From positions 62,001 to 126,000 of the forward strand of contig NZ_PDEQ01000009.1 in the NCBI RefSeq assembly GCF_002554795.1: a stretch of DNA of 64,000 nucleotides, in the 5' to 3' direction. Positions 1 through 64,000 of this stretch are shown here, piece by piece (positions within the stretch are counted from its first letter, which is position 1; each line of letters begins with the position of its first letter). Both the position numbers and the translations under genes were made by a program. The DNA comes from Longibacter salinarum. Lineage in GTDB: Bacteria > Bacteroidota > Rhodothermia > Rhodothermales > Salinibacteraceae. The notes under the pieces were generated by a model that saw only the letters and a program-made list of their open reading frames with translations, ran no database searches and had not been told where the DNA came from.

Positions 1-25
1 CGCAGCCGATCACCAAAATGATGGA

Positions 26-53
26 TTGACTTTTTACCCATATGGGATATTTA
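26..53 (+). promoter_or_regulatory. possible promoter with embedded palindrome
   Basis: TTGACT (26-31) lies 16 bases before TATTTA (48-53), which resembles a sigma70-type -35/-10 pair. The spacer holds a perfect 10-base palindrome, CCCATATGGG (37-46), where a repressor could sit. The first credible start codon of the ParA gene is about 390 bases downstream, so the link to that gene is inferred. Rhodothermota promoters may follow a different consensus. Confidence 0.3.
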
Positions 54-478
54 TTACCCTAACCGGATAAGATCGAGCGTAATGGCTCGGAAGTCGAGTC
101 GTTCTCTTGCCATGGGATCCAAAATCGAATCCAGCGGGTGCCGGCGAAGAGAGGAGGTCCGTGAAAACCTGGCATCGCACGAGGGGGCACAGGACTCGTT
201 CATTTCCCCGTGCCACAGCCGTTTGAGCGTGATGCAAGGCAATTTTTTCTACTTCCGAAGACATGCTAGCGCCGCTCACGTTACGTGTTGAATGTCGTTC
301 GGGTCCGCCATCCTTGGAGGGAGGCGCGAGAACTCTGTGCGATAATGAACTCGCATCTTGCGACGGTTCCAACGTTTCTTTTCGTCAGGTCGAACGCACT
401 GGCGAACCCGGGAACGGATATTGCAGATTCGATGAAGTGCCCATGTCACCCAACCGTTTTCTCAGCTCATCCCCCGTT
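54..478. other. intergenic leader before parA-like gene
   Basis: No convincing gene is seen here. Short open frames on both strands (for example 82-291 on plus) have no recognisable motif and low-complexity composition. The plus frame of the ParA gene stays open back to 263, but residues before the ATG at 479 (or 443) do not look like ParA sequence. A long 5' leader is the simplest reading. Confidence 0.4.
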
Positions 479-1327
479 ATGCTGACGACCATTCCGATCA
501 TCAACAACAAGGGAGGTGTGGGAAAGACCACCACAGCTGTGAATGTAGCTGCGGGCCTGGCCCAACGCGGGCGGCGGGTCCTCCTCGTTGATCTCGACAG
601 TCAGGGCTCGGCCTCAATTGCGCTCGGTGTGCATCACGACAACCTGCGTCCGTCCAGTGCAGACGTTCTGTTCGGACACGTGGCCATCGACGATGCCATT
701 CGGGAGACCGGCCTTGAGAATGTTGACCTGATTACCGGATCGCTGAGTCTCGCCGACGCAGGCACACGTCTGAAACTTCGGGACAACGGCCAATACCGCC
801 TTCGGAATGTGCTTTCGACCGTCAAAGACTGGTACCAAACGATCATTATCGATTGTGCACCGTCGACCTCGATTCTCTCGGTCAATGCCCTCGTCGGCGC
901 GGACGCCATCATTGTCCCCGTGGCCCCCTCCTATCTCGCGATGGAAGGGGTAATTAGCCTCGGCAAGACCGTTCGCCGGGTCCGCGAGGGAATTGGAGAG
1001 GCCGCTCCGATCCTCGGCGTCTTGCTCACGATGGTCTCGAAGGGCGACGATCGTGCAGTTGACGAGATCAATGAACTGCGGAGTCACTACGGCGGCAAAG
1101 TATTCAAGACTGAGATCCAGAACGATCCCGCCTTGAAGGTTGCACCGAGCGCGGGCGTCGATATTTTCCGATATGCCCCGGACTCGCCCGGCGCGACCGA
1201 CTACGATCAGCTGATCGACGAAATCGAGGAGCGGCTTCAGCGATACGGATCCATCTACGGAAACCTTCCCAGTCGAGCATCCACCGGTACGTACCAAGTC
1301 AGTAATGCGGGTGGCATCCGGTCGTAG
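479..1327 (+). CDS. ParA/Soj-family partition or positioning ATPase
   Basis: A 282-residue P-loop ATPase of the ParA/MinD class, which dimerises on ATP, binds DNA or membrane surfaces and positions cargo. The deviant Walker A (KGGVGKTTT, residues about 11-19), Walker A' (LLVDLDSQGS) and Walker B (IIIDCAPS) are all visible. The start at 479 puts Walker A at the usual distance from the N-terminus; ATG 443 would add 12 residues. No parB or parS-like repeat is seen nearby. It is instead followed by roadblock, GTPase and globin genes on the same strand, so a polarity or cluster-positioning role is more likely than plasmid partition. That role is inferred from context. Confidence 0.88.
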   Translation: MLTTIPIINNKGGVGKTTTAVNVAAGLAQRGRRVLLVDLDSQGSASIALGVHHDNLRPSSADVLFGHVAIDDAIRETGLENVDLITGSLSLADAGTRLKLRDNGQYRLRNVLSTVKDWYQTIIIDCAPSTSILSVNALVGADAIIVPVAPSYLAMEGVISLGKTVRRVREGIGEAAPILGVLLTMVSKGDDRAVDEINELRSHYGGKVFKTEIQNDPALKVAPSAGVDIFRYAPDSPGATDYDQLIDEIEERLQRYGSIYGNLPSRASTGTYQVSNAGGIRS

Positions 1328-1390
1328 GATCTCCACTTCGATCTCGCGCCACCTAGCCACCACGATTCATCACAGATCGACACGAGCAAT

Positions 1391-1795
1391 ATGGGAATAT
1401 TCGGTTCCCGAGACAAGGACCCCCTCCTGCAAAACGATCCCCTCGCAGAGCCCTCTGACGTGGCGGCGACGTCCGAGGATGAGCGCAACACGGAGACGAC
1501 GCGCTCCACCGACTCACTATTTTCCGAATACCACGAGCCCGACAATACTGCCGTTGACTCCGCCTCCCCAGAGCCAAAACCACTCTCCGCTGGCGACCCA
1601 CCTCGGTATTTCTGGGACGGCAACCTTCGCGTCATCGTCTGCTCGACGGAAGCGGCCGCCAACGGACAACTCGGCGACGTAAATGCGGCGCTCGACCGGG
1701 GCTGGCACCTACATCGCGTCGAGGTGCGCCACCGCCCTCGTTCGTCACGTGAATCCCGATTTCTCACATTCATTCTTGCCCAATCGGACCCGTAA
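1391..1795 (+). CDS. acidic hypothetical protein, DUF4177-like C-terminus
   Basis: A 134-residue protein. The first ~70 residues are acidic, Ser/Thr/Pro-rich and probably disordered. The last ~60 residues form a compact alternating pattern (RYFWDGNLRVIVCST, then a helix, GWHLHRVEV, FLTFILAQ). That resembles the small DUF4177 fold, whose members have an Asn-x-x-Gly-x-x-Gly-Trp turn and a final strand, but the match is weak. It starts 63 bases after the ParA gene on the same strand and may share its transcript. Function unknown; a signalling partner in the roadblock/GTPase cluster is only an inference. Confidence 0.65.
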   Translation: MGIFGSRDKDPLLQNDPLAEPSDVAATSEDERNTETTRSTDSLFSEYHEPDNTAVDSASPEPKPLSAGDPPRYFWDGNLRVIVCSTEAAANGQLGDVNAALDRGWHLHRVEVRHRPRSSRESRFLTFILAQSDP

Positions 1796-1902
1796 AACGA
1801 GTTCCATCCGTTCTCGACAGACCGCAAGCACCGACGAGCCTCCGTTCGTAGTGGACCGGATCGCGCAACACATCACACACTCATGAACTAACGACGCATC
1901 CC

Positions 1903-2292
1903 ATGTCAACCATTGAGAGCATAAACAGTGTCCTGAAAAACCTCGCAAACGCAATCCCGGGCCAGATCGACGGCACGGTCATCGCCTCGACAGACGGATT
2001 TGTGATCTCCGACACGTTGACCGGTGAAGAGGCGGAAGAAGTCGCCGCCATGGTTGCAACCACAATGGGCGTGAGCAAACGCATGTCGTTAACACTGACC
2101 GCCGGCGACGTCGAGGAAACGAGCATCAAGGGGGAAAACCGTAGCGTGTTTATGTATCGTGTCGGCGGCGAGGGGGTCCTGGCCGTTATCGCGGCGGGCG
2201 ATGCGAATGTCGGCATGATCAATCTCCGCGCACGTTCGGCCGCCGACAAAATTAAGGCGTACCTCGCCGATCCCTCGACGGCCTCGGCGTAA
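1903..2292 (+). CDS. roadblock/LC7-domain protein (MglB-like)
   Basis: A 129-residue single-domain protein with the roadblock/LC7 pattern: N-terminal helix, IDGTVIASTDGFVIS, then helix EEVAAMVATTMG, strands, and GVLAVIAAGDANVGMINLRAR. Roadblock proteins act as GTPase-activating or docking partners of small Ras-like GTPases (MglB for MglA, CvnB for CvnD). It sits 44 bases upstream of a Ras-like GTPase gene on the same strand, the arrangement expected for a GTPase/GAP pair. No membrane segment or signal peptide is visible. The family assignment is strong; GAP activity is inferred. Confidence 0.88.
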   Translation: MSTIESINSVLKNLANAIPGQIDGTVIASTDGFVISDTLTGEEAEEVAAMVATTMGVSKRMSLTLTAGDVEETSIKGENRSVFMYRVGGEGVLAVIAAGDANVGMINLRARSAADKIKAYLADPSTASA

Positions 2293-2336
2293 ACGGCCAG
2301 CCCCCACCTCTCCCCGTCTCTCGAGCCCCCGCTCCC

Positions 2337-2843
2337 ATGTCCGACCTCAAGATTGTGGTCACGGGCCCGTTTCACGCAGGCAAAACGACGTTTGTGCGCT
2401 CATTAGCCCGTGAACAGACCGTATCCACCGAAGAAGCAACCACCCTGTCGGTCGCCAAAGAGCACACGACCGTGGGTCTCGACTTCGGATGCACACGTGT
2501 CGGACGCCACTCGGTCAAGCTGTTCGGCACGCCCGGTCAGAAACGGTTTGCGTACATGTGGGACGTGCTCTCGACCGGTGCTGACGGGATCATTCTCCTG
2601 ATTCCTGCCGATCGACACGACGCGCTCGTCCAATCTTTAACCATCACGAAGCACCTCGGAAAAAAGGAGAAACGACCGCTTGCGGTCGGCATCACGCGGA
2701 TGGATTTGGCCGACAACGATCCCTTCGATCGCATCTCGCGCACGCTCGGGAAGATGACGCTTTCGATCGACCACATAGACGCGCGAGATGTCGATCAGTG
2801 TATGTCGCTGGTCCGTGCACTGGCCCACCATATCGATCCATAA
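2337..2843 (+). CDS. Ras-like small GTPase (conservon/MglA-type)
   Basis: A 168-residue P-loop GTPase. The G1 motif is GPFHAGKTT (residues about 10-18). The switch region reads TTVGLDFG, G3 is FGTPGQKRF in place of the eukaryotic DTAGQ, and the G4 position is TRMD instead of N/TKxD. The GTPGQ form is typical of bacterial GTPases paired with roadblock proteins in actinobacterial conservons and related clusters. The Arg in G4 may alter guanine specificity. It follows the roadblock gene directly and precedes a protoglobin, so a gas- or redox-linked input to the switch is plausible but inferred. Confidence 0.88.
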   Translation: MSDLKIVVTGPFHAGKTTFVRSLAREQTVSTEEATTLSVAKEHTTVGLDFGCTRVGRHSVKLFGTPGQKRFAYMWDVLSTGADGIILLIPADRHDALVQSLTITKHLGKKEKRPLAVGITRMDLADNDPFDRISRTLGKMTLSIDHIDARDVDQCMSLVRALAHHIDP

Positions 2844-2979
2844 GCGGCACGTCCGTTCCGCACCCCGAGTCCCGCGCACGGGTTGCACCTCCGTTCCTCC
2901 CCTCCCTCCCAACGTTCCGCGCATCCGTCATTCGGGCCGCGGACCGCTACCTCCTCATCAACGAACGAATCTCTCTCCA

Positions 2980-3543
2980 ATGGAAAACTACCAAGAACGA
3001 AAAAGCTGGTCGGTAAAACAGAAAAACATCCATGCCGAGCTGGCCGACCTGATGAATCTGAGCGACACAGACAAAGAGCTTCTGTCTAACCTCCAGAGCG
3101 AGGCGGAAGAGCAGACCAATGCACTCACCGACGATTTTTACGAACGCCTTCTTGCCCACGAAAACACGAAAGAGTATCTTGAGGGCGAGGATATGGACGA
3201 CCGGCACGCGATGATCGCCGATTGGTTCGTCGACCTGTTTAGCGGGAGCTATGACGAAGAGTACGTCGCCCACCGACTCAACATCGGCCACATTCACGTT
3301 CGAATTGGCCTTCCCGTCCGCTACCCACTCTCGATGATCGACGTGATTTCGAGGCACGGCGAGAACGTCGTCGCCAAGAGCAGCGATCCGGAACAGGCAA
3401 AACGTGCGTTCCAGAAGGCATTGTCTCTCGATATAGCCGTCTTCAATCAGGCCTATGAAGACCGCCAACTCAAACATCTTGCCGACCTCGTTGGTGGCGA
3501 GCGGCTGGCCCGTCGGCTTCTAACCGGTGGGGCAGGCGGGTGA
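2980..3543 (+). CDS. protoglobin-domain haem sensor protein
   Basis: A 187-residue protein consisting of a protoglobin/globin-coupled-sensor domain. Residues ~20-170 are helical and contain GHIHVRIGLPVRYPLSMI (103-120), matching the F-helix signature H-x-x-IGL-x-x-x-Y around the proximal haem ligand; His106 is the predicted ligand. No output domain such as a kinase, MCP or GGDEF follows, so it is a stand-alone sensor. The frame is open further upstream, but the ATG at 2980 begins just before globin-like sequence. Its position after the GTPase and between two roadblock-type genes suggests that O2, NO or CO binding modulates the switch. That link is inference. Confidence 0.88.
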   Translation: MENYQERKSWSVKQKNIHAELADLMNLSDTDKELLSNLQSEAEEQTNALTDDFYERLLAHENTKEYLEGEDMDDRHAMIADWFVDLFSGSYDEEYVAHRLNIGHIHVRIGLPVRYPLSMIDVISRHGENVVAKSSDPEQAKRAFQKALSLDIAVFNQAYEDRQLKHLADLVGGERLARRLLTGGAGG

Positions 3544-3630
3544 ACGCCATGTCTTTCATCACTCGCTTCACCGCGACGCGAATGCATCTCTGCGCTCGCC
3601 TTCTCGATTCCACGTATAGCATGAATGACC

Positions 3631-4002
3631 ATGGCTACGATCCGAGAATCTCTACAAAAGGCGATGCACATCGACGGTGCGATCGGCGTTGCGCTGGTCA
3701 ATTTCGAATCCGGAGTTTGCCTTGGGACAATGGGGGGAGGATCTCTGGACATGGAACTGGCCGGAGCCGCCACGACGGACGTCGTTCGCTCCAAGATCAA
3801 CCTTATCGATCAATTGGCGCTCGATGATCAGATTGAAGACATCCTCATCACGCTGGGCAACCAGTATCACCTCATTCACTCCTTTCCCAGACACGAATCC
3901 GTCTTTTCCTATCTCATTCTCAACCGAGAAAAAGCAACTCTTCCGCTTGCTCGCACGCACCTTCGGTCCATCGGCCGTTCCCTGAGCCTCGACGAATCAT
4001 GA
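3631..4002 (+). CDS. second roadblock/LC7-like protein
   Basis: A 123-residue protein with a divergent roadblock-like layout: N-terminal helix (IRESLQKAM), IDGAIGVALVNFESGVCLG, a central helix, then ILITLGNQYHLIHSF and VFSYLILNREKATLPLART. It is more distant from the canonical domain than the 1903-2292 product, so the two probably bind different partners or form a heterodimer. ATG 3625 is in frame two codons earlier and is an equally possible start. Same strand as the GTPase and globin genes. Role inferred from fold resemblance and context. Confidence 0.7.
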   Translation: MATIRESLQKAMHIDGAIGVALVNFESGVCLGTMGGGSLDMELAGAATTDVVRSKINLIDQLALDDQIEDILITLGNQYHLIHSFPRHESVFSYLILNREKATLPLARTHLRSIGRSLSLDES

Positions 4003-4117
4003 GGACGTGTTGTCCTCGGCCGGGCGTTGCCGCCCCAGAAGCACAGGAGGCGGAAACACCCTTGAGGTTCAGGTCGCCCCCCTGCTGCACCTTGTCTATC
4101 TAATCGGATTGATTTCC

Positions 4118-4669
4118 ATGTCTTCCCACCGCAAGCGCCTCAATATCAAGAATCGCATTGAGGAGTCCGACATCCCGATCGAAGGTCGCGAACCGTTGAA
4201 GAGATTGTGTCAGATGGTCTTCGACGACGACTGTGGCGAACTGAAAAACATTCGCGTCGCCTGGGAGGTCCCAGATCAGAATGCCGGGCGCAGTGCCCCG
4301 CGCGACGACTGGCGGATCTACGAATGCGACGTGCTTGGCCTCCGGTTTTCCGTTCCCTGCGGCACCCCCATTCCCATGATTCTGGCGGAAGAGCACACGC
4401 CGGACGGGGACGTGTTAAGTGTCGTCTACCGGTTCGTGCACCCCGATTTTCTGACCAACACGGATGCCCTTCTAGATAATCTCGTCCAGCATCTCCAGGA
4501 CGAGATTCAGGACCGGCTCGCATCCCTTTCGACCACCTACAACCTGGTTACGGCGCTGCACGACATGGAGACGCTTCCGATCGAAACGTCGGCGCCCGAA
4601 TCAGTTGCCCGCACGAACGACCGGGGCTACGAGCGCATCGATGAAAGTCCACTAGAAGGGAAGGCCTAA
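4118..4669 (+). CDS. hypothetical protein at end of GTPase/globin cluster
   Basis: A 183-residue soluble protein of unknown family. It has a charged N-terminus, a mixed alpha/beta middle (IRVAWEVPDQ, DWRIYECDVLGLRFSVPCG) and a C-terminal helix-rich part (LLDNLVQHLQDEIQDRLASL). The ATG at 4118 is chosen because the open frame upstream (from 4007) encodes non-conserved-looking sequence and overlaps the end of the previous gene's spacer. No catalytic motif is recognised. It is the last + strand gene before the tRNA and could be co-transcribed with the roadblock/GTPase genes. Confidence 0.6.
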   Translation: MSSHRKRLNIKNRIEESDIPIEGREPLKRLCQMVFDDDCGELKNIRVAWEVPDQNAGRSAPRDDWRIYECDVLGLRFSVPCGTPIPMILAEEHTPDGDVLSVVYRFVHPDFLTNTDALLDNLVQHLQDEIQDRLASLSTTYNLVTALHDMETLPIETSAPESVARTNDRGYERIDESPLEGKA

Positions 4670-4790
4670 CGACTAGCCGAAGCAGCCCAGCATGGTTTCC
4701 CCACGTGAACCCCGGCCACCGGGGAACCGTCGCTGGACCGGACCGTGCAGAGAAATCGGCGGCACCGCATTCCGCCGCATACGGCATTCA

Positions 4791-4864
4791 GGGCCCGTAG
4801 CTCAGTTGGTTAGAGCAGTCGACTCATAATCGATCGGTCGTGGGTTCAAGTCCCGCCGGGCCCA
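4791..4864 (+). tRNA. tRNA-Ile2 (CAU anticodon), island attachment site
   Basis: A full cloverleaf can be drawn. The acceptor stem GGGCCCG pairs with CGGGCCC. The D arm is GCTC/GAGC, the anticodon arm is GTCGA-CTCATAA-TCGAT, the T arm is GTGGG-TTCAAGT-CCCGC, and the discriminator is A. The anticodon is CAU. The loop and flanks (GACTCATAATCG, then GGTCG) match the pattern of bacterial tRNA-Ile2, whose C34 is converted to lysidine by TilS, better than elongator or initiator tRNA-Met. CCA is not fully encoded. The 3' half (4822-4865) is repeated at 23992-24035, marking it as the integration target of the island downstream. Confidence 0.95.
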
Positions 4865-4865
4865 C
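4822..4865 (+). repeat. attL: 44-base direct repeat inside tRNA-Ile2
   Basis: The left copy of the 44-base direct repeat, from the anticodon loop (ACTCATAAT...) through the discriminator (CCCAC). Identity with the right copy at 23992-24035 is complete by eye; the bases just outside differ on both sides (g/t before, c/t after). The tRNA stays intact on this side, as usual when an element restores the 3' end of the gene it enters. Confidence 0.92.
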
Positions 4866-4885
4866 CCTCATGTTGGAGCAAAAAG

Positions 4886-4930
4886 AAGCCCCTGAACGCC
4901 GGAGACGGCGGGTTCAGGGGCTTTATTATT
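4886..4930 (+). terminator. rho-independent terminator after tRNA-Ile2
   Basis: A 12-base stem, AAGCCCCTGAAC (4886-4897) with GTTCAGGGGCTT (4912-4923), encloses a GC-rich loop and is followed by TTATTATTTT. It lies 22 bases after the tRNA, inside the island side of attL, so the element brings its own terminator for the tRNA. Confidence 0.85.
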
Positions 4931-5247
4931 TTGCTAAACCGAGGCCGCAGACGGGCCGCGAAAGCAGGATTATGCAGGCGATTGCAGAATTGTGCGTAGG
5001 ATGGGGGTAAAAGGGATTGGAGCGTTTAACAGGTGCTCATAACGGGGAAGCTGAGGTGCGGAGGGCGAGAAAACGCCAACCGGAGTGCTGACCGACAAAA
5101 TAACAACGCCGAACGGAGTCGTTGCCACTTCCGACCAGCGAAGACGAACTCGCCTACGAGACCTCGATCGATGACGGCACGAGCCCTCCGTCAACTCTAG
5201 CGATGTGTTATGCCCGCCTTTCACAGTACACATCACAGTGGAGGAGA
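4931..5247. other. intergenic, island left margin
   Basis: No gene recognised. This stretch lies between the tRNA terminator and the 3' end of the minus-strand nuclease-TPR gene. A plus-strand open frame beginning at 5122 runs antisense into that gene and has no motif. Nothing else is seen. Confidence 0.4.
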
Positions 5248-7293
5248 CTATCCCTCATCAGGAAAAAGCCCCAATTCATCGTTGATTGCTTTCAATACGG
5301 AGGTGATCGTACTATTGTGGTGATCCTCCGGGTTACAGTAGGTAGTTGCCTCATTCAGCTTCTCCTTCAAGACAGACAATCGGCCTCCGATCCATCCATA
5401 TTCAGCACTTGCCTCCCGTAGTGCAAGCAGCGCCATAAACAGGATAATCTCTGTGAGCCTCCCTGATGTCTCCTCGTTGGAGAGGTCACTGGTAAAGTAA
5501 TGGGCAAATGGTCGGCTGGCGGCACTTACGGCTTCCTCGACTAGAGCGTAGATTTTTTGCTGCAGTGAGACGAGGACATCAAGGTTCTCTGTATTCTCGT
5601 CAACCGAAAATTCCATCCCGAGTCCGAAAGGAACGGCAAGAAAGGTTCTGAGGGCCTGAAGTACCCGTTCTTCTCTTGGTGCAGGATAGCCAAGGTGATA
5701 GAGAGCATGGTCTTCATTCCAGTATTTTGCTATCGGCACGCTTCGCCTGAACTGGGTATACTGAGGAAAAAACCAAAGGGCACGAGTGCATTGATCAATT
5801 GAAAATCCTGAGGCTCGGAAGGATACCTCTTCTATTCCGGCAAGCTTTAGACACTCATCTATCAGATCCCAAGCCCTCTCGACGTTTTCTTCCTCGTTCT
5901 CGAGACGTATCAGCCTAACGCGGGCGTCATAAAACCTTGGATCTCTTTCGAGGCGCCTCTCCCAGAACTGGCGAGCATCGCTTGTAATTTCCGCATTTGT
6001 TTCAGTGAGCTGTGCCAGCACCTCGGACTTCAGGTGTGTTAATCCTTCGTGTCCGGGTTGATGAGTTAGCCCTCTGTTAATCCATTCCAGAGAGTTTTGA
6101 AATCTCTCAGCCCGATAGTTTGATAGGCCAAGCCAATACCAAGTTAATGGATTATGCGTAATCCAGTCTGGATTATGATTTACACCCCGCTCAAGAAATG
6201 TCGCTGCTTGATCGGGTTTGTCAAAATCGATAAGAAGACTGATACCCTTGCTAACTAATGCCTCTGGCTTTGTTGGCTCCAATTCAAGTGCGCGGTTGAA
6301 GCACTCCATCTCCGCTTCGTGATCTCCGACCTGGTGGTACGCACTTCCTAAGTTTTTTAGGAGCGATGAACGCTCGGATTTCTCACGGGCCTCCTCATAT
6401 GCCTCAACAGCTTCTTCGGCCTTGCCCAAGGCACTGAGAGCATTTCCTAGATTATAGAAGTCGGCCCAGGTCGGATCGGACTTTTCCTCGATAACCTTTC
6501 GGAACAGTTTGCAGCCCTCCTCAATAGCCTCCCTATTGTTTTCTGCGATTCCTTTTTCCGTAAGGGTACACGCTCGACTCAAACGGAGCATTTCCCTATC
6601 ATGTCCTAGCCGGGAGGCCCGGTTGAGACTCGCGATTGCTTCATCATATCGGTGAAGTTGGTACTGAGCGACCGCGCGAAAGTACCAACCCTGACTAGAT
6701 TCAGGATGCTGTCCAACAAATTGCTTCAACCGACTTGCTGCACGCTCCGGCTCCTCTGACTCTAGTAGCTCAAGTGCCGTTGAAAGCTCTTCTTCCAGAT
6801 CTTCATCAGTTCCTATGTTGAAGAGAAGCTCCGGAGTGCGTCCCGACACCTCTACGGAAAGATACTTCTGAGCAAGATCAGGGTGTGCCTCTTCCAGTTG
6901 AAGGCGCAGCCATTCCCTGGAGAATACAACGAGGTCCCACCCATACTTCTCGCAAAGCTCGTCCGTCAACTGATCTCTGTCGATTCCACGGGCTTCCTGA
7001 GACGTTACGAAAACCAAAGTTTCGAACTCATAATCACGCTCATTCAGTCGTTCCGCGTCTTCCCGCAGTTTTGTCTTCCAATCGTTTCGGAGGCTAAATT
7101 GAAAAAAGCAGACGTTGCCATGTCGTCCTCTTCCCCGTCGCGGATATTCCTCCGCATCTCTACCTCCATCTTGGGGTTCAATCGGCTCTATCTCCCTGTA
7201 ACCGTTTCTGTACAGTAGCTCGGTGGCTAGCCGTTCGAAGGACCGGGGATCAAGCTCATTGTCTATAGTCCAAAGTATCTTGTTAAATGACAT
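5248..7293 (-). CDS. PD-(D/E)XK-like nuclease domain fused to TPR repeats
   Basis: A 681-residue protein. Residues ~1-150 resemble an Mrr/restriction-endonuclease-like domain: FERLATELLYRNGY, then GGRDAEEY, a strand with FFQFSLRNDWKTKL (QxS in the usual QxK place), and YEFETLVFVTSQEARG. Residues ~170-470 are a run of TPR-type helical pairs (WYFRAVAQYQLHRYDEAIAS, FYNLGNALSALGKAEEAVEA, LLKNLGSAYHQVGDHEAEME). Residues ~480-681 are helical and unassigned. Nuclease-TPR architectures are common among candidate phage-defence proteins, where the TPR part senses or recruits. It is the first island gene beside the tRNA and stands alone. The substitution in the nuclease motif leaves activity open. Confidence 0.75.
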   Translation of the reverse strand: MSFNKILWTIDNELDPRSFERLATELLYRNGYREIEPIEPQDGGRDAEEYPRRGRGRHGNVCFFQFSLRNDWKTKLREDAERLNERDYEFETLVFVTSQEARGIDRDQLTDELCEKYGWDLVVFSREWLRLQLEEAHPDLAQKYLSVEVSGRTPELLFNIGTDEDLEEELSTALELLESEEPERAASRLKQFVGQHPESSQGWYFRAVAQYQLHRYDEAIASLNRASRLGHDREMLRLSRACTLTEKGIAENNREAIEEGCKLFRKVIEEKSDPTWADFYNLGNALSALGKAEEAVEAYEEAREKSERSSLLKNLGSAYHQVGDHEAEMECFNRALELEPTKPEALVSKGISLLIDFDKPDQAATFLERGVNHNPDWITHNPLTWYWLGLSNYRAERFQNSLEWINRGLTHQPGHEGLTHLKSEVLAQLTETNAEITSDARQFWERRLERDPRFYDARVRLIRLENEEENVERAWDLIDECLKLAGIEEVSFRASGFSIDQCTRALWFFPQYTQFRRSVPIAKYWNEDHALYHLGYPAPREERVLQALRTFLAVPFGLGMEFSVDENTENLDVLVSLQQKIYALVEEAVSAASRPFAHYFTSDLSNEETSGRLTEIILFMALLALREASAEYGWIGGRLSVLKEKLNEATTYCNPEDHHNSTITSVLKAINDELGLFPDEG

Positions 7294-7527
7294 GAGTAAT
7301 ATTTTCTGATAAACTGAGCCTCCACATGAAGACTCACTTATAGATAGACCTATATCAAATGCTTGGTATCGAAATCTACTCCCTGTGTGTCGATCGGAGG
7401 ATTACGGAGACTTCCGTTATGCATAACGGAGGAACTCTGCCGCGACGGGCAGGAAAAGGTATAGCGCCAGCAGCCGAAACGCTACCGCCGGAAATTAGCC
7501 GCTGCCCGTCGTCGGCAGCAGTGCGGG

Positions 7528-7860
7528 TTATGCTGCTGAATGATTGGATTGCGTACCACCCCGGAGCATCTTCACGACAATGGCTACAGAGGAAATCACG
7601 ACGGCCAAAATCAGCGGAAGTCCAAGGAGCACAGCCCACCAATACGGAAGGATCGTCACAAAGTAGACGAACGACTCGGGCAGTGCGCGAATGATCGACT
7701 GTATGCCCGTCACCTCGACTTCTCCGTTGGCGATCAGATCCCCCCAACCCAGTCCGTACAGAAGAATCAACAAGGCTGAGAGGCAAATACCAAAGGTTCT
7801 CGCGAAGAACTTCCAAAGGCTCCGCCATCGGCTCGCCTTCTCATCTGTTTCTCCGGCCAT
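7528..7860 (-). CDS. small two-TM membrane protein
   Basis: A 110-residue protein with a charged N-terminus and two hydrophobic segments (about residues 25-41, LSALLILLYGLGW, and 68-95, a long stretch through LGLPLILAVVISSVAIVVK), predicted to span the membrane. No family recognised. Directly upstream of its start (7898-8020) lie several copies of a TATCC(G/A)GA-type repeat that could regulate it. It shares the minus strand with the nuclease-TPR gene about 230 bases downstream. A holin-like or abortive-infection effector role is conceivable but unsupported. Confidence 0.6.
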   Translation of the reverse strand: MAGETDEKASRWRSLWKFFARTFGICLSALLILLYGLGWGDLIANGEVEVTGIQSIIRALPESFVYFVTILPYWWAVLLGLPLILAVVISSVAIVVKMLRGGTQSNHSAA

Positions 7861-7897
7861 AACACACTTTCACGGTGGAGCAGCATAACATTATAAT

Positions 7898-8032
7898 TAT
7901 CCGGAAGGCTTCGGGATAGCAAAAACTATCCGGACTAAATCGGTCCTCAGCGACGCTGATGCGACATTAGCGCAATGAGTGCTATCCAGAAGGCTTATGG
8001 AATTACGCACACTATCTAGACAATGTCCAGAA
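7898..8032. repeat. iteron-like cluster of TATCC(G/A)GA motifs
   Basis: Five related short motifs occur within ~135 bases: TATCCGGA (7898), CTATCCGGA (7926), CTATCCAGA (7982), CTATCTAGA (8012) and TGTCCAGA (8024). The first and third continue as AAGGCTT, giving a longer repeat. They lie between the 3' end of the integrase gene and the start of the small membrane protein, a place where integrase arm sites, excisionase sites or repressor operators are often found. Confidence 0.5.
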
Positions 8033-8088
8033 GCGAGTTTTCCTCTGTGTCTCGACATAAATAGTGGCTGGCCGCATCCTCCTGCCCA

Positions 8089-9234
8089 CTACTTGTCCCC
8101 AAACACCTCCTCCATCACGTTCTTCGACGCGCTCGGTATCAGATGAGCGTACTTCTGCGTGACCTCCGTCGAGCTGTGACCGAGGACTTTGCTTACCACA
8201 GCTATGGAGGCTTTACGCTGCACCATCCATGAAGCAAACGTGTGGCGTAAGGAGTGAAAGCGAAAGCGGTCAGAGAGCCCAGCCTCCCGGACGTAGTTTT
8301 TGAACTGCTTGGACATGTAGGTCGCATTGAGTTTGTCTCCCCGGTAGCCGTGGAAGACGTATGCGTCGCCTGTCCCTTCATGATTCGCCTCCAGACGCTC
8401 GAGAACGCGCTCTGCTCGGCCGACCACCGGAACGCTGCGCTCGTGGCCGCTCTTCGTTCTGAAGCCATCCTCAGCACCAGAGGCATCCACGTTTCGGACG
8501 GTGATGTATCCCGTCTCCAGATCCACGTCGTGCCAACGTAGGTGAACGATTTCGCCGGCACGGAGTCCGGTGTGCACGGCGATTTCTACCACGTCTTTCA
8601 GCCAGACGATCTGACCTTCCTGGACTTCCCCCTTCTCGCGCTTTGCCTCGTAGTCTCGCTGGATTTCCTCAAGAATGGCGTCGACCTGTGTCTCCGTCAG
8701 AAACTCCGGGACTCGCTTTCCGGGCCTCGGCTTGAGGACGTCGTTGATCGGGTTGTACTCGATGTGCCCCTCTTCTTCTGCCCAGTTGAAGAAGGTACGG
8801 AGGTGCCGGTAGCGATAGGCTCTCGTACTCTCCCGTACGTCGCCATCCTGCACGACGCTGTCTACCTGGTCGGCCGTGACGTGGCTCAGTTTTAACCCGA
8901 CCGGGAGAACCAGGAGAAGCGTATTCATCGCCGACCGATACGCCTTGATCGTCGCGGGCCGGAGCCTCTGGCGCGTCTCCATGAACAGGCTGACCGCCTG
9001 CTCGACGGTCGGATTGTCCGTTCCTGTTGTGCGGTTTGGATTCCATGGATCAAGCTCACCCGAGGCCACCTCCTCCTCGAGCTTGCGTGCCTTCTTCTCT
9101 GCCACCCTCTTCCGCGTCGTACCCAGGGGAAAGGACTTCCGGGCCGGGTCCTTCTGCGGATTGTAGAAGTAGGCGAAGTACCGGTTGTCGATCTTCCGTA
9201 TGGACTGTAAACGGGTCTGCGTGGCTACGCTCAT
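8089..9234 (-). CDS. tyrosine recombinase / phage-type integrase
   Basis: A 381-residue site-specific recombinase. The N-terminal ~60 residues look like an arm-binding domain (RYFAYFYNPQKDPARKSFPL). Residues ~75-165 form the SAM-like core-binding domain. The catalytic set is complete: Arg225 (HTGLRAGE), Lys261 in the beta-hairpin, His327 and Arg330 (HSLRHTF), His353 (LGHSS) and nucleophile Tyr362 (KYAHL). It is the best candidate for inserting the island at tRNA-Ile2 by cutting within the 44-base att core, although it lies 3.2 kb from the tRNA end. A second, unrelated-looking recombinase is encoded in the same island. Confidence 0.93.
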   Translation of the reverse strand: MSVATQTRLQSIRKIDNRYFAYFYNPQKDPARKSFPLGTTRKRVAEKKARKLEEEVASGELDPWNPNRTTGTDNPTVEQAVSLFMETRQRLRPATIKAYRSAMNTLLLVLPVGLKLSHVTADQVDSVVQDGDVRESTRAYRYRHLRTFFNWAEEEGHIEYNPINDVLKPRPGKRVPEFLTETQVDAILEEIQRDYEAKREKGEVQEGQIVWLKDVVEIAVHTGLRAGEIVHLRWHDVDLETGYITVRNVDASGAEDGFRTKSGHERSVPVVGRAERVLERLEANHEGTGDAYVFHGYRGDKLNATYMSKQFKNYVREAGLSDRFRFHSLRHTFASWMVQRKASIAVVSKVLGHSSTEVTQKYAHLIPSASKNVMEEVFGDK

Positions 9235-9317
9235 GGTTAAATGCTTGAGAGGGCTATGAGTGTGGAGTCATGTGATTGAGCTACACCACACGCTAAGCTG
9301 ATTTCGGCAATTAAAAA

Positions 9318-9352
9318 GAAAACCCCTTCCGTAGTCGTCGGAGGGGTTTTGT
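9318..9352. terminator. bidirectional terminator hairpin
   Basis: AAAACCCCTTCCG pairs with CGGAGGGGTTTT (stem 9319-9331 with 9339-9350). A-rich sequence lies on the left and T-rich on the right, so it could stop transcription from either direction. It sits upstream of both the leftward integrase and the rightward Rep gene, insulating the two modules. Confidence 0.75.
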
Positions 9353-9643
9353 CTTGCAGAACGCCCATTGAAGCCACTCAGGGCGTCTCACATCGAAAGA
9401 TGGTCCTACCGTCCCAGCGCCATCCCACTTGGGACGGTCCCCTAACTGTAACGGACCCGTCTCTTTTGGCAGAGGAAGGGGCGGATCAAATTGTTCGGAG
9501 AATATCCCCGAGGTTGTCTAACGAGCGAAGAACGCTCAACCCTTGCCCACATCGGGCCTTGCCGGTCATGGCAGCCAGAGCGCTGCATGCGTGTGCGCGG
9601 AGTCACGCTTTGATGTCCCGGTATCCGCTGACATACCCTCCCA
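9353..9643. other. Rep upstream region with inverted repeat
   Basis: No convincing gene; a 103-codon plus frame (9349-9660) has no motif and overlaps the Rep start. The stretch contains an inverted repeat, ACCGTCCCA (9408-9416) facing TGGGACGGT (9430-9438), related to the palindromes at 12079 and 12129. This could be a replication origin or regulatory site for the Rep gene downstream. Confidence 0.4.
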
Positions 9644-10747
9644 ATGAACGCCCCCTATGATGCACATGAACTACCTCACGCTTGTCCGCGCGCTACGCTC
9701 AGGAAATTCGACAAAATAGACCCCAACACGGGTGAAGTAAATCCCGGTACCGTATGGACTCGCTGTGGAACAAAAGGCTGTCCGGAATGCGGGCCCTGGC
9801 TGCGACGATGCCACTTTGCCCACAACATGCGCCTACTTCATGAACACGAGGCGCGGTTCGGGCTGACGCTTTCTATCCGTCCGGGGTACTTCGATGACAC
9901 TTTTAACCATCGCCTGTGGCTGCCGCACCTTGCAGATGTCCATACATACCTTATCGACAAGTTCAGGCGCCTCTGCGCCCCATTTATCTTTTTCCGCTAC
10001 CTCGAGTGGGACAGCGAGCAGGACACGGATGGCGAGCATGGGAGCAGGGACAAAACGATCCCACATTACCACTACGTCATGGCTGCCAAACCAAAGGAGC
10101 CTAGCAAAGGCTCCTTTCCGGAACTCGCCGAGAAGTATTTCGCGAGGAAGGGTGCCGGTTGCAGTGCCTGTTTGGACACGTTGACATCTTTAGAGTCACT
10201 CCAGAATTGGGTCGGTTACTGCGCGAAAACACTAACTCGCCCCTCCAGACGTACAAACCTGGCACCTCCCAAAACCAGATGGTACAGTGCGAGCCAAGGG
10301 TTTGGCTTCAACAGCACTGAACAGGTCGCTCTTCGCTCCGATGTGGCTCGCGAAAACGCCGGCGACGACGCTTTCTGTCTCGATAAACACCTCGACCGCG
10401 TGATCCATCGTCAACTCGCTAAGAAGGAAGGGGAAGCCATCCGACTTCCCGATGGGCGGGAAGGCATTCTTCTGAGAAGCGACCATGTTCAATCAGAAGT
10501 GTGCATCGACGGAAGTGTGGAGTGGTTCTCCAATCAGGAACTCGTTACAGAGGATCTCGACATTCCTCCCGTGATGCACTTTCATCCCCCAGAGCGGACG
10601 TCGGGGGACATCTTCAACCAGCGGCTCGATAGCGACCAGCCAGACGACGAAAAGCCAACTGCGTTTACTCCAGGTGCAAAAGCTCACAAGTCTCGCTTTA
10701 TCCTTCGCAATGATAATAGAGAGATTGTCTACGAGCGGGAACTGTAA
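9644..10747 (+). CDS. HUH-family replication initiator (rolling-circle Rep)
   Basis: A 367-residue protein with the three HUH-endonuclease motifs in order. Motif 1 is GLTLSIRPG (residues 73-81), motif 2 is HYHYVM with His141 and His143 as metal ligands, and motif 3 is WVGYCAKTL with candidate nucleophile Tyr192 and Lys195. An upstream Cys cluster (C41, C46, C49, C56) fits a zinc site, as in many single-stranded-DNA phage and plasmid Reps. Such enzymes nick one strand at an origin and stay covalently attached through the tyrosine. The single Tyr and Y-x-x-K spacing resemble Microviridae VP4 and plasmid Reps rather than IS91 Y2 transposases. It is followed by a phage-spike-like gene. Confidence 0.82.
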   Translation: MNAPYDAHELPHACPRATLRKFDKIDPNTGEVNPGTVWTRCGTKGCPECGPWLRRCHFAHNMRLLHEHEARFGLTLSIRPGYFDDTFNHRLWLPHLADVHTYLIDKFRRLCAPFIFFRYLEWDSEQDTDGEHGSRDKTIPHYHYVMAAKPKEPSKGSFPELAEKYFARKGAGCSACLDTLTSLESLQNWVGYCAKTLTRPSRRTNLAPPKTRWYSASQGFGFNSTEQVALRSDVARENAGDDAFCLDKHLDRVIHRQLAKKEGEAIRLPDGREGILLRSDHVQSEVCIDGSVEWFSNQELVTEDLDIPPVMHFHPPERTSGDIFNQRLDSDQPDDEKPTAFTPGAKAHKSRFILRNDNREIVYEREL

Positions 10748-10817
10748 TATAGAACAACTCCGGGGGAGGCGGTGCGTCCCAGCAGGAGCGACAACGCTCG
10801 GCGCGTACGAGCGCGAC

Positions 10818-12158
10818 ATGCGAATGGAGGAAGGCCGGATTGTATCCGTGCACCCCGACAAAGGGTGGTGCAAGGTGCAAACCGCCAGTGGCCGCCAGCT
10901 CCAGAAGGTGCGCCTGACCTCTCCCGGCATGTCCAACGCCGGGCGTGGGTTCCGCATCACGCCCCGATCGAATACGATGTGTGTGGTCCTGTACGACGCA
11001 CGCTCGCCCTACGATCGGGCCTTCCTGGTTGGCACGACGCCCGACGAGGCTCCGGACGAATCGATGGGCGAGTGGGGTGCCCCGGGCGACCTAGAGTACA
11101 CGATGGAGCACGGCGGCCACTGGCTCGGCACGCAGACGGGCCTGACCGATTTCATGGCCTCCCCGTGGGCACGCCTGACCCTGCTCCCATCCACGCAGAC
11201 CGCGCGGCTTACAACCCGCAACCATGAGCGCCTCTACTCCCCATTCAGCCACGATCGGCTGATCCAAGACGACGAAGCGGAGGTCAGCTTTCGGGAGCTG
11301 ATGGTGAACAGCCGTTTCCTCTACCGAGACGGCGATGCGGCGCCCAACATCATCTGGACGCTCGGGAATCAGACGGACTCGGACAAAGTGAGCCCGCTAA
11401 ACCCGAAGTCGAAGCACCTTTCTTTTTTTGTTGTCGAGAACCGCGATCCGGACGACGGAAGCACGGTCACGCACCGCTTCCAAGAAGGGATCGGCGCCGC
11501 GGACGGCCGGATGCGCTACACCTTGATGCAGGACCTGGAGCAGTCGATCGGCTTCGAGGAAGTGGTGGGCTGGGATCAGGGCATCATCCACAGCTTCGCC
11601 ATCGAGACGGAGGACGTCACCCACGAACGCCGCTGGGGCTTCTTCACCGAGGGCACGCTCGCGCACGAGGAGCACATCGAGATGGGCGAGGATGTCACCT
11701 TCGACCACAAGCTCGGCAACCGCGAAGGCGTCGTCTCAGAGACGCTCTGGAAACGCGCAGGCGTCACCGTCACCGAACGCATTGGCGATTTCGAGAAGAC
11801 GGCCTACGAGCTGGATGTGGCGCAGGACGACGAGTCCAAGATGACGGCCCGCATCGAGCCCACCGGCCGGATCGAGATCACGAACCCGACCTGGACGATC
11901 GACATCGAGAAAGGCTCGAAGGCCACGATCACGAATGGCGACACGACCTTCCTGATCGACGGCGAGGACATCTTCGTCGGCGGCCCGGACGGCTCGGAAA
12001 TGATGGCCTTGGGCGACACGCTGAAGAAGCTCCTTGACCGGACGCTTCCGACTTGTGGAGAAGTGGCCCTGCGAAAAACCGTCCCAGCTGGGATGAACGA
12101 CCACGACGATTTTCCGAATCGCACAAATCCGACCGTCCCAGCTGGGATGGTTTACTGA
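10818..12158 (+). CDS. phage spike / baseplate OB-fold-like protein
   Basis: A 446-residue protein. Residues ~1-75 (EEGRIVSVHPDKGWCKVQ ... YDRAFLVGTTP) follow the OB-fold of phage baseplate-V/gp45-type spikes. The middle is unassigned. The end (GRIEITNPTWTIDIEKGSKA ... FVGGPDGSEMMALGDTLKKLL) resembles a spike's beta-prism followed by the common xLGDxLxxLL tail. The start at 10818 is chosen because it begins the OB-like sequence; the frame is open back into the Rep gene. The last 30 codons carry two copies of a TCCCAGCTGGGA palindrome, so the true C-terminus may have been altered by repeat insertion. No capsid, tail tube or packaging gene is near, so this is a fragment or a satellite-type particle component. 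Confidence 0.6.
   Translation: MRMEEGRIVSVHPDKGWCKVQTASGRQLQKVRLTSPGMSNAGRGFRITPRSNTMCVVLYDARSPYDRAFLVGTTPDEAPDESMGEWGAPGDLEYTMEHGGHWLGTQTGLTDFMASPWARLTLLPSTQTARLTTRNHERLYSPFSHDRLIQDDEAEVSFRELMVNSRFLYRDGDAAPNIIWTLGNQTDSDKVSPLNPKSKHLSFFVVENRDPDDGSTVTHRFQEGIGAADGRMRYTLMQDLEQSIGFEEVVGWDQGIIHSFAIETEDVTHERRWGFFTEGTLAHEEHIEMGEDVTFDHKLGNREGVVSETLWKRAGVTVTERIGDFEKTAYELDVAQDDESKMTARIEPTGRIEITNPTWTIDIEKGSKATITNGDTTFLIDGEDIFVGGPDGSEMMALGDTLKKLLDRTLPTCGEVALRKTVPAGMNDHDDFPNRTNPTVPAGMVY
12075..12146. repeat. two copies of a TCCCAGCTGGGA-centred palindrome
   Basis: CCGTCCCAGCTGGGATG occurs at about 12079-12096 and again at about 12129-12146. The core, TCCCAGCTGGGA, is a perfect 12-base palindrome. A related split version (ACCGTCCCA...TGGGACGGT) is at 9408-9438, and AGCTGGGACGG occurs at 15650-15660. 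The two copies lie inside the 3' end of the spike-like gene and read as the same peptide (VPAGM) in frame. Confidence 0.75.
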
Positions 12159-12294
12159 ACAACGAATGACGGGCACCGGGAAAACCCGCAAAAATCCGAC
12201 GGAAGGGGGCACCATAGGCATGAACGGAGCCGTGCTGACCGAATCCTCAGCGCGGCTCCACCCTGTTCTCTGACATCTTGAAACCCCTTCCTCT

Positions 12295-12825
12295 ATGCCA
12301 TTCCCTAACTGGCTACCCCCATCCCTCTGGCTTCGTGCCCACCGCCTTCGCCAGACCTACAACCTATCCGGTGACTCGACCATCGAAGACGTCGTCCGGG
12401 CGATCGGTCGTATGTCCACACGCGACATGAAGTCCTGCCTGAAGATCTTCACCTCCTTGCCGTACAAGCAGAGGCAGAGGATCCTATCCGACGGACACCG
12501 TCACGTCGTCGGACGGGCGGTTGCGACGCGGCTGGCGCGGCTGTACCACGGACGCACCTGCACCGAAGAGCAGGCCGCAGCCTTCCTTGCGATGCTCACG
12601 GAGGGCATGTCTCTGCCCGGCACCGATCTGGATCTTCCCCAAGAGCTTCGGGACGCCGTCCCGGCCGTCCTCGTGTACAAGGGCCGCACCCCGTATATCG
12701 CCCTTCTGGATGGCGAAGGGTCGGTCCTCGACGTGCTTCCCTTCACACTGAAAGGCCTCCCTGAAAAGCACCATCGCCGCCTGGAGCGGCGCCTCCCCAT
12801 CAACTTAGCATCCATGGGGCTGTAA
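12295..12825 (+). CDS. hypothetical protein in Rep/spike module
   Basis: A 176-residue basic, soluble protein with no recognised motif. It has an N-terminal helical stretch (LWLRAHRLRQTYNL), a repeat-like helical core and a short beta segment (LRDAVPAVLVYKGRTPYIAL, then LDGEGSVLDVLPF). It is on the same strand as the Rep and spike genes and is closed by a terminator at 12865, so it probably ends the same transcription unit. Function unknown. Confidence 0.6.
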   Translation: MPFPNWLPPSLWLRAHRLRQTYNLSGDSTIEDVVRAIGRMSTRDMKSCLKIFTSLPYKQRQRILSDGHRHVVGRAVATRLARLYHGRTCTEEQAAAFLAMLTEGMSLPGTDLDLPQELRDAVPAVLVYKGRTPYIALLDGEGSVLDVLPFTLKGLPEKHHRRLERRLPINLASMGL

Positions 12826-12864
12826 GCACCGTTCCTACTAACACTACAGTTCCTGAAAACAGAA

Positions 12865-12900
12865 AAGGTGGCCCTGCGCAATGGCGGGGCCACCTTCTTG
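12865..12900 (+). terminator. rho-independent terminator
   Basis: AAGGTGGCCC (12865-12874) pairs with GGGCCACCTT (12887-12896), followed by CTTGTTGT. It lies 40 bases after the hypothetical gene and closes the Rep/spike/hypothetical unit. Confidence 0.85.
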
Positions 12901-13270
12901 TTGTCGATCACAGAATACTCCAGTTGACGAGACCGGAGGAGAAGACTGTGCCTTCGTGTTTCTGCAATCAAGTTCAAAACACAACACAAGGGCTTACAAG
13001 CACACCAACCATTTGATCCCCCTTACCTGATTCCCGCATCCCCCCTGCCTCGTACCCCCGGAAGCATTCACCCGGGGAAGGAAGCCATTGACCGCTCCTT
13101 ACAGCGGGAAGCGCCCGAGCCTCATCATCCATGGCCTAAAGAGACCGGGACAGCTTCCACACGCTGTACGATCATTCGAACGCGCATATGTTCATGATAT
13201 GTGTAATACTGCGTGTGCCTTATCTTGCACCGCACGTACTCGTTCACCGGCCACAGTGACGGCTCCCGAT
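12901..13270. other. spacer before exonuclease gene
   Basis: The plus frame of the exonuclease is open from 13088, but residues before ~13256 do not look like the family. No other gene is seen. The start of the exonuclease is therefore uncertain within this stretch. Confidence 0.35.
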
Positions 13271-13927
13271 ATGGTTTGTGTAGCCTGGGATATCGAAACC
13301 TGCCCGCAGCCCCTCTCTGCCCTCACGGATACCCAGAAAGAACGCTACGAGACGGAGATGAGGCAGAGCGAGCGAAAGAAGCCCGACCTGGACCACGAGG
13401 ACCGCTGCCGCCTGGTCCGGAGCACGCACCCGCTGCTGGGCTGGATCTGCTGCATCAGCGCCGTGAGCGGGACGCTGGACGGCCAGGTAAACGATCCCGT
13501 GAGCTGGACCGCGGCAACAGAAGACGACGAGGTGGACCTGTTCCTGGACTTCTGGAGCACCGTTGCCGGCTTCTCCCGCGGCGTCACGTGGGTGACGTTC
13601 AACGGCAAGCGTTTCGACGTCCCCTTCCTCCTAGCCCGCTCGGCCCGACGCGATGTATCACCCACGCGGCGCGACCTGACGGACACGTATCCCTACAACA
13701 ACCGGCCGCACACGGACCTGTGCAACCTGTGGCCGGCCTCGTACAGCCTGGCTGATCTCTGCGAGCATCTTTACGTCGACAGCCCGAAAGACGGCTTTGA
13801 CGGAAGCAAGGTAGCCGATGCGGTCGAGGAGGGCCGGATCGAACAGATGCAGGAGTACTGCGAACGGGACGTAGTGGCCACGCTTAAGTGCGCACAGGCG
13901 GCACGAGCGGTACTTAGGCTTGACTAA
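13271..13927 (+). CDS. 3'-5' exonuclease, PolB-exonuclease-like (DnaQ fold)
   Basis: A 218-residue DEDDy-type exonuclease resembling the predicted PolB-like exonuclease family (DNA_pol_B_exo2). The motifs are ExoI WDIET (Asp7, Glu9), ExoII TFNGKRFDVPFL (Asp in FD) and ExoIII YCERDVVAT (Tyr and Asp four residues apart). These acidic residues bind the two catalytic metals. ATG 13271 places ExoI near the N-terminus; upstream GTG 13256 or ATG 13199 is possible. Phages and mobile elements use such enzymes for DNA processing or recombination. It is separated from the Rep unit by a terminator, so it probably has its own promoter. Confidence 0.8.
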   Translation: MVCVAWDIETCPQPLSALTDTQKERYETEMRQSERKKPDLDHEDRCRLVRSTHPLLGWICCISAVSGTLDGQVNDPVSWTAATEDDEVDLFLDFWSTVAGFSRGVTWVTFNGKRFDVPFLLARSARRDVSPTRRDLTDTYPYNNRPHTDLCNLWPASYSLADLCEHLYVDSPKDGFDGSKVADAVEEGRIEQMQEYCERDVVATLKCAQAARAVLRLD

Positions 13928-14207
13928 CCTTCGATCACACGTAGGCATGACACCGTCTGACCGAGTGCCATTAAGTCCTTCCGTCACAGAAGCCGACCGG
14001 GAACGTAATGGCCCTAATTACGACAGCTGTGCCGATACACTACCTTAGGCTAATTAATGAACGGAACTGTACGGCCATCAAAGCTCAACACAGTTTACGC
14101 TTGGCGACACATGACGTGCATGTTACCTGGTCTCGTGGGTCGGGAATTTCCCGGACTGCTGCCATGAGCGCACCTAGTCGCCCCCACATCTTACGCTGAC
14201 AATACAC

Positions 14208-14750
14208 CTACTCTGTTATGTCGACCACCGCATCCATCTCTTTATCAACCGCCGAGCTAACATCAAGCACATAGCGTCCTATCTTCATGCGAACCGTTTC
14301 AGCATCAACGATCTTCTTTACTGTTTCCGGTTTGAGCATGATTGCATTTTGTTCTCCAACTCCCGGACCCCGCGTCTCTGTACCAGCTTGTACAACCTTT
14401 CCTTCATGTCTTTCACCGTCCACCAAAAAATAGGCTTTCTCCACATTTAGAAGTGCCCATGTACTTGATCTTGTCGAAAGGACAATCGACCTGGTGCCAT
14501 CGTTGTGGAAGATAGATACTGAGGCATTACGTATGACAGGTTTTGCCTGCTCCTCTACGACAACATCAACGGGCTTCGTCTGAACGATCCGTTCCCCGGT
14601 AAACTCATCCGTTTTATTTTGTAGAAACTCTACCTCTGGTGGGTCTGGAGGAATTACCGATACCTGGGCCAGAGACGGCGTTTCAGCAATTAGAAGGATC
14701 AGAAAGAACATTATGGCGATACGAGGCGCCATGTAGATCGGTACGCGCAT
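14208..14750 (-). CDS. secreted hypothetical protein
   Basis: A 180-residue protein with a clear Sec signal peptide (basic start, MAPRIAIMFFLILLIAE, cleavage after SLAQ near residue 29). The mature part is beta-rich (VRNASVSIFHNDGTRSIVLS-like pattern, then YFLVDGERHEGK) and ends in an acidic segment. No family recognised. It is on the minus strand, apparently alone. Island cargo of unknown role, probably periplasmic. Confidence 0.65.
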   Translation of the reverse strand: MRVPIYMAPRIAIMFFLILLIAETPSLAQVSVIPPDPPEVEFLQNKTDEFTGERIVQTKPVDVVVEEQAKPVIRNASVSIFHNDGTRSIVLSTRSSTWALLNVEKAYFLVDGERHEGKVVQAGTETRGPGVGEQNAIMLKPETVKKIVDAETVRMKIGRYVLDVSSAVDKEMDAVVDITE

Positions 14751-14851
14751 TTGAAAACGACGGTTATTAACGAAATAAAGTGTGCAAGACCGAGGCCCTG
14801 TTACACGTGGATTTCCCTACTCACGTATTAAGGTTGTAAAGCCTGTTCCCC

Positions 14852-15445
14852 TTACTCATTCGTTGTGGTATTCGCGTCGACTGAACGAAGCCGAACCGCG
14901 GTTCCCACGCCAACCATAAGAAGCATCGATCGACCACTGGAGATCTCGCTGTATTTGAAATCAATCGCGATGATCGCATTTGCGCCCAAATCGTGGGCTT
15001 CTGACTGCATTTCCTCTAAAACGGTCTCCTTCGCTTCGGAGAAGGCATTTTGGATCGTCTCACTTCGCCCACCTACGATATCGCGAGCAACAGTAAAAAC
15101 ATCTTTGAATAGGTTCAGACCGATGGCAACCTCTGCAGTCACTATTCCGAGCCGACGCTCAACTTGACGGTCAGGGAGCACGGCCTCGGTAGTAACCATA
15201 AGGGAGGGGGTACTGACAGTCTCAATGTTCCGGTGACTGTCTTGAAGCCGCTCCTCGCGACGAGATTGATGACGCTGTACTGCGTCCGGAACGACCGTCT
15301 CAAGAGGTCGGAACCGTCTCGTGGATCCGTCTGCCGGCCGACAGGGGGTTTTCCGACCGAGTTTTAACTGACCAAGGAGGTTGACGAGTTCATCAACGGT
15401 ATAAGGGCCTTCGACAGAAGACCGAGGCTTAACTTCGTATTTCAT
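14852..15445 (-). CDS. GYF_2-like domain fused to YbjQ/UPF0145 domain
   Basis: A 197-residue two-domain protein. Residues 1-50 (YEVKPRSSVEGPYTVDELVN ... CRPADGS) match the GYF_2-type N-terminal motif found in many Bacteroidota proteins. Residues ~80-190 match the YbjQ/UPF0145 pattern (TTEAVLPDRQVERRLGIVTA; GLNLFKDVFTVARDIVGGRS; EEMQSEAHDLGANAIIAIDF). YbjQ-like proteins form pentameric rings and have been linked to metal binding, but their function is unclear. No signal peptide is present. The fusion is unusual and its island location suggests accessory function. Confidence 0.8.
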   Translation of the reverse strand: MKYEVKPRSSVEGPYTVDELVNLLGQLKLGRKTPCRPADGSTRRFRPLETVVPDAVQRHQSRREERLQDSHRNIETVSTPSLMVTTEAVLPDRQVERRLGIVTAEVAIGLNLFKDVFTVARDIVGGRSETIQNAFSEAKETVLEEMQSEAHDLGANAIIAIDFKYSEISSGRSMLLMVGVGTAVRLRSVDANTTTNE

Positions 15446-15870
15446 AGACGTTGTTGATTAGCACAGGGACCCGACTATAAATACAGTGTTTTAAGTGAAA
15501 ATGTCTAACGACTGAGGGAAGCGGTGCCGGACCAGCTCTGTAATAGACTTCCACTTCTCGGATCTCTATTGAGGCAAAGCGGGATCCTTTAGGGCGCAAA
15601 AGGAGGAAGAGGCTCGGTGGTTCGGCTTGAGGCCTCGCTCGATCAACTAAGCTGGGACGGCTCAGTGATTCGGCCTTAACGTCAGCAAACGGCGCTTACC
15701 TGACCGGAAAACACAAATTTGATCCGGTTCAAAAATCTGCTCCTGATTTCTTATCCATGGGGTAACTCAATCCCGAACGGTGGTGCCAGCTAAGCAGAAC
15801 GGCATCACGGAGCTGTCGGCTTAATCAAGAAGCATCACGCTGACGCTCTTAGCTCAAGATCCTCTTGAGC
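15446..15870. other. intergenic with palindrome half-site
   Basis: No gene is recognised between the divergent YbjQ-type and HTH genes. AGCTGGGACGG at 15650-15660 is the reverse complement of one half of the palindromes at 12079 and 12129. TTCGGCTTGAGGCC and a nearby TTCGGCCTT are further short similar words. Divergent promoters presumably lie here but none is clear. Confidence 0.4.
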
Positions 15871-16170
15871 ATGAACCATCACGAACCCGTGGAGCCTCAT
15901 ACGCAGCGTGAGAGCACGCTGCCCGTACTGCCCGAAGCGATGGAATCTGCAATCGACAGGGCCGTAGAGGAGCGCATTCAGCACGTAGCGAGCCAGTCGC
16001 CCTTGCCGCCCCTGTGGACGGTAAAGGAGGTAGGCAAGTACCTGAACGTCTCCAAGCGAACCGTCGAGCACTTGATCGCCGATGGCGAGATTGCCCCGAT
16101 CTGGATCCGTGGCCAGCGCCGCTTCGATCGCGAGACGATCAAGGCCTACGCACACGCCCAGGTCGGGTAG
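15871..16170 (+). CDS. excisionase-like helix-turn-helix protein 1
   Basis: A 99-residue protein with a C-terminal MerR/HTH_17-type winged helix: LWTVKEVGKYLNVSKRTVEH (residues ~48-67), then LIADGEIAPIWIRGQRRF and RETIKAYAHAQ. This fold is typical of phage and ICE excisionases (recombination directionality factors). The N-terminal half is acidic and probably flexible. ATG 15871 is preferred over the TTG two codons earlier. It is followed after 45 bases by a second gene of the same fold. Its likely role is control of island excision or recombinase expression. Confidence 0.8.
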   Translation: MNHHEPVEPHTQRESTLPVLPEAMESAIDRAVEERIQHVASQSPLPPLWTVKEVGKYLNVSKRTVEHLIADGEIAPIWIRGQRRFDRETIKAYAHAQVG

Positions 16171-16215
16171 CCAACCCCTACCATCGCCAAATCCCTTCCA
16201 TTCACTACCCTCACC

Positions 16216-16548
16216 ATGACCCGCGTCACCAAAAGCGGCGGGCGGCATGATGCCGTCCGCCGTCCTCATTCATCAGCGTCCGATCAGGAAATCTCGAAAG
16301 ACGCCTTCAGCAAGGTCGTTGACCAGAAGGTGCAGGAGACACTGCAGCGCTACCCGTTCCTCACCGACGATAGCCTGTGGACCGCCGAGCAGCTCGCCAA
16401 CTTCCTCCAGGTTTCGATGCGCACGCTGTCGAAGCTCGTGGCATCCGGCGACCTGAAGCCCGTGCAGACACGCCCGCGGCGCCTCTTCAAGAAGAGCCAG
16501 ATCGACGCTTTCCTTCGGGCCAGAGTAGATCCGTCGGGCCTTCGTTAA
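16216..16548 (+). CDS. excisionase-like helix-turn-helix protein 2
   Basis: A 110-residue paralogue of the preceding protein, with the same C-terminal pattern: LWTAEQLANFLQVSMRTLSK, then LVASGDLKPVQTRPRRLFKK and SQIDAFLRARV. The helix-turn-helix and basic wing are complete. Two tandem Xis-like genes in one island that also has two recombinases suggests one directionality factor for each, or a heterodimeric regulator. That pairing is inference. The gene converges with the lipoprotein gene ending at 16569. Confidence 0.8.
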   Translation: MTRVTKSGGRHDAVRRPHSSASDQEISKDAFSKVVDQKVQETLQRYPFLTDDSLWTAEQLANFLQVSMRTLSKLVASGDLKPVQTRPRRLFKKSQIDAFLRARVDPSGLR

Positions 16549-16568
16549 GGGGATGCGCGTGCTGCCCT

Positions 16569-17639
16569 CTACCTCAGCCTGGATCCGCAGGGAGCAATGT
16601 ACGGTGTGATTTCGCCCTTCCTCCCCCTGTCGTTCGTGATTGGGTGGTAACTCTCGCGCTGCGTATTATACATCCATATGTCGTCGTAGCCGTCCGGGCC
16701 AACGGGCTTCAGTATGGCCAGGGCCGTGGAGGATCCACTGGCGCCGTGTTCGGCAGAAACAGACTGCACGTCGCTAATGTCACCGTCCAGGTTCGCCAGT
16801 TGCCTCCAGCTCTTGTTAGACAGGTGGGCACCATACACGGGAAACGTTGATGTGGACGTTCGGTCGCCAACGAGCAGTTGCGTCCCATCAGGCGTCCAAC
16901 CATGCACTCCGACGGGGTTATCGGGGCTGGATTCCGTTTTCGACGTCGGTAGAGATATTTGTTCGCCGGTCTTCGTGTTGAACACCCGTGGTTCTCGAGA
17001 CCGGGGATCCTGGTATGCAAGCTTCGTCCCATCGCACGACCAGAATAGCCGGTACGGAGGAAGTCTGGGCTCCGCGAGCGTTCGTACCGATCGTGAGGAC
17101 TGGTTGAGCAGGATCACGGAGTACGATGTCTTCGCGACAATGGCCCCTTCGCGCTTGCGGTCAATCCGTACGACGGCAGCAAACGTCGACGTGTCCGTTG
17201 GCGACCAGGCAACCCGCTCAATCCAGGGATGGTCGCGCTCTATGTCAGGCCCCTCCGGACGCGCCCAGAAAAGGTCGAGGTATTCTACGGAGAGGTCTTG
17301 AAGATCCATGACGGCAATGCGACGATCCCCTTGCTGACTGCCATCGATACGGCTCGGCGAACCCTTCGTATCGATCAAATAGAGGAGGCGGCGCCCGTTC
17401 GGCGACCAGCTCAGTGAAAACTCGGGCACGCTGTTGTTCGTCAACCGCCAGACACGGTTCGAATCCGGTTCGAGGACGAAGATATCCTGTTCATCGGAAC
17501 TGGACGTAGCACCTACGTCGGGGTCATTCTTGAATGCGATAGCTCCCTCGGGAATATCCGGAGGGGCGGACGTTTGCCCGCAGGCCTGAAGCGGCAAAAC
17601 GAGGATTAAAAAGAGTAGACACCGCACGTAAATATGCAT
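16569..17639 (-). CDS. lipoprotein with WD40-like (PD40/TolB) beta-propeller
   Basis: A 356-residue lipoprotein: signal peptide with lipobox LPLQAC, predicted acylation at Cys20. The mature part has at least four PD40-type blades, each with a W-[ST]-P/C-[DN]-G core (SWSPNGRRLLYLI, WSPTDTSTFAAVV, WSCDGTKLAYQDP, GWTPDGTQLLVGD), as in TolB-like propellers. Such proteins are usually anchored at the outer membrane facing the periplasm and bind partners through the propeller. It lies 69 bases downstream of another lipoprotein gene on the same strand, so the pair may be co-transcribed. Specific function unknown. Confidence 0.75.
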   Translation of the reverse strand: MHIYVRCLLFLILVLPLQACGQTSAPPDIPEGAIAFKNDPDVGATSSSDEQDIFVLEPDSNRVWRLTNNSVPEFSLSWSPNGRRLLYLIDTKGSPSRIDGSQQGDRRIAVMDLQDLSVEYLDLFWARPEGPDIERDHPWIERVAWSPTDTSTFAAVVRIDRKREGAIVAKTSYSVILLNQSSRSVRTLAEPRLPPYRLFWSCDGTKLAYQDPRSREPRVFNTKTGEQISLPTSKTESSPDNPVGVHGWTPDGTQLLVGDRTSTSTFPVYGAHLSNKSWRQLANLDGDISDVQSVSAEHGASGSSTALAILKPVGPDGYDDIWMYNTQRESYHPITNDRGRKGEITPYIAPCGSRLR

Positions 17640-17708
17640 ACGTTGATGGATTCGCCAGGATATCGAGCTTACAGTCGCTCTCAGGGAATGCTTTTACCGC
17701 ATCACTTT

Positions 17709-18437
17709 TTAATTAAGGTGCTTTAGACTGTCAACTAGACTGTACGGTTTGGCTGGATGGATGTACAGTTGCCGCGCGGTGCCCGTCGAGTCGATACCTA
17801 CCATGAAGTCCGTCCAAACGTGCGGCTCGTACAGGTAATTGCGATGGTAGGCAATTTCCCCGGTCACGTAGATCGGGTAGGGCAACACGTCCCGCTGGTC
17901 GTCCGACGGATAGAAGATGGGTCCGAACCTGACGGTGACCGCAGAGTCCCGCTTAGCGTAGTGTGTATAGTCGACGAGGCCGATCGAGCTTTTCTGGTCG
18001 AGGCATTTTAGCTGTTGTCGGTGGTCGGCCGCCACGTTCCGGGTCGAGTCGATGCTCTGCTCCAACCGACCCAAAACCTCCTCGCTCCGCTCATAGGCAC
18101 GATCGATCACATCAGATGAGGGACCCACCAGACACCTCTTCAAGTCTTCAGCCGTGGTGTGAGCGCACAGTGCCGGCAAAAAACTGTGAGTGCTAAACGT
18201 GTACCGGGTTTTCTGGGAAACCGTACGCCGGGTGTCTTCCGTCGCCCCATGGTATTCGAGGAACACGTCGATCGTGTCGGAGCGCTCCAGGTAGCGATAG
18301 GTTTCCAGCAGGTAGCGCCACTCTGAGTCGTCGCACGCAGTTTCGTCGATTCGCGAAAGCTGACAGCCGATAAACGTAAAGCACACCCCAAGGCAGATAC
18401 TTCCCCAAATAAATGCTTGTACACGGGTCATCGGCAT
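17709..18437 (-). CDS. hypothetical lipoprotein
   Basis: A 242-residue lipoprotein with lipobox FTFIGC (Cys25). The mature region contains a Cys-bearing helical segment (LPALCAHTTAEDLKRCLVG; QQLKCLDQKSS) and a beta-rich C-terminus. No family recognised. Located between the second island recombinase and the propeller lipoprotein, all on the minus strand. Confidence 0.65.
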   Translation of the reverse strand: MPMTRVQAFIWGSICLGVCFTFIGCQLSRIDETACDDSEWRYLLETYRYLERSDTIDVFLEYHGATEDTRRTVSQKTRYTFSTHSFLPALCAHTTAEDLKRCLVGPSSDVIDRAYERSEEVLGRLEQSIDSTRNVAADHRQQLKCLDQKSSIGLVDYTHYAKRDSAVTVRFGPIFYPSDDQRDVLPYPIYVTGEIAYHRNYLYEPHVWTDFMVGIDSTGTARQLYIHPAKPYSLVDSLKHLN

Positions 18438-18544
18438 ACCGCCTTATGGAATCAAATAAATGACAACGGGCAGACCGGCCCACGGCGCCTCTTAAAAGAG
18501 TCATATCGACGCCTTTCTCGGAGCCCGCTAAACTTGCAGTAACG

Positions 18545-19501
18545 CTAGATTCGGATGCGCTCGATCTCCTCTTGCTGCACGTTCTGGCTCCGGCGATCAT
18601 AGAGCTTCGTGGTCGTCGCAGACGCGTGCCCTGCGATATGCTGGGCGGTTTCAAGCTGCCCACCATTCTCAAGGTACGTCGTGATGCCGGTGCCACGAAA
18701 CGTATGGCAGCAGACCTGGTCGGGATCGAACCCGGCGTCCAGGGCCCTGCGCTTCACCATCTGCAGGATGTTGTCAGACTGCAGTCGACGTCCGGTCAGT
18801 CGACCGGTGCGCCCCTTCAACGACTGAAAGAGAGGTGCATCGCGCTCTCCGTGTAAACCGGCGGCCGCAAGGTAGGCGTCCAGATACTCGCCGGCCTTGT
18901 GATGGACGGGGATGTCCCGCCGCTTTCCTCCTTTCTCCTGCAAGTGAAGCATCCAGCGATGACCGGCCTGGAAGTAGTGCCCGACGTCCAGACGGGCCAC
19001 CGCAGACACGCGGGCGAACGTGTAGACCATCACCCCGATGATGGCCCGATCGCGCAGCTGCCCTACGTCTGAGGCGTCCTCCACGACCGAGTCGATCAGC
19101 TCCCGCGTCTCGCCCGCCGTAAGCACCGGCGTCTTCCCCGACTCCACCACCAGCTTCGGAGGGCGCACGGGAGCAGCCGGGTTGTCTTTGATGACCTGCC
19201 CGGTCACCAGCCAGTCGAAGAGGCGGCTGATCGCCGACAGGTGCTGCTTGACGGTTGCCGCAGAGCGATCGTCCTCCTCGACGTACGCCGCGACGTGGAC
19301 GGGCTCGATGGCCTTGAGCGTGAGGCCCCGAGCGGATGCCCAATCAAAGAATTGGCGCACGGCCCGGCCGTAGGCCTTCCTCGTGTTCTTGTTGCGGATC
19401 TCCGCGGTAAAGAACTCGATCACCCGACGACCGGCCTGCTCACTGGCATCTGCAAGCACAGGAGGCAACGTCGAGCGGAGCTGTGGCACGAGGTCGGACA
19501 T
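18545..19501 (-). CDS. tyrosine recombinase 2 (Xer-like)
   Basis: A 318-residue recombinase of a different branch from the 8089-9234 integrase. It has a SAM-like N-terminal domain (residues ~25-105) and a catalytic domain with Arg164 (TFARVSA, a variant of the usual TGLRxSE), Lys190, His266 and Arg269 (CHTFRGTGIT), His292 (IAGHAS) and Tyr301 (KLYDRR). ATG 19501 is chosen because the frame upstream lacks domain character. The FARVSA/HTFRGTGIT form recurs in recombinases of plasmids and transposon-like elements. A deleted copy of this gene lies outside the island at 26191-26444. It is not an IntI: no IntI-specific insert is seen. Confidence 0.9.
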   Translation of the reverse strand: MSDLVPQLRSTLPPVLADASEQAGRRVIEFFTAEIRNKNTRKAYGRAVRQFFDWASARGLTLKAIEPVHVAAYVEEDDRSAATVKQHLSAISRLFDWLVTGQVIKDNPAAPVRPPKLVVESGKTPVLTAGETRELIDSVVEDASDVGQLRDRAIIGVMVYTFARVSAVARLDVGHYFQAGHRWMLHLQEKGGKRRDIPVHHKAGEYLDAYLAAAGLHGERDAPLFQSLKGRTGRLTGRRLQSDNILQMVKRRALDAGFDPDQVCCHTFRGTGITTYLENGGQLETAQHIAGHASATTTKLYDRRSQNVQQEEIERIRI

Positions 19502-19658
19502 AGCGGCGTTTTTTAACTTGGGAGGAAGACATTTCCCAGCAGGGGCCCGACCTGTATTCTTACGCACAACCACATCGGCCTGATGAGGTGGCAAACCGAT
19601 TTAGGCACGCAGCGCAATATTTCGATCGATCAACCTGCTCACGCGATAAATTCTCAGT

Positions 19659-20546
19659 CTAAAAGTTAAAGCCCAAGCCGAGAAAGCCTGCAGGAGCAAC
19701 AGTGTCCGGTTTAAACACGATTCGCCCAACGTCTACTTCGTTCTCACCAGTTAAACGTGCGTTCAAGGCCAATCGGGCATCGACATGAAGATATCGGTTG
19801 AGACTCAATAGATGGCCCACTCCCACCGACACGAAGAGGGACTCCCATTCTCCCCTAGCAGTAGTACTCTCATATCCGACACTGTTTATGGCGTATTCAA
19901 AGCCAGTGGTGGCGTAAAAGCCCTCCAACTGGCCAGTAGGAAAATAATTACCCGTCAGCCGATACGCTAAATCAATCTCACCGTCTTGAAAGCCATCTCG
20001 CAAAAAGACATTGGGAATCTGCAAACTGTATATTTCCGCGACAGCCCGAAACCGGCTATGGCCTACCCATAATTCGCCTCCGTAGCCTCCGAGGGCAACA
20101 GGCAAACTGTTTGCAGCAACGCCCCCCGAAATCATCCGTGAAGTAAATGCACTGGCCCGCCGTTCTTTGTTTCGTTCATATATGATTGCATACCCTCTGA
20201 GAATCGGTACTCTCCCGCCTGGAAGCGACTGATAACCCCCAATCAGAGCATTATAGATGAAGCCCGGTTCTTGATGCTCACTTCGTTCCTGAGTGGGAAT
20301 GATGGCGTCAGCTCCCATGGCGCGGGCACGCTCTCTCATGCTCTTCAGTAGGTCGGGGAGCGATTGTCCGACCGAACCGCGGGACTCCAGCATACTAATC
20401 ACTTCGTACGGCTCTTGTGGCGGCTCGCTCAGTATTTCCACCGATTCGGACGGAGCGTACCGTTTTGATTCGTCGATGCGAACAGCGTCTGTCGTGGTAC
20501 ATGCTGGCAACAAAAGGACAACGACGAGAAGAAGCTTAGCATGCAT
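19659..20546 (-). CDS. lipoprotein with C-terminal beta-barrel-like domain
   Basis: A 295-residue protein; ATG 20546 gives a proper signal peptide with lipobox LLLPAC (Cys16). Residues ~30-130 form a small domain (EPYEVISMLESRGS ... MGADAIIPTQERSE) of the kind seen in YbjQ-like or Rcs-type lipoproteins. The last ~170 residues alternate hydrophobic and polar residues and end in LGLGFNF with a terminal Phe, typical of an outer-membrane beta-barrel. The lipoprotein plus barrel combination is unusual. It is oriented opposite to the cassette genes that follow. Confidence 0.65.
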   Translation of the reverse strand: MHAKLLLVVVLLLPACTTTDAVRIDESKRYAPSESVEILSEPPQEPYEVISMLESRGSVGQSLPDLLKSMRERARAMGADAIIPTQERSEHQEPGFIYNALIGGYQSLPGGRVPILRGYAIIYERNKERRASAFTSRMISGGVAANSLPVALGGYGGELWVGHSRFRAVAEIYSLQIPNVFLRDGFQDGEIDLAYRLTGNYFPTGQLEGFYATTGFEYAINSVGYESTTARGEWESLFVSVGVGHLLSLNRYLHVDARLALNARLTGENEVDVGRIVFKPDTVAPAGFLGLGFNF

Positions 20547-20615
20547 AATCCCGTGGGCGGTATTGCGACATACGTGGACTCGACAGAGCCGAAGCCACGT
20601 ACCACTAATGCCCAA

Positions 20616-21051
20616 ACACCTGAAAGGCCACGCGTCGCCCAGCTCTATCTCAGAGTATGTATCAAGGTATCACTGTCCTTAATACAAATGACCGAGTCAC
20701 CCTACCACCTACGGCATGACAGAATTGAGTCTTAGGTACGCTTAGGTCGCTGGTGTTGGCATCGGATAACTGATTTTATCCGCCACGACTGGTGGGCCCA
20801 TTCATCAGCGCATGACTCCGAAACCGGCCTCTAACTTAAGGTGATCCATGACATCGCAGTATTGCGGAATCTCTTGTCAGTGTCCCAGATGTGCTTTGTT
20901 CTTATTGACTTCGACGGAATCGTTCGGCATATTACATGAAGAGGATTCACCATTCTATGCGAACTCGTTCTGAAGTAGATATCTCATACAGAGCACAGCC
21001 GTGAGCAAGCACTGCTGTTCGAGCTACCTTTAATTACACCTTCTTGCTGCG
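20616..21051. other. upstream border of cassette array (possible attC)
   Basis: No gene seen. Within it, CTCTAAC (20829-20835) and GTTCGAG (21017-21023) could be the outer boxes of a long (195-base) attC. GCCGTGA at 20998 sits 19 bases before the second box, as GCCGGTGA does in the clearer sites downstream. The left half of this site is less convincing than the right half. Confidence 0.35.
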
Positions 21052-21288
21052 ATGGACATCTCGATTAATGAGCAAGATGCTAAAGATCTATTAGAGGACG
21101 ACTTTCCCCACATAGTCCGAGTGACTGAAGAATCAGATTCAGAGGGTGGCGGGAAAGTCAAGGTGTCTGTGGAAATACGCAATCAGAATATCCGCCTCGA
21201 TGTACGGAAGTGGGATGGTGCTGGCAAGCTGACATCGGCCAACAGCAAAAACATCTCGTTTGGGGAGTTGATCGATGAACTCGGGTAG
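21052..21288 (+). CDS. cassette 1: hypothetical 78-aa protein
   Basis: A small acidic protein: helical N-terminus (INEQDAKDLLEDDFPHIVRV), then strands VKVSVEIRNQ and IRLDVRKW and a C-terminal helix. No family recognised. The start is 35 bases after the inferred crossover at 21017/21018, and its stop is followed at once by an attC-like site (21314-21440). Small unknown proteins are common integron cargo. Confidence 0.65.
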   Translation: MDISINEQDAKDLLEDDFPHIVRVTEESDSEGGGKVKVSVEIRNQNIRLDVRKWDGAGKLTSANSKNISFGELIDELG

Positions 21289-21313
21289 TGTTTTTTCGGG
21301 ACCCAACAACTCA

Positions 21314-21440
21314 GCATAACAACGCCATGCACCCGGAACGTGGGCTGATGCGCGTAGGCTGTTGGTACGCTACCTTGAAAGACAATCACTTCGACTGATC
21401 GCTGGCGTGCCCTCGGCCGGTGATGGCCAAGCCGTTATAT
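21314..21440 (+). other. attC-like site 1 (127 bases)
   Basis: The R'' box GCATAAC (21314-21320) and R' box GTTATAT (21434-21440) are inverted complements at the ends. Inside, CATGCACCCGG faces CCGGTGATGG, allowing the two-part stem (R and L arms) of an attC hairpin. GCCGGTGA at 21416-21423 lies 18 bases before R'. The right end overlaps the longest open frame of the next gene, which argues for a later start of that gene. Confidence 0.75.
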
Positions 21441-21461
21441 AGACTCCCGCGACTTAAACTG

Positions 21462-22250
21462 ATGAGACTGACTGATCTGCCGAAGGATGAGATACTTGAC
21501 CCATCGTGGGTTGCTGACTACCAGACTAAATATGACGCCCTCTGGCAGCAGGTGACCTTTTTGGTTAATCGCATGTACATCAACGGCAAGGTTTCAGAGT
21601 TTCCTATAGACCTGTTCTGCCCACCCCATCGTTCAACATTTCTAAGAGAGGTATTCTTCACCTTCTACCAAGCCGCGCTGATGTGCATTTGGCGCATCGC
21701 TGTTGACACCGGAAGGGATTTTCTGACAATCAGAGGTCTGAAAAATCAGATCGCAGCGAACATCAGGAAGGATGGACCTCACGACCACAGCGAACTCAAA
21801 GAGGCGTTCCTAGACCTAGTGCGCGCCTCAGACTTCGAGCAAGTTGTTGGAGCCGCCGAGGAGAGCGTCAGGGATCTTCGTCACTCTTACCTGGCTCACC
21901 TTAGAACAGCGCGTGTCGATGGAACAGATCCGAGGACATCGGCTCCTCTTCCCGTTGCGCGTCTTGAGAAGCTGACAGAAGCCATCACGCGCCAGATGAC
22001 CGTCTTGGGATTTGGGCTAGAGCGCCCGTACCTGTTGCCAGAGTACAACGACAGAATCCGCCAGCCGGTCGGAAGACGTGGCGAACCTGACATAGATCGG
22101 CTGCTCACCCACGTAGTAGCAGACAGCGAGATCATCTATTGGCCCGAAAAAAGTCCTCAGGGTTGGAAATTCAGACGCCCCGGACTTTCAGAGGAAGAGC
22201 TTAGCTGGTTTAACCACTATAGAGAGAAATTGGGGTTGCCACGAGCATAG
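21462..22250 (+). CDS. cassette 2: AbiU2/HEPN-like protein
   Basis: A 262-residue helical protein resembling AbiU2-type HEPN proteins: FFTFYQAALMCIWRIAVDTG (residues ~65-84), FLTIRGLKNQI, and RHSYLAHL with Arg140 and His146, matching the HEPN R-x4-6-H catalytic motif. HEPN proteins are often RNases acting as toxins or abortive-infection effectors; AbiU2 relatives are also found without partner antitoxins. ATG 21462 is chosen because ATG 21420 lies inside the preceding attC, left of the crossover at 21434/21435. Similarity is by motif only, and the C-terminal ~90 residues are unassigned. Confidence 0.7.
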   Translation: MRLTDLPKDEILDPSWVADYQTKYDALWQQVTFLVNRMYINGKVSEFPIDLFCPPHRSTFLREVFFTFYQAALMCIWRIAVDTGRDFLTIRGLKNQIAANIRKDGPHDHSELKEAFLDLVRASDFEQVVGAAEESVRDLRHSYLAHLRTARVDGTDPRTSAPLPVARLEKLTEAITRQMTVLGFGLERPYLLPEYNDRIRQPVGRRGEPDIDRLLTHVVADSEIIYWPEKSPQGWKFRRPGLSEEELSWFNHYREKLGLPRA

Positions 22251-22258
22251 CCAGGTCC

Positions 22259-22390
22259 GCATAACCCGGTGCTGCACAGGACGATGGGGCAGTAACGTCT
22301 CTTACGGTCGCTCGCAGTTAGGTCGGTCCTCCGATAACATTACACCTCGCCACTCGCCTGTCCATTGCCGGTGATCACCATGCGCTATAC
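22259..22390 (+). other. attC-like site 2 (132 bases)
   Basis: The R'' box GCATAAC (22259-22265) pairs imperfectly with GCTATAC (22384-22390), which has C where a canonical R' has T. The inner arms GGTGCTGCACAGG and CCGGTGATCACC are complementary with a bulge. GCCGGTGA at 22367-22374 is 17 bases before R'. It is degenerate but has the same geometry as its neighbours. Confidence 0.65.
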
Positions 22391-22424
22391 TGTGTCTTAA
22401 TCACTTAATAATACTTTAAACAAG

Positions 22425-23210
22425 ATGAGTAACACATGGCCTAACGACATTCATCAACTCATTTTTATTCCGAACGTTGAAGGGGCTTTCAATGATCTAG
22501 CGGAATTGGCAGAGGATGAGGTTTGGCACTACGTCAATGAAGAGCGACAGGAGGATTCGGAAAAGTCTATGCCTGTGTTGTACAACTATGTTAAGTACAC
22601 TTACAGAAGGCTTGCTGAGGAAGACAAAGTTGTTGTCGCAGATAATGGTGGCTCGATTGTATTCAACACAGGCTTAGTTACTGAAAGCCAAGAGCCTATC
22701 TTTTGCTACTCAGACCAGAACCGCATGCAGGACGTTGATGTGCCTTGGCACTTCCAAGGGTGGATAAGAAAAGGCGACTGGAAGCTGAACGGCTTCTCTA
22801 CGCTTCCGCCAATGGCGCACTATTATGACGATCCGGCTTCTCTAGTGCTTGATACTCGGAAGGAAATCAGAGTCAACGTTGAGCACATCATTCGTGATAA
22901 TAGAGATCGATTTCCTGAGCCTTACGACTCGATGAGCACTTTTCAGCTTCAGACGTTTCTGAAAGGGACAATAGATAACGCAATTGAAAGGGCGAAGCGG
23001 AACTACAAGGCAGCCGTTCCCCAGTACCACCAGGGTAGAATTCAGATCTTGCTGCCTCTCTGCTTGTCAAACCCTAACGCTGCAGACCTAGCTCTGGTAG
23101 TTGAAGACAAAGGTGCTTTCTATCGTGCATCGACTTGCCTTCCTCTGGATTGGGCCTACAACAACGCACGTCAACTGGCACGGCCAGATAGAGACTGGCT
23201 CAAGCCGTGA
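22425..23210 (+). CDS. cassette 3: DUF3825-domain protein
   Basis: A 261-residue soluble protein matching the DUF3825 pattern: VLYNYVKYTYRRLAEEDKVV, then SIVFNTGLVTESQEPIFCY, WHFQGW, a central helical part, and the end LPLCLSNPNAADLALVVE followed by YRASTCLPLDWAYNNARQLA. DUF3825 occurs alone or with OST-HTH/NYN-type RNA-binding modules and lacks a firmly known function. The start lies 41 bases after the crossover at 22384/22385. Base use is visibly more AT-rich than the chromosome flanks, in line with foreign origin. Confidence 0.78.
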   Translation: MSNTWPNDIHQLIFIPNVEGAFNDLAELAEDEVWHYVNEERQEDSEKSMPVLYNYVKYTYRRLAEEDKVVVADNGGSIVFNTGLVTESQEPIFCYSDQNRMQDVDVPWHFQGWIRKGDWKLNGFSTLPPMAHYYDDPASLVLDTRKEIRVNVEHIIRDNRDRFPEPYDSMSTFQLQTFLKGTIDNAIERAKRNYKAAVPQYHQGRIQILLPLCLSNPNAADLALVVEDKGAFYRASTCLPLDWAYNNARQLARPDRDWLKP

Positions 23211-23229
23211 GAAGGTGTAAGTTAAAACC

Positions 23230-23345
23230 ATATAACAAGGCGCTGTACCAGACGGTGTCGGTATGCGCTTTGAAATATATTAGTGTCGCATGTGCTCACG
23301 TCGAGTCGTGGTGTTGCCCCCGCCGGTGAGCGCTACTCGTTATAG
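23230..23345 (+). other. attC-like site 3 (116 bases)
   Basis: The clearest site. ATATAAC (23230-23236) continues as AAGGCGCTGTACC, and its partner is AGCGCTACTCGTTATA. The two ends fold as TATAAC/GTTATA plus GCGCT/AGCGC plus ACC/GGT with one or two extra bases, as in attC bottom-strand hairpins. R' is GTTATAG (23339-23345), and GCCGGTGA at 23322-23329 precedes it by 17 bases. Confidence 0.82.
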
Positions 23346-23369
23346 TGCCCTTCACAGAAAGCCCCCAGC

Positions 23370-23744
23370 ATGACAACAAATCACAACTATTGGCTCGTCG
23401 GCGCGAACTGGAGTGGAGATGACAAATCCGACGCTTTTTACCGTCGGGGCTATTGGGAAGTTGGGTATAGCGACGAACAAAAACCGGCGTTTGCAGCCAA
23501 AAGAGACCAAATGAAGGCCGGTGACCGAGTCGCCGTGAAGGCGATGCGGGGACGTGGCGCCTCAACAATCACGATCAAAGCTCTGGGTGTCGTGAAGGAG
23601 GTTCACGACGGCAAGGTTTACATCGATTGGCTTCTTACGGACCTTAATCGTGAAGTTGAAAGCAAGGGCTGCTTCCAGACAATTCATGGTCCCTATGGTA
23701 CGAAGCGAGAGCCAGAATGGGTGAAGGAAGTATTCCACATCTAA
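23370..23744 (+). CDS. cassette 4: EVE/PUA-like domain protein
   Basis: A 124-residue single-domain protein: NYWLVGANWSGDDKSDAFYR, GYWEVGY, MKAGDRVAVKAMRGRG, ITIKALGVVKEVHDGKVYID, then EPEWVKEVFHI. This matches the EVE/PUA-like domain found at the N-terminus of many McrB-type and other defence NTPases, where it reads modified bases in DNA or RNA. Here it stands alone as a cassette, so any nuclease or NTPase partner must be elsewhere. The start lies 30 bases after the crossover at 23339/23340. Function inferred from domain resemblance. Confidence 0.75.
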   Translation: MTTNHNYWLVGANWSGDDKSDAFYRRGYWEVGYSDEQKPAFAAKRDQMKAGDRVAVKAMRGRGASTITIKALGVVKEVHDGKVYIDWLLTDLNREVESKGCFQTIHGPYGTKREPEWVKEVFHI

Positions 23745-23750
23745 GCAACA

Positions 23751-23872
23751 ATATAAAATAGCTCTACACCTGACGGCATCCGGATACGCTTTGAACTGAC
23801 CGCCATGTCTGGCTTGCTCACCACAAGGCCCCTTACTCACTCCAAGACCACTGACTCAGTGATCTGTTTGGA
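23751..23872 (+). other. attC-like site 4, degenerate (122 bases)
   Basis: Its left part, ATATAAAATAGCTCTACACC then TGACGG and later ACGCTTTGAA, closely parallels site 3 (ATATAACAAGGCGCTGTACC, AGACGG, GCGCTTTGAA), so the two are related by descent. The proposed R' is GTTTGGA (23866-23872), with CAGTGA a few bases before it. The boxes have drifted and the site may no longer recombine. Confidence 0.55.
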
Positions 23873-23911
23873 CATCACGTCTCTGCCACAGCACCTGAAT
23901 GCGTAAAATAG

Positions 23912-23980
23912 GCGTAAGCCTTTGATTTAGATGAAGAAACATCGTCTCTTCATCGGCTTACGCGACGGATTTGGGGGGGG
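23912..23980. other. interrupted inverted repeat and G8 tract beside attR
   Basis: GCGTAAGCC (23912-23920) and GATGAAGA (23930-23937) pair with TCTTCATC (23947-23954) and GGCTTACGC (23955-23963), giving a 17-base interrupted stem. It is followed by eight consecutive G (23973-23980) just before attR. It could be a terminator, a recombinase-accessory structure or a relic of the element's end. Confidence 0.55.
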
Positions 23981-23991
23981 TAAGTGGTCAT

Positions 23992-24035
23992 ACTCATAAT
24001 CGATCGGTCGTGGGTTCAAGTCCCGCCGGGCCCAC
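23992..24035 (+). repeat. attR: 44-base copy of tRNA-Ile2 3' half
   Basis: Identical to 4822-4865 from the anticodon loop to the first base after the acceptor stem. The 5' half of a tRNA is missing, so this is not a functional tRNA gene. It is the original chromosomal 3' end left behind when the island integrated. Confidence 0.92.
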
Positions 24036-24089
24036 TTATATTTGCGCTACGTGCCTTGTTTACAAAACGTAGAACAAACGAGGCAAAAC

Positions 24090-24146
24090 ATAGGCACAAC
24101 AAAAGCCTCTGCTGGCTCGCAAGAGCTCGTCAGAGGCTTTGCCTAT
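24090..24146 (+). terminator. terminator right of attR
   Basis: ATAGGCA (24090-24096) and AAAGCCTCTG (24102-24111) pair with CAGAGGCTTT and TGCCTAT (24131-24146). This probably is the native terminator of the tRNA-Ile2 gene, displaced ~19 kb by the island. Confidence 0.75.
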
Positions 24147-24171
24147 TTGGTGGTTTGTATTGCATGTTCAC

Positions 24172-24573
24172 GTTTCAAGCGAGGCTCAAAATGTCGCTCG
24201 CACTAACCGCGGTTACGTTGCGTTCTTTCCTAAGGCCCTCGACCGGTACCTTCCCAAGGCCTACCTGGACGGCGTCTAGAATCTCGTGTTCAGCTGCCCT
24301 CAGTGTAATAGCGGGCTGGGAAGACAGGTGACCGGAAAATCCGACCGGATCCCCGAAACCCGGTATCTCGATCGCCTCGCTGGGCGCAACGATTTCCTCA
24401 TCGAGAGCCACCACCCGCTTCGCGAGACGCTGAAGCGACAAACCGGAACCACACCCCGGAAGCGACAAACGTTTCTGCAAGACATCTTACGGACGGCGAC
24501 CGACTATCAGCCGCACACGTGCCCCCCGAGGAATTTGGAGACGGGTTCGATCATACGTAGACCGCGTTGCCTC
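24172..24573 (+). pseudogene. HNH-endonuclease remnant with in-frame stop
   Basis: The plus frame reads RGYVAFFPKALDRYLPKAY, then a TAG at 24277-24279, then VFSCPQCNSGLG, GKSDRIPETRYLDRLAGRN, FLIESHHPLRETLKRQTG. The spaced Cys pair, N, GK and P pattern matches the end of HNH-nuclease domains. The N-terminal part, including the catalytic His, is missing and the frame carries a stop, so it is dead. It lies just outside the island, next to an intact methyltransferase gene, and may be the ruin of an older cargo or restriction gene. Confidence 0.6.
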
Positions 24574-24595
24574 ACATCTCATTCGAGCATTGAAG

Positions 24596-25198
24596 ATGGG
24601 CGACTCACAAGACACGACGATTCGTTGGTATGACGCCCGGGCAGACACCTATGCGGAGGCGACTCGCTCGGTCGACATGAGCCCGGTTCAGGACCGGTTT
24701 CTGACATATGTACGCGGCGACGGACACATCTTAGACGTCGGTTGCGGCTCCGGGCGGGACGCCCGAGCGTTCATCGAGCAGGGATATACCGTGACCGCCA
24801 TGGACGCCTCCGAGAAGATGGCCCGCATCGCAGCGGAGTGGATCGGCCAACCCGTCCGGCACGAACGTATCGAGACGTTTGAGCCGGACCAGCCGTTCGA
24901 TGGCATTTGGGCCTCGGCGTCGCTTTTACATCTCCCCGAGCACATTCTCCCGGACATGCTAAAACGAGTTGCAGGGTGGATGGCGGAGGAGGGAGTGTTC
25001 TACATGTCGTTTAAACAGGGCGAGGGGGAGCGCATGGCCAGCGGCCGACGATTCACGGATATGACCCAACCTAAGCTGCAGACGCTTCTTAAAGACCATA
25101 CACCTCTTACGATTCGCGAGATCTGGACCTCCGGAGACGCGGGCGGACGAAGCATTCGGTGGGTCAGTGCAATCGCTCAGCGCGCCCACCCTGAGTAG
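24596..25198 (+). CDS. class I SAM-dependent methyltransferase
   Basis: A 200-residue protein with the Rossmann methyltransferase motifs: motif I HILDVGCGSGRDARAF (residues ~44-59), motif II-like TVTAMDASEKM, motif IV-like FDGIWASASLLHL, and a C-terminal sheet. There is no target-recognition domain and no NPPY, so it more likely acts on a small molecule than on DNA. ATG 24596 is preferred to the TTG two codons upstream. It follows the HNH remnant directly on the same strand, but a functional link is not shown. Confidence 0.85.
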   Translation: MGDSQDTTIRWYDARADTYAEATRSVDMSPVQDRFLTYVRGDGHILDVGCGSGRDARAFIEQGYTVTAMDASEKMARIAAEWIGQPVRHERIETFEPDQPFDGIWASASLLHLPEHILPDMLKRVAGWMAEEGVFYMSFKQGEGERMASGRRFTDMTQPKLQTLLKDHTPLTIREIWTSGDAGGRSIRWVSAIAQRAHPE

Positions 25199-25220
25199 AA
25201 CCGTCATGCTCATAGTCGCA

Positions 25221-25338
25221 CGTGTTATACACTCAATAACACGAACTCGTCGGCCAGGTCTCGGTGTAAATATTTGCACGCACTTTAGAGAGTGATTCAT
25301 TACTTTACAGTGTAGTAGGCAGCGGAATCGCTGCCTTT
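25221..25338. terminator. two small hairpins after the methyltransferase gene
   Basis: CGTGTTAT (25221-25228) pairs with ATAACACG (25236-25243), without a T run. GGCAGCG (25318-25324) pairs with CGCTGCC (25329-25335), followed by TTTAG. Either could end the methyltransferase transcript; neither is a strong terminator. Confidence 0.45.
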
Positions 25339-25371
25339 AGTAGCCAACTCTCTTCCTGTACGTGCATCTGT

Positions 25372-26049
25372 ATGGCTGTTTTGCCACTGAACACCCCTCT
25401 TCGAAACTCCCTTATTGTATCTGTTTTGGGCGCGGCCCTTTTCCTTCTAGCCGGGTGCCAGCCGAAATTCGTCGCCTACCATTCCACCGCGTCGATTCCG
25501 TATAGTGCGTCCTCGACGGCGACGGGCATGGAGCTCGTGATTGGGCCGGAGGAGAACGCAAGCAAGCGAGATTTTATCGTCTTAAAGGCTCGAGATCGGC
25601 AACTCGCTAATCAAGGGGAAGCGCCAGTGGAGTACGTGCTCCTCGCCCCGAAGTCGAGTGGAAGCATGTCCGGCTACGCGATTGAATCTGCCAACCTGCG
25701 TCGTTCTGTCCCGCTCCCAGGAGAGACAGTTGAGACTCTCATCGATGGACTCGCCGAGGCGCTGTCTCAGTGGGACCAGTCGGTTCAGGACGGGGAGGCC
25801 GTCTTCTACGAGTTCACGCATGCGCCGGAGCAAGACATCGAGCGCGTGAGCGAGAATGTCGTGGAGTGGACCTCGTCCCTTCGCTTCATCGCGTCGCATA
25901 CGCCGGATGGCCCAACCGCCCGGATGCTCCTCGGCAATTCCCCAAACAAAGAGCTTCAGTACCTGGTCAGCTTTGAAGAGCGCGCCGCAGTAAAAGACTT
26001 TCGCGACACGCTGATCGAAGCGCAGTCTGTGAACGTGGCCTCGAAGTAG
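25372..26049 (+). CDS. hypothetical lipoprotein
   Basis: A 225-residue lipoprotein with signal peptide and lipobox LLAGC (Cys29). The mature part has no recognised domain; it contains TGMELVIGPEENASKRDFIV and a C-terminal segment, YLVSFEERAAVKDFRDTLIE. It is closed by a strong terminator at 26075. Located between the HNH/methyltransferase pair and the recombinase remnant. Function unknown. Confidence 0.7.
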   Translation: MAVLPLNTPLRNSLIVSVLGAALFLLAGCQPKFVAYHSTASIPYSASSTATGMELVIGPEENASKRDFIVLKARDRQLANQGEAPVEYVLLAPKSSGSMSGYAIESANLRRSVPLPGETVETLIDGLAEALSQWDQSVQDGEAVFYEFTHAPEQDIERVSENVVEWTSSLRFIASHTPDGPTARMLLGNSPNKELQYLVSFEERAAVKDFRDTLIEAQSVNVASK

Positions 26050-26074
26050 CCAGGCAGCCTTAGTGTTCGACCAG

Positions 26075-26108
26075 AAGCCAGGGCGGCCACGACCGCTCTG
26101 GCTTTTTC
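26075..26108 (+). terminator. rho-independent terminator
   Basis: AAGCCAGGGCGG (26075-26086) pairs with CCGCTCTGGCTT (26093-26104) with one G-T pair, followed by TTTCC. It lies 25 bases after the lipoprotein gene. Confidence 0.85.
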
Positions 26109-26190
26109 CTTTACCGCACCCAATAGCGCTCCTGTAGGCTTCCCCGAAATTCGCCCGGTCGGAAATAGAATATTCTTATCCTCGATCACG

Positions 26191-26444
26191 TAGCTGGGCA
26201 ACGCCTGAGGCCTCTTCGACGACGGAATCAATCAGCCCTCCTCTCTCACTTGCGGTGAGCCACCGGCGTCTTCTCCGACTCGACCACCAGCTTTGGAGGG
26301 CGGACGAGCGCAGCCGGATTGTCCGTGATGACCTACCCGGTCACCAGCCAGTCGAAGAATTGGCTCGCTGGCCAGCCGCCTCACCGGCATCTGCAAGCAC
26401 GGGAGGCAACGTCGAGCGGAGCTGCGGCACGAGATCGGGGGGCA
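26191..26444 (-). pseudogene. deleted copy of tyrosine recombinase 2
   Basis: The DNA aligns closely with the 5' part of the island recombinase gene. 26191-26360 matches about 19055-19215 (shared words GTCACCAGCCAGTCGAAGA and CACCGGCGTCTTC), and 26375-26438 matches about 19430-19496 (shared GGCATCTGCAAGCAC, GGCAACGTCGAGCGGAG). Roughly 200 bases between these blocks, and all of the catalytic 3' part, are missing. It therefore encodes nothing functional. It records an earlier insertion of a related element next to the present island. Confidence 0.8.
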
Positions 26445-26711
26445 TGGATGGGACGTGTGTGGTCAGAGGAGACTCGGTAGAAGCGAAATTATGCAAACAC
26501 CTGTTGCCGCAGTCGTCGGCACACCTGGGTCAATCGGCAGGTGTTCTAAAAATTAACGCCTATATGCTGAGCTGCATATCCCTGGGCTAGCCTAAATCAG
26601 TTAAAGAAAACGCCGGATTGCTTTAACGACAGGCTGGTCATTAAATTATGAGGGCATATATTTTAAAGTAGGTTCAGCCCATTAAAATTTTCTAGCCTCC
26701 GCTGCTACGCC
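26445..26711. other. intergenic, AT-rich
   Basis: AT-rich spacer between the recombinase remnant and the Fic remnant. No gene or clear signal is seen. Confidence 0.4.
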
Positions 26712-26966
26712 ATGTTGGTTAAAGACTTTAGTGATCAGGCGACTGGAGAGATGCACGTTACGCTGTCCAGCGGTTGGGGCATCACGAAAGGCTTCGTTCC
26801 TGACCCTCTTCCTCCCAACTTAGATTGGCCTACTGAGCTGTGGGAAGCCTACAGTTCGACCCTTACGGCAACGGCCCTGTCCCCGGTGAGACCGCAACCC
26901 CGCTCCCGCAAGCCGCATCGTTGGACGATCCTGGCAGAACGCAATGACACCCCATTCGGGGTTTGA
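26712..26966 (+). pseudogene. Fic-family N-terminal fragment
   Basis: The first ~50 residues (TGEMHVTLSSGWGITKGFVP, then DPLPPNLDWPTELWEAYSST) match the conserved N-terminal region of bacterial Fic/DOC AMP-transferase proteins, where FVPxPLPP is diagnostic. After ~26870 the frame turns into Arg/Pro-rich sequence; the +2 frame instead gives GETATPLPQAASLDDP before a stop, consistent with a frameshift. The catalytic HPFxxGNG core is absent. It is a decayed toxin or modification gene. Confidence 0.55.
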
Positions 26967-27206
26967 TCGCGTCCCATAGCGCCTGCAGCTGGGCATCGGT
27001 ATCCGACGCGCGGAATACAGCAAGGGGATCGTCATGTGTCCGAAGATGTGCAGATGTCCTATGGTCCATATTTACGCGTATGATGCAAATATGAGCTATA
27101 CTGTCGTCGCGTGGACGCCCAATGGTTCGTATTCGGATCGAGACGCGTCGGATGAGCTTCGACCCAGGGTGTACCATTCAACAACATTCCAATGTGATAC
27201 GATGAC

Positions 27207-28967
27207 ATGAATCAGTGGGTGAAGCTCGGATGCGGCCACCTCGTAGCACTTCCTCTATTGCTGTTTTCGGGACTGTGTGCCGTCATCCTGATTTATGGTG
27301 ACCACGTCACGGCCAAGAACGTCGCGGTTTGGGGAAGCATCGCTCTGGCGACAGCCGGCCTTGGCGTCGGTCTCTTGTTCTATCTCTGGCGCGATGTATG
27401 GCGCCGCGCGGGAAAACAGGAAGCGGAGACGTCCGACCCGGCGAAACCTGATGCATCGACGCCTGAGAACTCCACCTCAGTACCCGCGACCGATCGCGAA
27501 GCCGGGGAGCGTGAGTCCGTCGTAACGCATGGCGAGGATGCGCCGGAGATGTCAGATACCGATGCGTCGGTTGGCGTTCACGATGGTGATTCGCCCGATT
27601 CGATCGATGGTGACAACGACGAGCCGGAGCCGACTCCGCGCCTCGGTCCGGACGAGCGCCCGTGGGAACGTCGGGCCGAATGGCGCGATGAAACCATCAC
27701 GTCCCACCAGGGAAGCATTGAGGACAAAAACAACTGGGTTATTTTTGGTGGGGGACTCCTCTTCATCGTCATTGGCGTCGCCGTCGGCATCGCAAACCCC
27801 GAAAAATGGCCGCTGACGGTCATGTGCAGCGCGTCCGGGCTCCTTATGGTGGGGATTGCGACCTACCGGATGCGTCGCGCGACACGGTTTGGCCCAACGA
27901 GCTTTGAGATGGATACACTGCCCGGCGTCCTTGGTGGTCCACTCTGCGGTGTGCTCCATACCGGTGTTGAGAGCGGAGATGCACCGGACGACGGCTTTAC
28001 GGTCAAGCTCTCGTGCTACCGCCGACGCATCACCCGCGATAGCGAGGGCAACCTCGAGACCAATCACGTGCTCTTGTGGCGCGACGAGGAGCGAATGGTC
28101 CCGATGTCAACATCGAACGGCAAAACGGTGGACGTGCCGGTTGTCTTTGACATTCCGGATGGCCCGCCCCCCTCGACGGCGAAGAAGAACGCCAACCGGT
28201 ACATGTGGACCGTCGAAGCATCAGCAGCGATGCCGGGCATCGATTATCGCTCGGTCGTGGAGATCCCGGTGTTTCCGGTCGTGGACGATGGGACGGCCCC
28301 CGTGGAGGCCTATCGCGAGTATGTACAGGAGCGCACTGCGCAGAGCTCGTTGAGCCGGGGGATTACGCTTGACCGTCCCCATCCAGGACGACTCACCGTG
28401 ACCTTCGGCCGTGCGCGGCGTCCGTGGGTCGCTTTACTCATGACCGTCATGGCCCTGTTCTTCGTACCGCTCACCGTGCTCGCCGCGCTCCACGGAGGCA
28501 TCTTTGTGTCGATCCTCCTCGGTATATTTGGATGTGCGTCTATCTGGGGAATGCTGAGCTACCTTACCTATCGGAGTTTGATCACCGTCGAGGATGGATC
28601 GATTCGCGTGCGTTCGGGCATCATCGGACGCGAGACCGAAACGGTCATCCCCTGCGACGCCCTGGAGGCAGCCCACCTCGTCACATCAGGCGGAAATGCG
28701 TACCGACTCTTCCTCGATTGTCGTCGCCCCGTCAAAGGACCGGAGGATCGACGTCCCATTCTTCGTAAGATCGTCCGAACCGTGTCGGGAGGACGACCGC
28801 CAACAGGCAATTCGTGGGAGGACTACTGGAGGCGATTTGGCATGACAGACGACCGCGTGACGGCTGCACAGATGATCACCGACCATCCAGAGGCCGAGTG
28901 GATCGCGGCGCAGATTGAAGAAGCGGCAGCAGAATCCGCACGCTTTGCTCCATCGACTTCGGGCTAA
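27207..28967 (+). CDS. multi-TM membrane protein with acidic cytoplasmic loop
   Basis: A 586-residue protein. Two hydrophobic segments near the N-terminus (residues ~10-30, 38-62) are followed by a long acidic, low-complexity stretch (~65-160), two more TM segments (~175-215), a beta-rich soluble domain (~220-400) and another TM pair (~410-460). A C-terminal domain (VEDGSIRVRSGIIGRETETV) follows. The middle part resembles DUF3592-like membrane proteins in layout, but no specific family is claimed. It appears to be a stand-alone gene on the chromosomal side of the scar zone. Confidence 0.75.
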   Translation: MNQWVKLGCGHLVALPLLLFSGLCAVILIYGDHVTAKNVAVWGSIALATAGLGVGLLFYLWRDVWRRAGKQEAETSDPAKPDASTPENSTSVPATDREAGERESVVTHGEDAPEMSDTDASVGVHDGDSPDSIDGDNDEPEPTPRLGPDERPWERRAEWRDETITSHQGSIEDKNNWVIFGGGLLFIVIGVAVGIANPEKWPLTVMCSASGLLMVGIATYRMRRATRFGPTSFEMDTLPGVLGGPLCGVLHTGVESGDAPDDGFTVKLSCYRRRITRDSEGNLETNHVLLWRDEERMVPMSTSNGKTVDVPVVFDIPDGPPPSTAKKNANRYMWTVEASAAMPGIDYRSVVEIPVFPVVDDGTAPVEAYREYVQERTAQSSLSRGITLDRPHPGRLTVTFGRARRPWVALLMTVMALFFVPLTVLAALHGGIFVSILLGIFGCASIWGMLSYLTYRSLITVEDGSIRVRSGIIGRETETVIPCDALEAAHLVTSGGNAYRLFLDCRRPVKGPEDRRPILRKIVRTVSGGRPPTGNSWEDYWRRFGMTDDRVTAAQMITDHPEAEWIAAQIEEAAAESARFAPSTSG

Positions 28968-29354
28968 TCCTCCTCCTGGGTCCGCCCGCAAGACGTTGTG
29001 CCTCACACGAGCCGGGCATTAACCGAAAAATGATAGGGTCTGACCCTGAATATCGTAAGTGGAATGTAGAGCCCGAAGCTTATGATCAGGCTCCCGGTGT
29101 CTCGGTCGCAACTGCTACGCCGCTCTTTCCACTGTGCGTCACTCTATTAGCCGTCACTGCGTTGAGCGCAATCAGGGGCGCCCCGTTGCTGCGAACGTGC
29201 TCTCTCGCCAGGACGCCCTCCATTGAACGTCTGCGTACGACGGACACACAGTAGCGAGATTCGACTCCGGTCACGCACGAACCGGAAAGATGAGTGTACT
29301 CAAGCGGTATTCGCAGCTCCCCCATCCCCCCTCTACCCCCAACGCATCGTCTTC
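28968..29354. other. intergenic before FG-GAP protein gene
   Basis: The frame of the next gene is open from 29223, but only the part from ATG 29355 starts a signal peptide. Nothing else convincing is seen; no clear terminator for the preceding gene. Confidence 0.4.
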
Positions 29355-32075
29355 ATGCCCCCCGGATTCCCTGCCGTCGTACGGCACCGACTCGCATACC
29401 TGCTTGCTCTTCTGCTTTTTCTGTCTGTCCTTTCTCCCCGCGCGGCCGAAGCTCAACCCGTCCAGGAAGCGATTCTGCGAGCCTCTAGTGACGATGTAAG
29501 CACCGACTTTGGAGAGGACGTCGCGTTAGACCAGGGTCGGATGGTCGTCGGCGTGAAAAGAGATAGTGGACCGGATAGCGAAATCCCCGCTGCCGGGGCG
29601 GCGTACGTATACGAACGGCAACCGGACGGCACCTGGCTAGAAACGAGTATCCTGCGTGCTTCCAATGCGGGTCCAGTCGACCAATTTGGCTCGTCTGTGG
29701 ATATAAGCGGCGACCGGATCGTCGTAGGTGCGCCGAATGAAGACGGAGCAGGTACCACTGCCGGAGCCGCGTACGTATACGAACGTCAGGCGAATGGTAG
29801 CTGGATCGAAACCGCTATCCTTCGTGCCTCAAATGCCGGCGATGGGGACTCCTTCGGGTTGTCGGCGTCCATCTCCGGCGAGCGAGTTGTTGTTGGGGCT
29901 CAGTATGAGGACGGACCGGATCCTCTTACCCTTACGGGGGCAGCATACGTATTCGAACGGCAATCAGATGGCACGTGGCAGGAAACAGAGGTCCTGCGAT
30001 CGTCGGATCCCGATGACGATGAACAGTTTGGGCAATCGGTGGAGCTGAACGGAACCCGACTCGTCGTCAGCGCCCCGGAAAAGAAGTCCCCAGACGACCG
30101 TACCTGGGGGGTCGGAGCGGTTTACGTCTATGAGCGACAGCCGAACGGCACGTGGCAAGAAAAAGAACTCCTGCGGGCCCCCGATGCCCAAAGTTACGAT
30201 AGATTCGGAGGGGCCGTCTCGATCGATGATGACTGGCTCATTGTCGGATCTAACGCTAGAGACATTCAGGATCCCAGAGTCTTCGCTGCTGGCGCTGTGT
30301 ACGTGTTTCAACGTCAGACGGACGACAGCTGGCAGCTAACCGAACAACTTCGAGCCTCGAACGCTGAAGAATATGATCGTTTCGGCTCGTCCGTGACCAT
30401 CGATGGAGACCGCCTGGCCGTGGGCGCCCCGTTAGAGGATGGTCTGAACAACGAAAATGGGGCAGGATCGAATACCGGCGCAGCATATATCTTTGAACGA
30501 CATCCGGACGATACCTGGAAGGAAACCGGCGTCGTACGGGGAGTTGACCCTCTAGATTATGACGATTTTGGACGATCGGTGTCAATACATGGTGACCTGC
30601 TGGCCGTCGGGCAACCAAGAGATATCTATTCTACTTATGCGGATGAATCGGCTTACGTCTTCAACTTTGATCCGAACATCGAACCGACCGTCGCCACACC
30701 ATTAACGGACCAGTCGGCAATCGAAGACGACCCGCCCATCGAGATCGACCTGTCCGGTAGATTCACCGATCCGGAAACCCCGAATGCGGACCTCGAATTG
30801 TCGCTCGCATCCAACGACAATGAGACCCTCGTCGATGCTTCCGTCAACAACGAACAACGACAGCTCACTCTCACCCTGCAGCCAAACGAGAGCGGAACCG
30901 CTACGATCACGGTGCAAGCCAAAGACGAAGCCACGGCGACGGCGACGTCCTCGTTCGTCCTGACCGTCACGGAAGTACCGGATCTTTCAATCACTGATGG
31001 ATCGAGTGCAGGACTCAGTCTCACCCCCAACATCGACCCAGGCACAGACGACAATCTCCTTGGCCTCCTCAAACTCAGCGCAAGTACGGACGGCGTTTCG
31101 CTTGAGGGCGTAACGATCAGCAACTCAGCGGTGGGCACCGCAGGCATGACGGGCGCCACGCTCTACGCATCGGCCGACCCCAGCCTCGATCCCACGACAG
31201 ACGACGAATTGGTCGTCCTTTCGATCGATGAAACCGACGCCCCGGCGACGTTCGACTTTTCCGGGTTCACAACGGATCTGACAAGCACAGCTACGTACCT
31301 GCTCGTCGCGGTGGATGTGCAGCCAGATGCTCCGGACACGCCCATCGCTCTAACGCTCGCAGACAAATCAGCACTGGCATTTACGGGGGGCGAGATAACA
31401 AGCCTCAATGGATCGGCCGCGACGAGTTTCAACGACCTGCCGCTGTCTGTCGATGCAACCTCCCTGCCGGTTGAGCTGGCAGGCCTCTCTGCGCAGGCAA
31501 CCGAGACAGGCGTCACGATCGAATGGCAAACTCTCTCAGAAACTGGCAACGACCGCTTCGAGATTGAGCGCCGCATCCTCACTGACGCCCCATCCGTCAG
31601 CGAAGACGCAACAAACTCACGGAGCGCGTCCACGGACTGGGTGCAGGTCGGCACTGTGGGCGGAGCGGGCACGACGACAACGGCGCAGCGCTACGGGTTC
31701 GACGACACCTCCCTTCCGTACGATGCCACAACCCTCTCTTACCGACTGAAACAGGTGGACGTGGACGGCACGTCGGCATACTCTTCTGCGATTCAGGTCC
31801 GCCGTGCAGAGGCTACGTCGCTGAAGCTCCTCGGGACGTTCCCCAACCCTGCACAGGGGCAGGCCACCGCCCGGCTCAACGTCCCGGATGATGTTGCGAA
31901 CGCCCGCCTCGTGCTGTACGATCTGCTCGGACGGCAGGTGCAAGCGCTGCCGATCTCAAGCGTGGGCCGACAGAAGGTGCAGCTTCGCACCAACGATCTT
32001 GCACCCGGCACCTACTTCCTTCGCCTCACCGGCAACGGCCAGGTCCGCACAAAGAGGCTGACGGTGGTTCGATAG
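29355..32075 (+). CDS. secreted FG-GAP repeat protein with C-terminal sorting domain
   Basis: A 906-residue exported protein. The signal peptide ends near residue 34 (LSPRAAEAQ). Residues ~36-440 contain about seven FG-GAP-type repeats with the recurrent core DxFGxSVxIxGDRxVVGAP, each followed by GAAYVYERQ. Such repeats build a beta-propeller as in integrin alpha chains. Residues ~470-570 are a cadherin/Ig-like domain, followed by a mixed region. The last ~80 residues (FPNPAQGQATARLNVP, YDLLGRQVQAL, GTYFLRLTG, KRLTVVR) are a type IX secretion sorting domain. Cell-surface adhesion or display is the likely role. Confidence 0.85.
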   Translation: MPPGFPAVVRHRLAYLLALLLFLSVLSPRAAEAQPVQEAILRASSDDVSTDFGEDVALDQGRMVVGVKRDSGPDSEIPAAGAAYVYERQPDGTWLETSILRASNAGPVDQFGSSVDISGDRIVVGAPNEDGAGTTAGAAYVYERQANGSWIETAILRASNAGDGDSFGLSASISGERVVVGAQYEDGPDPLTLTGAAYVFERQSDGTWQETEVLRSSDPDDDEQFGQSVELNGTRLVVSAPEKKSPDDRTWGVGAVYVYERQPNGTWQEKELLRAPDAQSYDRFGGAVSIDDDWLIVGSNARDIQDPRVFAAGAVYVFQRQTDDSWQLTEQLRASNAEEYDRFGSSVTIDGDRLAVGAPLEDGLNNENGAGSNTGAAYIFERHPDDTWKETGVVRGVDPLDYDDFGRSVSIHGDLLAVGQPRDIYSTYADESAYVFNFDPNIEPTVATPLTDQSAIEDDPPIEIDLSGRFTDPETPNADLELSLASNDNETLVDASVNNEQRQLTLTLQPNESGTATITVQAKDEATATATSSFVLTVTEVPDLSITDGSSAGLSLTPNIDPGTDDNLLGLLKLSASTDGVSLEGVTISNSAVGTAGMTGATLYASADPSLDPTTDDELVVLSIDETDAPATFDFSGFTTDLTSTATYLLVAVDVQPDAPDTPIALTLADKSALAFTGGEITSLNGSAATSFNDLPLSVDATSLPVELAGLSAQATETGVTIEWQTLSETGNDRFEIERRILTDAPSVSEDATNSRSASTDWVQVGTVGGAGTTTTAQRYGFDDTSLPYDATTLSYRLKQVDVDGTSAYSSAIQVRRAEATSLKLLGTFPNPAQGQATARLNVPDDVANARLVLYDLLGRQVQALPISSVGRQKVQLRTNDLAPGTYFLRLTGNGQVRTKRLTVVR

Positions 32076-32222
32076 CGCCCCCGAATGTGGCCTTCCGACG
32101 ACCGAACCATCAATCGAGCGGCTCTTATCGGCACCATATGAGGGGGCTCCAGCGGACGGATTTTCTGCGAGCAAACGCGATCGCCTCGAAGACGTGGAGG
32201 TAAAATGTTTGCTCCCAGCGGC

Positions 32223-33200
32223 CTATTCCGCCCCGCAGGCCCGGCGCTTTTGCTGTGGGCTCCCCGGCGGCACATTGCAGGGAACGGGTGGCAGCTCCAC
32301 GCGCTCCAGGACGGGGTAGCGCCGTTCGAAGCGGAACGGCCGGGGGTTGCCGGTGTCTTCCTCGCCCAGGATGAGCACCATCGTTCCCTGATGGATGAGC
32401 TGGCCGCGCGCGGAGGCGATGCCCTCGCGGCCCTCGGTCGTCGTCCACGCGTCCGTCCACGCGTAGAGCCACTCGGCATCGCTGTTGACGAGGCGCACGC
32501 AGCCGTGGCTCGTCGGAGCGCCAGTCGGCATGGCGTACTGGTGCAGGTGAATGCCGCGCTGGTGATGGATATTCATCACGGAGTACATCCACCACTCCTC
32601 GTCCGCTGGGCTTTCGGAAGAGAGGCGTTTCTCTGCCTTCCAATTGATGTTAAACCGGCCGTTCGGCGTGGGCGTCTCCAGAGCCCCCGTATTCGCGATC
32701 CCCCAGCGCTCGAGCTTTCCGTACTTGTACGCGGCCCACCCTTGCACGTCTTTATGTAGAACGAGCACCTTGTCGATCGCGCGTCCGCCGGGATAGTAGC
32801 GCGGAAAGGGCGCGTACGCACGAAAGTCGATCTCGAAGCGGGTCGGCACGACGAGCGTGTCGCCGAGAGCCACGCTCTCGAGCGCGACGCGGTTCAATAG
32901 CGCGACCGTTCGGGCGCGCATCCGTCCCCAGGCGATGTCGCCCTGCCCCAGATCCTCGTACAGGCGGTGCCGCGCCCGAACCGTATTGGCTTCGTCATCG
33001 CCGAAGACGTGGTAGTCATAGTACACTTCTGGCAACGCATCGAGCGCCTGTCGCTCCTGCTCCAGCAACTGGGCGACCTTCACCTGATCGACCAGGTTTT
33101 GAGCGACGGCGACACGCGGCACGCACGCCAGCAGAACAAGACAAACAAGAACGCGAACACAGCCATGCGTACCGATCGAACGAGAAAACGTGGGGCTCAT
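32223..33200 (-). CDS. L,D-transpeptidase (YkuD) family protein
   Basis: A 325-residue secreted protein. ATG 33200 has AGAGG five bases upstream and begins a signal peptide (VLVCLVLLACVPRVAVAQ). The YkuD catalytic region is HLHQYAMPTGAPTSHGCVRL, with the nucleophilic Cys in SHGCVRL and the conserved His ahead of it. YkuD enzymes form 3-3 peptidoglycan cross-links or attach proteins to peptidoglycan. The N-terminal ~130 residues are unassigned. It is the last gene of a minus-strand run with DoxX, DsrE and DsbD-like genes, although a shared transcript is uncertain. Confidence 0.87.
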   Translation of the reverse strand: MSPTFSRSIGTHGCVRVLVCLVLLACVPRVAVAQNLVDQVKVAQLLEQERQALDALPEVYYDYHVFGDDEANTVRARHRLYEDLGQGDIAWGRMRARTVALLNRVALESVALGDTLVVPTRFEIDFRAYAPFPRYYPGGRAIDKVLVLHKDVQGWAAYKYGKLERWGIANTGALETPTPNGRFNINWKAEKRLSSESPADEEWWMYSVMNIHHQRGIHLHQYAMPTGAPTSHGCVRLVNSDAEWLYAWTDAWTTTEGREGIASARGQLIHQGTMVLILGEEDTGNPRPFRFERRYPVLERVELPPVPCNVPPGSPQQKRRACGAE

Positions 33201-33244
33201 CGTGCCTCTTCTCATTACCCAGACCACAGATTAAACGAAGCTCT

Positions 33245-33688
33245 CTATGCACGCGGTTGTCTCGCATCGATGCTGTAAGCCCCGCCTCCATTTGTCGCGA
33301 AGAACAGGAGTCCGCCGAAGAGGGCGATGTTTTTAAACAGCGGTCCGAGCGTCGGCGCGCCAATCTGAACGGTGATGGTAATCGGGACTAGGACGGCCAT
33401 GAGGAGCAGAGCGGAGAGCCGGGTTCGGTATCCGATGAGCAATGCCAGTCCGCCGACGAGCAGAGCGACGCCTGCGGCGATAACCATCGGGGTCGAAGGC
33501 AGAAGAGAGGTGGCCAGGTACCCCATCGGCGCATTTTCGAGGCGCAGGGCAATCGATTCGGGATCCAGTAGGTGACCCGCCCCGGCAACGATAAAGATCA
33601 GGCTGAACAGGCCACGAAATAGACCGTCGACAATCGGATGGCGAGAATAACCAGCGTGCGAGCTGGCGGTTGAAAGGGAGGCGTCCAT
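33245..33688 (-). CDS. DoxX-family membrane protein
   Basis: A 147-residue protein with four predicted TM helices (about residues 24-41, 67-87, 90-110, 119-135). The DoxX signature includes LIFIVAGAGHLLDP near the N-terminus and a fourth helix after FKNIALFGG. DoxX proteins are small membrane partners in thiosulfate or quinone redox and in oxidative-stress complexes. It lies between the DsrE-like and L,D-transpeptidase genes on the same strand, in a thiol-redox neighbourhood. Confidence 0.85.
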   Translation of the reverse strand: MDASLSTASSHAGYSRHPIVDGLFRGLFSLIFIVAGAGHLLDPESIALRLENAPMGYLATSLLPSTPMVIAAGVALLVGGLALLIGYRTRLSALLLMAVLVPITITVQIGAPTLGPLFKNIALFGGLLFFATNGGGAYSIDARQPRA

Positions 33689-33764
33689 GGGAAAAGAGGG
33701 GGCTGGAAATTGAGGTCAGTTTGGCAAAAAGCCGAGGGGAGCGGGTCGGTCTGGAAACGCACAC

Positions 33765-34262
33765 TTAGAGGTCGACGGACAGGTAGCCGACAGCCTGCCG
33801 CTCCAGGGTGTGGACGAGGCCGTTCGGTACGACGCGGACCTCCGACATCACGTCGCTCCGCTCCACGCCGAGGTTGGCCATCGACATTCCACAGGCGAAG
33901 ACGGACACCGGGCCGCTTGCTTCGGCCGTACGAATGGCTTCTGCGACAGCGTCATCCTTCCCGAGGTGCTTCACCGCTTTCCCGCACACGACGATTTCGA
34001 CGGGCTTGCCCTGGAGCGCCTCGGACGCCTGCAGGTCGCCCGCCGTCTTGATGGCGGCGCGAATGTGCTGCGGCGTCCGCACGAGAAAAACGACGCCCGG
34101 CGCGGACGCACGATCATCAAGCTCGCTCGGAGCATGAACGGCGTCTTCGGGTGTCGCCGGCTGCGACTGAACCTGGCCCGGCGCCATCAGCAGCGCCATG
34201 ACAACCATCGGGATGAGATAGAAGGCTCGGTTGATCGAGGGATTCATCATCGTCACGTACAT
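33765..34262 (-). CDS. secreted DsrE/DsrF-like sulfur-relay family protein
   Basis: A 165-residue protein with a signal peptide (FYLIPMVVMALLMAPGQVQS) and a DsrE-like alpha/beta domain: VVFLVRTPQHIRAAIKTAGD, VEIVVCGKAVKHL, VSVFACGMSMANLG, SEVRVVPNGLVHTLERQAVG. Two conserved Cys (VCGK and ACGM) could carry persulfide. Start codons at 34262, 34250 and 34247 are all possible. The cytoplasmic DsrE relatives pass sulfur; this one is exported, so it probably works with the periplasmic thiol proteins encoded next door. Confidence 0.8.
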   Translation of the reverse strand: MYVTMMNPSINRAFYLIPMVVMALLMAPGQVQSQPATPEDAVHAPSELDDRASAPGVVFLVRTPQHIRAAIKTAGDLQASEALQGKPVEIVVCGKAVKHLGKDDAVAEAIRTAEASGPVSVFACGMSMANLGVERSDVMSEVRVVPNGLVHTLERQAVGYLSVDL

Positions 34263-34315
34263 TCTGTTTTCGGATTAGAAATGAGATACAGCGGCCGCGC
34301 GGTCGAAACTGCAGC

Positions 34316-36487
34316 TCATGAGTTGCTAGACGAGAGCGGCTCTCTTTTCTGCGACCTCTCCGGTGCGACCTGAGAAACACGGCGTGCAGTCGACAGCCCA
34401 CGCTCCAGAAATCGATCGAACGCGTCGGGGGCCGCCATGCCACTGTGCTGCGCCTTCACCTCCCCGGCGGGCGTTATGATCGCGTAGCTCGGCAGCGCGA
34501 CCGTTCCAATCAGGTCTTGCTGATAGCGCCGAAGCGCGGGCCCTTCCTTGCGGCTATCTGTGTAGAGACGCAGGCGCACGAAGTCGGAGCGAAGGTGCTC
34601 CGAAACGATCGGCTTTGGAAACACGTTGGCCTCCATCTCGCGGCAGTTGGTGCAGGTGTAGCCGGTGAAGTCGACGAAGACCGGCTTCCCGCTCACTTCT
34701 GCTTTGGCCATGGCCGCGTCGATGTCATCCGTATGCCAGTTGAGCTCGCTCAACCGGGTGTCTTCACCGGGGCTGCTGGCAACGAGACGTCCGGGATCAT
34801 CTGCCTGGGACGGCGGAAGGTAGGCGTCGAGCCCGCCAAGGGGCGCTCCCCAGAGGCCCGGCGCCATGTACAAGCCGAGCGCTAGGAAAAGGGCACCAGC
34901 GAGCGACCGCCCCACACCAACAGCGGCGGCATTGCCCGCAGCATCGGCCTCGTTCGTTATCCGAAGCTTGCCGAGAAGGTACGCGCCCGCCATCAGGAGC
35001 AGCGAAATGGTGAGCGCGATCACGAGTGGCCGGGGCAGCCACGCGGCCCCCTCATTCCACACGAGGTCGGCATTGGAGAAAAACTTCAACGCAGCCGCCA
35101 GCTCGACGAAGCCGAGCGTCACTTTCATAACGCGCATCCACGGTCCCGATGACGGAAGACGCTCAAGCGCGTCGGGAAAGAGCGCAAACGCGACAAACGG
35201 GAGGGCCAGGACGCTGCTGAACACGAGCATTCCCAGAACGGGATACACCCACGTTCCCTGCGAAGCGGCCGCGAGCAATCCGCCTACGAACGGCGCTGTG
35301 CAGGAAAACGAAACGACGGTGAGCGTAAGGCCCATAAAGATCGATCCCGTGTAGCCTCCCCGGCGATCCGACTGCCGATTCAGAACGTTCGCCACCGTCT
35401 GCGGCATCCGGACCTCGAACAGCCCAAGAAGAGACAGGGCGAAAACAACCAGTACCGCACCAATGCCCAGGTTGACCCACGGGTTGGCTGCGACTGCCTG
35501 CGCCCCGGCCGCACCTAGTACGGCTGCTGCGAGTGCACCCAGACCGGTGAACGTCACGATGATCGTGATTCCGTAGATGCTCGCGTGTCGGAACGATTTT
35601 CCACGACTGGATGCATTTGCGAAGTGCGATACCGTGAGCGGCACCATGGGCAGGATGCAGGGCATGAGAAAGGCGCCCAGTCCTGCGCCCGCCGCCAGCA
35701 GCAAAAAGACCCAGAGTCCTTCGCTATTCCCGGCGCTGGCGACATCACTGCTGCGGACGTCTTCGGTCGAAGAAGATGGAGCGACCTCGGGACGCACCAA
35801 CCCTTCGTAATCTGCGTCCACGAAGGCCGGGCGAGGTTCGCCTGCCTCAATCGAAACGCGCACCGTGAATGACGTCGTACGCGGAGGCATGCAGAGGTCG
35901 TCATTGCACACCATGTAGCGTATGTCTCCGCCCAGAGTATGAGAACCCTGCTCGACGCCATCTGAAACCCGAATTGCAGTTCTCACCTCGGCAGACTCAT
36001 CGAAGAAGTATGCCTCGTCCTGAAAGTTCGGATCGAACTCTTTGTCTGGCGGCGATTGCCGCAAAGACGGGTCGGCGGCGACCCCGTCGGGGAGCGAATC
36101 GACCGTGACATTGAGCGCCTGACCGACGGGCGAGTCGAGCGCGTACATGTGCCAGTCGCCGCGGATCTCGGCCTCCAGGCGCAGGGTCACCGTTTCCCCC
36201 GGCCGGACCGTCTGCGGCCTCGCCTCCGCACGCCACATCACGTTAGACGCCGTTGTGGAGTCGCTCCCCATACTCACAGGTTCACTCAGGTACGACGCCT
36301 CGGCTTGACGCGACGTCTCGGTTTGCTGAGAAGGGATCGGCTGGGAGGATACCGGACAGCTTGCGAGCCCACCGGGAGTTAGCGTGATGAAAACAGCCAT
36401 CAACGCAGCAAGGGCCGGGATGGATGCGAAGGGGTGCTCGGACTCCGAGGAACGCACGGAGACAAAGAGGTGCTTAATCAAATTCAT
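34316..36487 (-). CDS. DsbD-like thiol:disulfide interchange protein
   Basis: A 723-residue, three-module electron shuttle. The N-terminal periplasmic domain (residues ~80-215, DWHMYALDSPVG ... YMVCNDDLCMPP with CX4C) follows a signal region. A polytopic membrane domain (~255-560) carries one Cys in AFLMPCILPMVPL and another in SFSCTAPFVGG. A C-terminal thioredoxin domain has the active site TGYTCTNCREME. DsbD passes electrons from cytoplasmic thioredoxin across the membrane to periplasmic partners. Two TlpA-like thioredoxins encoded immediately upstream are natural acceptors. The TM count was not checked by software. Confidence 0.9.
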   Translation of the reverse strand: MNLIKHLFVSVRSSESEHPFASIPALAALMAVFITLTPGGLASCPVSSQPIPSQQTETSRQAEASYLSEPVSMGSDSTTASNVMWRAEARPQTVRPGETVTLRLEAEIRGDWHMYALDSPVGQALNVTVDSLPDGVAADPSLRQSPPDKEFDPNFQDEAYFFDESAEVRTAIRVSDGVEQGSHTLGGDIRYMVCNDDLCMPPRTTSFTVRVSIEAGEPRPAFVDADYEGLVRPEVAPSSSTEDVRSSDVASAGNSEGLWVFLLLAAGAGLGAFLMPCILPMVPLTVSHFANASSRGKSFRHASIYGITIIVTFTGLGALAAAVLGAAGAQAVAANPWVNLGIGAVLVVFALSLLGLFEVRMPQTVANVLNRQSDRRGGYTGSIFMGLTLTVVSFSCTAPFVGGLLAAASQGTWVYPVLGMLVFSSVLALPFVAFALFPDALERLPSSGPWMRVMKVTLGFVELAAALKFFSNADLVWNEGAAWLPRPLVIALTISLLLMAGAYLLGKLRITNEADAAGNAAAVGVGRSLAGALFLALGLYMAPGLWGAPLGGLDAYLPPSQADDPGRLVASSPGEDTRLSELNWHTDDIDAAMAKAEVSGKPVFVDFTGYTCTNCREMEANVFPKPIVSEHLRSDFVRLRLYTDSRKEGPALRRYQQDLIGTVALPSYAIITPAGEVKAQHSGMAAPDAFDRFLERGLSTARRVSQVAPERSQKREPLSSSNS

Positions 36488-36547
36488 CCTGTAGAACGGT
36501 ACTCTAGAGAAGGTACGAGCGGCGAATCAGCGGCAGCGGCAGGCGGA

Positions 36548-37225
36548 TCACCTCGTTGTCATTTCGTCTGCCTCCAGAGCCGACATCTCCGACGCCGAGT
36601 ACTCTTCGGCCGAGAGCTCGTTAAGCACAGGCTCGAGTGCACCCTTCAGAAGAAGACCCGTGTGCCGATATCGCACGCGGCCTGCTTTGTCGATCACATA
36701 GGTTCGCGGCACGGTGCGCGTCTGCCCGTACTTCTTCCAGGCCACGGAGCGGCTGGCCACCTGCGGATAGTTCAGCTCGTTCGTTCGCCCGAACTCGCGC
36801 ACCGCATCAAGCCCCTGCTCGTCGACGGACAATCCGACGAACTGCACACCGTCCTCCGCAAACTGGTCTTGCAATTCCACAAACCCGGGAATCTCAACCC
36901 GGCAGGGCGGACACCACGTCGCCCACACGTTGAGCACGACCACCTCTCCGCGGTGACGGGAAAGCTGAAACGTCTCTCCGTTCATCTGTGTCAGTGCGAA
37001 GTCGGGCGCGCGGGGACCACGGTCCGGCAGATCGATATCCGGACTCAAGTCGTTCCAGAGGTAAAAACCGAACACAAGCAGAATACCCCACATCCAGTTT
37101 CGGCGCAGAAATCGGCCGATCGCATAAGCTGCTTGTATCCCCCGCTTACGTAAGGATGAGTGCTCGGCATTTTGATGTTCGTCGGATGAGCGTTGAGGAG
37201 ATAGAGATGCGTTAGACATAGCCAT
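36548..37225 (-). CDS. membrane-anchored TlpA/ResA-like thioredoxin (1)
   Basis: A 225-residue protein with one TM anchor (residues ~42-58) and a periplasmic TlpA/ResA-type domain: APDFALTQMNGETFQLS, VVVLNVWATWCPPCRVEIPG with the CPPC active site, then VPRTYVIDKAGRVRYRHTG containing the cis-Pro region. Such proteins reduce apocytochrome c or other envelope disulfides using electrons from DsbD/CcdA. It has a longer N-terminal cytoplasmic part than its paralogue next door and a C-terminal acidic tail. It sits directly upstream of the DsbD-like gene on the same strand. Confidence 0.88.
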   Translation of the reverse strand: MAMSNASLSPQRSSDEHQNAEHSSLRKRGIQAAYAIGRFLRRNWMWGILLVFGFYLWNDLSPDIDLPDRGPRAPDFALTQMNGETFQLSRHRGEVVVLNVWATWCPPCRVEIPGFVELQDQFAEDGVQFVGLSVDEQGLDAVREFGRTNELNYPQVASRSVAWKKYGQTRTVPRTYVIDKAGRVRYRHTGLLLKGALEPVLNELSAEEYSASEMSALEADEMTTR

Positions 37226-37277
37226 TTCTAGAGAGGGAGAGCAGGATCAGAGCAGGCGAAAATGCGACGTGTCCCGT

Positions 37278-37895
37278 TCAGGAGCCCGCACTGCTGGCCT
37301 CGTTCAGAAGTGGCTTGAGTCGCGCCCGCAGCTGCTTCTCGGGCAGATAGCCCGGGCGAGCAAAGGCAATGTCGCCCTCCGCGTCGATAACAAAGGTCGT
37401 CGGCAGCCCACGTACGCCGCCATATTTTTGTACGACGCTGGACTCGCCCATGACGAGCGGGTAGTTGATCGCCATCTCCTCGGCGTAGGGGCGCACCGCT
37501 CCAAATCCACCTTTATCGAGCGAGATGCCGACGAACGTGAGTCCCTGATCGCGAAACTCTTTCTGCAGCTTGATGAAGCCCGGGATCTCCATCCGACACG
37601 GTGGACACCACGTCGCCCAGAAGTTCACGACGACGACCTCGCCGCGGTGCTCAGACAGGCGAAACGTCTCCCCGTTCATTCGTTCGAGGGCAAAATCCGG
37701 GGCCTTCTGCGACTGCAAAGGATGCTGCGAGCCGTTTGCGCCCGAAGCCCGAGTCGACGTTACGGGTGGGCTCTCCGATTCTGAGGACGAACGGTCCGGT
37801 GCTGAATCGGGGAGAAAGACGTACACTCCGCCGATGAGAACGACGACGGCAGTGAGTGCAATGATGCGAACGTACTGCGTGCTCCAGATAGACAT
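37278..37895 (-). CDS. membrane-anchored TlpA/ResA-like thioredoxin (2)
   Basis: A 205-residue paralogue of the neighbour: N-terminal TM helix (residues ~10-28), linker, then APDFALERMNGETFRLS, VVVVNFWATWCPPCRMEIPG with CPPC and LPTTFVIDAEGDIAFARPG. The two copies share near-identical active-site blocks but differ in their N-terminal regions, indicating an old tandem duplication. It starts the likely TlpA-TlpA-DsbD-DsrE run on the minus strand. Confidence 0.88.
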   Translation of the reverse strand: MSIWSTQYVRIIALTAVVVLIGGVYVFLPDSAPDRSSSESESPPVTSTRASGANGSQHPLQSQKAPDFALERMNGETFRLSEHRGEVVVVNFWATWCPPCRMEIPGFIKLQKEFRDQGLTFVGISLDKGGFGAVRPYAEEMAINYPLVMGESSVVQKYGGVRGLPTTFVIDAEGDIAFARPGYLPEKQLRARLKPLLNEASSAGS

Positions 37896-38060
37896 AGACG
37901 TAGGAATCTCCGCTTGGAAGGCATAAACACTTGGTTCGGCCCGTTCCCACAGCGTGATGCACGGAGGCCGCGGGGAAACAGATGGCCAAATGGGATGCGT
38001 CCGTGCACAGACACGGCACGGGACGGCCCGCCAGAAACGCTGGCGAGCAAGCGGAGACGG

Positions 38061-38582
38061 TTACAAGCGCAGCACGACGGTTCGCTGCGTGCTCAGAGAC
38101 ATCTGAGCGGACGAAAGAAATAGAACGGAGCCACGATCTCCGTCGGGTAGAAGCAGATCACTCGGTGGAGGCACAACGATCGCGGGAGGCGGACCTCCAC
38201 CCGACGACGAGCCGCCTGGAGACGAACCACCCGAATGATCGTCGGCGAATATGCCGTGCGTCCTCTGCGTAGCAGTCAGCGTCACCGCGTAATCCATCCA
38301 TCGCGGCGCGGGCACGGCCACACACGGAAGGACGGGATCGGCGACATCCACGAGCACGGCGCCGTTTGACGATGTGCGCGCCGATCCGTGTACCGAGCCG
38401 GCCGTTGCTTGGCTCGACCCGTTCGACGCCGACACGGCACTCTGCTTCTGAACGGCCTGTCCATAGCACGGCACGTTCGCCCCTACGAGGAGGGGACCGA
38501 ATAGCAAGAGCACGGTCGACGCCCTCAGCAGCACACGGCTGAAGACATGCTCTTCGTGGTATGTTTGGACGGCCTCAGTCAT
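38061..38582 (-). CDS. putative secreted low-complexity protein
   Basis: A 173-residue frame with a possible signal peptide (VLLLFGPLLVGANVPCYGQ) followed by Ser/Gly/Pro-rich sequence and a Gly-Ser stretch (GGSSPGGSSSGGGPPP). No family recognised. It lies 165 bases upstream of the second TlpA-like gene on the same strand. The composition also fits a chance open frame in GC-rich DNA, so the call is tentative. Confidence 0.4.
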   Translation of the reverse strand: MTEAVQTYHEEHVFSRVLLRASTVLLLFGPLLVGANVPCYGQAVQKQSAVSASNGSSQATAGSVHGSARTSSNGAVLVDVADPVLPCVAVPAPRWMDYAVTLTATQRTHGIFADDHSGGSSPGGSSSGGGPPPAIVVPPPSDLLLPDGDRGSVLFLSSAQMSLSTQRTVVLRL

Positions 38583-38721
38583 TGCGACATGTAGTTACAA
38601 TCAGACACGTCGCTCAACGGCCCGTCAGGTGGTAGGTTTCGACAGCCCACTCCTCGGAGCCTTGTTGTAGCCGATGTCAACGTGAAGTGGGGCCGAGACG
38701 ATCGCCCCCTGATCTGACGTT

Positions 38722-41700
38722 TTACTCCGAAACGTTCTTCGCCCCGCCCGCATCCGCCGACATTCGGCAAGGGTTGTCTTCGGGCTCATAGGGGAGCGTG
38801 ATCGTGAAGAGGCTGCCCTTGCCCTTCTCGCTCTCCAGGGTAATCCGTCCACCCAGCAAATCGACCAGTCGGTGCGTGATGTGAAGGCCCAGCCCGACGC
38901 CCTCGTAGGTTCGCGTGTAGCCCTCCGACTCCTGCGTAAACTCGTGGAAGATCTTCTCCGCAAACGCCTCGTCAATGCCAATACCGGTGTCCTCCACCTC
39001 GATGCAGACGTGCTCGTCTGCGGGGTGGAGTCCGACACGAACGCCTCCGTCGTCGGTAAATTTGACGGCGTTGGAGATTAGATTTGCCAGAACGCGGTGG
39101 ATCGCCCCACGGTCGGTCGAGGCCATGACGGGCTGGCCCGGCACGTCGGCTTCCAGACGCAACCCTTTGTCCTCCGCATCCTTCTGAAAAAGAGACAACG
39201 CCTCGCGCACCTCCTCCGTCAGGTCGACCGTCTCGGCTTTCATCTCGACGGTCTTACTTTCAAGCTGAGCGAGATCCAAGACGGACGTCAGCGTGCGCTC
39301 GAGGCGGCGGCCGCTCTGGAAGATCATCGACAGCAGATCGTAATTCTCTCCCTCAATCTCGTCCTGCAGCACCTCGGTGAACCCGATGATCGCCGTGAGC
39401 GGCGTGCGGATCTCGTGACTCATGTTGGCGAGGAACGACGACTTCAGGCGGCTCATCTCTTCGGCCTGCTCCTTCGCCTGGATGAGTTCTCGCTCTCGCT
39501 CTTTGCGCTCAGTAATGTCCAGAACGATCGCGATGAATCGAGGTCGCACCTCGCCGCGGTTCAACTGCAACCGGACCTGGACCGGATAGGAGCTCCCGTC
39601 CTTGCGCTGATGCGTGGTTTCAAAAATAACGATCTCTTTCTCTCCCGACCGGAGCGGTGCCAGAACCTCTTCGAAGGTCTCCAGATCGTAAGGTTTGAGG
39701 TCCAGCGGCGTGAGTTCGGCGAGCTCGTCGGCCTCGTACCCGAGGTTTTCGCGGGCCCCTCGGCTCGTCTGCACGAACTCGAGTGTTTCGGCGTCGAAGA
39801 CGTAGATTTCGCTGGGCACCGCCTCCAGAAGCCGACCGAACCGCTGCTCGATGGAAATCTGACGCCTGCGCTCCGTGATGTCGGTGATGGATCCCGCCAC
39901 ACGGACGGGCTCACCCTCCTCGTTCCAGATCGCCTGACCGCGCGCCTGAAACCAGCGGTACGTCCCGTCCTTCGACCGGCACCGATATTCGACATCGTAC
40001 GGCGTACGGTCGTGCAGATGCTCCTCAATCGCCTTCATGGTCGGCTCAACATCATCAGGATGCAACACGTCCTTCCACGCCTCAAGCGTCTGATCAAACA
40101 CGTCGGGCGGCCACCCGATGAGCTCGATAAACCGATCCGAATACCAGACCTCGCCATTCTTCAGGTCCCAGTCCCACAGACCGTCCTTGGAGCCGCGCAC
40201 GGCGAGATCAAACCGCTCTTCGCTCTTGCGGAGCTCCTCTTCCGCCTGTTTTCGCTCCGTGATGTCGACGTGCGTTCCGACCATCCGTAGCGGGTTGCCA
40301 TCCTCGTCCCACTCTACGATCTTCCCCCGGTCGAGTACCCAACGCCATGAGCCGTCCTTGTGGCGCATACGGATCTCCTGGTCGAGATACGAAAGCTCGC
40401 CCCTGGCGTGGGCTTCAATGTCGTCGTAGACGGACTGCAGATCGTCCGGATGAGTGTGCCGCTCGAAAAACGTGTTATCGTACTCCAGTTCGTCGAGCGT
40501 GTACCCGAGGATGGCGGCCCAGCGCTCGTCGTAGACCGTTGCATCGGTCTGCATATTCCAGTCCCACATTCCCGCGCGACCACCGACAATAGCCATCTCC
40601 AGCCGCTCACGCTGCTCTTCCAGCGCCTGCCGACGCTGGTAGGCGTCGGTCACGTCGCGAAAAACGAGCACGACGCCGAGCAACTCGCCCTCACGCGACC
40701 GAATGGGGGCCGCGCTGTCGGCAATCTGTCGTTCGATCTCTTCCCGGTCGTGGAGAACCCGGTTGTTGTTCATCCCCACGATGTCACCGCTTTCCAGCAC
40801 CTCGCCAACCGAGCTTTCGACCGGTTTGCCAGTTGCAGGATCACGCAAGTCCACGACCTCCCTCAACGCATGCCCGTCTGCCTCTTCCGCCGTCCATCCA
40901 GTGAGATCCTCGGCAACACGGTTCATCTCCGTGATACGACCGGAGGTATCCGTCGAGATGACGGCATCGCCGATCGAGTTAAGTGTGACCGACAGATATT
41001 CCTCGCGCTCGCGGAGCGTCTCGGTCAGTTCGCGCCGCTGCGTAATGTCGCGCTGAACGGATACCCAGTGCTCCACCGTCCCGCCGTCGCCGCGCACCGG
41101 CGTAATGCTCCACTCAACCCAGAAGGGCGTTCCGTCCTTGCGGTAGTTGAGGCCGGTGATGCTGGTCACAGGCTTCCCTTCCTCAAGACACGTGCGGACG
41201 CGATTCAGGATGCCGCGATTCGTATCCGGACCCTGCAAGATGCGAGGCGTCTTGCCGATCACTTCCTCAGCCGAATATCCGGTCATCTCTTCGAATGCCG
41301 GGTTGACGTACTCAATCCGAGGCCCGGGTTCGTCAATTGGAGCTCCCTCCGTTATGATCACGGACTCTGCAGCATCCTTGACCGCGCAACTCATGAGCTT
41401 TAGCTGCTGCTCCCGGGCATGACGCTCGGTGATATCGTCGAAATAGATCGAGAGCCCGCCTTTGTCCAATGGATAGGCCTTGACGTCAAACCAGGCCTCA
41501 AGCGACGGGGAGTACGATTCGAACTGCACCGCCTCAAGCTCCTCCAGGGCGAGCTGCAGTCGCTTGTACACGATCAATTCCTTTTCCTCGGGAAACTCTT
41601 CCCAGAGATGCTCCCCGATCATTTCATCGCTCGAGCGCTGCACGAATTCTGCGGCTCGCTGATTCAGGTACGTGACGGTCCACTCGCTATCGACGGCAAT

Positions 41701-42255
41701 GAACCCATCCGTAATGCTTTCGAGAATCTCTTCCCGGTGACGCGGCTGCGCACGATATTCGAGCTGGTCGATAATCACATCCGCGAGCTGCTGCAGCGTG
41801 GCTTGCTCGTCCTCCGTCAGGCCACCCGGACGGGGCGCGGTGTCCAGCACACACAAACGGCCAATGGCAATGCCGTTCGGGGTTGTGAGCGCCGCTCCCG
41901 CGTAAAACCGAATTCCCGGTGCCCCCGTCACGAACGGATTTTCGCAAAACCGAGGATCCACTGTTGCGTCGTCGACAACGAGCAGCGACTCCGTATCGAG
42001 TGCACGTGCACAGAATGATGTGTTGAGGTCGACCTCTTTCCTCTGAAAACCCGTCTGCGCCTTGGCCCATTGACAGCGGTCGCTGACAAAATGAATCCCA
42101 GCCATCGGCATACCCAGAAGCCGAGCCGCCAGATCAACGATCCGATCGAATGCGGCCTCCTCATCCGTCCCCAGAATCTCGTACCGGCGTAGCGCGACCA
42201 GACGTTGGTGATCTCGACCGGAGTTCGAGGGGACAGACGGGGGAAGGGGCGTCAT
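38722..42255 (-). CDS. GAF/multi-PAS sensor histidine kinase
   Basis: A 1177-residue cytoplasmic kinase with no TM segment. Residues ~20-170 are a GAF domain, followed by six PAS domains (about 175-290, 290-420, 420-545, 545-675, 675-800, 800-920), several with PAC tails ending in DITER. The HisKA domain has the phospho-acceptor in FLANMSHEIRTPLTAIIGF. The HATPase has N (LISNAVKF), G1 (DTGIGID) and G2 (GVGLGLHI) boxes. There is no receiver domain, so a separate response regulator must exist. It diverges from the sugar dehydrogenase gene. Several inputs are likely; ligands are unknown. Confidence 0.93.
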   Translation of the reverse strand: MTPLPPSVPSNSGRDHQRLVALRRYEILGTDEEAAFDRIVDLAARLLGMPMAGIHFVSDRCQWAKAQTGFQRKEVDLNTSFCARALDTESLLVVDDATVDPRFCENPFVTGAPGIRFYAGAALTTPNGIAIGRLCVLDTAPRPGGLTEDEQATLQQLADVIIDQLEYRAQPRHREEILESITDGFIAVDSEWTVTYLNQRAAEFVQRSSDEMIGEHLWEEFPEEKELIVYKRLQLALEELEAVQFESYSPSLEAWFDVKAYPLDKGGLSIYFDDITERHAREQQLKLMSCAVKDAAESVIITEGAPIDEPGPRIEYVNPAFEEMTGYSAEEVIGKTPRILQGPDTNRGILNRVRTCLEEGKPVTSITGLNYRKDGTPFWVEWSITPVRGDGGTVEHWVSVQRDITQRRELTETLREREEYLSVTLNSIGDAVISTDTSGRITEMNRVAEDLTGWTAEEADGHALREVVDLRDPATGKPVESSVGEVLESGDIVGMNNNRVLHDREEIERQIADSAAPIRSREGELLGVVLVFRDVTDAYQRRQALEEQRERLEMAIVGGRAGMWDWNMQTDATVYDERWAAILGYTLDELEYDNTFFERHTHPDDLQSVYDDIEAHARGELSYLDQEIRMRHKDGSWRWVLDRGKIVEWDEDGNPLRMVGTHVDITERKQAEEELRKSEERFDLAVRGSKDGLWDWDLKNGEVWYSDRFIELIGWPPDVFDQTLEAWKDVLHPDDVEPTMKAIEEHLHDRTPYDVEYRCRSKDGTYRWFQARGQAIWNEEGEPVRVAGSITDITERRRQISIEQRFGRLLEAVPSEIYVFDAETLEFVQTSRGARENLGYEADELAELTPLDLKPYDLETFEEVLAPLRSGEKEIVIFETTHQRKDGSSYPVQVRLQLNRGEVRPRFIAIVLDITERKERERELIQAKEQAEEMSRLKSSFLANMSHEIRTPLTAIIGFTEVLQDEIEGENYDLLSMIFQSGRRLERTLTSVLDLAQLESKTVEMKAETVDLTEEVREALSLFQKDAEDKGLRLEADVPGQPVMASTDRGAIHRVLANLISNAVKFTDDGGVRVGLHPADEHVCIEVEDTGIGIDEAFAEKIFHEFTQESEGYTRTYEGVGLGLHITHRLVDLLGGRITLESEKGKGSLFTITLPYEPEDNPCRMSADAGGAKNVSE

Positions 42256-42728
42256 GGGACGACGTGGTCAGGAACGCAATACATTTCTCGTCACAACTTC
42301 ATTGTATAATGACTTTTTACAACGCACAAGATATCGAAAAATGCGATGCAGTCAAATGAAACGCACCGGACGCCTGTAACGAGCCCGACAGAGCGATCCT
42401 GGGACGGAGCGGCTTGCCACCCTGCGCGGTTCTCGTCTGAGAAACAGCCTTCATGGTGCGTTCAGATTCAATCGGCCGGCCCGATGCATTACTGTGCTGT
42501 GCCTTCCATTCATCGGCACGCTGTTCTCTCCTCCTCGTGCTTTCCCCGAGACCGGACGGGGCCGCAAAGCATCCCTCCGTTCGAAATAACACCCCCTTCG
42601 CTAGAACCTTTCCGGATCGTCTCAATTCGGGCAAGGAAGCCCGGGATACCCTGCCAGGCAGAACGGTAGGCATAGTTGCTCAATCTCCCGGTTCAACGCA
42701 CGCTCCTCTGGCAACCATCCCCCGCTCC
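42256..42728. other. divergent intergenic region
   Basis: Separates the histidine kinase gene (leftward) and the sugar dehydrogenase gene (rightward). Promoters for both should lie here. An AT-rich patch around 42310-42350 contains TATAAT, but no confident -35 partner was found. The dehydrogenase frame is open from 42453 without signal-peptide character until 42729. Confidence 0.4.
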
Positions 42729-43949
42729 ATGATACGATTGTTGATTCTTCTCCTCGCTGTCTCCCTATCCGCCTGCGGCTCCGGCGACGATCCCGGCGAC
42801 ACGGCGTCGAGCGCTGTTGCCGCTGCTGAATCGGTGTCGTCTCCGGCAGACGGTAAGGTCGTGGTCGATCGCGTCGAGTCGGAGGACGCAACCTTCCGGG
42901 TCGTCCAGCTGGCGGAAAGCCTTGAGCATGCCTGGGCCGTCGACTGGCTCCCCGACGGACGGATGCTCGTCACCGAGCGCCCCGGACAGATGCTTATCAT
43001 CGACGAATCGGGCTCCAAAACGGCTCTCTCGGGCGTCCCGGAGGTCTGGGCCGAGAACCAGGGCGGCCTCCTCGATGTGCGCGTGGCTCCGGACTACGAC
43101 ACCTCGGGATGGATTTACTTCTCGTACTCGAAGAAAGAAAATGGCAAAGGCGGCACGGTCGTGTCCCGAGCCAAACTTCAAAACGGCTCGCTCACGGACG
43201 TCCAAGAGATTTACCGCCAGACCCCCTTCCTGGAGCCGGACTACCACTTCGGATCCCGCATCGCGTTTTCGCAGGACGGCAAGCTGATCGTGACGCTCGG
43301 TGAGCGCGGCCAGCGCCGCGAGCGCACGGTCAAAATTCCGACGCCGAGCACGTCGGTCGGCACGACGGTGCGGCTCAACATGGACGGCTCCGTGCCCGAC
43401 GACAATCCCTTTGTTGGCCAGGACGACGCTCGCCCGGAGGTCTTCAGCTACGGTCACAGGAACCAGCAGGGCATGGCGATCCACCCGGGGACAGGCGACA
43501 TCTGGCAGCACGAGCACGGCCCGCACGGCGGCGATGAACTGAACCTGGTCGAGGCCGGCAACAACTACGGCTGGTCGGCGGTCAGTTACGGCGATACCTA
43601 CACGACGCCGCGTGAAGACATCGGCGGTACGGAAGCTCCCGGCGTGACCGAGCCCGTCAAATACTGGGACCCGTCTCCGGCCCTCTCGGGCATGACGTTC
43701 TACACGGGGGACGCATTCCCGAACTGGGAAAACGACCTCTTTATGGGTGCGCTCGCGCAACTCAAGCTCATTCGCGTCGAGCTTAACGACGATAACGAGG
43801 TCACCCATCAGGAAGAGCTGCTGCGGGGCGAGCTTGGTCGCATCCGCGACGTGGCCATGGGCCCGGATGGATACCTCTACGTTCTCACCGACGCCCCGAA
43901 CGGCGGCCTCTACCGACTGGAACCGGTCAGCGACTCCGCTGAAAGCTGA
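42729..43949 (+). CDS. PQQ-dependent aldose sugar dehydrogenase-like lipoprotein
   Basis: A 406-residue lipoprotein (lipobox LSAC, Cys16; start chosen at ATG 42729 for this reason). The mature part is a soluble glucose/aldose dehydrogenase-type six-bladed propeller: HAWAVDWLPDGRMLVTERPG, NQGGLLDVRVAPDYD, HFGSRIAFSQDGKLIVTLGE, YGHRNQQGMAIHPGTGDIWQ, HGPHGGDELNLVEAGNNYGW. The HGPxGGDE and GxRNxQG segments mark the cofactor pocket in this family. PQQ-dependent sugar oxidation in the periplasm is the family role; actual substrate and cofactor are not shown. A terminator follows at 43979. Confidence 0.9.
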   Translation: MIRLLILLLAVSLSACGSGDDPGDTASSAVAAAESVSSPADGKVVVDRVESEDATFRVVQLAESLEHAWAVDWLPDGRMLVTERPGQMLIIDESGSKTALSGVPEVWAENQGGLLDVRVAPDYDTSGWIYFSYSKKENGKGGTVVSRAKLQNGSLTDVQEIYRQTPFLEPDYHFGSRIAFSQDGKLIVTLGERGQRRERTVKIPTPSTSVGTTVRLNMDGSVPDDNPFVGQDDARPEVFSYGHRNQQGMAIHPGTGDIWQHEHGPHGGDELNLVEAGNNYGWSAVSYGDTYTTPREDIGGTEAPGVTEPVKYWDPSPALSGMTFYTGDAFPNWENDLFMGALAQLKLIRVELNDDNEVTHQEELLRGELGRIRDVAMGPDGYLYVLTDAPNGGLYRLEPVSDSAES

Positions 43950-43978
43950 CGTTCTTGAGGACCATGTTTCAAAACACC

Positions 43979-44025
43979 AGAGCCCCGGGATGCCGATAAT
44001 GGCACGTCTCGGGGCTCTCGCTTTG
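43979..44025 (+). terminator. rho-independent terminator
   Basis: AGAGCCCCG near 43979 pairs with CGGGGCTCT near 44010, with a further ATGCC/GGCA inner pair and a following CGCTTT. It ends the sugar dehydrogenase transcript. Confidence 0.8.
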
Positions 44026-44058
44026 GGTAATTACAGGAAACCCGCAACGACAGCCTCA

Positions 44059-44084
44059 CACCGTCGCACGGCCGTGCGACGGTG
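44059..44084. repeat. 26-base perfect palindrome, copy 1
   Basis: CACCGTCGCACGG and its reverse complement CCGTGCGACGGTG abut with no loop. The same core recurs at 47158-47177 in the opposite orientation, flanked in both by a GCCTCAC word. It resembles REP-type intergenic palindromes. Confidence 0.85.
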
Positions 44085-44267
44085 GCCTTGAGGAGATCAG
44101 GCGACTCGAGTGCAGCGATGAGGGATGTCAGCGACGGAACGGGACGCTACGATCGAAATGGTGGGATCCATCTGCGAATGCGATCTGTTTCGGCCCCCAA
44201 GCTCTGTCTCATCACCTCGACATGGGTAACTCGCCTCCGTTTACCATCAGCCGATCGCTGCCATTCT

Positions 44268-44939
44268 ATGTATTCTCCGCCGACACGCACAGGCTCGCCA
44301 CGTTATGCCTGGACCGTTCTCTTCCTTCTTGTGACCGGGCTCCTCATCGCAGGACCCGTTGCGGCGCAGCACCATGCCGGAATGCACGGGGGAAGCGAGC
44401 CCGGCTCTAGCGCTACGCCGACCCTTCAGGAGCCGGGCCAGTCGGTGTTTGGGAGCATACAGGAGGCCATTCGTCACCTGGAGGCAGACTCGACAACCGA
44501 CTGGTCGCAGGTCGACATCGACCGGCTGCGACGGCACCTGATTGACATGCACCAGGTCGCCGTTTACGTGGAGGTGCTGGAAAAGACGGATATCGACTCC
44601 GGCCTTCGCCTTCGCGTGCGGCCCACGACGACCGCCGCTCGAGCGTCCCTCAACCGGGTCCTGAACGCTCATCCACATATGCTGAACGCGGAAACGGGCT
44701 GGGATATGTCCGTCGATCAACAGGAGGACGCGTTCGTCCTTCGAACGACAACCGACGACGCCCGCGAGGTCGAGAAGATTCGAGCGCTCGGATACATGGG
44801 ACTGCTGGCCTACGGCACGCATCACCGCAGACATCACTGGCACCTGGTTCGCGGTGAGAACCCGCACCATCCACCATCTGGTGATGACACGGCATCCGAG
44901 CCCCAATCTCTGAACCAGCACGAACGGAACGAGAGATAA
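44268..44939 (+). CDS. secreted hypothetical protein, His-rich
   Basis: A 223-residue exported protein; ATG 44268 begins a signal peptide (WTVLFLLVTGLLIAGPVAAQ). The mature protein starts His-rich (QHHAGMHGG), has a central alpha/beta region (LRRHLIDMHQVAVYVEVLEK; LRLRVRPTTTAARASLNRVL) and ends in another His-rich stretch (HHRRHHWHLVRGENPHH). The histidine clusters suggest metal binding, perhaps copper, but no family is recognised. Confidence 0.6.
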   Translation: MYSPPTRTGSPRYAWTVLFLLVTGLLIAGPVAAQHHAGMHGGSEPGSSATPTLQEPGQSVFGSIQEAIRHLEADSTTDWSQVDIDRLRRHLIDMHQVAVYVEVLEKTDIDSGLRLRVRPTTTAARASLNRVLNAHPHMLNAETGWDMSVDQQEDAFVLRTTTDDAREVEKIRALGYMGLLAYGTHHRRHHWHLVRGENPHHPPSGDDTASEPQSLNQHERNER

Positions 44940-45140
44940 ACGACGGACAACTGGTCTGCGCTTACGCTAATCGTAGAACGGTATCGCCCACGCCCGTCAC
45001 AATTTTATCATCCACAGCCCCCACTCGACACGCACACACATGCAACGTTTCCGTATACCATACTTCTGATTACTTTCCCGTCACACGACATGACAGCCGG
45101 GTTACAATGAAGAGGCACCAGGGCGACCGGCTCAGGTATG

Positions 45141-45171
45141 GATGATCACCTCCACCATCCCGGTGATCATC
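45141..45171. promoter_or_regulatory. 10-base inverted repeat before fasciclin gene
   Basis: GATGATCACC (45141-45150) and GGTGATCATC (45162-45171) are perfect inverted repeats with an 11-base loop, 31 bases before the start codon at 45203. A regulator operator or a 5'-leader hairpin are both possible. Confidence 0.6.
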
Positions 45172-45202
45172 AACACGTTTTCTCCCAACGCCTCTCCGGC
45201 CC

Positions 45203-46942
45203 ATGCCCTTAGCCGACTCTTTGCCTCGCCTACGATCTTTTTCATTCCTACTCGTCCTCACTCTTGCTTTGATCGCGACCGGCTGTGACAGCGGCGGCTC
45301 CGCGATGGACGACGACATGGACTCCGAGAACGAAGACGCTGTCACGACCCTGGCTGACGTTGTTAACGATATAGCGAATCTCAGCACACTCGGTGCGGCC
45401 CTCGAAGCAACAGGCCAGGACGAAACTCTCGCAGACGAGAACACCACGTTCACAGTCTTCGCGCCCGCAAACGCTGCCTTCGACAACGTCGACGTCGAAA
45501 GCCTGACGAACAACCCCGACCTGACGACCCGTCTGTTGAACTACCACGTCGTCGCCGGTGAAGCACTCACGGCAAGTGATCTGGAAGGTCGCCAGAGCGT
45601 AACCACCGTGGAGGGCCAGGAGCTGCCCATCGCCTCTGAAAACGGCACCCTTACCGTCGGTGGCATTCCGGTCACGCAGGCCGATGTCGAAGCGGATAAT
45701 GGCGTCGCACATGTGATTGATGGTGTCCTCGTGCCGGACAGCTTTCCACAGCGGATCAGCTACGACCTCGCGGCACAGTCGAACGGCGGCGCCCTCCCCA
45801 ATGGCGTGGATGGCACCGTGACCTTCTGGGAGGCCGGCGACACCCAAACGCTCGTAACGCTGTCTCTGACGGATGGCCCGACGGGTACAACCGTATCCCA
45901 CCCCGCCCACATTCACAACAACACGGCCTCGGAAGGTGGATCGATTGCGATCTACCTCTCCCCGATCGACGGGACCAACGCCAACAGTGCAAACGACGGT
46001 ACGTCAGCCCGCCTCGTTGACCGGCCATTCGATGAACTTGCGACCTTCAACGGGTACGTGAACATCCACGAGAGCGTCGCGAACCTGGACAACGTCGTCT
46101 CGCAGGGTAATATCGGAGCCAACGCCACGGGAACGTTCGGCGCTGGTCTCGCGCTGCTGGACAACCCGCAGACGACTACGTACCCGCTCCAGGCAAATGC
46201 TAACAGCGGATCGGTCGCACCGAGCGGAATTCCTGGTGAGATCACGTTCCGTGAACTCACAACCGACCTGACCCTCGCCACGGTACGACTGGACGTTGAT
46301 GGCGACGGTCAGTACGAGGACGACGCCACAGGCGCAGACGTCTCGCATCCGGGCCACATTCACGCGAACAGCGCGTCCGAGGGCGGAGACATTCAGTACT
46401 ACCTGAGCCCGATCGACGGTACCGATCCGGCCGCACGTAGCAGCCAGATCATTGACCTCTCGTTTGGCGACCTCACCAGCTTCGACGGCTACGTCAACAT
46501 CCACGAGAGCGCGGCGAACCTCCAGGAAATCGTCTCACAGGGCAACATTGGAGCCAACGAAGGTACCGGCACGTCGTCGCCTGACGTGACGGTTACACTT
46601 ACCAACGTCGGCGCGTCGGCATGGGAAGTGGCGAATGTTGAGGGCGCAACCGGCGTGGCCGCGTCCGGCGAAAACCCGACGCTGACGCTAACCGTTGGAA
46701 CGCGATACCGGATCGAAAATAACGGCGGGTCCGCCCATCCGCTCGGCTTCCAGAACGCGAACTCGGACTACCTGCTGAATCAGGGCGGCTCCGGAAGCCT
46801 CGAAGGCGACAGCGACATCAACTACGTCGAAGACTCGCAGGGAATCACGTTTACCTATACGCAGACCCTCGCGGATGCCGTCGCCACATACCGATGCACG
46901 ATCCACGCGTCCATGGAAGGAACGGTGCAGACCGGATCCTGA
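45203..46942 (+). CDS. fasciclin-CHRD-CHRD-cupredoxin lipoprotein
   Basis: A 579-residue lipoprotein (lipobox LIATGC, Cys28). After an acidic linker come a fasciclin/FAS1 domain (residues ~45-180; STLGAALEATGQDETLADEN, TTFTVFAPANAAFDN, TRLLNYHVVAGEAL, NGVAHVIDGVLVP), two CHRD domains (~185-300 and ~325-450) that each hold HPxHIHxN and YLSPIDGT, and a C-terminal cupredoxin-like domain (~455-579). The type-1 copper ligands of the last are His in SAHPLGF, Cys in YRCTIH, His and Met in HASMEG. Each module occurs in haloarchaeal and bacterial surface proteins; this order is unusual. Electron transfer or surface adhesion is inferred. Confidence 0.85.
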   Translation: MPLADSLPRLRSFSFLLVLTLALIATGCDSGGSAMDDDMDSENEDAVTTLADVVNDIANLSTLGAALEATGQDETLADENTTFTVFAPANAAFDNVDVESLTNNPDLTTRLLNYHVVAGEALTASDLEGRQSVTTVEGQELPIASENGTLTVGGIPVTQADVEADNGVAHVIDGVLVPDSFPQRISYDLAAQSNGGALPNGVDGTVTFWEAGDTQTLVTLSLTDGPTGTTVSHPAHIHNNTASEGGSIAIYLSPIDGTNANSANDGTSARLVDRPFDELATFNGYVNIHESVANLDNVVSQGNIGANATGTFGAGLALLDNPQTTTYPLQANANSGSVAPSGIPGEITFRELTTDLTLATVRLDVDGDGQYEDDATGADVSHPGHIHANSASEGGDIQYYLSPIDGTDPAARSSQIIDLSFGDLTSFDGYVNIHESAANLQEIVSQGNIGANEGTGTSSPDVTVTLTNVGASAWEVANVEGATGVAASGENPTLTLTVGTRYRIENNGGSAHPLGFQNANSDYLLNQGGSGSLEGDSDINYVEDSQGITFTYTQTLADAVATYRCTIHASMEGTVQTGS

Positions 46943-46994
46943 CGTGTTCGGTCGCGCGGGCCGCACTCAAGCGCCCCCATGTAAACGAAGTTCA

Positions 46995-47035
46995 GAAGCG
47001 GGCTCCCTCTCCAGGGAGCTCGCTTTTTTGCGTTA
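46995..47035 (+). terminator. rho-independent terminator
   Basis: AAGCGGGCTCCCT near 46995 pairs with AGGGAGCTCGCTT near 47020 with one mismatch, followed by TTTTTGCG. It ends the fasciclin lipoprotein transcript, and faces the end of the minus-strand gene at 47236. Confidence 0.85.
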
Positions 47036-47157
47036 ATACTGAATCCAAATGACGCTGTCCAGATGCCGTGCCTCGGCCGCTGGGGATGAATTGCGAACAA
47101 GTAAGGGCAACGGGGTCATGTCTCCGCTCAATCCGAAGGTCATCGTTTGGCCCCGAT

Positions 47158-47177
47158 CGTCGCACGGCCGTGCGACG
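47158..47177. repeat. 20-base palindrome, copy 2
   Basis: CGTCGCACGG followed by CCGTGCGACG is a perfect palindrome identical to the core at 44062-44081. With its flanks (GGTGAGGC) it is the same element in reverse orientation. It lies between two convergent genes. Confidence 0.85.
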
Positions 47178-47235
47178 GTGAGGCAAAGAGCCGACCAGCG
47201 TGATCAAATCGAGGCAAATGGATTCTCGCCGTGCG

Positions 47236-50200
47236 CTATCGGACGACCACCATCTTCCGCGTCTCCACGTAGCCATCCGCCTGGATTCGATAGAAGTAAA
47301 CGCCACTCGACATCCCCGTCGCGTCGAACGTGGCGTCGTGCCGGCCGGGCGGAAGCGTGTCATTCACGAGTCGCGTGACGCGTCGGCCGAGGAGATCGTA
47401 CACGTCGAGACGAACGTGCTGTCGACCGGGAAGCGTGAACGTAATGGTCGTCTTTCCATGAAATGGATTCGGAGCATTCGCTTCGAGATACGTCTTCTCG
47501 GGCGCGGGGACCTCAATCGCGACGTCGGCTCGTGCCGTCGCTCCCTTTCCATCCGACACGACGTACGTAAAGCGGTCGGTGCCGGCGTACCCCGACGGCG
47601 GGACGTATCGAACACTCTCATCTGCATGCCGACGGATGGTCCCGTTCTTCGGGGCGAACACACGGACGACCCGCAGGGGGTCGCCATCCGCGTCGGTGTC
47701 GTTCGCAAGAAGCTGAAGGTCGATCGGCTCCCGGGCCGGTGCCTCGAACCGGTCGGCACTGGCCGTCGGCTGGGCGTTGCTACCGGGTTGCAACAGGAAC
47801 GCGCGCTGCTCTCCGTCCACGAGCCCGAACCCAACGATCTGACCGAGGTCGTTGATCGCCCGGGCCTCTTCCAACACCCACGGCGACGAAGGCGGAAGGC
47901 ATTCGTTCAAATCCGTCACGGATCCCGAACGGAACGCGAAGGCCGCCCCCCGAACGGAACGCTTGTATGACCGGGCTGACATCGACATCTTCCGCGGTGT
48001 CCGTACGCTCCGGGCGATGACTGCGAGGTCACGTGCCGTGCGCCAGGAAACGCGAGAATCCCGACCGCTCGCTTTGCCTGAAGTGGAGGACGCGGTCTGC
48101 GTGGTGTCGGTGACAAAAATGCTGCTTCCGACGGCATCTCCGTTTCCATTCACATCGTAGGCCTCGGCGAAGTCCGGGTCCGTCCCCAGAAGCACCTCCG
48201 TCCCGTCGGCGTCCCAGCGCACCGCACGCCCGTCGCTCCGACCGACCACCTGCCCGGTTTCGTTGATGGCGTACGCCCGGCCGCGACCGAGTTCGACCAC
48301 GCCCCCGTTTTCCCACCGTAGCACCTGCCCGCCCAGACTGTATCCGGCCACTTGCCCGCTGGCATTCACGTCCACAGCGCGCCCTCCGCTCCCGTCCGGT
48401 ACGGATAGAGCGGAAAAGCCGTTGTCGTAGACGAAGGGCTGGAAGGTGTCGGCATCGACGTATGTCCCGGCGAATCGTTGACCGCGCGTACCCAACGCCA
48501 CGCTGAAGGGGGCCGGGGCGTCTAGACTAAGCGTTTGCGTTCCACTGAATCGGACGGCCTGAAAAGAGGTGTCGATTACGGCCGTGCCGGCAATGTCTTC
48601 GTCAATAGCGAACGTCTGGCTCCTCCGGTTCTCGTCTACCGGAGTCATCACACCACCGCTCCAGATAAAGCCTTCGACCCGACCATCGGCGGTCTCCGAG
48701 AGCCCCACGATTTCCCCCACGTTATTGATGTCGAGCGCACGACTTGCTGTGCCTCCAAGCGTACCGAGGTTCACCACGGTGAACGCGCAGGTCCCGACGG
48801 TAATGGCTATGCGCGCGGTGCTCTCCCCACCGACGTCGTCGCGAATGCGATAGGTCAGCGTATCGGTACCGACAAAATCGGTGTTCGGCACATAAACGAA
48901 CCCGCCATCCGGTGTGATGCCGAGCTGATCAATTCCCTGCGGGACAAGCGTTCCGTTCACGGGCCCCTCGACCAGAGTAGAGAAGAGATCATCACCTTCC
49001 GGGTCGGTGTCGTTCTCAAGAACGCCGGGCGGCGCCACGTCGAGCGTATCGTTCACGGCGACGTCGTACGCGTCGGGCTGCGCGGTCGGGAGGCCGTTTA
49101 CGTTGAGCGTGACGGTCGTCGTGTCGGTGGTGGTGCCGTCATCCACGCGGTATGTGAACTGGTCGACGCCGCGGAAGCCAGAGTTCGGGGCATACGTGAA
49201 GGCCCCGTCGAGTGTGAGGCCGAGGTTGTCTGTCCCCTGCGGCACCAGCACACCGTTCTGCGGTCCATCAATGAGCACAGACGCCAGGTCGTCGCCATCC
49301 GCGTCCGTATCGTTGATGAGCACGCCCGGAGAAAAGACCTCCAGCGTATCGCTTTCGCTTACGGTGAACGTATCGGCCTCGGCCACGGGCGACGTGTTCG
49401 CGGCGTTCACGGTGAGGGTGACTGTGGCAGTATCTGCATCCGTATAGTTGTTGTCGGAGACGGTGTACGTGAAGCTGTCGGTGCCGGTAAACCCTGGAGC
49501 GGGGACGTACGAGAAGTCGCCGTCGAATGTGAGCGGCAGATTGTCCGTGCCCCGAGGCAGAAGATTCCCGTTCGCCGGACCGCTGAGGAGGAGGGCGCTC
49601 ACCGTGTCGCCATCCGGGTCGGTGTCATTCGTCAACACGTTATTGCTTGCTACAACGTCCAGCGTATCACTTTCGCTCACCGTGTAGGCATCGTCCTGGG
49701 CGACCGGGGGCGAATTCACCGTCAGGACGACCGTTACCGTATCGGATGTCGCGCCGCCGGTATCTTCGATTGCGTATCTGAGTTCGTCCGTGCCGCTAAA
49801 ATCTGTGTCGGGAATGTAGGTAAAGGCGCCGTCCAGCGTCAGCTCGAGCATGTCGCCTCCACGCGGCTCGAGCGTTCCGTTGGATGGGCCGCTCACGAGT
49901 AACGCGACCACCGAGTCGCCTTCGGGATCACTGTCATTCTCAAGAACGCCCGGTGCGTTGACCATGAGCGTGTCATTCTGCCCAACGAGGTAGAAGTCGG
50001 CCAGCGCATCGGGACGACCGTTGACCTGAATGGTGACCGTCGTCTCATCCGACGTAAGTGTGCCGTCCGAGGCGCGGTACGTGAACGAATCATCCTGGAC
50101 GGATCCGGGATTCGGCGTGTAGTCGAAGGAACCGTCCGCCCGGAGGTTGAGGGTGCCGAACGACACGTCGGATTCGAGTACGGCCGTCAGCGGATCGCCA

Positions 50201-50415
50201 TCGGCGTCGGTGTCATTCTGAAGCACACCCGGCGCATCCACGGTCAGGGTCTCGTCTTCGATCGCAAAATACTGGACGGACTGGGCGACCGGTGCCGTCT
50301 GTGCACGCGCCCCCTCGGGCATCACCGCCAAAAGGATGACGCCCAGCAAAATGAGCCGCCGAAAGCCCCCAGAGCAAGCAGCCGCGCGAGGCATGTCAGG
50401 TAGAAAAGGTCTCAT
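47236..50415 (-). CDS. secreted cadherin-like/HAF-repeat protein with sorting domain
   Basis: A 1059-residue exported protein. The signal peptide ends near residue 39 (MPEGARAQ). Residues ~40-545 contain five tandem VCBS/cadherin-like repeats, each with DTLxVxxPGVLxNDTDxDGD, a mid LTLDGxFTYxP, and a GTDxFTYxV turn. Residues ~550-880 carry HAF-type repeats (ALDINNVGEIVGLSETADGR, AYAINETGQVVGRSDGRAV). A sixth cadherin-like repeat is near 905-985. The last ~80 residues form a type IX sorting domain (NPFHGKTTITFTLPG, YDLLGRRVTRL, GVYFYRIQADG). Its start overlaps the stop of the upstream gene (ATGA), so it is translationally coupled in the operon. Confidence 0.87.
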   Translation of the reverse strand: MRPFLPDMPRAAACSGGFRRLILLGVILLAVMPEGARAQTAPVAQSVQYFAIEDETLTVDAPGVLQNDTDADGDPLTAVLESDVSFGTLNLRADGSFDYTPNPGSVQDDSFTYRASDGTLTSDETTVTIQVNGRPDALADFYLVGQNDTLMVNAPGVLENDSDPEGDSVVALLVSGPSNGTLEPRGGDMLELTLDGAFTYIPDTDFSGTDELRYAIEDTGGATSDTVTVVLTVNSPPVAQDDAYTVSESDTLDVVASNNVLTNDTDPDGDTVSALLLSGPANGNLLPRGTDNLPLTFDGDFSYVPAPGFTGTDSFTYTVSDNNYTDADTATVTLTVNAANTSPVAEADTFTVSESDTLEVFSPGVLINDTDADGDDLASVLIDGPQNGVLVPQGTDNLGLTLDGAFTYAPNSGFRGVDQFTYRVDDGTTTDTTTVTLNVNGLPTAQPDAYDVAVNDTLDVAPPGVLENDTDPEGDDLFSTLVEGPVNGTLVPQGIDQLGITPDGGFVYVPNTDFVGTDTLTYRIRDDVGGESTARIAITVGTCAFTVVNLGTLGGTASRALDINNVGEIVGLSETADGRVEGFIWSGGVMTPVDENRRSQTFAIDEDIAGTAVIDTSFQAVRFSGTQTLSLDAPAPFSVALGTRGQRFAGTYVDADTFQPFVYDNGFSALSVPDGSGGRAVDVNASGQVAGYSLGGQVLRWENGGVVELGRGRAYAINETGQVVGRSDGRAVRWDADGTEVLLGTDPDFAEAYDVNGNGDAVGSSIFVTDTTQTASSTSGKASGRDSRVSWRTARDLAVIARSVRTPRKMSMSARSYKRSVRGAAFAFRSGSVTDLNECLPPSSPWVLEEARAINDLGQIVGFGLVDGEQRAFLLQPGSNAQPTASADRFEAPAREPIDLQLLANDTDADGDPLRVVRVFAPKNGTIRRHADESVRYVPPSGYAGTDRFTYVVSDGKGATARADVAIEVPAPEKTYLEANAPNPFHGKTTITFTLPGRQHVRLDVYDLLGRRVTRLVNDTLPPGRHDATFDATGMSSGVYFYRIQADGYVETRKMVVVR

Positions 50416-51635
50416 CAGTTGCCAGGTGTGATAGTCATGCCATTGGATAGCTTCACGGTGCCGACTTTCAGCTCAAGCGTGGCGTTTGGCGGCGTGCCCT
50501 GTACGTCGAAGATGGCGGCATCGCCTTCGCCGCCAAAGTCTGCCCAGACGGTTTCGCCCTGAACTGTTCCGCTGAACACGCCGGTCACGCTCAGGCCGAG
50601 GTCGCCCATCGCGTATTCCGGGATCGGCACCTCGATCAACGGGTCCTCCGTCGATGGATAGCGCCAGACGTAGCGTTGGACGCCCTGGTCGCCGTAAGTG
50701 AAGGTGTAGATGTCGGTTTCCCCGTTATCGGAGAAGGGAAGTATCTCCGTGGCACCGCTTGCGACGATCTGCCAGACGTATCGGCGTCCGTTTTGGAGGG
50801 GAAGCTCATTCGGCAAATAGGTGAATGTTGTCGTTCCCGTTACCACCGTTTCCACATGGGGAATATTGCTTCTCAAAGCCTGCAGAGGCGTTTGCCCGGC
50901 GTTGATTTCGACGATCCGGAGGCTGTACTGGACCATCGTGTTGCCCGGTACGCCCGTGGCCGGCGACCATGAGAACTGCGGCGTGGCCTCGGTGACGAGT
51001 GCCCCGTTTGATGGATAGATCAGCACGGGCGGCTCGGCAACCCGGGCGGACACCGTCGCTCGGCCCGGCAGGCTCGAGATGAGCCGAGTCGGGTCCATGG
51101 GTTCGGCTTCCAGCTCAATCTCGTAGTCCCCTTCCGGCAGCCGGCCTGTATTCTCAATCTGACGTCGCAGTGACGGCGCGAGGTTGCGAAGCAGAGCGTT
51201 CTGCCCCCCGGGAAAGCGGACCTGAGGCGCGTCGCGAAACGTCCGGTACAGGTAGATCCCCGGCAGAAACCGCGTCGGATCAGACGTCATCTCCAGCACC
51301 ACGCTTCCGTTGTATCGGACCGTGAACCGAAACCGAAAGACCGCCGGCCGATCGGATGGATCGTTGTAAATGAATTGCACGGGATACATGCCCGCCCGAT
51401 AATTCCGCTCGATCACGCCCAGTTGAACCGATGAAAGCTGCGGCGGAACCCCGGTCAGCTGAACCTGCGCCGTGCTCTGAGCGCGGGCCTCGATTCCGGC
51501 TGCGGAAGCAACCAGGAGAAACAGAAACGATGCCCCGACCGCGATACGACGCAGGTGGCGCAATCCCAATCGTCGGTTCGTAGAATGGCTTCCCATAAGA
51601 CAGTTCTCTGTAGAGTCGGGCATGCAATGGGTCAT
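50415..51635 (-). CDS. secreted beta-rich hypothetical protein (operon gene 4)
   Basis: A 406-residue exported protein. ATG 51635 gives a long N-terminus before the signal segment (VGASFLFLLVASAAGIEARAQ); ATG 51596 is the likelier start biologically but cannot be proved. A beta-rich N-terminal half (VQLTGVPPQLSSVQLGVIER) is followed by an Fn3-like segment (PVLIYPSNGALVTEATPQFS; YSLRIVEINAGQTPLQALRS). No family assigned. Its stop overlaps the start of the cadherin-like gene, and it begins 20 bases after the barrel gene, so it belongs to the five-gene operon. Confidence 0.7.
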   Translation of the reverse strand: MTHCMPDSTENCLMGSHSTNRRLGLRHLRRIAVGASFLFLLVASAAGIEARAQSTAQVQLTGVPPQLSSVQLGVIERNYRAGMYPVQFIYNDPSDRPAVFRFRFTVRYNGSVVLEMTSDPTRFLPGIYLYRTFRDAPQVRFPGGQNALLRNLAPSLRRQIENTGRLPEGDYEIELEAEPMDPTRLISSLPGRATVSARVAEPPVLIYPSNGALVTEATPQFSWSPATGVPGNTMVQYSLRIVEINAGQTPLQALRSNIPHVETVVTGTTTFTYLPNELPLQNGRRYVWQIVASGATEILPFSDNGETDIYTFTYGDQGVQRYVWRYPSTEDPLIEVPIPEYAMGDLGLSVTGVFSGTVQGETVWADFGGEGDAAIFDVQGTPPNATLELKVGTVKLSNGMTITPGN

Positions 51636-51655
51636 CGGAGGTGAGCGACGTCGAT

Positions 51656-53524
51656 TTAGAACCGGTACTCGTACCGGATCGTCGACTGTACCTCGTTAAA
51701 GGAGCCACCCTGAGGCTGACTGCTTCGCAGGGCTCGAAGCCGAAACGACACGTCGCCCATCACCGGGATGCGGTACCGTACCGTCGAGGTTGCGGTAAAC
51801 TGCCGCGACGTGTTGGTCGTCGTGGGCACCATCGAGGCCGGATCGATGCGCACGCGATTGCTCGACCATCCTCCGCTCGCATTCACGCGCAGGGCCCGGT
51901 CGAGAAGGCTGCGACTCACGTTCGCATTAACCGAGACGGTCACCAGATCCGTGGCGGCACGCTGGCTCATCAGTGCATTCCCGGACAGGCCCACGCTCGT
52001 CCCGCTCGGAAAGGCGACGGTATGACTGAGCGTGCCGGAGTAGTTGGTGAAGCTCGCGCCACTCGCATTCGGATCGGACTGCCGGTCGCGGAGCGTTTGC
52101 AGGCTTGCCGTTAGGGCCGAGCTGTGCGTTAGCGACCCGCGCCGAAACGTCAGGGACGGCGCGACCGAAACCGTCTGCGATACCTGCCGGAAGGTCGCGA
52201 CGTCCTGAACACCGGGCATCGCCGTGTTGGCGTTCACGAGTCGGCTGTAGGAGGTGGAGACGAAGAACGTACGGGAGAGGCGAACCTGCGCGTTCATGCG
52301 GGCCTGGCGTCTCCGTAGCGTTGACTGCAGATCGCCGTTCAGGTTATTCCGGCGCTGACCGAGTTGGGCGTCGAGACGAAGTTTTCCGTCGAAGAAATCG
52401 ACGCGTGGGCGAATCTGGATCACTTCCTGATCGCTGCGCAGGTACGCCAGCCCGAGCGAGCGAAAGCCCGGCTGGATCCGCTCGTAACTCATCTGCAGCT
52501 GTCCCCGCTTCAGGACGTCGACCCGAGCGCTCAACCGGCCGGCGTAATCCATCTGGCTCCCCGCTCGCGCATTCATGATACCCAGGTCATACAGCAAACC
52601 GGGTGAGGTATCCGAGCGCGGGGCCTGCGTATCGTTGACGAGCCCCGATGCCGTCAGCTGCCCTTCCAGCCGAATCCGTCCATCAAGCACCCGGAGGCCC
52701 GCGACCGTGGTCACGTTCGTGTTTGAGACGGGAGAGAGCGCGCCCGGGTCGCGCAGCGACGACGCGTCGTCAAACCCGTACAGCCCGATGAGATCGACGT
52801 AGGACCCACCAAGGTCTCCGTACCCGAGTCTTGCGGCGTGCAGCCAGCGCTGGAAGGCGCCTGCATTCGCGCCAATCCGAGGCGAGGGACCGGCCGTCGT
52901 CGTGGCCGAGGACGTGGACCCGAGGCTCGCCGGCTCGACCGCTCGCTGCGACACCCCACCCGTGTACGTGATCCGCCACTTGCCGGGCGTTAGCTCTAAA
53001 AATCCCCCTTTCAACGAGGTCCCGTTCAGGCTGTACTGCGACAGACGAGGCGACACCGTTCCCGCGTCCGCTTCGATCCATTTGTACTTGACGCGCAGAT
53101 CGATCTGGTTGATCGACTGCCGCCTCGCATTCTGATTAAACTGGTACTGCTCGGTCGAAAGCACCATGTTCAGGTCGTAGCTGAGCCCATACCCCGATGC
53201 CTGCGCCCGCGCAAATAAGCGTCCGGAAGCCGTCGGGCGACGTGATACCCCGCTCGTTCCGTACAGCTCTCCCAGCATCCCGACGGATCCTCCGATACTG
53301 AAATCGTTGCTGATCCCGACTCGGCTGAAGGCCTCGTCGACGTACTGTCCACGAGCGGCACGCGGACGAAACAGCCCAAACACGGTGACGACCACGAGGA
53401 GAACCCACAGTAGCACGTCCCGCGCGACCGGCCGCTGGCCGTGCACTGTGGTTCGTGGTCTATGTCGAGCTTCGTCCGTCATCGGATGGACTGCCTGGTT
53501 GAGTTGAAACGGTTCTGGGGACAT
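51656..53524 (-). CDS. outer-membrane beta-barrel-like protein (operon gene 3)
   Basis: A 622-residue exported protein. The signal segment is near residues 38-60 (LLWVLLVVVTVFGLF ... AARGQ); ATG 53482 would shorten the start. The mature part is a long series of alternating hydrophobic/polar strands with regular turns, and the C-terminus ends in IRYEYRF with a terminal Phe, the outer-membrane insertion signal. No plug or TonB box is seen. In the operon it follows an Fn3 protein and precedes two other exported proteins, suggesting a surface complex with a membrane anchor. Confidence 0.75.
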   Translation of the reverse strand: MSPEPFQLNQAVHPMTDEARHRPRTTVHGQRPVARDVLLWVLLVVVTVFGLFRPRAARGQYVDEAFSRVGISNDFSIGGSVGMLGELYGTSGVSRRPTASGRLFARAQASGYGLSYDLNMVLSTEQYQFNQNARRQSINQIDLRVKYKWIEADAGTVSPRLSQYSLNGTSLKGGFLELTPGKWRITYTGGVSQRAVEPASLGSTSSATTTAGPSPRIGANAGAFQRWLHAARLGYGDLGGSYVDLIGLYGFDDASSLRDPGALSPVSNTNVTTVAGLRVLDGRIRLEGQLTASGLVNDTQAPRSDTSPGLLYDLGIMNARAGSQMDYAGRLSARVDVLKRGQLQMSYERIQPGFRSLGLAYLRSDQEVIQIRPRVDFFDGKLRLDAQLGQRRNNLNGDLQSTLRRRQARMNAQVRLSRTFFVSTSYSRLVNANTAMPGVQDVATFRQVSQTVSVAPSLTFRRGSLTHSSALTASLQTLRDRQSDPNASGASFTNYSGTLSHTVAFPSGTSVGLSGNALMSQRAATDLVTVSVNANVSRSLLDRALRVNASGGWSSNRVRIDPASMVPTTTNTSRQFTATSTVRYRIPVMGDVSFRLRALRSSQPQGGSFNEVQSTIRYEYRF

Positions 53525-53551
53525 CCTTCGAGATGGCGACGTCGCCGGCTC

Positions 53552-55687
53552 CTACGGTGTCGCAATGGCTTCCGTCGGCTCGCTGGTCAAACCATGATTG
53601 CCGGCTTCGTCGTAGGCGGTCACCTGGTAGAAGACGCCCGCCGCGCCCTCAGCATCAAGGAAACGCGTCGTGCCGGCAGGAAGGAGAGAATCGCTCGCCG
53701 GCTGCGGAACGCCCGTCGAGATTTGCATCCGCCATACGCGATAGCCGGCGAGGTCGGCGTCGGGTACGGGCTCCCATGTCACGTCCACACCGGTGCTGCC
53801 GGCCGTTACCGCGCGCACACCCCGCACCTGACGCGGCGCATCCGCATCCCCGACGGAAATCGTCGCGGCAGGGGCACGCTCCCCCGCATTCCCCGCCCGA
53901 TCCACGGCCTCGACGGTGTAGGCGTACTGGACGCCTTTATCAAAATCACGGTCGACAAATCGAAGTCCGCTGGCCGGCAAGCGGGCGATCTCCTCCATTT
54001 CCCCACCGGCGTCCGAGCGATAGAGAACGTAGTTGCCGATGTCGAGCGCGGGCGAGGAGGGCCACGTCAGAACAATCCGGTGCCCTTCGACGGCCTGCGC
54101 GTTAATGCGTGGCGGCGCGGCGGGCGGCTCATCATCCGGCACCTCCACGAGGACGCTTCGTCGCTCGCTGCTATTGCGCGTTCCATCCACCGCGGCAACG
54201 CTGTATCGATAGGTCGCCCCTTCCTGGAACTGCCCGTCGGGCCCCTCGTCGTCGTAGCTCGTCGCCGTCACATTTCCGCGGTTGACCTCCACGCCAAGCT
54301 GAAGCAGACCTCGACGCACGCGGCGTCGCAGGATCGAATACGTTTCCAGGTCTGGGGCCTGTGGATCGTCCGTCCATGAGAGGCGGACGATGTCGGCGTC
54401 CGGGTCGTAGGTAGCGACCAGGTCAGAGATTGGCTCCGGAGGCTCGTGGTCTTCGATCTGTCCCGTTGCAGCGGCACTCGGCGGGCCTTCGTTGCCGTCT
54501 TCATCGATGCTCACGACGTGATAGAACCAGGTCTGCGCTCCGAAAGCGGTGAGCGTCGTGTCGCGAAACGTGTCGGCGTATGAGGGAAGTGGCTTTTCGT
54601 GCAGCGGACGCCACACGGCAAGCGAGTCGACTCGCTCCGAACGGTACAGGCGGTATCCCACGATGTCCGGTTCGTCGAGCGGCTCCCACGTAATGCGAAT
54701 CTCTCGGTCGTCGGCCTCCGCCTGAACTCCCTGCACCTGATTCGGCGGAATGTTGTCCACTGGCGTAAAGCGCATGTTCGTTCTCGTCCGCTGGTTGGCA
54801 ATATCGACCGCCTCGACAGCGAGCGTGATCGTGGTGTCGAACGGCACCTCGAAGTTGTAGGCGTATTCAGAGATGTCGCCCCGGCGGAAGACCGGGTACT
54901 TGTTGAGCCGCTCGGCCGCCGATCCATCTCCATTCGGGTAGGCGTACACCTCGAAGAAGCCGACGCCGTCGTAATTCGTCGGATCGGGCTTCGGATAGTC
55001 CCAAGACAGCGTTGCGACGTGAGCCTCGTTCGATGCCTCCAGATTCATCGCCGGGGCCGGATCGGCCGGTGCGAGCGCAACAGAGCCCTGAAGGGTCGCA
55101 CCCGTCGGCGTCCCCAGCGCGTCCACGAACTCGAAGCGGTACACCGCCTCATCGGCTGCCATCGGGGGTTCGGTGTCGACGTACAGTCGGGCGAGCGATC
55201 GAGCCATTCCGGGATAAAGGAAGGTCGCAATGCCGCTGCGAACGCGGTTGCTGCGAATATCGAAGAGCACATCGTGCGCGTCGAACTCGTCCGCTGACGG
55301 GGACACCCGGTCCGACGCCGGTGTCCCGGATGTCCGCCCCTCGTTCAGTGAGCTGGCGAGGCGCGTAAAGGACACGGCATCCATGTTCTGCGTCAACTCG
55401 GCGCCGCTTGTCGCCCCAAAGATCGGTTCCTCGTTCAGCTTGACGAAGCCGTCGCCGACGTCACGATAGATGTTGAACCCGTACCCAAGCGGCAACATCT
55501 CCGTGTGGTACACCCAGACGGACCCGTCCGTACGCGCCTGTCCCTGGACAATGGCCTCCGCCGCCTGCGTTGGCTGCTGCGCCCGGGCGGGCGATGCCAT
55601 ACTGCAAACGATGAAAGTGAAAACCCACGTCGTGACCGCGACACGAAGCCACGTGCGATTCTGTTGGAACGGGTGATGCATAGACAT
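53552..55687 (-). CDS. secreted multi-Fn3 protein (operon gene 2)
   Basis: A 711-residue exported protein. ATG 55687 (or 55681) begins just before the signal peptide (VTTWVFTFIVCSMASPARAQ). The mature part has an N-terminal unknown domain (~45-215) and about five fibronectin type III-like domains, each with a W-x-P or LSWxxP core and YxLYRS-type strand (LSWDYPKPDP; ITWEPLDEPDIVGYRLYRSE; LTWPSSPALDIGNYVLYRSD; VTWEPVPDADLAGYRVWRMQ). There is no sorting domain at the C-terminus. It lies a few tens of bases after the giant-protein gene and 27 bases before the barrel gene. Confidence 0.82.
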   Translation of the reverse strand: MSMHHPFQQNRTWLRVAVTTWVFTFIVCSMASPARAQQPTQAAEAIVQGQARTDGSVWVYHTEMLPLGYGFNIYRDVGDGFVKLNEEPIFGATSGAELTQNMDAVSFTRLASSLNEGRTSGTPASDRVSPSADEFDAHDVLFDIRSNRVRSGIATFLYPGMARSLARLYVDTEPPMAADEAVYRFEFVDALGTPTGATLQGSVALAPADPAPAMNLEASNEAHVATLSWDYPKPDPTNYDGVGFFEVYAYPNGDGSAAERLNKYPVFRRGDISEYAYNFEVPFDTTITLAVEAVDIANQRTRTNMRFTPVDNIPPNQVQGVQAEADDREIRITWEPLDEPDIVGYRLYRSERVDSLAVWRPLHEKPLPSYADTFRDTTLTAFGAQTWFYHVVSIDEDGNEGPPSAAATGQIEDHEPPEPISDLVATYDPDADIVRLSWTDDPQAPDLETYSILRRRVRRGLLQLGVEVNRGNVTATSYDDEGPDGQFQEGATYRYSVAAVDGTRNSSERRSVLVEVPDDEPPAAPPRINAQAVEGHRIVLTWPSSPALDIGNYVLYRSDAGGEMEEIARLPASGLRFVDRDFDKGVQYAYTVEAVDRAGNAGERAPAATISVGDADAPRQVRGVRAVTAGSTGVDVTWEPVPDADLAGYRVWRMQISTGVPQPASDSLLPAGTTRFLDAEGAAGVFYQVTAYDEAGNHGLTSEPTEAIATP

Positions 55688-55742
55688 CGAGAGAATGAGG
55701 CGTTGGCGCAAGTACATCGAGAACATCTATCGGGCGGTGACC

Positions 55743-58700
55743 TCAGCGCATGCTCAGCTGTGATCCCCGGGGCAGCGACTCCCAGCGGAGGCATTGATCC
55801 TTCTCTGCGTCGATCGCTGCGGTGATCGCCTCGTCCGATGCTCCCGCCATCGAGACACGGACCTGCTCGCGCAGCCGTTGCATGCAGGCCGGGTCCAGCG
55901 ATGACCGAACCAGTCGCTCGGTCCGCAGTCCCTGCCCGTTGATCACCTGCACCTCGATCGACCACGGCGGCGCACCGAGGCTGCCGCGCGGAATGATCAT
56001 CGGGATGGCGTCGAGCGAAGCCAGGAAACCGTTCGCGTCGTTTCCGGCGCCCTGCGGGATCGGAAGGGACGTCCAATCCGAGGCATTCATTCCATCCACC
56101 ACGCGATATCGGACGGTGTCGATGCCGGACTCCCGGTCGTAGACATTGGCTATCTCAGCGCGAACGGACACCGAGTCGACGCCCTCAACAGAAACGAGCG
56201 GCCTTTCTGGCACGCTCTCGTCGCGGGCGGGGGGCACGGAGCCGGCGCTGACGTACTGCGACACCTGACCGCGCCCGTTGATGGCCCGGACCGTGACGTA
56301 CACGCGTCCGCTGTAGTCGAGCGTGTCGATCGCCGGGCTCAGGTCGTAGCCTGCTGCACGGGACCCGGTGGACGGGAGGTCGGGATCGGTAAGGTCGGGC
56401 GCATCCCCGGATGGCCAGTCACGGAGATCGGTTTTGCCGGCCCCGCTCCCCAACGCCACCTGATAGCCCACGACACCCGTTTCCGGGTCGGCCGACGGAC
56501 GGGTGAGCCATAGCGTGGGTGCCATGGATGACGTCACGGCTGCCGGAGTCTGCGGGCGGGTTGGGTCGGACGCCTCGAAGGGTCCGTACGTCTCCGACAC
56601 GCGGCGACCCAGACGATCTTCGACGACGAAGTGGATGTAGTACGGCTCCCAGGTGCCGACATTGGAATGCACGCGGTAGTAATCCGCGCGACCCGTGCCG
56701 TCCCGGAGATTCACTTTCACATCCCGCTTCGACCCTGTGTAGGCCCAAGGGTTGAAGGAGGACTCGTAGTCCCAGTTGATACCGGCCTTGCTCGTCGGCT
56801 TCGGAACCGAAATTTGGTTGGTGATAAGCGACGCGTCGGAGAGAACGATGTCCACATCCTTTTCCGTGGCGTACACAATCTGATATCCGTCCCCAATGCC
56901 TACACTGTTCTCTTTTTCCTGCGCGACGAGACGTCGGTAAGCGGTGAGCGGTCGGGCCGATTGTTTCTGCTCCGCTGTGCGCGCTTCGGGGCGAGCAGCC
57001 ACGGCCTGGTTGCGGATCGCGATTGCCCCCGCACGCTGATCGGACACCGGACGTGGCAGATGCTTGAACTCGGTGCTCAGCGTCGGCGGCCCTTCGTCCA
57101 CGCGGAACGTGCCGGGGAGCGTATATTCCTTCGAGAGATTGTTGAAGGCGTCGCGCGCCCGGACGGTGACCCGGAAGACAGAGCCGGGACCCATGCCGTC
57201 AAGCAGCAGCGGCTTCTCCTCTGTGAACGTGACCGTGTGCACGATGGACGACCGACCCGTCCGCTCGTACGATGCGATGGCCCCGCTGATTGGCTGCCAG
57301 TCCGACGACACATTGCCGGAAGACGCTTCGTCTTCCTCGATCCGGTACTCAAAGACGAGGGAATCGGCCTTATTGCCTATGGTCGTGTGCGCCTGGAACG
57401 TAGCGGGCACGCGGACGGCGCCGCTGGAGTCGACCGTGACCCAGTTGATCTGGCTCGGCGCGGTGCCTTCGACAAAGTCGGCGTGTAGCTCCGTGCTTTC
57501 GGAGAGGTTGAGGTCGTCCGACACGTGAAGCTCTCCGGAGAGACTCTCCTCCCTCCGCCGCTTGCGCTCCTGCTGACGCATGCGGAACTCCATCGTCGGT
57601 GGTCCCATCCCGATCGTGGGCGTGTACCCGGCTTCCTTGATCGATAGGTACCCATCGTTGTACTCGCTATCTGGAACCGCGTACGCCGCCGTCAGCACCC
57701 CGTTGAATTCCTTCGTGGCCACCGTGCCCAGCGGACTCTCGACGCGAATCTCGAAACGGCTCTCAACCAGGTCGCGGTCGAGCGTCACGTGAATGGGGCC
57801 GCCATCGGTGAGGTGTCGTGCCGGAATCCGCGTCCACGAGTCGGTCTTGGACGGGCGAACGCTCACGGCAAACGGACTTGAGCCCGCTTTCGCAGAACTG
57901 CTTCTAGAGGTCGGGCTCAGCCGGAACGGAACCACGGCACCTGCAGGCGTGACCCATGTTGCTGCATCGGCACCCCGCATCTTGGCCTTCGCATGAAAGG
58001 TGAAATAGCGCGACCCAACGAGGTCGTCGGTCTCAGACTCTCCTCGAGTCCGCCGAAACCTTGCGTTGTAACCGTTGATATCTTGCTCCTCAAGCGGAAC
58101 GACGAAGGCGCGAGGATTGAACCGGAACTGTGCTCCGCCGCGGCTTCGCACACCCAGCGTGACGTCCATGACGGCGCCCGTCTCATTCGAATTCCGACGC
58201 ATGACCGGGATCTCGAAGGACGTGCGTTGACCGACCGAGCCCACGAGCGTCGTCGCTTCGGTACCCGACCCGGATGCCGCCTGCTGCGTCGTCTCGATCT
58301 TAAGCCATGAATCGAACAGTGTGTTGAATTCGACCGACGCCTCCGTCGCCCAGGTTAATTCGACGCGCGTCACCGGACGCTGCTTGATCGACTGAACCCC
58401 GCTGTAGTCCATCCCCAACCAGTTGGTGCCACCGGTTCTCGTGCCGGAATAGTTGAATGCTTTGTACGATTCCGCAAACGCCTCGTAGTTGAAGGCACTG
58501 AGGGGCGTCGTGGTCACGTCCAGTTCCTTAATTTCAGGAGCCCGGAGCGTCTCCAGAAGGTTTTTCCGCGTCTCAAACGCACGCTCTGCCGTGAACGCAC
58601 CTTTCGTTCCAACGATCGGCAAATCCACGCTGTCGGGCTGCGCCTCTGCCCACTCGCCGTACGCCTCAAACATGCCCGCAAGCCGCTCCGTGATCCGGCT

Positions 58701-61700
58701 CTTCCGGGTGTACACCTGGTCGACCTTGCGTGAGTAGTCCGACCACAGCGGATTGATTTCCTCGCGGATCGTCTGGGTGTACGGCTGCGTCACGCGCTCA
58801 TCAAAAACCGTGTCCGTCAGGTCCGTCCGGATCGCTTCAAGGGCCGCCGACGGCATGTCGACCCAGAGCCCCCGGGCGTTTTTCTCTGCAAGCGTGCGAA
58901 TCTGTTGCTGGAAGATATACTGGCTCAGGTACGGTGTGCCCATCACCTCTTTCCATTGGCTCGTCGTTAGATTGCTGGACGCCGTGGGGCAATTCAGATT
59001 GAGCGTTTTCTGCAGACTGTTCCACTCCGACGTCGCGAACGCGGTATACCGCTCTTTTCCACTGAGCGAGCAGTCGTCTTGACCGACCGTGACGGAGCCG
59101 CCGTCGTACGTCCCATCATTCAGATCGTTGATAAAGGCGGCACGGTTAGCAGACAGCAGCGCGACCTTTCGACTGAAATCGAACATTTGCTCACCGTCGT
59201 AGGTCGATCGCCAGTTCGGGGCATGCGCGAGTGTGGACGCCTCCTCGTCGAGCCACTGCAGCCCGGCCTCCGCCCAGGCCCACGTCCCGAGGATCGCCGT
59301 CCGGCGAGCAATCATCAGATCGCCATTTCGCTCGACCGCCGTCGCAAAGTCATCGCCAAAGGCGTCGAGGCTGTTGTCCGTGCCGTAGAGCAGTGCATCC
59401 AGGTCCCGCAGAATCCCGATGATGTCCACCGAGATCCGGACAAAGCGCATCGAGTTGAGCGCCGCAGCCTCCTGGAACGATAGGAACTGCTCCTGTTGCT
59501 TCTGAACGGCCGTTGAGTCGATGCTGAATCCTTCTTGGGCACACCGTTCGACGATGTTCGCCGCGGTGCTTCCCGATCCGGATGCCGAGCACGACACCGG
59601 ATTCGTGGATTGCTCCAGCGAGTCTGCCAGAAACTCAGCCTCATACAACTCGAAGTTGATATCGTCATATAGATCTTCGAGAGCAGATGCTCGCGTCTCG
59701 ATCCGGTCGATCGCTGTCTGAAGGGCATTCGCACGCCCCGTCTCCCCGTCGCCGGTAATCGGGGTTCCTTCAATGATCTCGTTCGCAACGGTTTGACGCT
59801 TCTGCTCTGCCGTGCTCCAATGCACGTCAAACTGCCGTTCGTTGGCCCGCATGTCGGCTGCTGCATCGCGACGCACACCCATCTCCTGCTCGACGAGGAT
59901 TCTTCCTGCCTCCTGCGCTTCGTCTGGATCAATAGTAAAGCTACTCAGACTCCGGCTCGCCTTGCGAACGGCCTCCATCGTGGCCTGCGTCTCCTCAGCG
60001 GCCTCTCGCAGATCGCTCTGTGATTCCGCGACCAGGTCCCTGAACCGATCGTTGCGCCCCGTTCCCCCATCGAACGCGAGTCCCGAGCCGGTCGCCTTGG
60101 CGGAGAACCAGAACGGGCCGTGCACATCGATAAAGTTGAACACGGCGAACGTCCCGCTGCCGCTCCCAAAGAGCATGTATCCATTGTCGTTCACGAGCCC
60201 CAGTTCCACGGCCAGGCGCGCATGACCCAGCACGACGATGCGCACCTCGGCTTCCGCCTCCGCAAACGCGCCGATTTCCTGCCGCACGGCGTTGTACCAG
60301 AATTCGATGCCGGCGTGGGCATACAGATTGACGATCGCGATGTCTTTGTCGATCGTGTAGTCAAGCCCGAACAGGAACCCGGCGTCATTGATGATGAGAC
60401 CGGCTTCCGCTTTGATGAACGCCGGGGACGACGGACTCGGGTTGTCGGGGAAGAGCTTGTACCCGAGATACCCAGCGATCCCCCATCGGAAATCGTAGTT
60501 GATCGCGTCGGGACGATTCTCCTCCGCCCCTTTCCACAACGTCCCGCTTTCGTCGTCGAGAGCCACCTCCTGGAAGAACACGTCGATCTTCCCCTGCCCC
60601 GTTGCGATGATGCCCACGCCCGGCGCGCGCTCGGCGTAGTACAACGCCACGCCGCCCTGCAACCCGCGGATGTGGTCCTGCCAGAGCACCGTCAGGTAGC
60701 CGCCGAACTTGACGCGCCCGACGCCCGCCCCCGGCGCCTTCTCCATGTTGGTGAAGTCTCGCCCGACGGCATCCCCGATCTCCTCGGCGCTACCCGCCTC
60801 GTTGTCGATCAGATTGGCGTCGGGACTCGTGATCACGCCGGCAAGGTCCAGCGTGAAGAACTGGTCGGTCACGGTTACCAGCGTGAACGCCTCCGCCGCG
60901 TACGTCCCGCCGCTCCCACCAATGCCAGCCTGCGCGTACAGCATCACAGCGAGCTTTAGATTGTCGCTCCTCGGCAGGCCGTTCGGATTTTGACTTTTGA
61001 ACTGCCCCCCCGTCATCTGCCGCAGGTTGGTGTACACCTGGCTGACATCGTCCTCGTCGGGGTTCCAGAAAAATCCGCCCCCGGCTCCTTTCAGGTCCAC
61101 GACCCCCGGCACGATTGGCACCGTGAGCCCCGAGTATCCGAGAAAGAAGCCCATCGACAACTCATCATCGATGTTCGAAAACTTCCCGATGGCGGTGAAG
61201 GCGTACGTTTTCTTGAACCCACTGGCCGATGTTGGGTCTTTCCCCACGCCGAGTTGCCCGAGCCCGGAGAGCTCAATGCCGACGTTGCTGTCCTGCGTTT
61301 GAACCTCGATGCTTCCGCGAATGGACGCTTCGACCTGCCCGCTCCCTCCCATCGCTAGCTCGGCACGATCGAGCTTGAAGTACGTGTCTCCGTTCGTCTG
61401 TTCGTAAAACACGATCTGCCGGACGCTTCCGGAAAACAGGGAGCCCTTGAACAGGGTGGAGTCCCGCGTCGTCGGCGCCCCCGGATTATTCGCCTGGTCG
61501 TATCTCGAGCTCGTCGGGACAAATGTGTTTGGGTCTTTATTCGAGAACACAGCCAGACGGAGTGCCCGTCCACCCGTCGAGCCGGGATTGTTGCCAACGT
61601 CCGTGCAGGCCGAAAACTGGAAGTAGTTCTCGACATTCGTGATGGTCGTATCCTTAAGACTAATCACGCCGCTCTCGTCGCGCTTCTCGAGGGGCCGCTT

Positions 61701-64000
61701 GAACGATAGCGGACTTTGCCCCGGCTGCCGTGATCCCCAGTCGATGCACCCCACCTCCATCGCCATGTAGTTGTCCACGGCCAGCATGAACGGTCCCTGC
61801 GGACGACCGATGCTGAACGTGTCCCGCCCGGCCGTGAAGCCTTTGATGCCAAACTGCCCCTGCACTTTGCTCAAATCCAGGGAGGCATTCCCGTCCATCG
61901 TGACGTACGAATCCTGCGGATTTACGTGCAGCTTGGTGAGGGTCGCGGAGAAGAGTCCACCGTTCAAGCTCAACAGCCCGCTGCCGGACTCTGCCGTGAG
62001 ATTCCACCCCATGCTGAACTTACCCACGCCTTCCTCCTCAACGGTGAAGAAGCTGCCGCCATCATCGGAGGTGTTTCCGGCCGCGTTCCCCGTTGAGTCC
62101 GGATCCATCGTGTACTCGTCGTATTGCCCGCGGCTGAAGCGGAACCAGATCCCGCCGCCGTCTGCCAGCTTCCGCGGGTCGCCGAACATCATCGTCGTGT
62201 ACCAGCGACCGTCGGGGGCCGTCCGATCGGGCTCGTCCACGATGCGCGCGCTCCGGCGAGGCGATCCTCCCGTCCCTGAACTTCCGGCATTCTGCGTGGC
62301 CGTCGATCCGGTCCCGGACGACTTCTTGTTCCGGTAAACGTGAACCGCGAGCGCGGTGCTCACCCTGTAGTCGACGTTCTCGAAGTCGAGCTCGAGCCCG
62401 AGTCCCGTAACCTCGAGGACAGCCTTGTCGAACAGACTGACCTCCAGCGGGGAGTTGTTGATCGTCGGGTCGTAGGTCTGCTGGAAAAAGGCTTCGCGCG
62501 TCTCCTGGTCCGCATCGCGGTTGAACGCCTGCAGCTGCTCCATCCCTGAGGACGTCGTGCCGCCATCGAACACGCCGTAAAGGTCGACCTCGAAGCTGTT
62601 GTCCGTGAAGCTCGTCTGCACGATGCCCGTCATCTGCACGTGCGACGAGTCGGACCCCGCGGTGCCTGAGCTGGCCGCGGTGCGCCGCCCGATGGACTTT
62701 TTCTTACTGAGCGTTGGAATGTCTGCGACCACGCCGAGGCGAATGAAGGGTACCTGGTCGTCTTCCGTCTCACCGTCTTTGGACCCGATGCCGAGGTAGT
62801 CGATGCACACCTTGTCGCCCACCAGAGCGACCGGCCGGTAGCCGGCCAGCAGGTTGACCTCGCCCTCCCCGAAGCTCAGCCCACCGTCGGTATCCAAACG
62901 CATGTCTTCGAACAGCATCGCCTGCGTCTGGTCAGGATTGGCGGTAACTTGAGCGTTTGAACAGCTGTGCTCGGCATCGGCATACGCGTTTTGCAGGCTA
63001 CGATCGCGCACGGCCTGTGCCGGCTGAAAGGCGTCGCGTCCCGACTGGTCTTCCGGGAGATACGTCCACTCACCGGTGCCCGTCGGCTCCACCTTTGCGG
63101 TGTTCAGCATCATGTCGCCATCGAAGCGAACGGCCAGAGCCCCGCTCTTGCGCACCGAAATCCGCAGCGTCTCGCTATCGGGGCGGAGCACCAATAGGTT
63201 GCGCCGAATCTCGATCTGCTGCTGGGTCACCTGCTCCGGCTCTGCATACAGACTGTCGGACCCGAGGTGCAGGTTGTTGACCGCCACGTCGAGGCCAACG
63301 GAAATGCCGGGCACGGCCAGCGTGCCCTCCATTTCGAGGGCAAACGTGGAACCCGTCGTGACCGTCAGGCCACCGGCCACGTATTCGAACGTCCCCTTCT
63401 TTCCGATCGGGAGCGTACCGCCCGCCGCTTCGGCCTCGGGCGTCACCTCCCAGCTATTCCCCTGCCAGGACGCGCGGTAGTGGACGGTAGCAGCACACGC
63501 CTGCATGGTCGCGGACGCGGCATATCCACTGCCTCCCGTCTGCGATCGGTCCAGCGGACCGGGCGCCTGCTCGTAGGATTCGCCGTACGCACAGCCAGCG
63601 TCTGGATTCAACTCGACGCCTCCGAAGACGGGGCTCGCAATGTCTCCGTGGATGGTGAACTGCTGATTGGCGTAATTCATCGTCGCCCCGCGCGCCAGCA
63701 CCGTCACGGCCTCCGCGATGTCGTTCTCCGAATCATCGAAACGCACGGTATCGATCGGCGCCTCGGCGTTGTAGGCCGGGTCGTGGTGACCCGTCGGCTG
63801 CACGCCCATGAGCACGTCCCCGCCAGCAAACCCGCTTGATGCTACCGTCGCCCGAAAGGGAATGGAGAGGTCCGCCAGCGCCCCGTCCATACCCATATTG
63901 CCACGGACGATGAGGCCGTCCGCCTGGCTGTACGTCATCTCGTGAATGCGGAGCGGCGTACCGTCCACCGCGGCCGTATCCGCAAGACCCGTAGCGTTGA
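55743..64000 (-). CDS. giant surface protein, 5' end beyond window (operon gene 1)
   Basis: An open frame of at least 2,752 residues with no stop before the window edge at 64000, so the N-terminus is missing. A GTG at 63968 is not the true start, since the frame continues upstream. Visible residues ~1-1300 are beta-rich with Gly/Asp-rich turns. About 1300-1830 is helical, with a probable coiled coil (LREAAEETQATMEAVRKASR; TAIDRIETRASALEDLYDDI). About 1830-2741 is again beta-rich and ends in Fn3-like domains (VVGYQVALGSG; GRVYVTVRAINGRGQVSQYV). No sorting domain is seen at the C-terminus. It heads a five-gene operon with surface and outer-membrane proteins. Adhesin-like or secreted-scaffold roles are inferred. 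Confidence 0.75.
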   Translation of the reverse strand, partial: NATGLADTAAVDGTPLRIHEMTYSQADGLIVRGNMGMDGALADLSIPFRATVASSGFAGGDVLMGVQPTGHHDPAYNAEAPIDTVRFDDSENDIAEAVTVLARGATMNYANQQFTIHGDIASPVFGGVELNPDAGCAYGESYEQAPGPLDRSQTGGSGYAASATMQACAATVHYRASWQGNSWEVTPEAEAAGGTLPIGKKGTFEYVAGGLTVTTGSTFALEMEGTLAVPGISVGLDVAVNNLHLGSDSLYAEPEQVTQQQIEIRRNLLVLRPDSETLRISVRKSGALAVRFDGDMMLNTAKVEPTGTGEWTYLPEDQSGRDAFQPAQAVRDRSLQNAYADAEHSCSNAQVTANPDQTQAMLFEDMRLDTDGGLSFGEGEVNLLAGYRPVALVGDKVCIDYLGIGSKDGETEDDQVPFIRLGVVADIPTLSKKKSIGRRTAASSGTAGSDSSHVQMTGIVQTSFTDNSFEVDLYGVFDGGTTSSGMEQLQAFNRDADQETREAFFQQTYDPTINNSPLEVSLFDKAVLEVTGLGLELDFENVDYRVSTALAVHVYRNKKSSGTGSTATQNAGSSGTGGSPRRSARIVDEPDRTAPDGRWYTTMMFGDPRKLADGGGIWFRFSRGQYDEYTMDPDSTGNAAGNTSDDGGSFFTVEEEGVGKFSMGWNLTAESGSGLLSLNGGLFSATLTKLHVNPQDSYVTMDGNASLDLSKVQGQFGIKGFTAGRDTFSIGRPQGPFMLAVDNYMAMEVGCIDWGSRQPGQSPLSFKRPLEKRDESGVISLKDTTITNVENYFQFSACTDVGNNPGSTGGRALRLAVFSNKDPNTFVPTSSRYDQANNPGAPTTRDSTLFKGSLFSGSVRQIVFYEQTNGDTYFKLDRAELAMGGSGQVEASIRGSIEVQTQDSNVGIELSGLGQLGVGKDPTSASGFKKTYAFTAIGKFSNIDDELSMGFFLGYSGLTVPIVPGVVDLKGAGGGFFWNPDEDDVSQVYTNLRQMTGGQFKSQNPNGLPRSDNLKLAVMLYAQAGIGGSGGTYAAEAFTLVTVTDQFFTLDLAGVITSPDANLIDNEAGSAEEIGDAVGRDFTNMEKAPGAGVGRVKFGGYLTVLWQDHIRGLQGGVALYYAERAPGVGIIATGQGKIDVFFQEVALDDESGTLWKGAEENRPDAINYDFRWGIAGYLGYKLFPDNPSPSSPAFIKAEAGLIINDAGFLFGLDYTIDKDIAIVNLYAHAGIEFWYNAVRQEIGAFAEAEAEVRIVVLGHARLAVELGLVNDNGYMLFGSGSGTFAVFNFIDVHGPFWFSAKATGSGLAFDGGTGRNDRFRDLVAESQSDLREAAEETQATMEAVRKASRSLSSFTIDPDEAQEAGRILVEQEMGVRRDAAADMRANERQFDVHWSTAEQKRQTVANEIIEGTPITGDGETGRANALQTAIDRIETRASALEDLYDDINFELYEAEFLADSLEQSTNPVSCSASGSGSTAANIVERCAQEGFSIDSTAVQKQQEQFLSFQEAAALNSMRFVRISVDIIGILRDLDALLYGTDNSLDAFGDDFATAVERNGDLMIARRTAILGTWAWAEAGLQWLDEEASTLAHAPNWRSTYDGEQMFDFSRKVALLSANRAAFINDLNDGTYDGGSVTVGQDDCSLSGKERYTAFATSEWNSLQKTLNLNCPTASSNLTTSQWKEVMGTPYLSQYIFQQQIRTLAEKNARGLWVDMPSAALEAIRTDLTDTVFDERVTQPYTQTIREEINPLWSDYSRKVDQVYTRKSRITERLAGMFEAYGEWAEAQPDSVDLPIVGTKGAFTAERAFETRKNLLETLRAPEIKELDVTTTPLSAFNYEAFAESYKAFNYSGTRTGGTNWLGMDYSGVQSIKQRPVTRVELTWATEASVEFNTLFDSWLKIETTQQAASGSGTEATTLVGSVGQRTSFEIPVMRRNSNETGAVMDVTLGVRSRGGAQFRFNPRAFVVPLEEQDINGYNARFRRTRGESETDDLVGSRYFTFHAKAKMRGADAATWVTPAGAVVPFRLSPTSRSSSAKAGSSPFAVSVRPSKTDSWTRIPARHLTDGGPIHVTLDRDLVESRFEIRVESPLGTVATKEFNGVLTAAYAVPDSEYNDGYLSIKEAGYTPTIGMGPPTMEFRMRQQERKRRREESLSGELHVSDDLNLSESTELHADFVEGTAPSQINWVTVDSSGAVRVPATFQAHTTIGNKADSLVFEYRIEEDEASSGNVSSDWQPISGAIASYERTGRSSIVHTVTFTEEKPLLLDGMGPGSVFRVTVRARDAFNNLSKEYTLPGTFRVDEGPPTLSTEFKHLPRPVSDQRAGAIAIRNQAVAARPEARTAEQKQSARPLTAYRRLVAQEKENSVGIGDGYQIVYATEKDVDIVLSDASLITNQISVPKPTSKAGINWDYESSFNPWAYTGSKRDVKVNLRDGTGRADYYRVHSNVGTWEPYYIHFVVEDRLGRRVSETYGPFEASDPTRPQTPAAVTSSMAPTLWLTRPSADPETGVVGYQVALGSGAGKTDLRDWPSGDAPDLTDPDLPSTGSRAAGYDLSPAIDTLDYSGRVYVTVRAINGRGQVSQYVSAGSVPPARDESVPERPLVSVEGVDSVSVRAEIANVYDRESGIDTVRYRVVDGMNASDWTSLPIPQGAGNDANGFLASLDAIPMIIPRGSLGAPPWSIEVQVINGQGLRTERLVRSSLDPACMQRLREQVRVSMAGASDEAITAAIDAEKDQCLRWESLPRGSQLSMR

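What the first reader, a model, noticed from the sequence alone, without database searches (positions are those of the whole stretch)
479..4669. ParA-roadblock-GTPase-protoglobin-roadblock gene cluster
A small GTPase with the GTPGQ G3 box is paired with a canonical roadblock protein, and a stand-alone protoglobin (His106) sits between it and a second roadblock-like gene, all on one strand with a ParA upstream. It looks like a conservon or MglAB switch wired to a gas or redox sensor and a positioning ATPase. I know of no named system with this exact set.
Basis: inference. Interest (0 to 1): 0.7.

Follow-up and report, generated by a model that had tools for sequence, protein, structure and literature searches.

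The report
Globin-linked bacterial small-GTPase switch
A haem protein of the kind bacteria use to sense gases is encoded, in several unrelated groups of bacteria, next to a Ras-like molecular switch and its partner protein, which suggests an unnamed system that lets oxygen or a similar gas set the switch.

Summary
A stand-alone protoglobin subfamily with its own C-terminal tail occurs in 18 of 400 sampled Chloroflexota (two matches weak or partial) and 4 of 394 genomes of the window's phylum. Of 26 subfamily genes, 19 lie within 3 kb of a roadblock gene (0.15 expected); 0 of 5 other protoglobins in the same genomes do. Arrangements differ: roadblock-globin-PATAN-GTPase (Roseiflexus), PATAN-GTPase-roadblock-globin (Herpetosiphon), roadblock-GTPase-globin (window), and a classical TVPGQ MglA set in Chloroherpeton. 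The window's GTPase is MglA-like with the GTPGQ box; it is not a conservon. ParA, orf134 and the second roadblock-like gene form a separate local set, into which the globin module is nested here and in one relative. Best reading: a haem gas/redox sensor acting on a roadblock/GTPase switch through its tail. Genomic linkage is shown; ligand, binding, GTPase effect and output are inferred. I found no paper describing it; the nearest precedent is the fused globin-roadblock protein HGbRL.

The parts
479..1327 (+). ParA/MinD-like P-loop ATPase (KGGVGKT deviant Walker A); local, not part of the cross-phylum module
   Evidence: AAA_31 E 1.3e-48; best relative is the ParA of the G016 globin cluster, 67% identity
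   Evidence: no Pfam/NCBIfam hit; homologues next to ParA genes in L026, L030, L024, L037
1903..2292 (+). RB1, MglB-like roadblock protein with the DG pair of MglBs coupled to group 2-5 MglA
   Evidence: Robl_LC7 E 3.9e-17; profile matches roadblock structures 7f8m, CvnB5 3leq and MglB; D31-G32 conserved
2337..2843 (+). MglA-family small GTPase: G1 GPFHAGKT, G2 TT without Arg finger, G3 GTPGQ, G4 TRMD, G5-like DAR
   Evidence: motif rules from PMC4316618
2980..3543 (+). stand-alone protoglobin with Tyr54 (B10), His106 (F8) and a conserved C-terminal tail DLVGGERLARRLLTG
   Evidence: PF11563 E 1.1e-30; model matches 2w31 and 5ohe; tail and haem-site residues across 27 homologues
3631..4002 (+). 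RB2, second, remote roadblock-like protein
   Evidence: profile against PDB: 7 of 8 weak hits are roadblock proteins; alpha-beta-beta-alpha-beta-beta-beta-alpha model of low confidence; family occurs widely without the globin
4118..4669 (+). orf183, unknown protein, same strand; no homologue in the other loci held

Best explanation
The protoglobin is a diatomic-gas or redox sensor (Tyr-B10/His-F8 haem) that acts on the MglB-like roadblock protein encoded beside it, probably through its conserved C-terminal tail, and so sets the nucleotide state of the partner MglA-like GTPase. The GTPase then drives an output: a PATAN/DUF4388 protein in Chloroflexota, possibly the ParA/orf134/RB2 set in this family. 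Surface motility or cell polarity is the likeliest output class. Shown: the proteins, their conserved haem and GTPase motifs, and their recurrent linkage. Inferred: haem binding, ligand, physical contact, direction of the signal, output.
For: Linkage in at least five arrangements over two phyla; 19/26 against 0.15 expected and 0/5 control protoglobins. In Herpetosiphon-type loci the GTPase and roadblock genes overlap by 8 bases and the globin follows 15-16 bases later, so an operon is likely. One locus has roadblock-globin without a GTPase (L026) and two have roadblock-GTPase without a globin (L027, L028), which points to the roadblock protein as the globin's direct partner. In G016 both Pfam roadblock genes sit beside a protoglobin. 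The globin is paired with GTPGQ GTPases in most loci and with a TVPGQ MglA in L067/L068, so it is not tied to one inherited operon. The unlinked paralogue L085 has lost the F8 His. The nearest solved folds are sensor globins GsGCS, AfGcHK and HemAT. A globin fused to a roadblock domain is known (PMC4476040).
Against: No biochemistry. Six of 26 subfamily globins have no roadblock gene on the same contig, and most of those keep the haem residues, so some may work alone. The Herpetosiphon loci are near-copies and do not count as independent. The partner varies and the module is rare (2 of 114 genomes of the order). Chloroherpeton has no T2SSE/PilB-type ATPase, so type IV pili cannot be the output everywhere. 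Operon structure in the window itself is untested: gaps are 44-136 bases, and the scans show no promoter or terminator in them.
Confidence: 0.6

Rival explanations
1. The globin is an enzyme or scavenger (NO dioxygenase, peroxidase or ligand buffer) that shares an operon with a GTPase module without regulating it.
For: Protoglobins can do such chemistry in vitro (title and abstract of PMC4020757). Several subfamily members stand alone.
Against: Recurrent pairing with roadblock/GTPase genes in different orders and phyla is not expected of a housekeeping scavenger; other protoglobins of the same genomes are never there. The conserved tail beyond the globin domain suggests a binding partner.
Confidence: 0.2
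2. The globin reads haem availability or redox state of the iron rather than a gas, but still acts on the switch.
For: The closest sensor globins include AfGcHK, which responds to the iron oxidation and ligand state (own knowledge; structural match).
Against: Nothing here separates the ligands; F8 His and B10 Tyr fit O2, NO or CO sensing equally.
Confidence: 0.12
3. The window cluster is a chance or island-driven neighbourhood; the seven genes do not work together.
For: The block is rare in the order and next to a tRNA-inserted island. ParA/orf134/RB2 is a separate set.
Against: ParA-orf134-RB1-globin-RB2 recurs in G016; ParA, RB1, globin and RB2 are 62-70% identical between the two. The cluster lies outside the island's repeats.
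Confidence: 0.08

Closest known systems
MglA/MglB GTPase-GAP module (Myxococcus, Thermus), MglA groups 2-5 of Wuichet and Sogaard-Andersen 2014
   Same: small single-domain GTPase encoded with a roadblock partner; GTPGQ box, Thr instead of the Arg finger, DG pair in the roadblock protein; PATAN genes nearby in some members
   Different: a stand-alone protoglobin is a regular member of the gene set; G4 of the window's GTPase is TRMD, not [NT]KxD
Actinobacterial conservon (CvnABCD)
   Same: roadblock (CvnB5 is among the best structural matches of RB1) plus a GTPGQ GTPase in one operon with a sensor
   Different: sensor is a soluble globin, not a CvnA kinase; no CvnC; not Actinobacteria
HGbRL of Methylacidiphilum (globin fused to Roadblock/LC7)
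   Same: a globin coupled to a roadblock domain, proposed to relay ligand binding
   Different: F-type globin with swapped helices, fused, single genus, in an operon with a methyltransferase rather than a GTPase; here an S-family protoglobin as a separate gene
Globin-coupled sensors and sensor single-domain globins (GsGCS, AfGcHK, HemAT, Tlr1989)
   Same: same globin fold and haem-site residues
   Different: unlike the coupled sensors it has no attached transmitter domain; ends in a short conserved tail instead

Membership tests
MglA family, groups 2-5 | GTPGQ in G3 (group 1 has TVPGQ) | tested here: met
   LFGTPGQ at residues 62-68, in all linked GTPases except L067/L068, which have TVPGQ
MglA family, groups 2-5 | Thr in place of the G2 Arg finger | tested here: met
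   HTTVGLD in the window; RTL in L067/L068
MglA family, groups 2-5 | [NT]KxD in G4 (groups 1, 4, 5 only) | tested here: not met
   TRMD in the window, NKQD or TKQD in Chloroflexota; groups 2 and 3 also deviate and carry DAR in G5, as here. So the window's GTPase is filed as MglA family by motifs, without assignment to one group.
MglA family, groups 2-5 | coupled to an MglB homologue | tested here: met
   RB1 44 bases upstream
MglB | single Robl_LC7 domain with the DG pair of group 2-5 partners | tested here: met
MglB | GAP activity on the partner GTPase | not testable with these tools
   needs purified proteins
Conservon | adjacent CvnA-type histidine kinase | tested here: not met
   no kinase among the cluster genes
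Conservon | CvnC (DUF742) gene | tested here: not met
   orf134 and orf183 hit no family over cut-off
Protoglobin / sensor single-domain globin | protoglobin fold with proximal His F8 and no attached transmitter domain | tested here: met
   PF11563 E 1.1e-30; His106 and Tyr54 conserved; 187 aa
Protoglobin / sensor single-domain globin | haem and gas binding | not testable with these tools
   needs reconstitution and spectra
HGbRL-type globin-roadblock | F-type globin fused to Roadblock/LC7 in one chain | tested here: not met
   separate genes and S-family protoglobin
Chromosome/plasmid ParAB | ParB gene beside ParA | tested here: not met
   the neighbour orf134 has no ParB or other family hit
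Roadblock (for RB2) | roadblock fold | tested here: inconclusive
   weak profile and fold matches, nearly all to roadblock proteins; model pLDDT 51

The most novel reading that the evidence does not exclude
A widespread, undescribed oxygen- or NO-gated Ras-like GTPase system, in which a detached sensor globin controls a roadblock regulator in trans and sets surface motility or polarity of gliding filamentous bacteria.
Probability: 0.35. Interest if true: 0.85.

Novelty: new variant of a known kind. Interest (0 to 1): 0.62.

Why it matters
What tells bacterial Ras-like switches when to fire is known for few of them, and the genes behind gliding in Chloroflexi had not been identified when the Herpetosiphon genome was described (PMC3368417). 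A soluble haem sensor encoded with the switch in Herpetosiphon, Roseiflexus and Chloroherpeton gives a direct, testable input: a gas controlling a small GTPase through a roadblock protein. It would also give a role to a class of single-domain sensor globins that lack a known partner.

Tried and rejected
Conservon: rejected, no kinase or CvnC. Plasmid-borne module: no match for the globin in the plasmid collection. One operon including ParA as the ancestral unit: rejected, ParA is absent from the cross-phylum loci. Profile comparison RB2 against RB1 gave nothing, as may be expected with so few sequences. RB2 structure from one sequence gave a poor model. Gene relatives from whole-genome loci were not given to the structure predictor because its rule names other sources. 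Type IV pili as the universal output: rejected for Chloroherpeton. The neighbourhood clustering merged PATAN and roadblock proteins, because a PATAN-roadblock fusion exists; Pfam scans of three examples set the labels used here, and the other proteins at the same position were labelled by similarity.

Full report
Observation. The ORFs were read directly (the ParA frame starts at 479) and scanned against Pfam and NCBIfam. Seven genes run in one direction from 479 to 4669: ParA, orf134, RB1, GTPase, protoglobin, RB2, orf183. Gaps between the genes are 44 to about 136 bases. A consensus scan shows no promoter-like and no + strand terminator-like site in the gaps, which fits one transcript but does not show it.

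The proteins. RB1 matches Robl_LC7 (E 3.9e-17) and, as a profile, the solved roadblock proteins 7f8m, CvnB5 and MglB. The GTPase has GPFHAGKT, a Thr-Thr G2 without the Arg finger, GTPGQ, TRMD and DAR; by the rules in PMC4316618 this is the MglA type of groups 2-5. The protoglobin (PF11563 E 1.1e-30) keeps Tyr54 at B10 and His106 at F8. Its model, from four sequences (mean pLDDT 77), matches GsGCS, AfGcHK and HemAT and shows one more short helix at residues 174-182, after the canonical domain. RB2 is a remote roadblock protein: 7 of 8 weak profile hits in the PDB are roadblock chains, and a low-confidence single-sequence model has the roadblock order of elements with mostly roadblock matches.

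Conservation. A profile of the protoglobin (A1) was run over the order (2 of 114 genomes), the phylum (4 of 394), Chloroflexota (18 of 400, of which one match is weak and one partial) and the order of G120 (2 of 98). Strong matches score 186 bits or more, the next best 56, so this is a distinct subfamily. A tree separates it from the five other protoglobins of the same genomes with full support. Its mark is the stretch HV[RKQ][IV]GLPVRYP followed by the tail FNQAYE...Q...L....G.E.LAR (with single exceptions, such as the divergent L085), absent from the five others.

Neighbourhoods. Roseiflexus and relatives: roadblock, globin, DUF4388 (PATAN) protein, GTPase. Herpetosiphon type (six genomes): DUF4388, GTPase, roadblock, globin, with an 8-base overlap of GTPase and roadblock genes and a gap of 15-16 bases before the globin. 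G845: two GTPase-globin pairs in tandem. The window's family (Salinibacteraceae by my guess, not shown): the window, and G016 with two copies, one roadblock-GTPase-globin and one ParA-orf134-roadblock-globin-RB2 without GTPase. G120 and G195: roadblock, TVPGQ MglA, roadblock-like, DUF4388-roadblock fusion, unknown, globin. G576 is taken as Herpetosiphon aurantiacus, since its contig 1 holds the locus and its published chromosome has the same 6,346,587 bases. G120 is taken as Chloroherpeton thalassium, since its contig has the published 3,293,456 bases. Of 26 subfamily genes in 20 genomes, 19 lie within 3 kb of a roadblock gene; 0.15 are expected from the number of roadblock genes; none of the five other protoglobins does. 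The near-copies among Herpetosiphon genomes make the P-value of that call too small to take literally, but at least five separate arrangements remain.

Two modules in the window. ParA, orf134 and RB2 have relatives close together in the same family of bacteria without any globin (L024, L030, L037). In the window and in G016 the globin module sits between orf134 and RB2. A divergent gene for a CI/S24-type repressor lies upstream of ParA in both. The ParA link is therefore local and should not be read as part of the conserved sensor module.

Mechanism. The constant pair over the loci is roadblock plus globin; the GTPase is nearly always present and of two types. I therefore propose that the globin acts on the roadblock protein, and that the tail is the contact. 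Haem binding, ligand and effect on GTP turnover are inference. Output is open: DUF4388/PATAN proteins in Chloroflexota carry weak winged-helix matches, PATAN proteins of cyanobacteria bind PilB (PMC9090330), the window genome has two T2SSE-type ATPases, and Chloroherpeton has none.

Known work. No paper in the held library has protoglobin with roadblock. 'Globin' with 'MglB' gives only the HGbRL paper and one unrelated method paper. HGbRL is a fused F-type globin and roadblock protein of Methylacidiphilum. Subscription journals are mostly not held, so absence of a description is not proof of novelty.

Noticed in passing
window 4791-24036: A 19.2-kb island inserted at the tRNA-Met(cat) gene: a perfect 44-base copy of the tRNA 3' half lies at 23992-24035, and an integrase-like ORF at 8089-9234 (-). 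The cluster lies outside it.
   Followed up: partly
L023:9304-10041 (-), start codon at window 41; L026:12737-13483 (+): A repressor with CI-like HTH and S24 peptidase domains is divergent to ParA in both globin clusters of the family.
   Followed up: partly
L024, L030, L037: A ParA-orf134 pair near RB2-type roadblock genes recurs in the family without a globin; orf134 keeps an N-terminal FGSRxxDPLL motif in three of the loci.
   Followed up: partly
L085:8674-9423 (-): A solitary member of the globin subfamily has lost the F8 His (Phe in its place) and should not bind haem in the usual way.
   Followed up: no
L067:9558-10274 (-): A fusion of DUF4388/PATAN and roadblock domains in Chloroherpeton, next to a TVPGQ MglA.
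   Followed up: no
L075:6403-7767 (+): Two subfamily protoglobins in tandem without roadblock or GTPase nearby.
   Followed up: no

Follow-up and report, generated by a model that had tools for sequence, protein, structure and literature searches.

The window, i.e., the whole 64-kb stretch of DNA analysed here, carries a genomic island of 19.2 kb bounded by a tRNA. The tRNA-Met (CAT) gene at 4791-4866 on the plus strand forms the left edge, and a repeat of the 3' end of this tRNA, matching 44 of 44 bases of 4822-4865, forms the right edge at 23992-24035 on the plus strand. A tyrosine recombinase of 381 aa is encoded inside, on the minus strand (8089-9234). A direct repeat at both edges and an internal tyrosine recombinase are the features of a tRNA island, and the row of plus-strand gene cassettes at its far end thus lies within such an island, as the initial annotation had placed it. 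The island holds another tyrosine recombinase of 349 aa (18545-19594, minus strand), and broken pieces related to this protein, at 70-88% identity, are present just outside the island at 26179-26436 on the minus strand. The two recombinases of the window were rejected as integron integrases (IntI), with 54.7 bits for the 381-aa protein and 43.7 bits for the other, against a cut-off of 265 for the profile TIGR02249. An Rfam search returned the tRNA only. Apart from the tRNA, the flanks of the island are practically without DNA matches in the other 26 genomes of the family, and too little is conserved there for an empty-site comparison.

The plus-strand row comprises four small genes, each followed by a complete or partial attC site, the stop codon being separated from the start of each attC by 6-26 bases. 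Cassette gene 1 (21052-21288; 78 aa, without a convincing family) is followed after 26 bases by attC 1 at 21314-21440, with the outer boxes GCATAAC (21314) and GTTATAT (21434). Cassette gene 2 (21462-22250; 262 aa) has a weak similarity to HEPN/AbiU2, which at E 0.002 is below the Pfam cut-off, and precedes attC 2 at 22259-22390, with GCATAAC (22259) and GCTATAC (22384). Cassette gene 3 (22425-23210; 261 aa) encodes a DUF3825 protein (PF12873, E 6.5e-74) and precedes attC 3 at 23230-23345, with ATATAAC (23230) and GTTATAG (23339). Several proteobacteria carry plasmid-encoded hypothetical proteins that are 38-42% identical to the 124-aa product of cassette gene 4 (23370-23744), and this gene ends beside a truncated attC 4 at 23751-23830, which retains only the 5' two thirds and is devoid of 3' boxes. 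The outer boxes of sites 1 to 3 were found where the initial annotation had read them, as was the octamer GCCGGTGA in three sites (21416, 22367 and 23322), and the start codons lie roughly 28-41 bases past the crossovers, as proposed (ATG at 21462, 22425 and 23370). A near match to the octamer at 20998, also put forward, was no better than shuffled sequence and is attributed to chance.

A recognisable attI was not found beside the plus-strand array, and none of its four cassettes had a counterpart in any other integron. Among the 394 genomes of a phylum sample, two distant homologues of the DUF3825 cassette were found, neither of which is adjoined by attCs of the family type. A plasmid search with the entire region as query gave a single match of 44 bases.

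The array had been described as lacking an integrase, which is correct for its surroundings, where no IntI was found, but not for the genome. The search of the full genome for intI, which had been suggested as a check, yielded an intact gene on another contig, C2. In 4.4 Mb on 22 contigs, it is the only full IntI and the only one over the cut-off (C2:756029-756973), scoring 400 bits to TIGR02249, against the cut-off of 265, in a profile search. Against 2a3v, a Vibrio integron integrase of solved structure, the protein scores 267 bits, with conserved catalytic motifs (R, H..R, H, Y); its identity to IntI1 is 49% over the full length. The gene is adjoined by an attI region and by two textbook attCs, whose sequence type is that of site 3 in the window. 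On these sequence features, the C2 IntI is likely the cognate enzyme, present in trans. Because it is encoded on C2, the description of the plus-strand row as an array without integrase holds locally only.

The identity of the attC sites was assessed with two covariance models, both built without sequence from the window. Model R1 was made from 21 attCs of other species in the same family, taken from intI-adjacent arrays and with the window's own genome excluded, and model R2 from 59 attCs. The attC structure in the relatives is strongly supported: in the R1 alignment 89.6% of cells are paired, and covariation is 0.398, compared with 0.166±0.017 after shuffling and no more than 0.121 after sliding. 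Over the 64-kb window, R1 gave five matches at E≤10, namely sites 1-3 and those of a second, minus-strand array, and R2 likewise gave only five matches at E≤10, three of them sites 1-3. The scores, whose E-values are rough here and below because the model calibration was shortened, were 23.0 bits (E 0.0037) under R1 and 30.0 bits (E 1.3e-5) under R2 for attC 1, 19.4 bits (E 0.024) and 31.7 bits (E 4.5e-6) for attC 2, and 38.4 bits (E 1.2e-6) and 48.6 bits (E 1.1e-10) for attC 3. The covariance-model check thus recovered three attCs in the array, not fewer than two.

Sequence comparison and architecture point the same way. Sites 1-3 fit the attC structure of paired R''/R' and L''/L' boxes, an unpaired spacer and extrahelical bases; site 4 lacks the 3' boxes. 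The alignment of sites 1 and 2 with two intI-adjacent attCs beats 300 of 300 shuffles; site 3 is 73% identical to the intI-adjacent attC L009:12584-12699, and the pattern GACGGTGTC...GCCGGTGA is common to site 3 and the intI-adjacent attCs. In site 4, the first ~80 bases (23751 to ~23830) match the attC family, beating 500 of 500 shuffles, and the homology ends there. No covariance-model match was obtained for this site, even with the filters off. Site 4 was rejected as a full attC, its proposed GTTTGGA box being unsupported, so that three of the four attC-like sites first proposed stand as such and the last as a truncated remnant.

Folding energy by itself is weak evidence for an attC. The folding check favoured site 3, which folds somewhat better than its shuffles (z -1.8), but not sites 1 and 2, which were not separated from theirs. 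Since sites 1 and 2 are also weak under R1, they may be partly decayed. Their shuffle-like folding would also be expected if the sites were intergenic repeats or transcription terminators that resemble attC boxes by chance, and a scan for boxes plus a stem does produce such chance matches frequently. Yet two models trained on outside sequences match only these sites and the minus-strand array, and an attC of the same type adjoins a true intI, which makes chance resemblance extremely improbable. The box-plus-stem scan was itself rejected as an attC detector, being too permissive, with many chance matches in ordinary DNA; it did reveal an attC at 7421-7533.

Clusters of attC without integron integrases are referred to as CALIN (PMC8618304, PMC7923331). 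With three attCs clustered between 21314 and 23345 (R2 E at most 1.3e-5) and no IntI nearby, we conclude, with a probability of about 93%, that 20.83-23.87 kb is a CALIN of four gene cassettes, with three attCs between them and one truncated attC at the end.

The same island holds a second array at 5037-8030 on the minus strand, outside the range of the initial annotation, and its attC scores exceed those of the plus-strand array. It is led by an attI-like site (7883-8030, minus strand), which has 84% identity over 152 bases to the intI-adjacent attI region; the similarity stops at GTTATGC (7889-7883), and attC cassettes follow downstream. The first cassette gene (7528-7860, minus strand; 110 aa) probably encodes a membrane protein and is followed by the strongest attC of the window (7421-7533, minus strand; R1 93.7 bits, E 3.6e-19; fold z -4.3). 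The second (5248-7293, minus strand) encodes 681 aa, with a restriction-endonuclease-like N-terminus and TPR repeats, and is followed by a long-form attC of 177 bases (5037-5213, minus strand; R1 61.6 bits, E 6.9e-12; R2 83.3 bits, E 4.5e-20). The 681-aa protein has a full-length homologue of 82% identity in an intI-bearing array of another genus (L031:13067-15109), and this location is good evidence of cassette exchange. Together with the DUF3825 protein and the weakly HEPN/AbiU2-like protein of the plus strand, this predicted protein hints at a defence role for the cassettes. As no intI lies within the window, neither array forms a complete integron there as an intact unit.

Known integron integrases fold and recombine the bottom strand of attC, and by analogy IntI would fold the bottom strand of each attC here and recombine at that strand. 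The plus-strand cassettes may have been captured by the C2 IntI or a close relative and then parted from it via off-site insertion, rearrangement or transfer of the island. With the matching integrase encoded elsewhere in the genome, the row could still be moved, and its cassettes may remain substrates for IntI in trans. The last attC being without its 3' end, the terminal cassette would be unable to excise alone. Additionally, as there is no attI promoter beside the array, expression would need promoters within or upstream of the cassettes.

Two other histories of the plus-strand row have to be weighed. The row may be the remnant of an integron that was once complete at this same place and lost its intI and attI, which would leave it a CALIN today regardless. 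Arrays of the family without a full intI do often adjoin broken intI pieces, as at G015 C1:1134757-1135640, G013 C17:20966, G018 C97 and G023 C1:783664. However, the 3 kb upstream of the plus-strand array are devoid of any intI or attI remnant, and the sole similarity there is that of the 349-aa recombinase, which is not an IntI (E about 1e-5); decay in place is therefore rather unlikely. It is less probable again that the row was once continuous with the attI-led minus-strand array and was relocated by inversion or by the island recombinases. Such a history would suit two arrays lying in opposite orientation in one 19.2-kb island, with two tyrosine recombinases in the window, but the attC subtypes differ, site 3 being like the attCs of C2 and C1 and the minus-strand ones like other subtypes, and an inversion junction was not found.

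The attI-like site is not confined to the window. An attI module of ~150 bases is present in five copies in the genome, against one intact intI. Besides the copy next to intI on C2 and that of the window, two lie on C1, at 146 kb and 581 kb, and one on C5; the five loci are L009:11164-11312, L074:18486-18633, L076:10407-10553, L077:14205-14347 and window 7883-8030. The copies are 75-87% identical and share a sharp left edge, common within a few bases, while their flanks are unrelated. They end at a GTTAT-type box, which reads ATTATAT in the copy at 581 kb on C1, and most contain several TCCGGATA repeats. Four copies are followed downstream by attCs in the same orientation; the C5 copy reaches the contig end. 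The contig ends of C2 and C5 (L009:13743-13877 and L076:11216-11350) have 135 bases in common at 98.5% identity, with an attC-like start, which puts breaks of the assembly within cassette arrays. Arrays stand at an end of contigs C2, C5 and C6. One of the extra copies lies ~5 kb from another tRNA island, at a tRNA (Lys) (L077:2228-2303 and 8765-8812), whose integrase is 28% identical to that of the window.

Judged from the sequence, what surprises in this system is the presence of attI copies at scattered places that lack intI. A tentative reading, which falls a little short of even odds, is that of a distributed integron, in which a single IntI would serve five or more scattered attI platforms, with cassettes loaded in trans; four of these platforms have no intI, and one of the four is on a tRNA-integrated island. 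For the four extra copies, the 3 kb upstream contain no intI remnant, the sole notable similarity being the 381-aa island recombinase. In the related genus g7, lone similar attI sites often have broken intI pieces nearby, and decay is thus a real alternative origin for the extra attI copies. The attI sites of the related genus (L028:1500-1706, L084 and L097) carry repeats of a different word, TTGACATAT, which may be protein-binding sites, and end in ATAATTATA.GTTAT-type sequence, as here. In the sister species G003, the left half of an attI lies at L082:4730-4797, on a contig without intI and with an attC match ~1 kb downstream. No published case of several attI sites with one intI was found in the open-access literature, which is not proof of novelty.

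CALINs are common, and their source is usually not known. Here one genome and its relatives show a CALIN together with an array led by attI, attCs of the matching type and the likely cognate IntI, and this makes testable whether CALINs are dead remains or satellites fed in trans. The interest lies mainly in the dispersed attI copies. If these work, an integron is not necessarily one locus, and islands could bear loading docks without an integrase. Should the distributed reading be true, one of several cassette-loading sites would be potentially mobile.

The initial annotation took an integron array in a Rhodothermota-like tRNA island to be not commonly described. Integrons proved common in the family of the window: IntI above the curated cut-off is present in 13 of its 27 genomes and attC matches in 24 of 27. 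In the lineage that the annotation proposed, a complete integron has been reported in Salinibacter ruber M1 (IntegronFinder 2.0 paper, PMC9024848). A near-complete relative, G023, has 24 attC matches on its contig C1 (3 contigs in all) and only broken intI genes; its genome is rich in integron sites, but the integrase has been lost. The plus-strand CALIN is ordinary in kind and belongs to an integron-rich family. As in known CALINs, attCs are clustered without an adjoining intI, here three within 2.1 kb in one orientation with one gene each; unlike those, it shares its tRNA island with a second, attI-led array, and its last attC is truncated. The halophile Salinibacter ruber M1 has, by description, a complete intI-bearing integron, as does the genome of the window on contig C2, whereas the arrays of the window are without intI. 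Compared with the class 1 integron (IntI1, attI1 and resistance cassettes), the attC architecture is alike and the integrase 49% identical, but the present system is chromosomal, no resistance cassettes were recognised in it, and its attI differs in sequence and exists in several copies.

Follow-up and report, generated by a model that had tools for sequence, protein, structure and literature searches.

Candidate single-gene defence cassettes in an integrase-less attC array within a tRNA-Met island of Longibacter salinarum

Do the small cassettes lined up in this part of the Longibacter salinarum genome form a store of anti-phage genes? The locus was analysed within a 64-kb window (the whole stretch of DNA under study, C9:62001-126000), taken from a genome of 4.4 Mb in 22 contigs. 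An earlier, sequence-only reading had proposed a mobile store of single defence genes, with AbiU2/HEPN, DUF3825 and EVE-like products. We favour, with a probability of roughly 0.57, the view that these cassettes, in an array lacking an integrase and close to the right-hand end of a tRNA-Met island, are single-gene modules of innate-immunity type. For the cargo class as a whole, defence is the likely role; gene by gene, the cassettes are candidates.

Organization of the cassette array

Four cassettes occupy positions 21052-23829, three of them separated by attC sites and the fourth carrying an eroded attC (Table 1). The ORFs of cassettes 2, 3 and 4 were recovered where they had been described, all on one strand with attC-like spacers between them, and the single-gene layout holds, each being one ORF between attC sites. 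No obvious antitoxin ORF was seen alongside these three cassettes. For cassette 2, the start at 21462 is preferred because a GTG start at 21420 falls inside attC1. The cassette 1 protein had no relatives among Pfam- and PADLOC-type profiles or in plasmids. The array has a GC content of 49-52%, below most of the window, and promoter-like matches within it occur at chance level only.

The only match in the genome above the TIGR02249 cut-off (399.7 bits, cut-off 265) is an IntI near the end of contig C2. It is followed by two attC sites, and the sites of the array are of the same type. A covariance model trained on these two sites and on three sites of the window gave 11 attC matches genome-wide: two on C2, three in the window and six elsewhere. 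Because this model was trained on the window, a second profile was made from the two C2 sites alone. In the 64-kb window it recovered attC3, the truncated attC4 and half of attC2, while its best match across five control loci had an E value of 1.7. By this independent profile, the cassette nature of the locus exceeds chance. The C2-only profile found no match to attC1 in the window, which makes attC1 the least secure site, its sole support being the model trained on it. A crude end-complementarity test, ignoring spacer offsets, was applied to ten attC candidates. It gave p <0.01 for three (w3, C2_1 and L051) and p 0.045 for C2_2; w1, w2, L040, L052, L055 and L013 all stayed short of p 0.05. 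The low power of this test is perhaps due to the ignored offsets.

A cluster of attC sites without an integron integrase is called a CALIN. Here, several attC sites stand in a row (attC3 and the truncated attC4 independently, attC1 and attC2 by the self-trained model) and no intI adjoins them. A tyrosine recombinase encoded upstream of the array (18545-19594) was considered as the integron integrase and ruled out on its TIGR02249 and TIGR02225 scores. Since this recombinase is XerC/D-like and the IntI is located elsewhere, on C2, the array is integrase-less. The proposed mobility therefore stands in part: the cassettes are separated by attC sites, but the array lacks its own integrase, and the cassettes are not all equally mobile-looking because the fourth attC is eroded. 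The array was probably captured earlier by the integron of this bacterium or of a close relative, and would now be carried without an integrase within the tRNA-Met island.

The right copy of a perfect repeat of the tRNA-Met 3' end lies ~160 bp past the truncated attC4. We interpret the ~19 kb at 4866-24035 as a tRNA-Met island that has the array close to its right-hand end. No empty tRNA-Met site was found; the flanks are unconserved in 20 relatives and three further relative loci. An Rfam match to tmRNA at 23961-24037 (E 0.018, below the gathering score) was rejected, as it corresponds to the duplicated tRNA-Met 3' end.

Table 1. Features of the tRNA-Met island and the cassette array (positions in the window).
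Feature	Position	Strand	Evidence and remarks
tRNA-Met (CAT), island insertion site	4791-4866	+	ARAGORN
44-bp direct repeat, left copy (tRNA 3' end, attL)	4822-4865	+	100% identical to 23992-24035
Restriction-endonuclease-like and TPR protein near attL	5248-7293	-	PADLOC Aga_REase-TIR, E 4.3e-10, residues 13-157; TPR
Tyrosine recombinase of the island	8089-9234	-	PF00589, E 8.3e-37
XerC/XerD-like tyrosine recombinase	18545-19594	-	TIGR02225 121 bits; TIGR02249 43.7 of 265 bits
Cassette 1 ORF	21052-21288	+	78 aa, orphan
attC1	21314-21440	+	Covariance model 64.8 bits, site in training set; least certain site
Cassette 2 ORF	21462-22250	+	262 aa, HEPN-like, R140-x5-H146; PF18734 E 0.002
attC2	22259-22390	+	Covariance model 79.4 bits (trained on it); independent profile: left half, E 0.022
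Cassette 3 ORF	22425-23210	+	261 aa, DUF3825; PF12873 E 6.5e-74; model pLDDT 90.0
attC3	23230-23345	+	E 5.2e-15, profile independent of the window
Cassette 4 ORF	23370-23744	+	124 aa, stand-alone YTH/EVE-fold protein
attC4, truncated (last third, R' and L', missing)	23753-23829	+	E 2e-7, model positions 3-79 of ~116
44-bp direct repeat, right copy (attR)	23992-24035	+	Perfect repeat of the tRNA-Met 3' end

Cassette 4 encodes a YTH/EVE-fold protein

The AlphaFold model of the cassette 4 protein (27 sequences, pLDDT 90.8, pTM 0.85) consists of a single domain. Its highest VIA-align scores were obtained with MJECL36 (Z 10.4), PH1033 (10.1), VcaM4I (9.9 over 103 residues) and the Mmi1 YTH domain (9.9), YTH domains in general scoring ~8.5-9.9. 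All 50 matches listed have Z values of 8.5-10.4, with an rmsd of 2.5-3.4 over 101-111 residues, which identifies the EVE/YTH fold; the best Foldseek E value was 9e-4. Structure prediction, proposed earlier as a check, has confirmed the EVE-like domain, which is invisible to Pfam: none of 28 family members has an EVE/YTH-superfamily match at E<=0.1. No PADLOC family matched the protein. Residues W8, W14, W29, W87 and H106 are invariant and are candidates for a modified-base pocket. VcaM4I is an EVE-HNH restriction endonuclease (PDB 6yex), with a base pocket formed by P24, W82 and Y130 according to excerpts of PMC7897488. The two proteins share the fold, whereas cassette 4 has no HNH nuclease domain.

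Relatives of cassette 4 were found at 32 genome loci, in one viral and 11 plasmid records, and in none of the phage records. The subfamily is sporadic: among 345 genomes of the phylum, two others have it, and in one of these the match is weak and lies in an 808-aa frame. In Paracoccus (L012), the homologue forms the N-terminal part of an AAA protein whose gene precedes mcrC, and at L038, L066, L067 and L069 it lies within ORFs of 755-813 aa (judged by ORF length). Cassette 4 is thus homologous to the N-terminal domain of an mcrC-adjacent AAA protein, as in EVE-McrB/McrC type IV restriction, but neither the AAA GTPase McrB nor the nuclease McrC is among the ORFs of the array, which places it outside the McrBC systems.

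The neighbours were counted at 26 stand-alone loci of the 32 (103 proteins), leaving out the fused homologues (L066, L067, L069) and the broken or cut ones (L065, L068, L070); L046 was omitted from alignments A4 and A5 only. At E<=1e-8, the best 25 of 153 matching PADLOC families include QatA, GajA, PD-T7-1 and DpdH, and also type II methyltransferase and restriction endonuclease, IIG, Cas7/Cas4 and AriA (two members). This family count does not convert into a number of defence-matching proteins, because one protein can match many families. A recheck of ten neighbour proteins located QatA (L046), a IIG enzyme (L060, a Rhodothermaceae genome) and a type II methyltransferase (L057), and seven of the ten had no such match. 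In a small control, not taxon-matched, 46 genes drawn from three ordinary stretches matched five PADLOC families (GlgB, DndA, SspA and two PglZ), which we read as probable housekeeping homologues.

Some homologues also appear in cassettes. Among 36 loci searched, an attC-model match lies directly behind the homologue in Methylobacter (L051, E 0.0066) and another one ORF beyond it on a Shewanella plasmid (L013, E 0.0021). A box-pattern search behind the ORFs of L051, L055, L040 and L052 gave p values of 0.075-0.13, up to 0.225, and 0.065 for L055. As these values are weak, cassette placements other than L013 and L051 were made by eye.

Being one short domain with no effector attached, the cassette 4 protein could also be a housekeeping-type EVE protein, or an accessory or regulator of restriction (for example in self/non-self protection), and not an effector. 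In the part available, PMC7641849 reports EVE proteins that evolve slowly and belong to housekeeping operons, and others that stand alone as partners of type I restriction systems. It ties fast-evolving EVE domains to defence, and the word "integron" does not occur in the paper. Such a sporadic subfamily is unlike a conserved operon member, however, and in several lineages it is cassette-borne or located beside defence genes. We consider this explanation possible, though rather unlikely.

In the defence reading, cassette 4 would act as a YTH/EVE reader, flipping a modified base of a nucleic acid and binding it. With no effector domain of its own, the protein would probably tag phage DNA or RNA that is modified, or keep it sequestered, or else pair with a nuclease encoded elsewhere. 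The earlier proposal that each product acts alone fits the single-gene cassettes, but it is weaker for this protein, which lacks a nuclease domain. Of the three, cassette 4 has the best case for defence, because its homologues are McrB-like sensor domains and adjoin defence genes, among them QatA and type II/IIG restriction.

Cassette 3 encodes a DUF3825 protein

The whole of profile PF12873 (1-238) is matched by cassette 3 at 249 bits, against a cut-off of 27, which bears out the DUF3825 core noticed before. Conserved residues of the family include H154, N193 and R249. The family is rare: it is present in six of 296 genomes of the phylum at E<=0.001, the host included, five of them over the cut-off. 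It was also found in eight phage records and in 44 plasmid records, of which 35 are Campylobacter; viral contigs with the family are numerous, two sets giving 18 and 16 loci with some overlap.

At L098, the gene has AbiTii (E 2.4e-45) on one side and a GmrSD/HNH protein on the other. In Streptomyces anulatus its neighbours are a DEAD/DEAH helicase gene and cas genes of type I-E, in Geobacillus an Abi_C (AbiJ-like) protein is two genes away, and in Lactococcus hsdR lies at ~5 kb. In prophages it follows lysin or holin genes, at lysis-end positions, and on a 3.1-kb plasmid it is the lone cargo. PADLOC names among 67 neighbours at nine DUF3825 loci were AbiTii, one cas cluster, RtcR-type, mad3 and mad8. 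The context survey against PADLOC thus gave defence neighbours for both the EVE and DUF3825 families, but about half of the nine inspected plasmid and genome loci of DUF3825 (e.g., L097, L101 and L105) have no obvious ones. No attC-model matches were found in sets of 6 and 16 DUF3825 loci. Cassette 3 itself matched one PADLOC family, Cas10b, at E 0.06.

An AlphaFold-type model of DUF3825 (21 sequences, pTM 0.84) gave nothing at E<=0.001 with Foldseek or against a viral fold library. The 50 VIA-align matches listed are, by title, all RelE/ParE/YafQ/YoeB/HigB-type, CDI or colicin-type toxins or Cami1. They cover residues ~145-250 with Z values of 4.1-6.1, which the tool's own note calls noise. 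The predicted order in this region, strand-helix-helix-four strands-helix, resembles the RelE topology given in excerpts of PMC11980606, a topology of the RelE/ParE (BECR) group that includes the CARF-RelE protein Cami1. That paper does not name DUF3825, nor was the name found in the literature searched. With hhalign, DUF3825 gave 0.54% against 25 ParE sequences (30 loci, five with short flanks dropped) and 20 shuffles gave 0.05-0.56%. As the Z values lie in the noise and the hhalign value within the shuffles, the RelE likeness is kept as a hypothesis. DUF3825 also differs from the RelE/ParE group in having no antitoxin.

Viral homologues contain further modules: a cold-shock domain in L071 (E 4e-11) and a repeated OB-like sequence in L120, seen by eye. 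Because some relatives have a cold-shock (OB) domain and the C-terminal half is RelE-like, cassette 3 would most likely be an RNA-directed toxin that halts growth on infection. The defence reading of DUF3825 is graded as moderate, on account of its AbiTii/GmrSD, type I-E CRISPR and Abi_C neighbours, the prophage lysis-end positions, the cold-shock fusion and the weak RelE-type match. A more speculative proposal, which we hold to be fairly unlikely, is that DUF3825 is an undescribed family of RNases with several domains and a RelE (BECR) fold, in some cases including cold-shock modules for RNA binding. Needing no partner antitoxin, they would provide single-gene immunity and would have spread on cassettes and prophages, on very small plasmids and in defence islands. 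The stand-alone EVE family would then be a matching single-gene sensor of modified bases, exchanged via integrons.

Cassette 2 encodes a HEPN-like protein

The motif RHSYLAH, already noticed in the sequence-only reading, is encoded at 21879-21899. It agrees with the R-x4-6-H pattern of HEPN proteins, as quoted from PMC3710099. The protein covers most of the HEPN_AbiU2 profile (PF18734) at ~18 bits (17.9-18.0), below the curated cut-off of 26.8. Neither tblastn against plasmids and phages nor scans of genomes and viral contigs yielded a reliable relative, and 244 genomes of the class returned just the protein itself and one marginal match (36 residues, E 8e-4). Comparing it with the DUF5677 protein encoded in the Shewanella array gave nothing, and no PADLOC family matched. 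The supposed AbiU2 link therefore keeps its profile match but lacks the score and a confirmed homologue, and cassette 2 is not filed as AbiU2; a HEPN-like RNase is our best guess. The available text of PMC3710099 already lists AbiU2 and an integron-cassette HEPN family (PDB 3jrt), which shares the motif pattern and the cassette location; 3jrt was missing from the phmmer matches of cassette 2. Its most likely mechanism would be that of a HEPN-type RNase which needs no metal and brings about abortive infection. This is the weakest of the defence readings, because no reliable relative was found.

HEPN proteins of integrons have also been proposed, in the same excerpts, to act in stress dormancy. 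All the cassettes could be modules for stress or maintenance, such as growth-arrest RNases and solitary toxin-like genes, retained because toxin cassettes stabilise arrays, with phage defence at most a by-product. In the same genome, a ParE toxin (C1:146911-147174) is located near an attC (C1:148157), and other attC-linked places contain DUF433/DUF5615-like and Doc-like ORFs, identified by eye. This explanation appears unlikely, given that cassettes 2-4 have no obvious antitoxin beside them and that the homologues of cassettes 3 and 4 adjoin restriction, CRISPR and Abi genes.

Integrons as stores of defence genes

The defence-linked cargo proposed at the outset is upheld for two of the three families, DUF3825 and EVE, by their defence-type neighbourhoods, but cassette 2 has no confirmed homologue. 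No cassette protein had a convincing PADLOC model match; nuclease activity, triggers and an anti-phage effect are what we infer for them. A random cassette sample with no shared role, its defence look being a coincidence of loose motifs, would suit an array of just four ORFs with a weak HEPN match and the ~10% of anti-phage cassettes in Vibrio cholerae (16 of 179, in the accessible part of PMC12409362), by which three out of four would be unusual, but it is improbable given the solid cassette 4 fold and DUF3825 membership and the non-random look of the EVE-family contexts.

Integrons as anti-phage stores have already been published: the accessible part of PMC12409362 also cites work on mobile integrons, and that of PMC12444791 cites three integron anti-phage studies. 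As far as the portions available show, the cassettes of sedentary and mobile integrons (Darracq 2025, Kieffer 2025, Getz 2025) are likewise small single-gene defence cassettes between attC sites, and the present array is an ordinary array of this kind. It differs from those in belonging to the Rhodothermales, in being integrase-less within a tRNA island and in its gene families, and its anti-phage role is a predicted one. In the literature searched, "integron" and "EVE domain" occurred together in a review only, and "integron" and "Rhodothermota" did not occur together. The idea of the integron as a defence store is extended to the Rhodothermales, with a cassette block riding in a tRNA island without its integrase. 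Its single-gene candidates are missing from the 2023 PADLOC models and are testable.

Two of the cargo families, DUF3825 and the stand-alone EVE proteins, are hardly studied. DUF3825 now has a predicted fold and a hypothesis of nuclease activity, and its possible nature as a multidomain RelE-fold RNase is the freshest lead. Near attL, at the opposite end of the island from the array, the restriction-endonuclease-like protein with TPR repeats is possibly the product of a further defence gene.

Island ends and recombinase gene

The 19-kb island lies between two identical 44-bp copies of the 3' end of tRNA-Met (4822-4865 and 23992-24035). In the relative G182, a similar second copy of 45 bp, matching the window tRNA-Met at 87%, lies ~1.5 kb from that genome's own tRNA-Met (locus L132). 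The XerC/D-like recombinase gene has a second, partial copy in the window, where regions 26261-26438 and 19124-19497 are 88-90% identical over 105 and 67 nt. The gene for the protein adjoining the left island end is a candidate additional defence gene.

Features at the left island end and outside the window
Feature	Locus	Position	Remark
REase-like + TPR protein	window	5248-7293	lies by the island's left boundary; PADLOC match to Aga_REase-TIR, E 4e-10
attC match with neighbouring ORF	L028	109-912	start of host contig C8
attC match with neighbouring ORF	L031	418-949	start of host contig C6
643-aa protein	L120 (viral contig)	3903-5834	OB/cold-shock-like repeats preceding DUF3825 (by eye)

Other attC-linked loci

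Both contig-start attC matches begin with GCATAAAGGTACGG. Each comes after an opposite-strand ORF which, by eye, resembles part of an IS110-type transposase; this is perhaps an insertion element that targets attC and also breaks the assembly. Toxin-antitoxin-like ORFs are present at three further attC-linked host-genome loci (L027, L029 and L030), among them ParE, found by search, and DUF433/DUF5615-like and Doc-like ORFs, recognized by eye.
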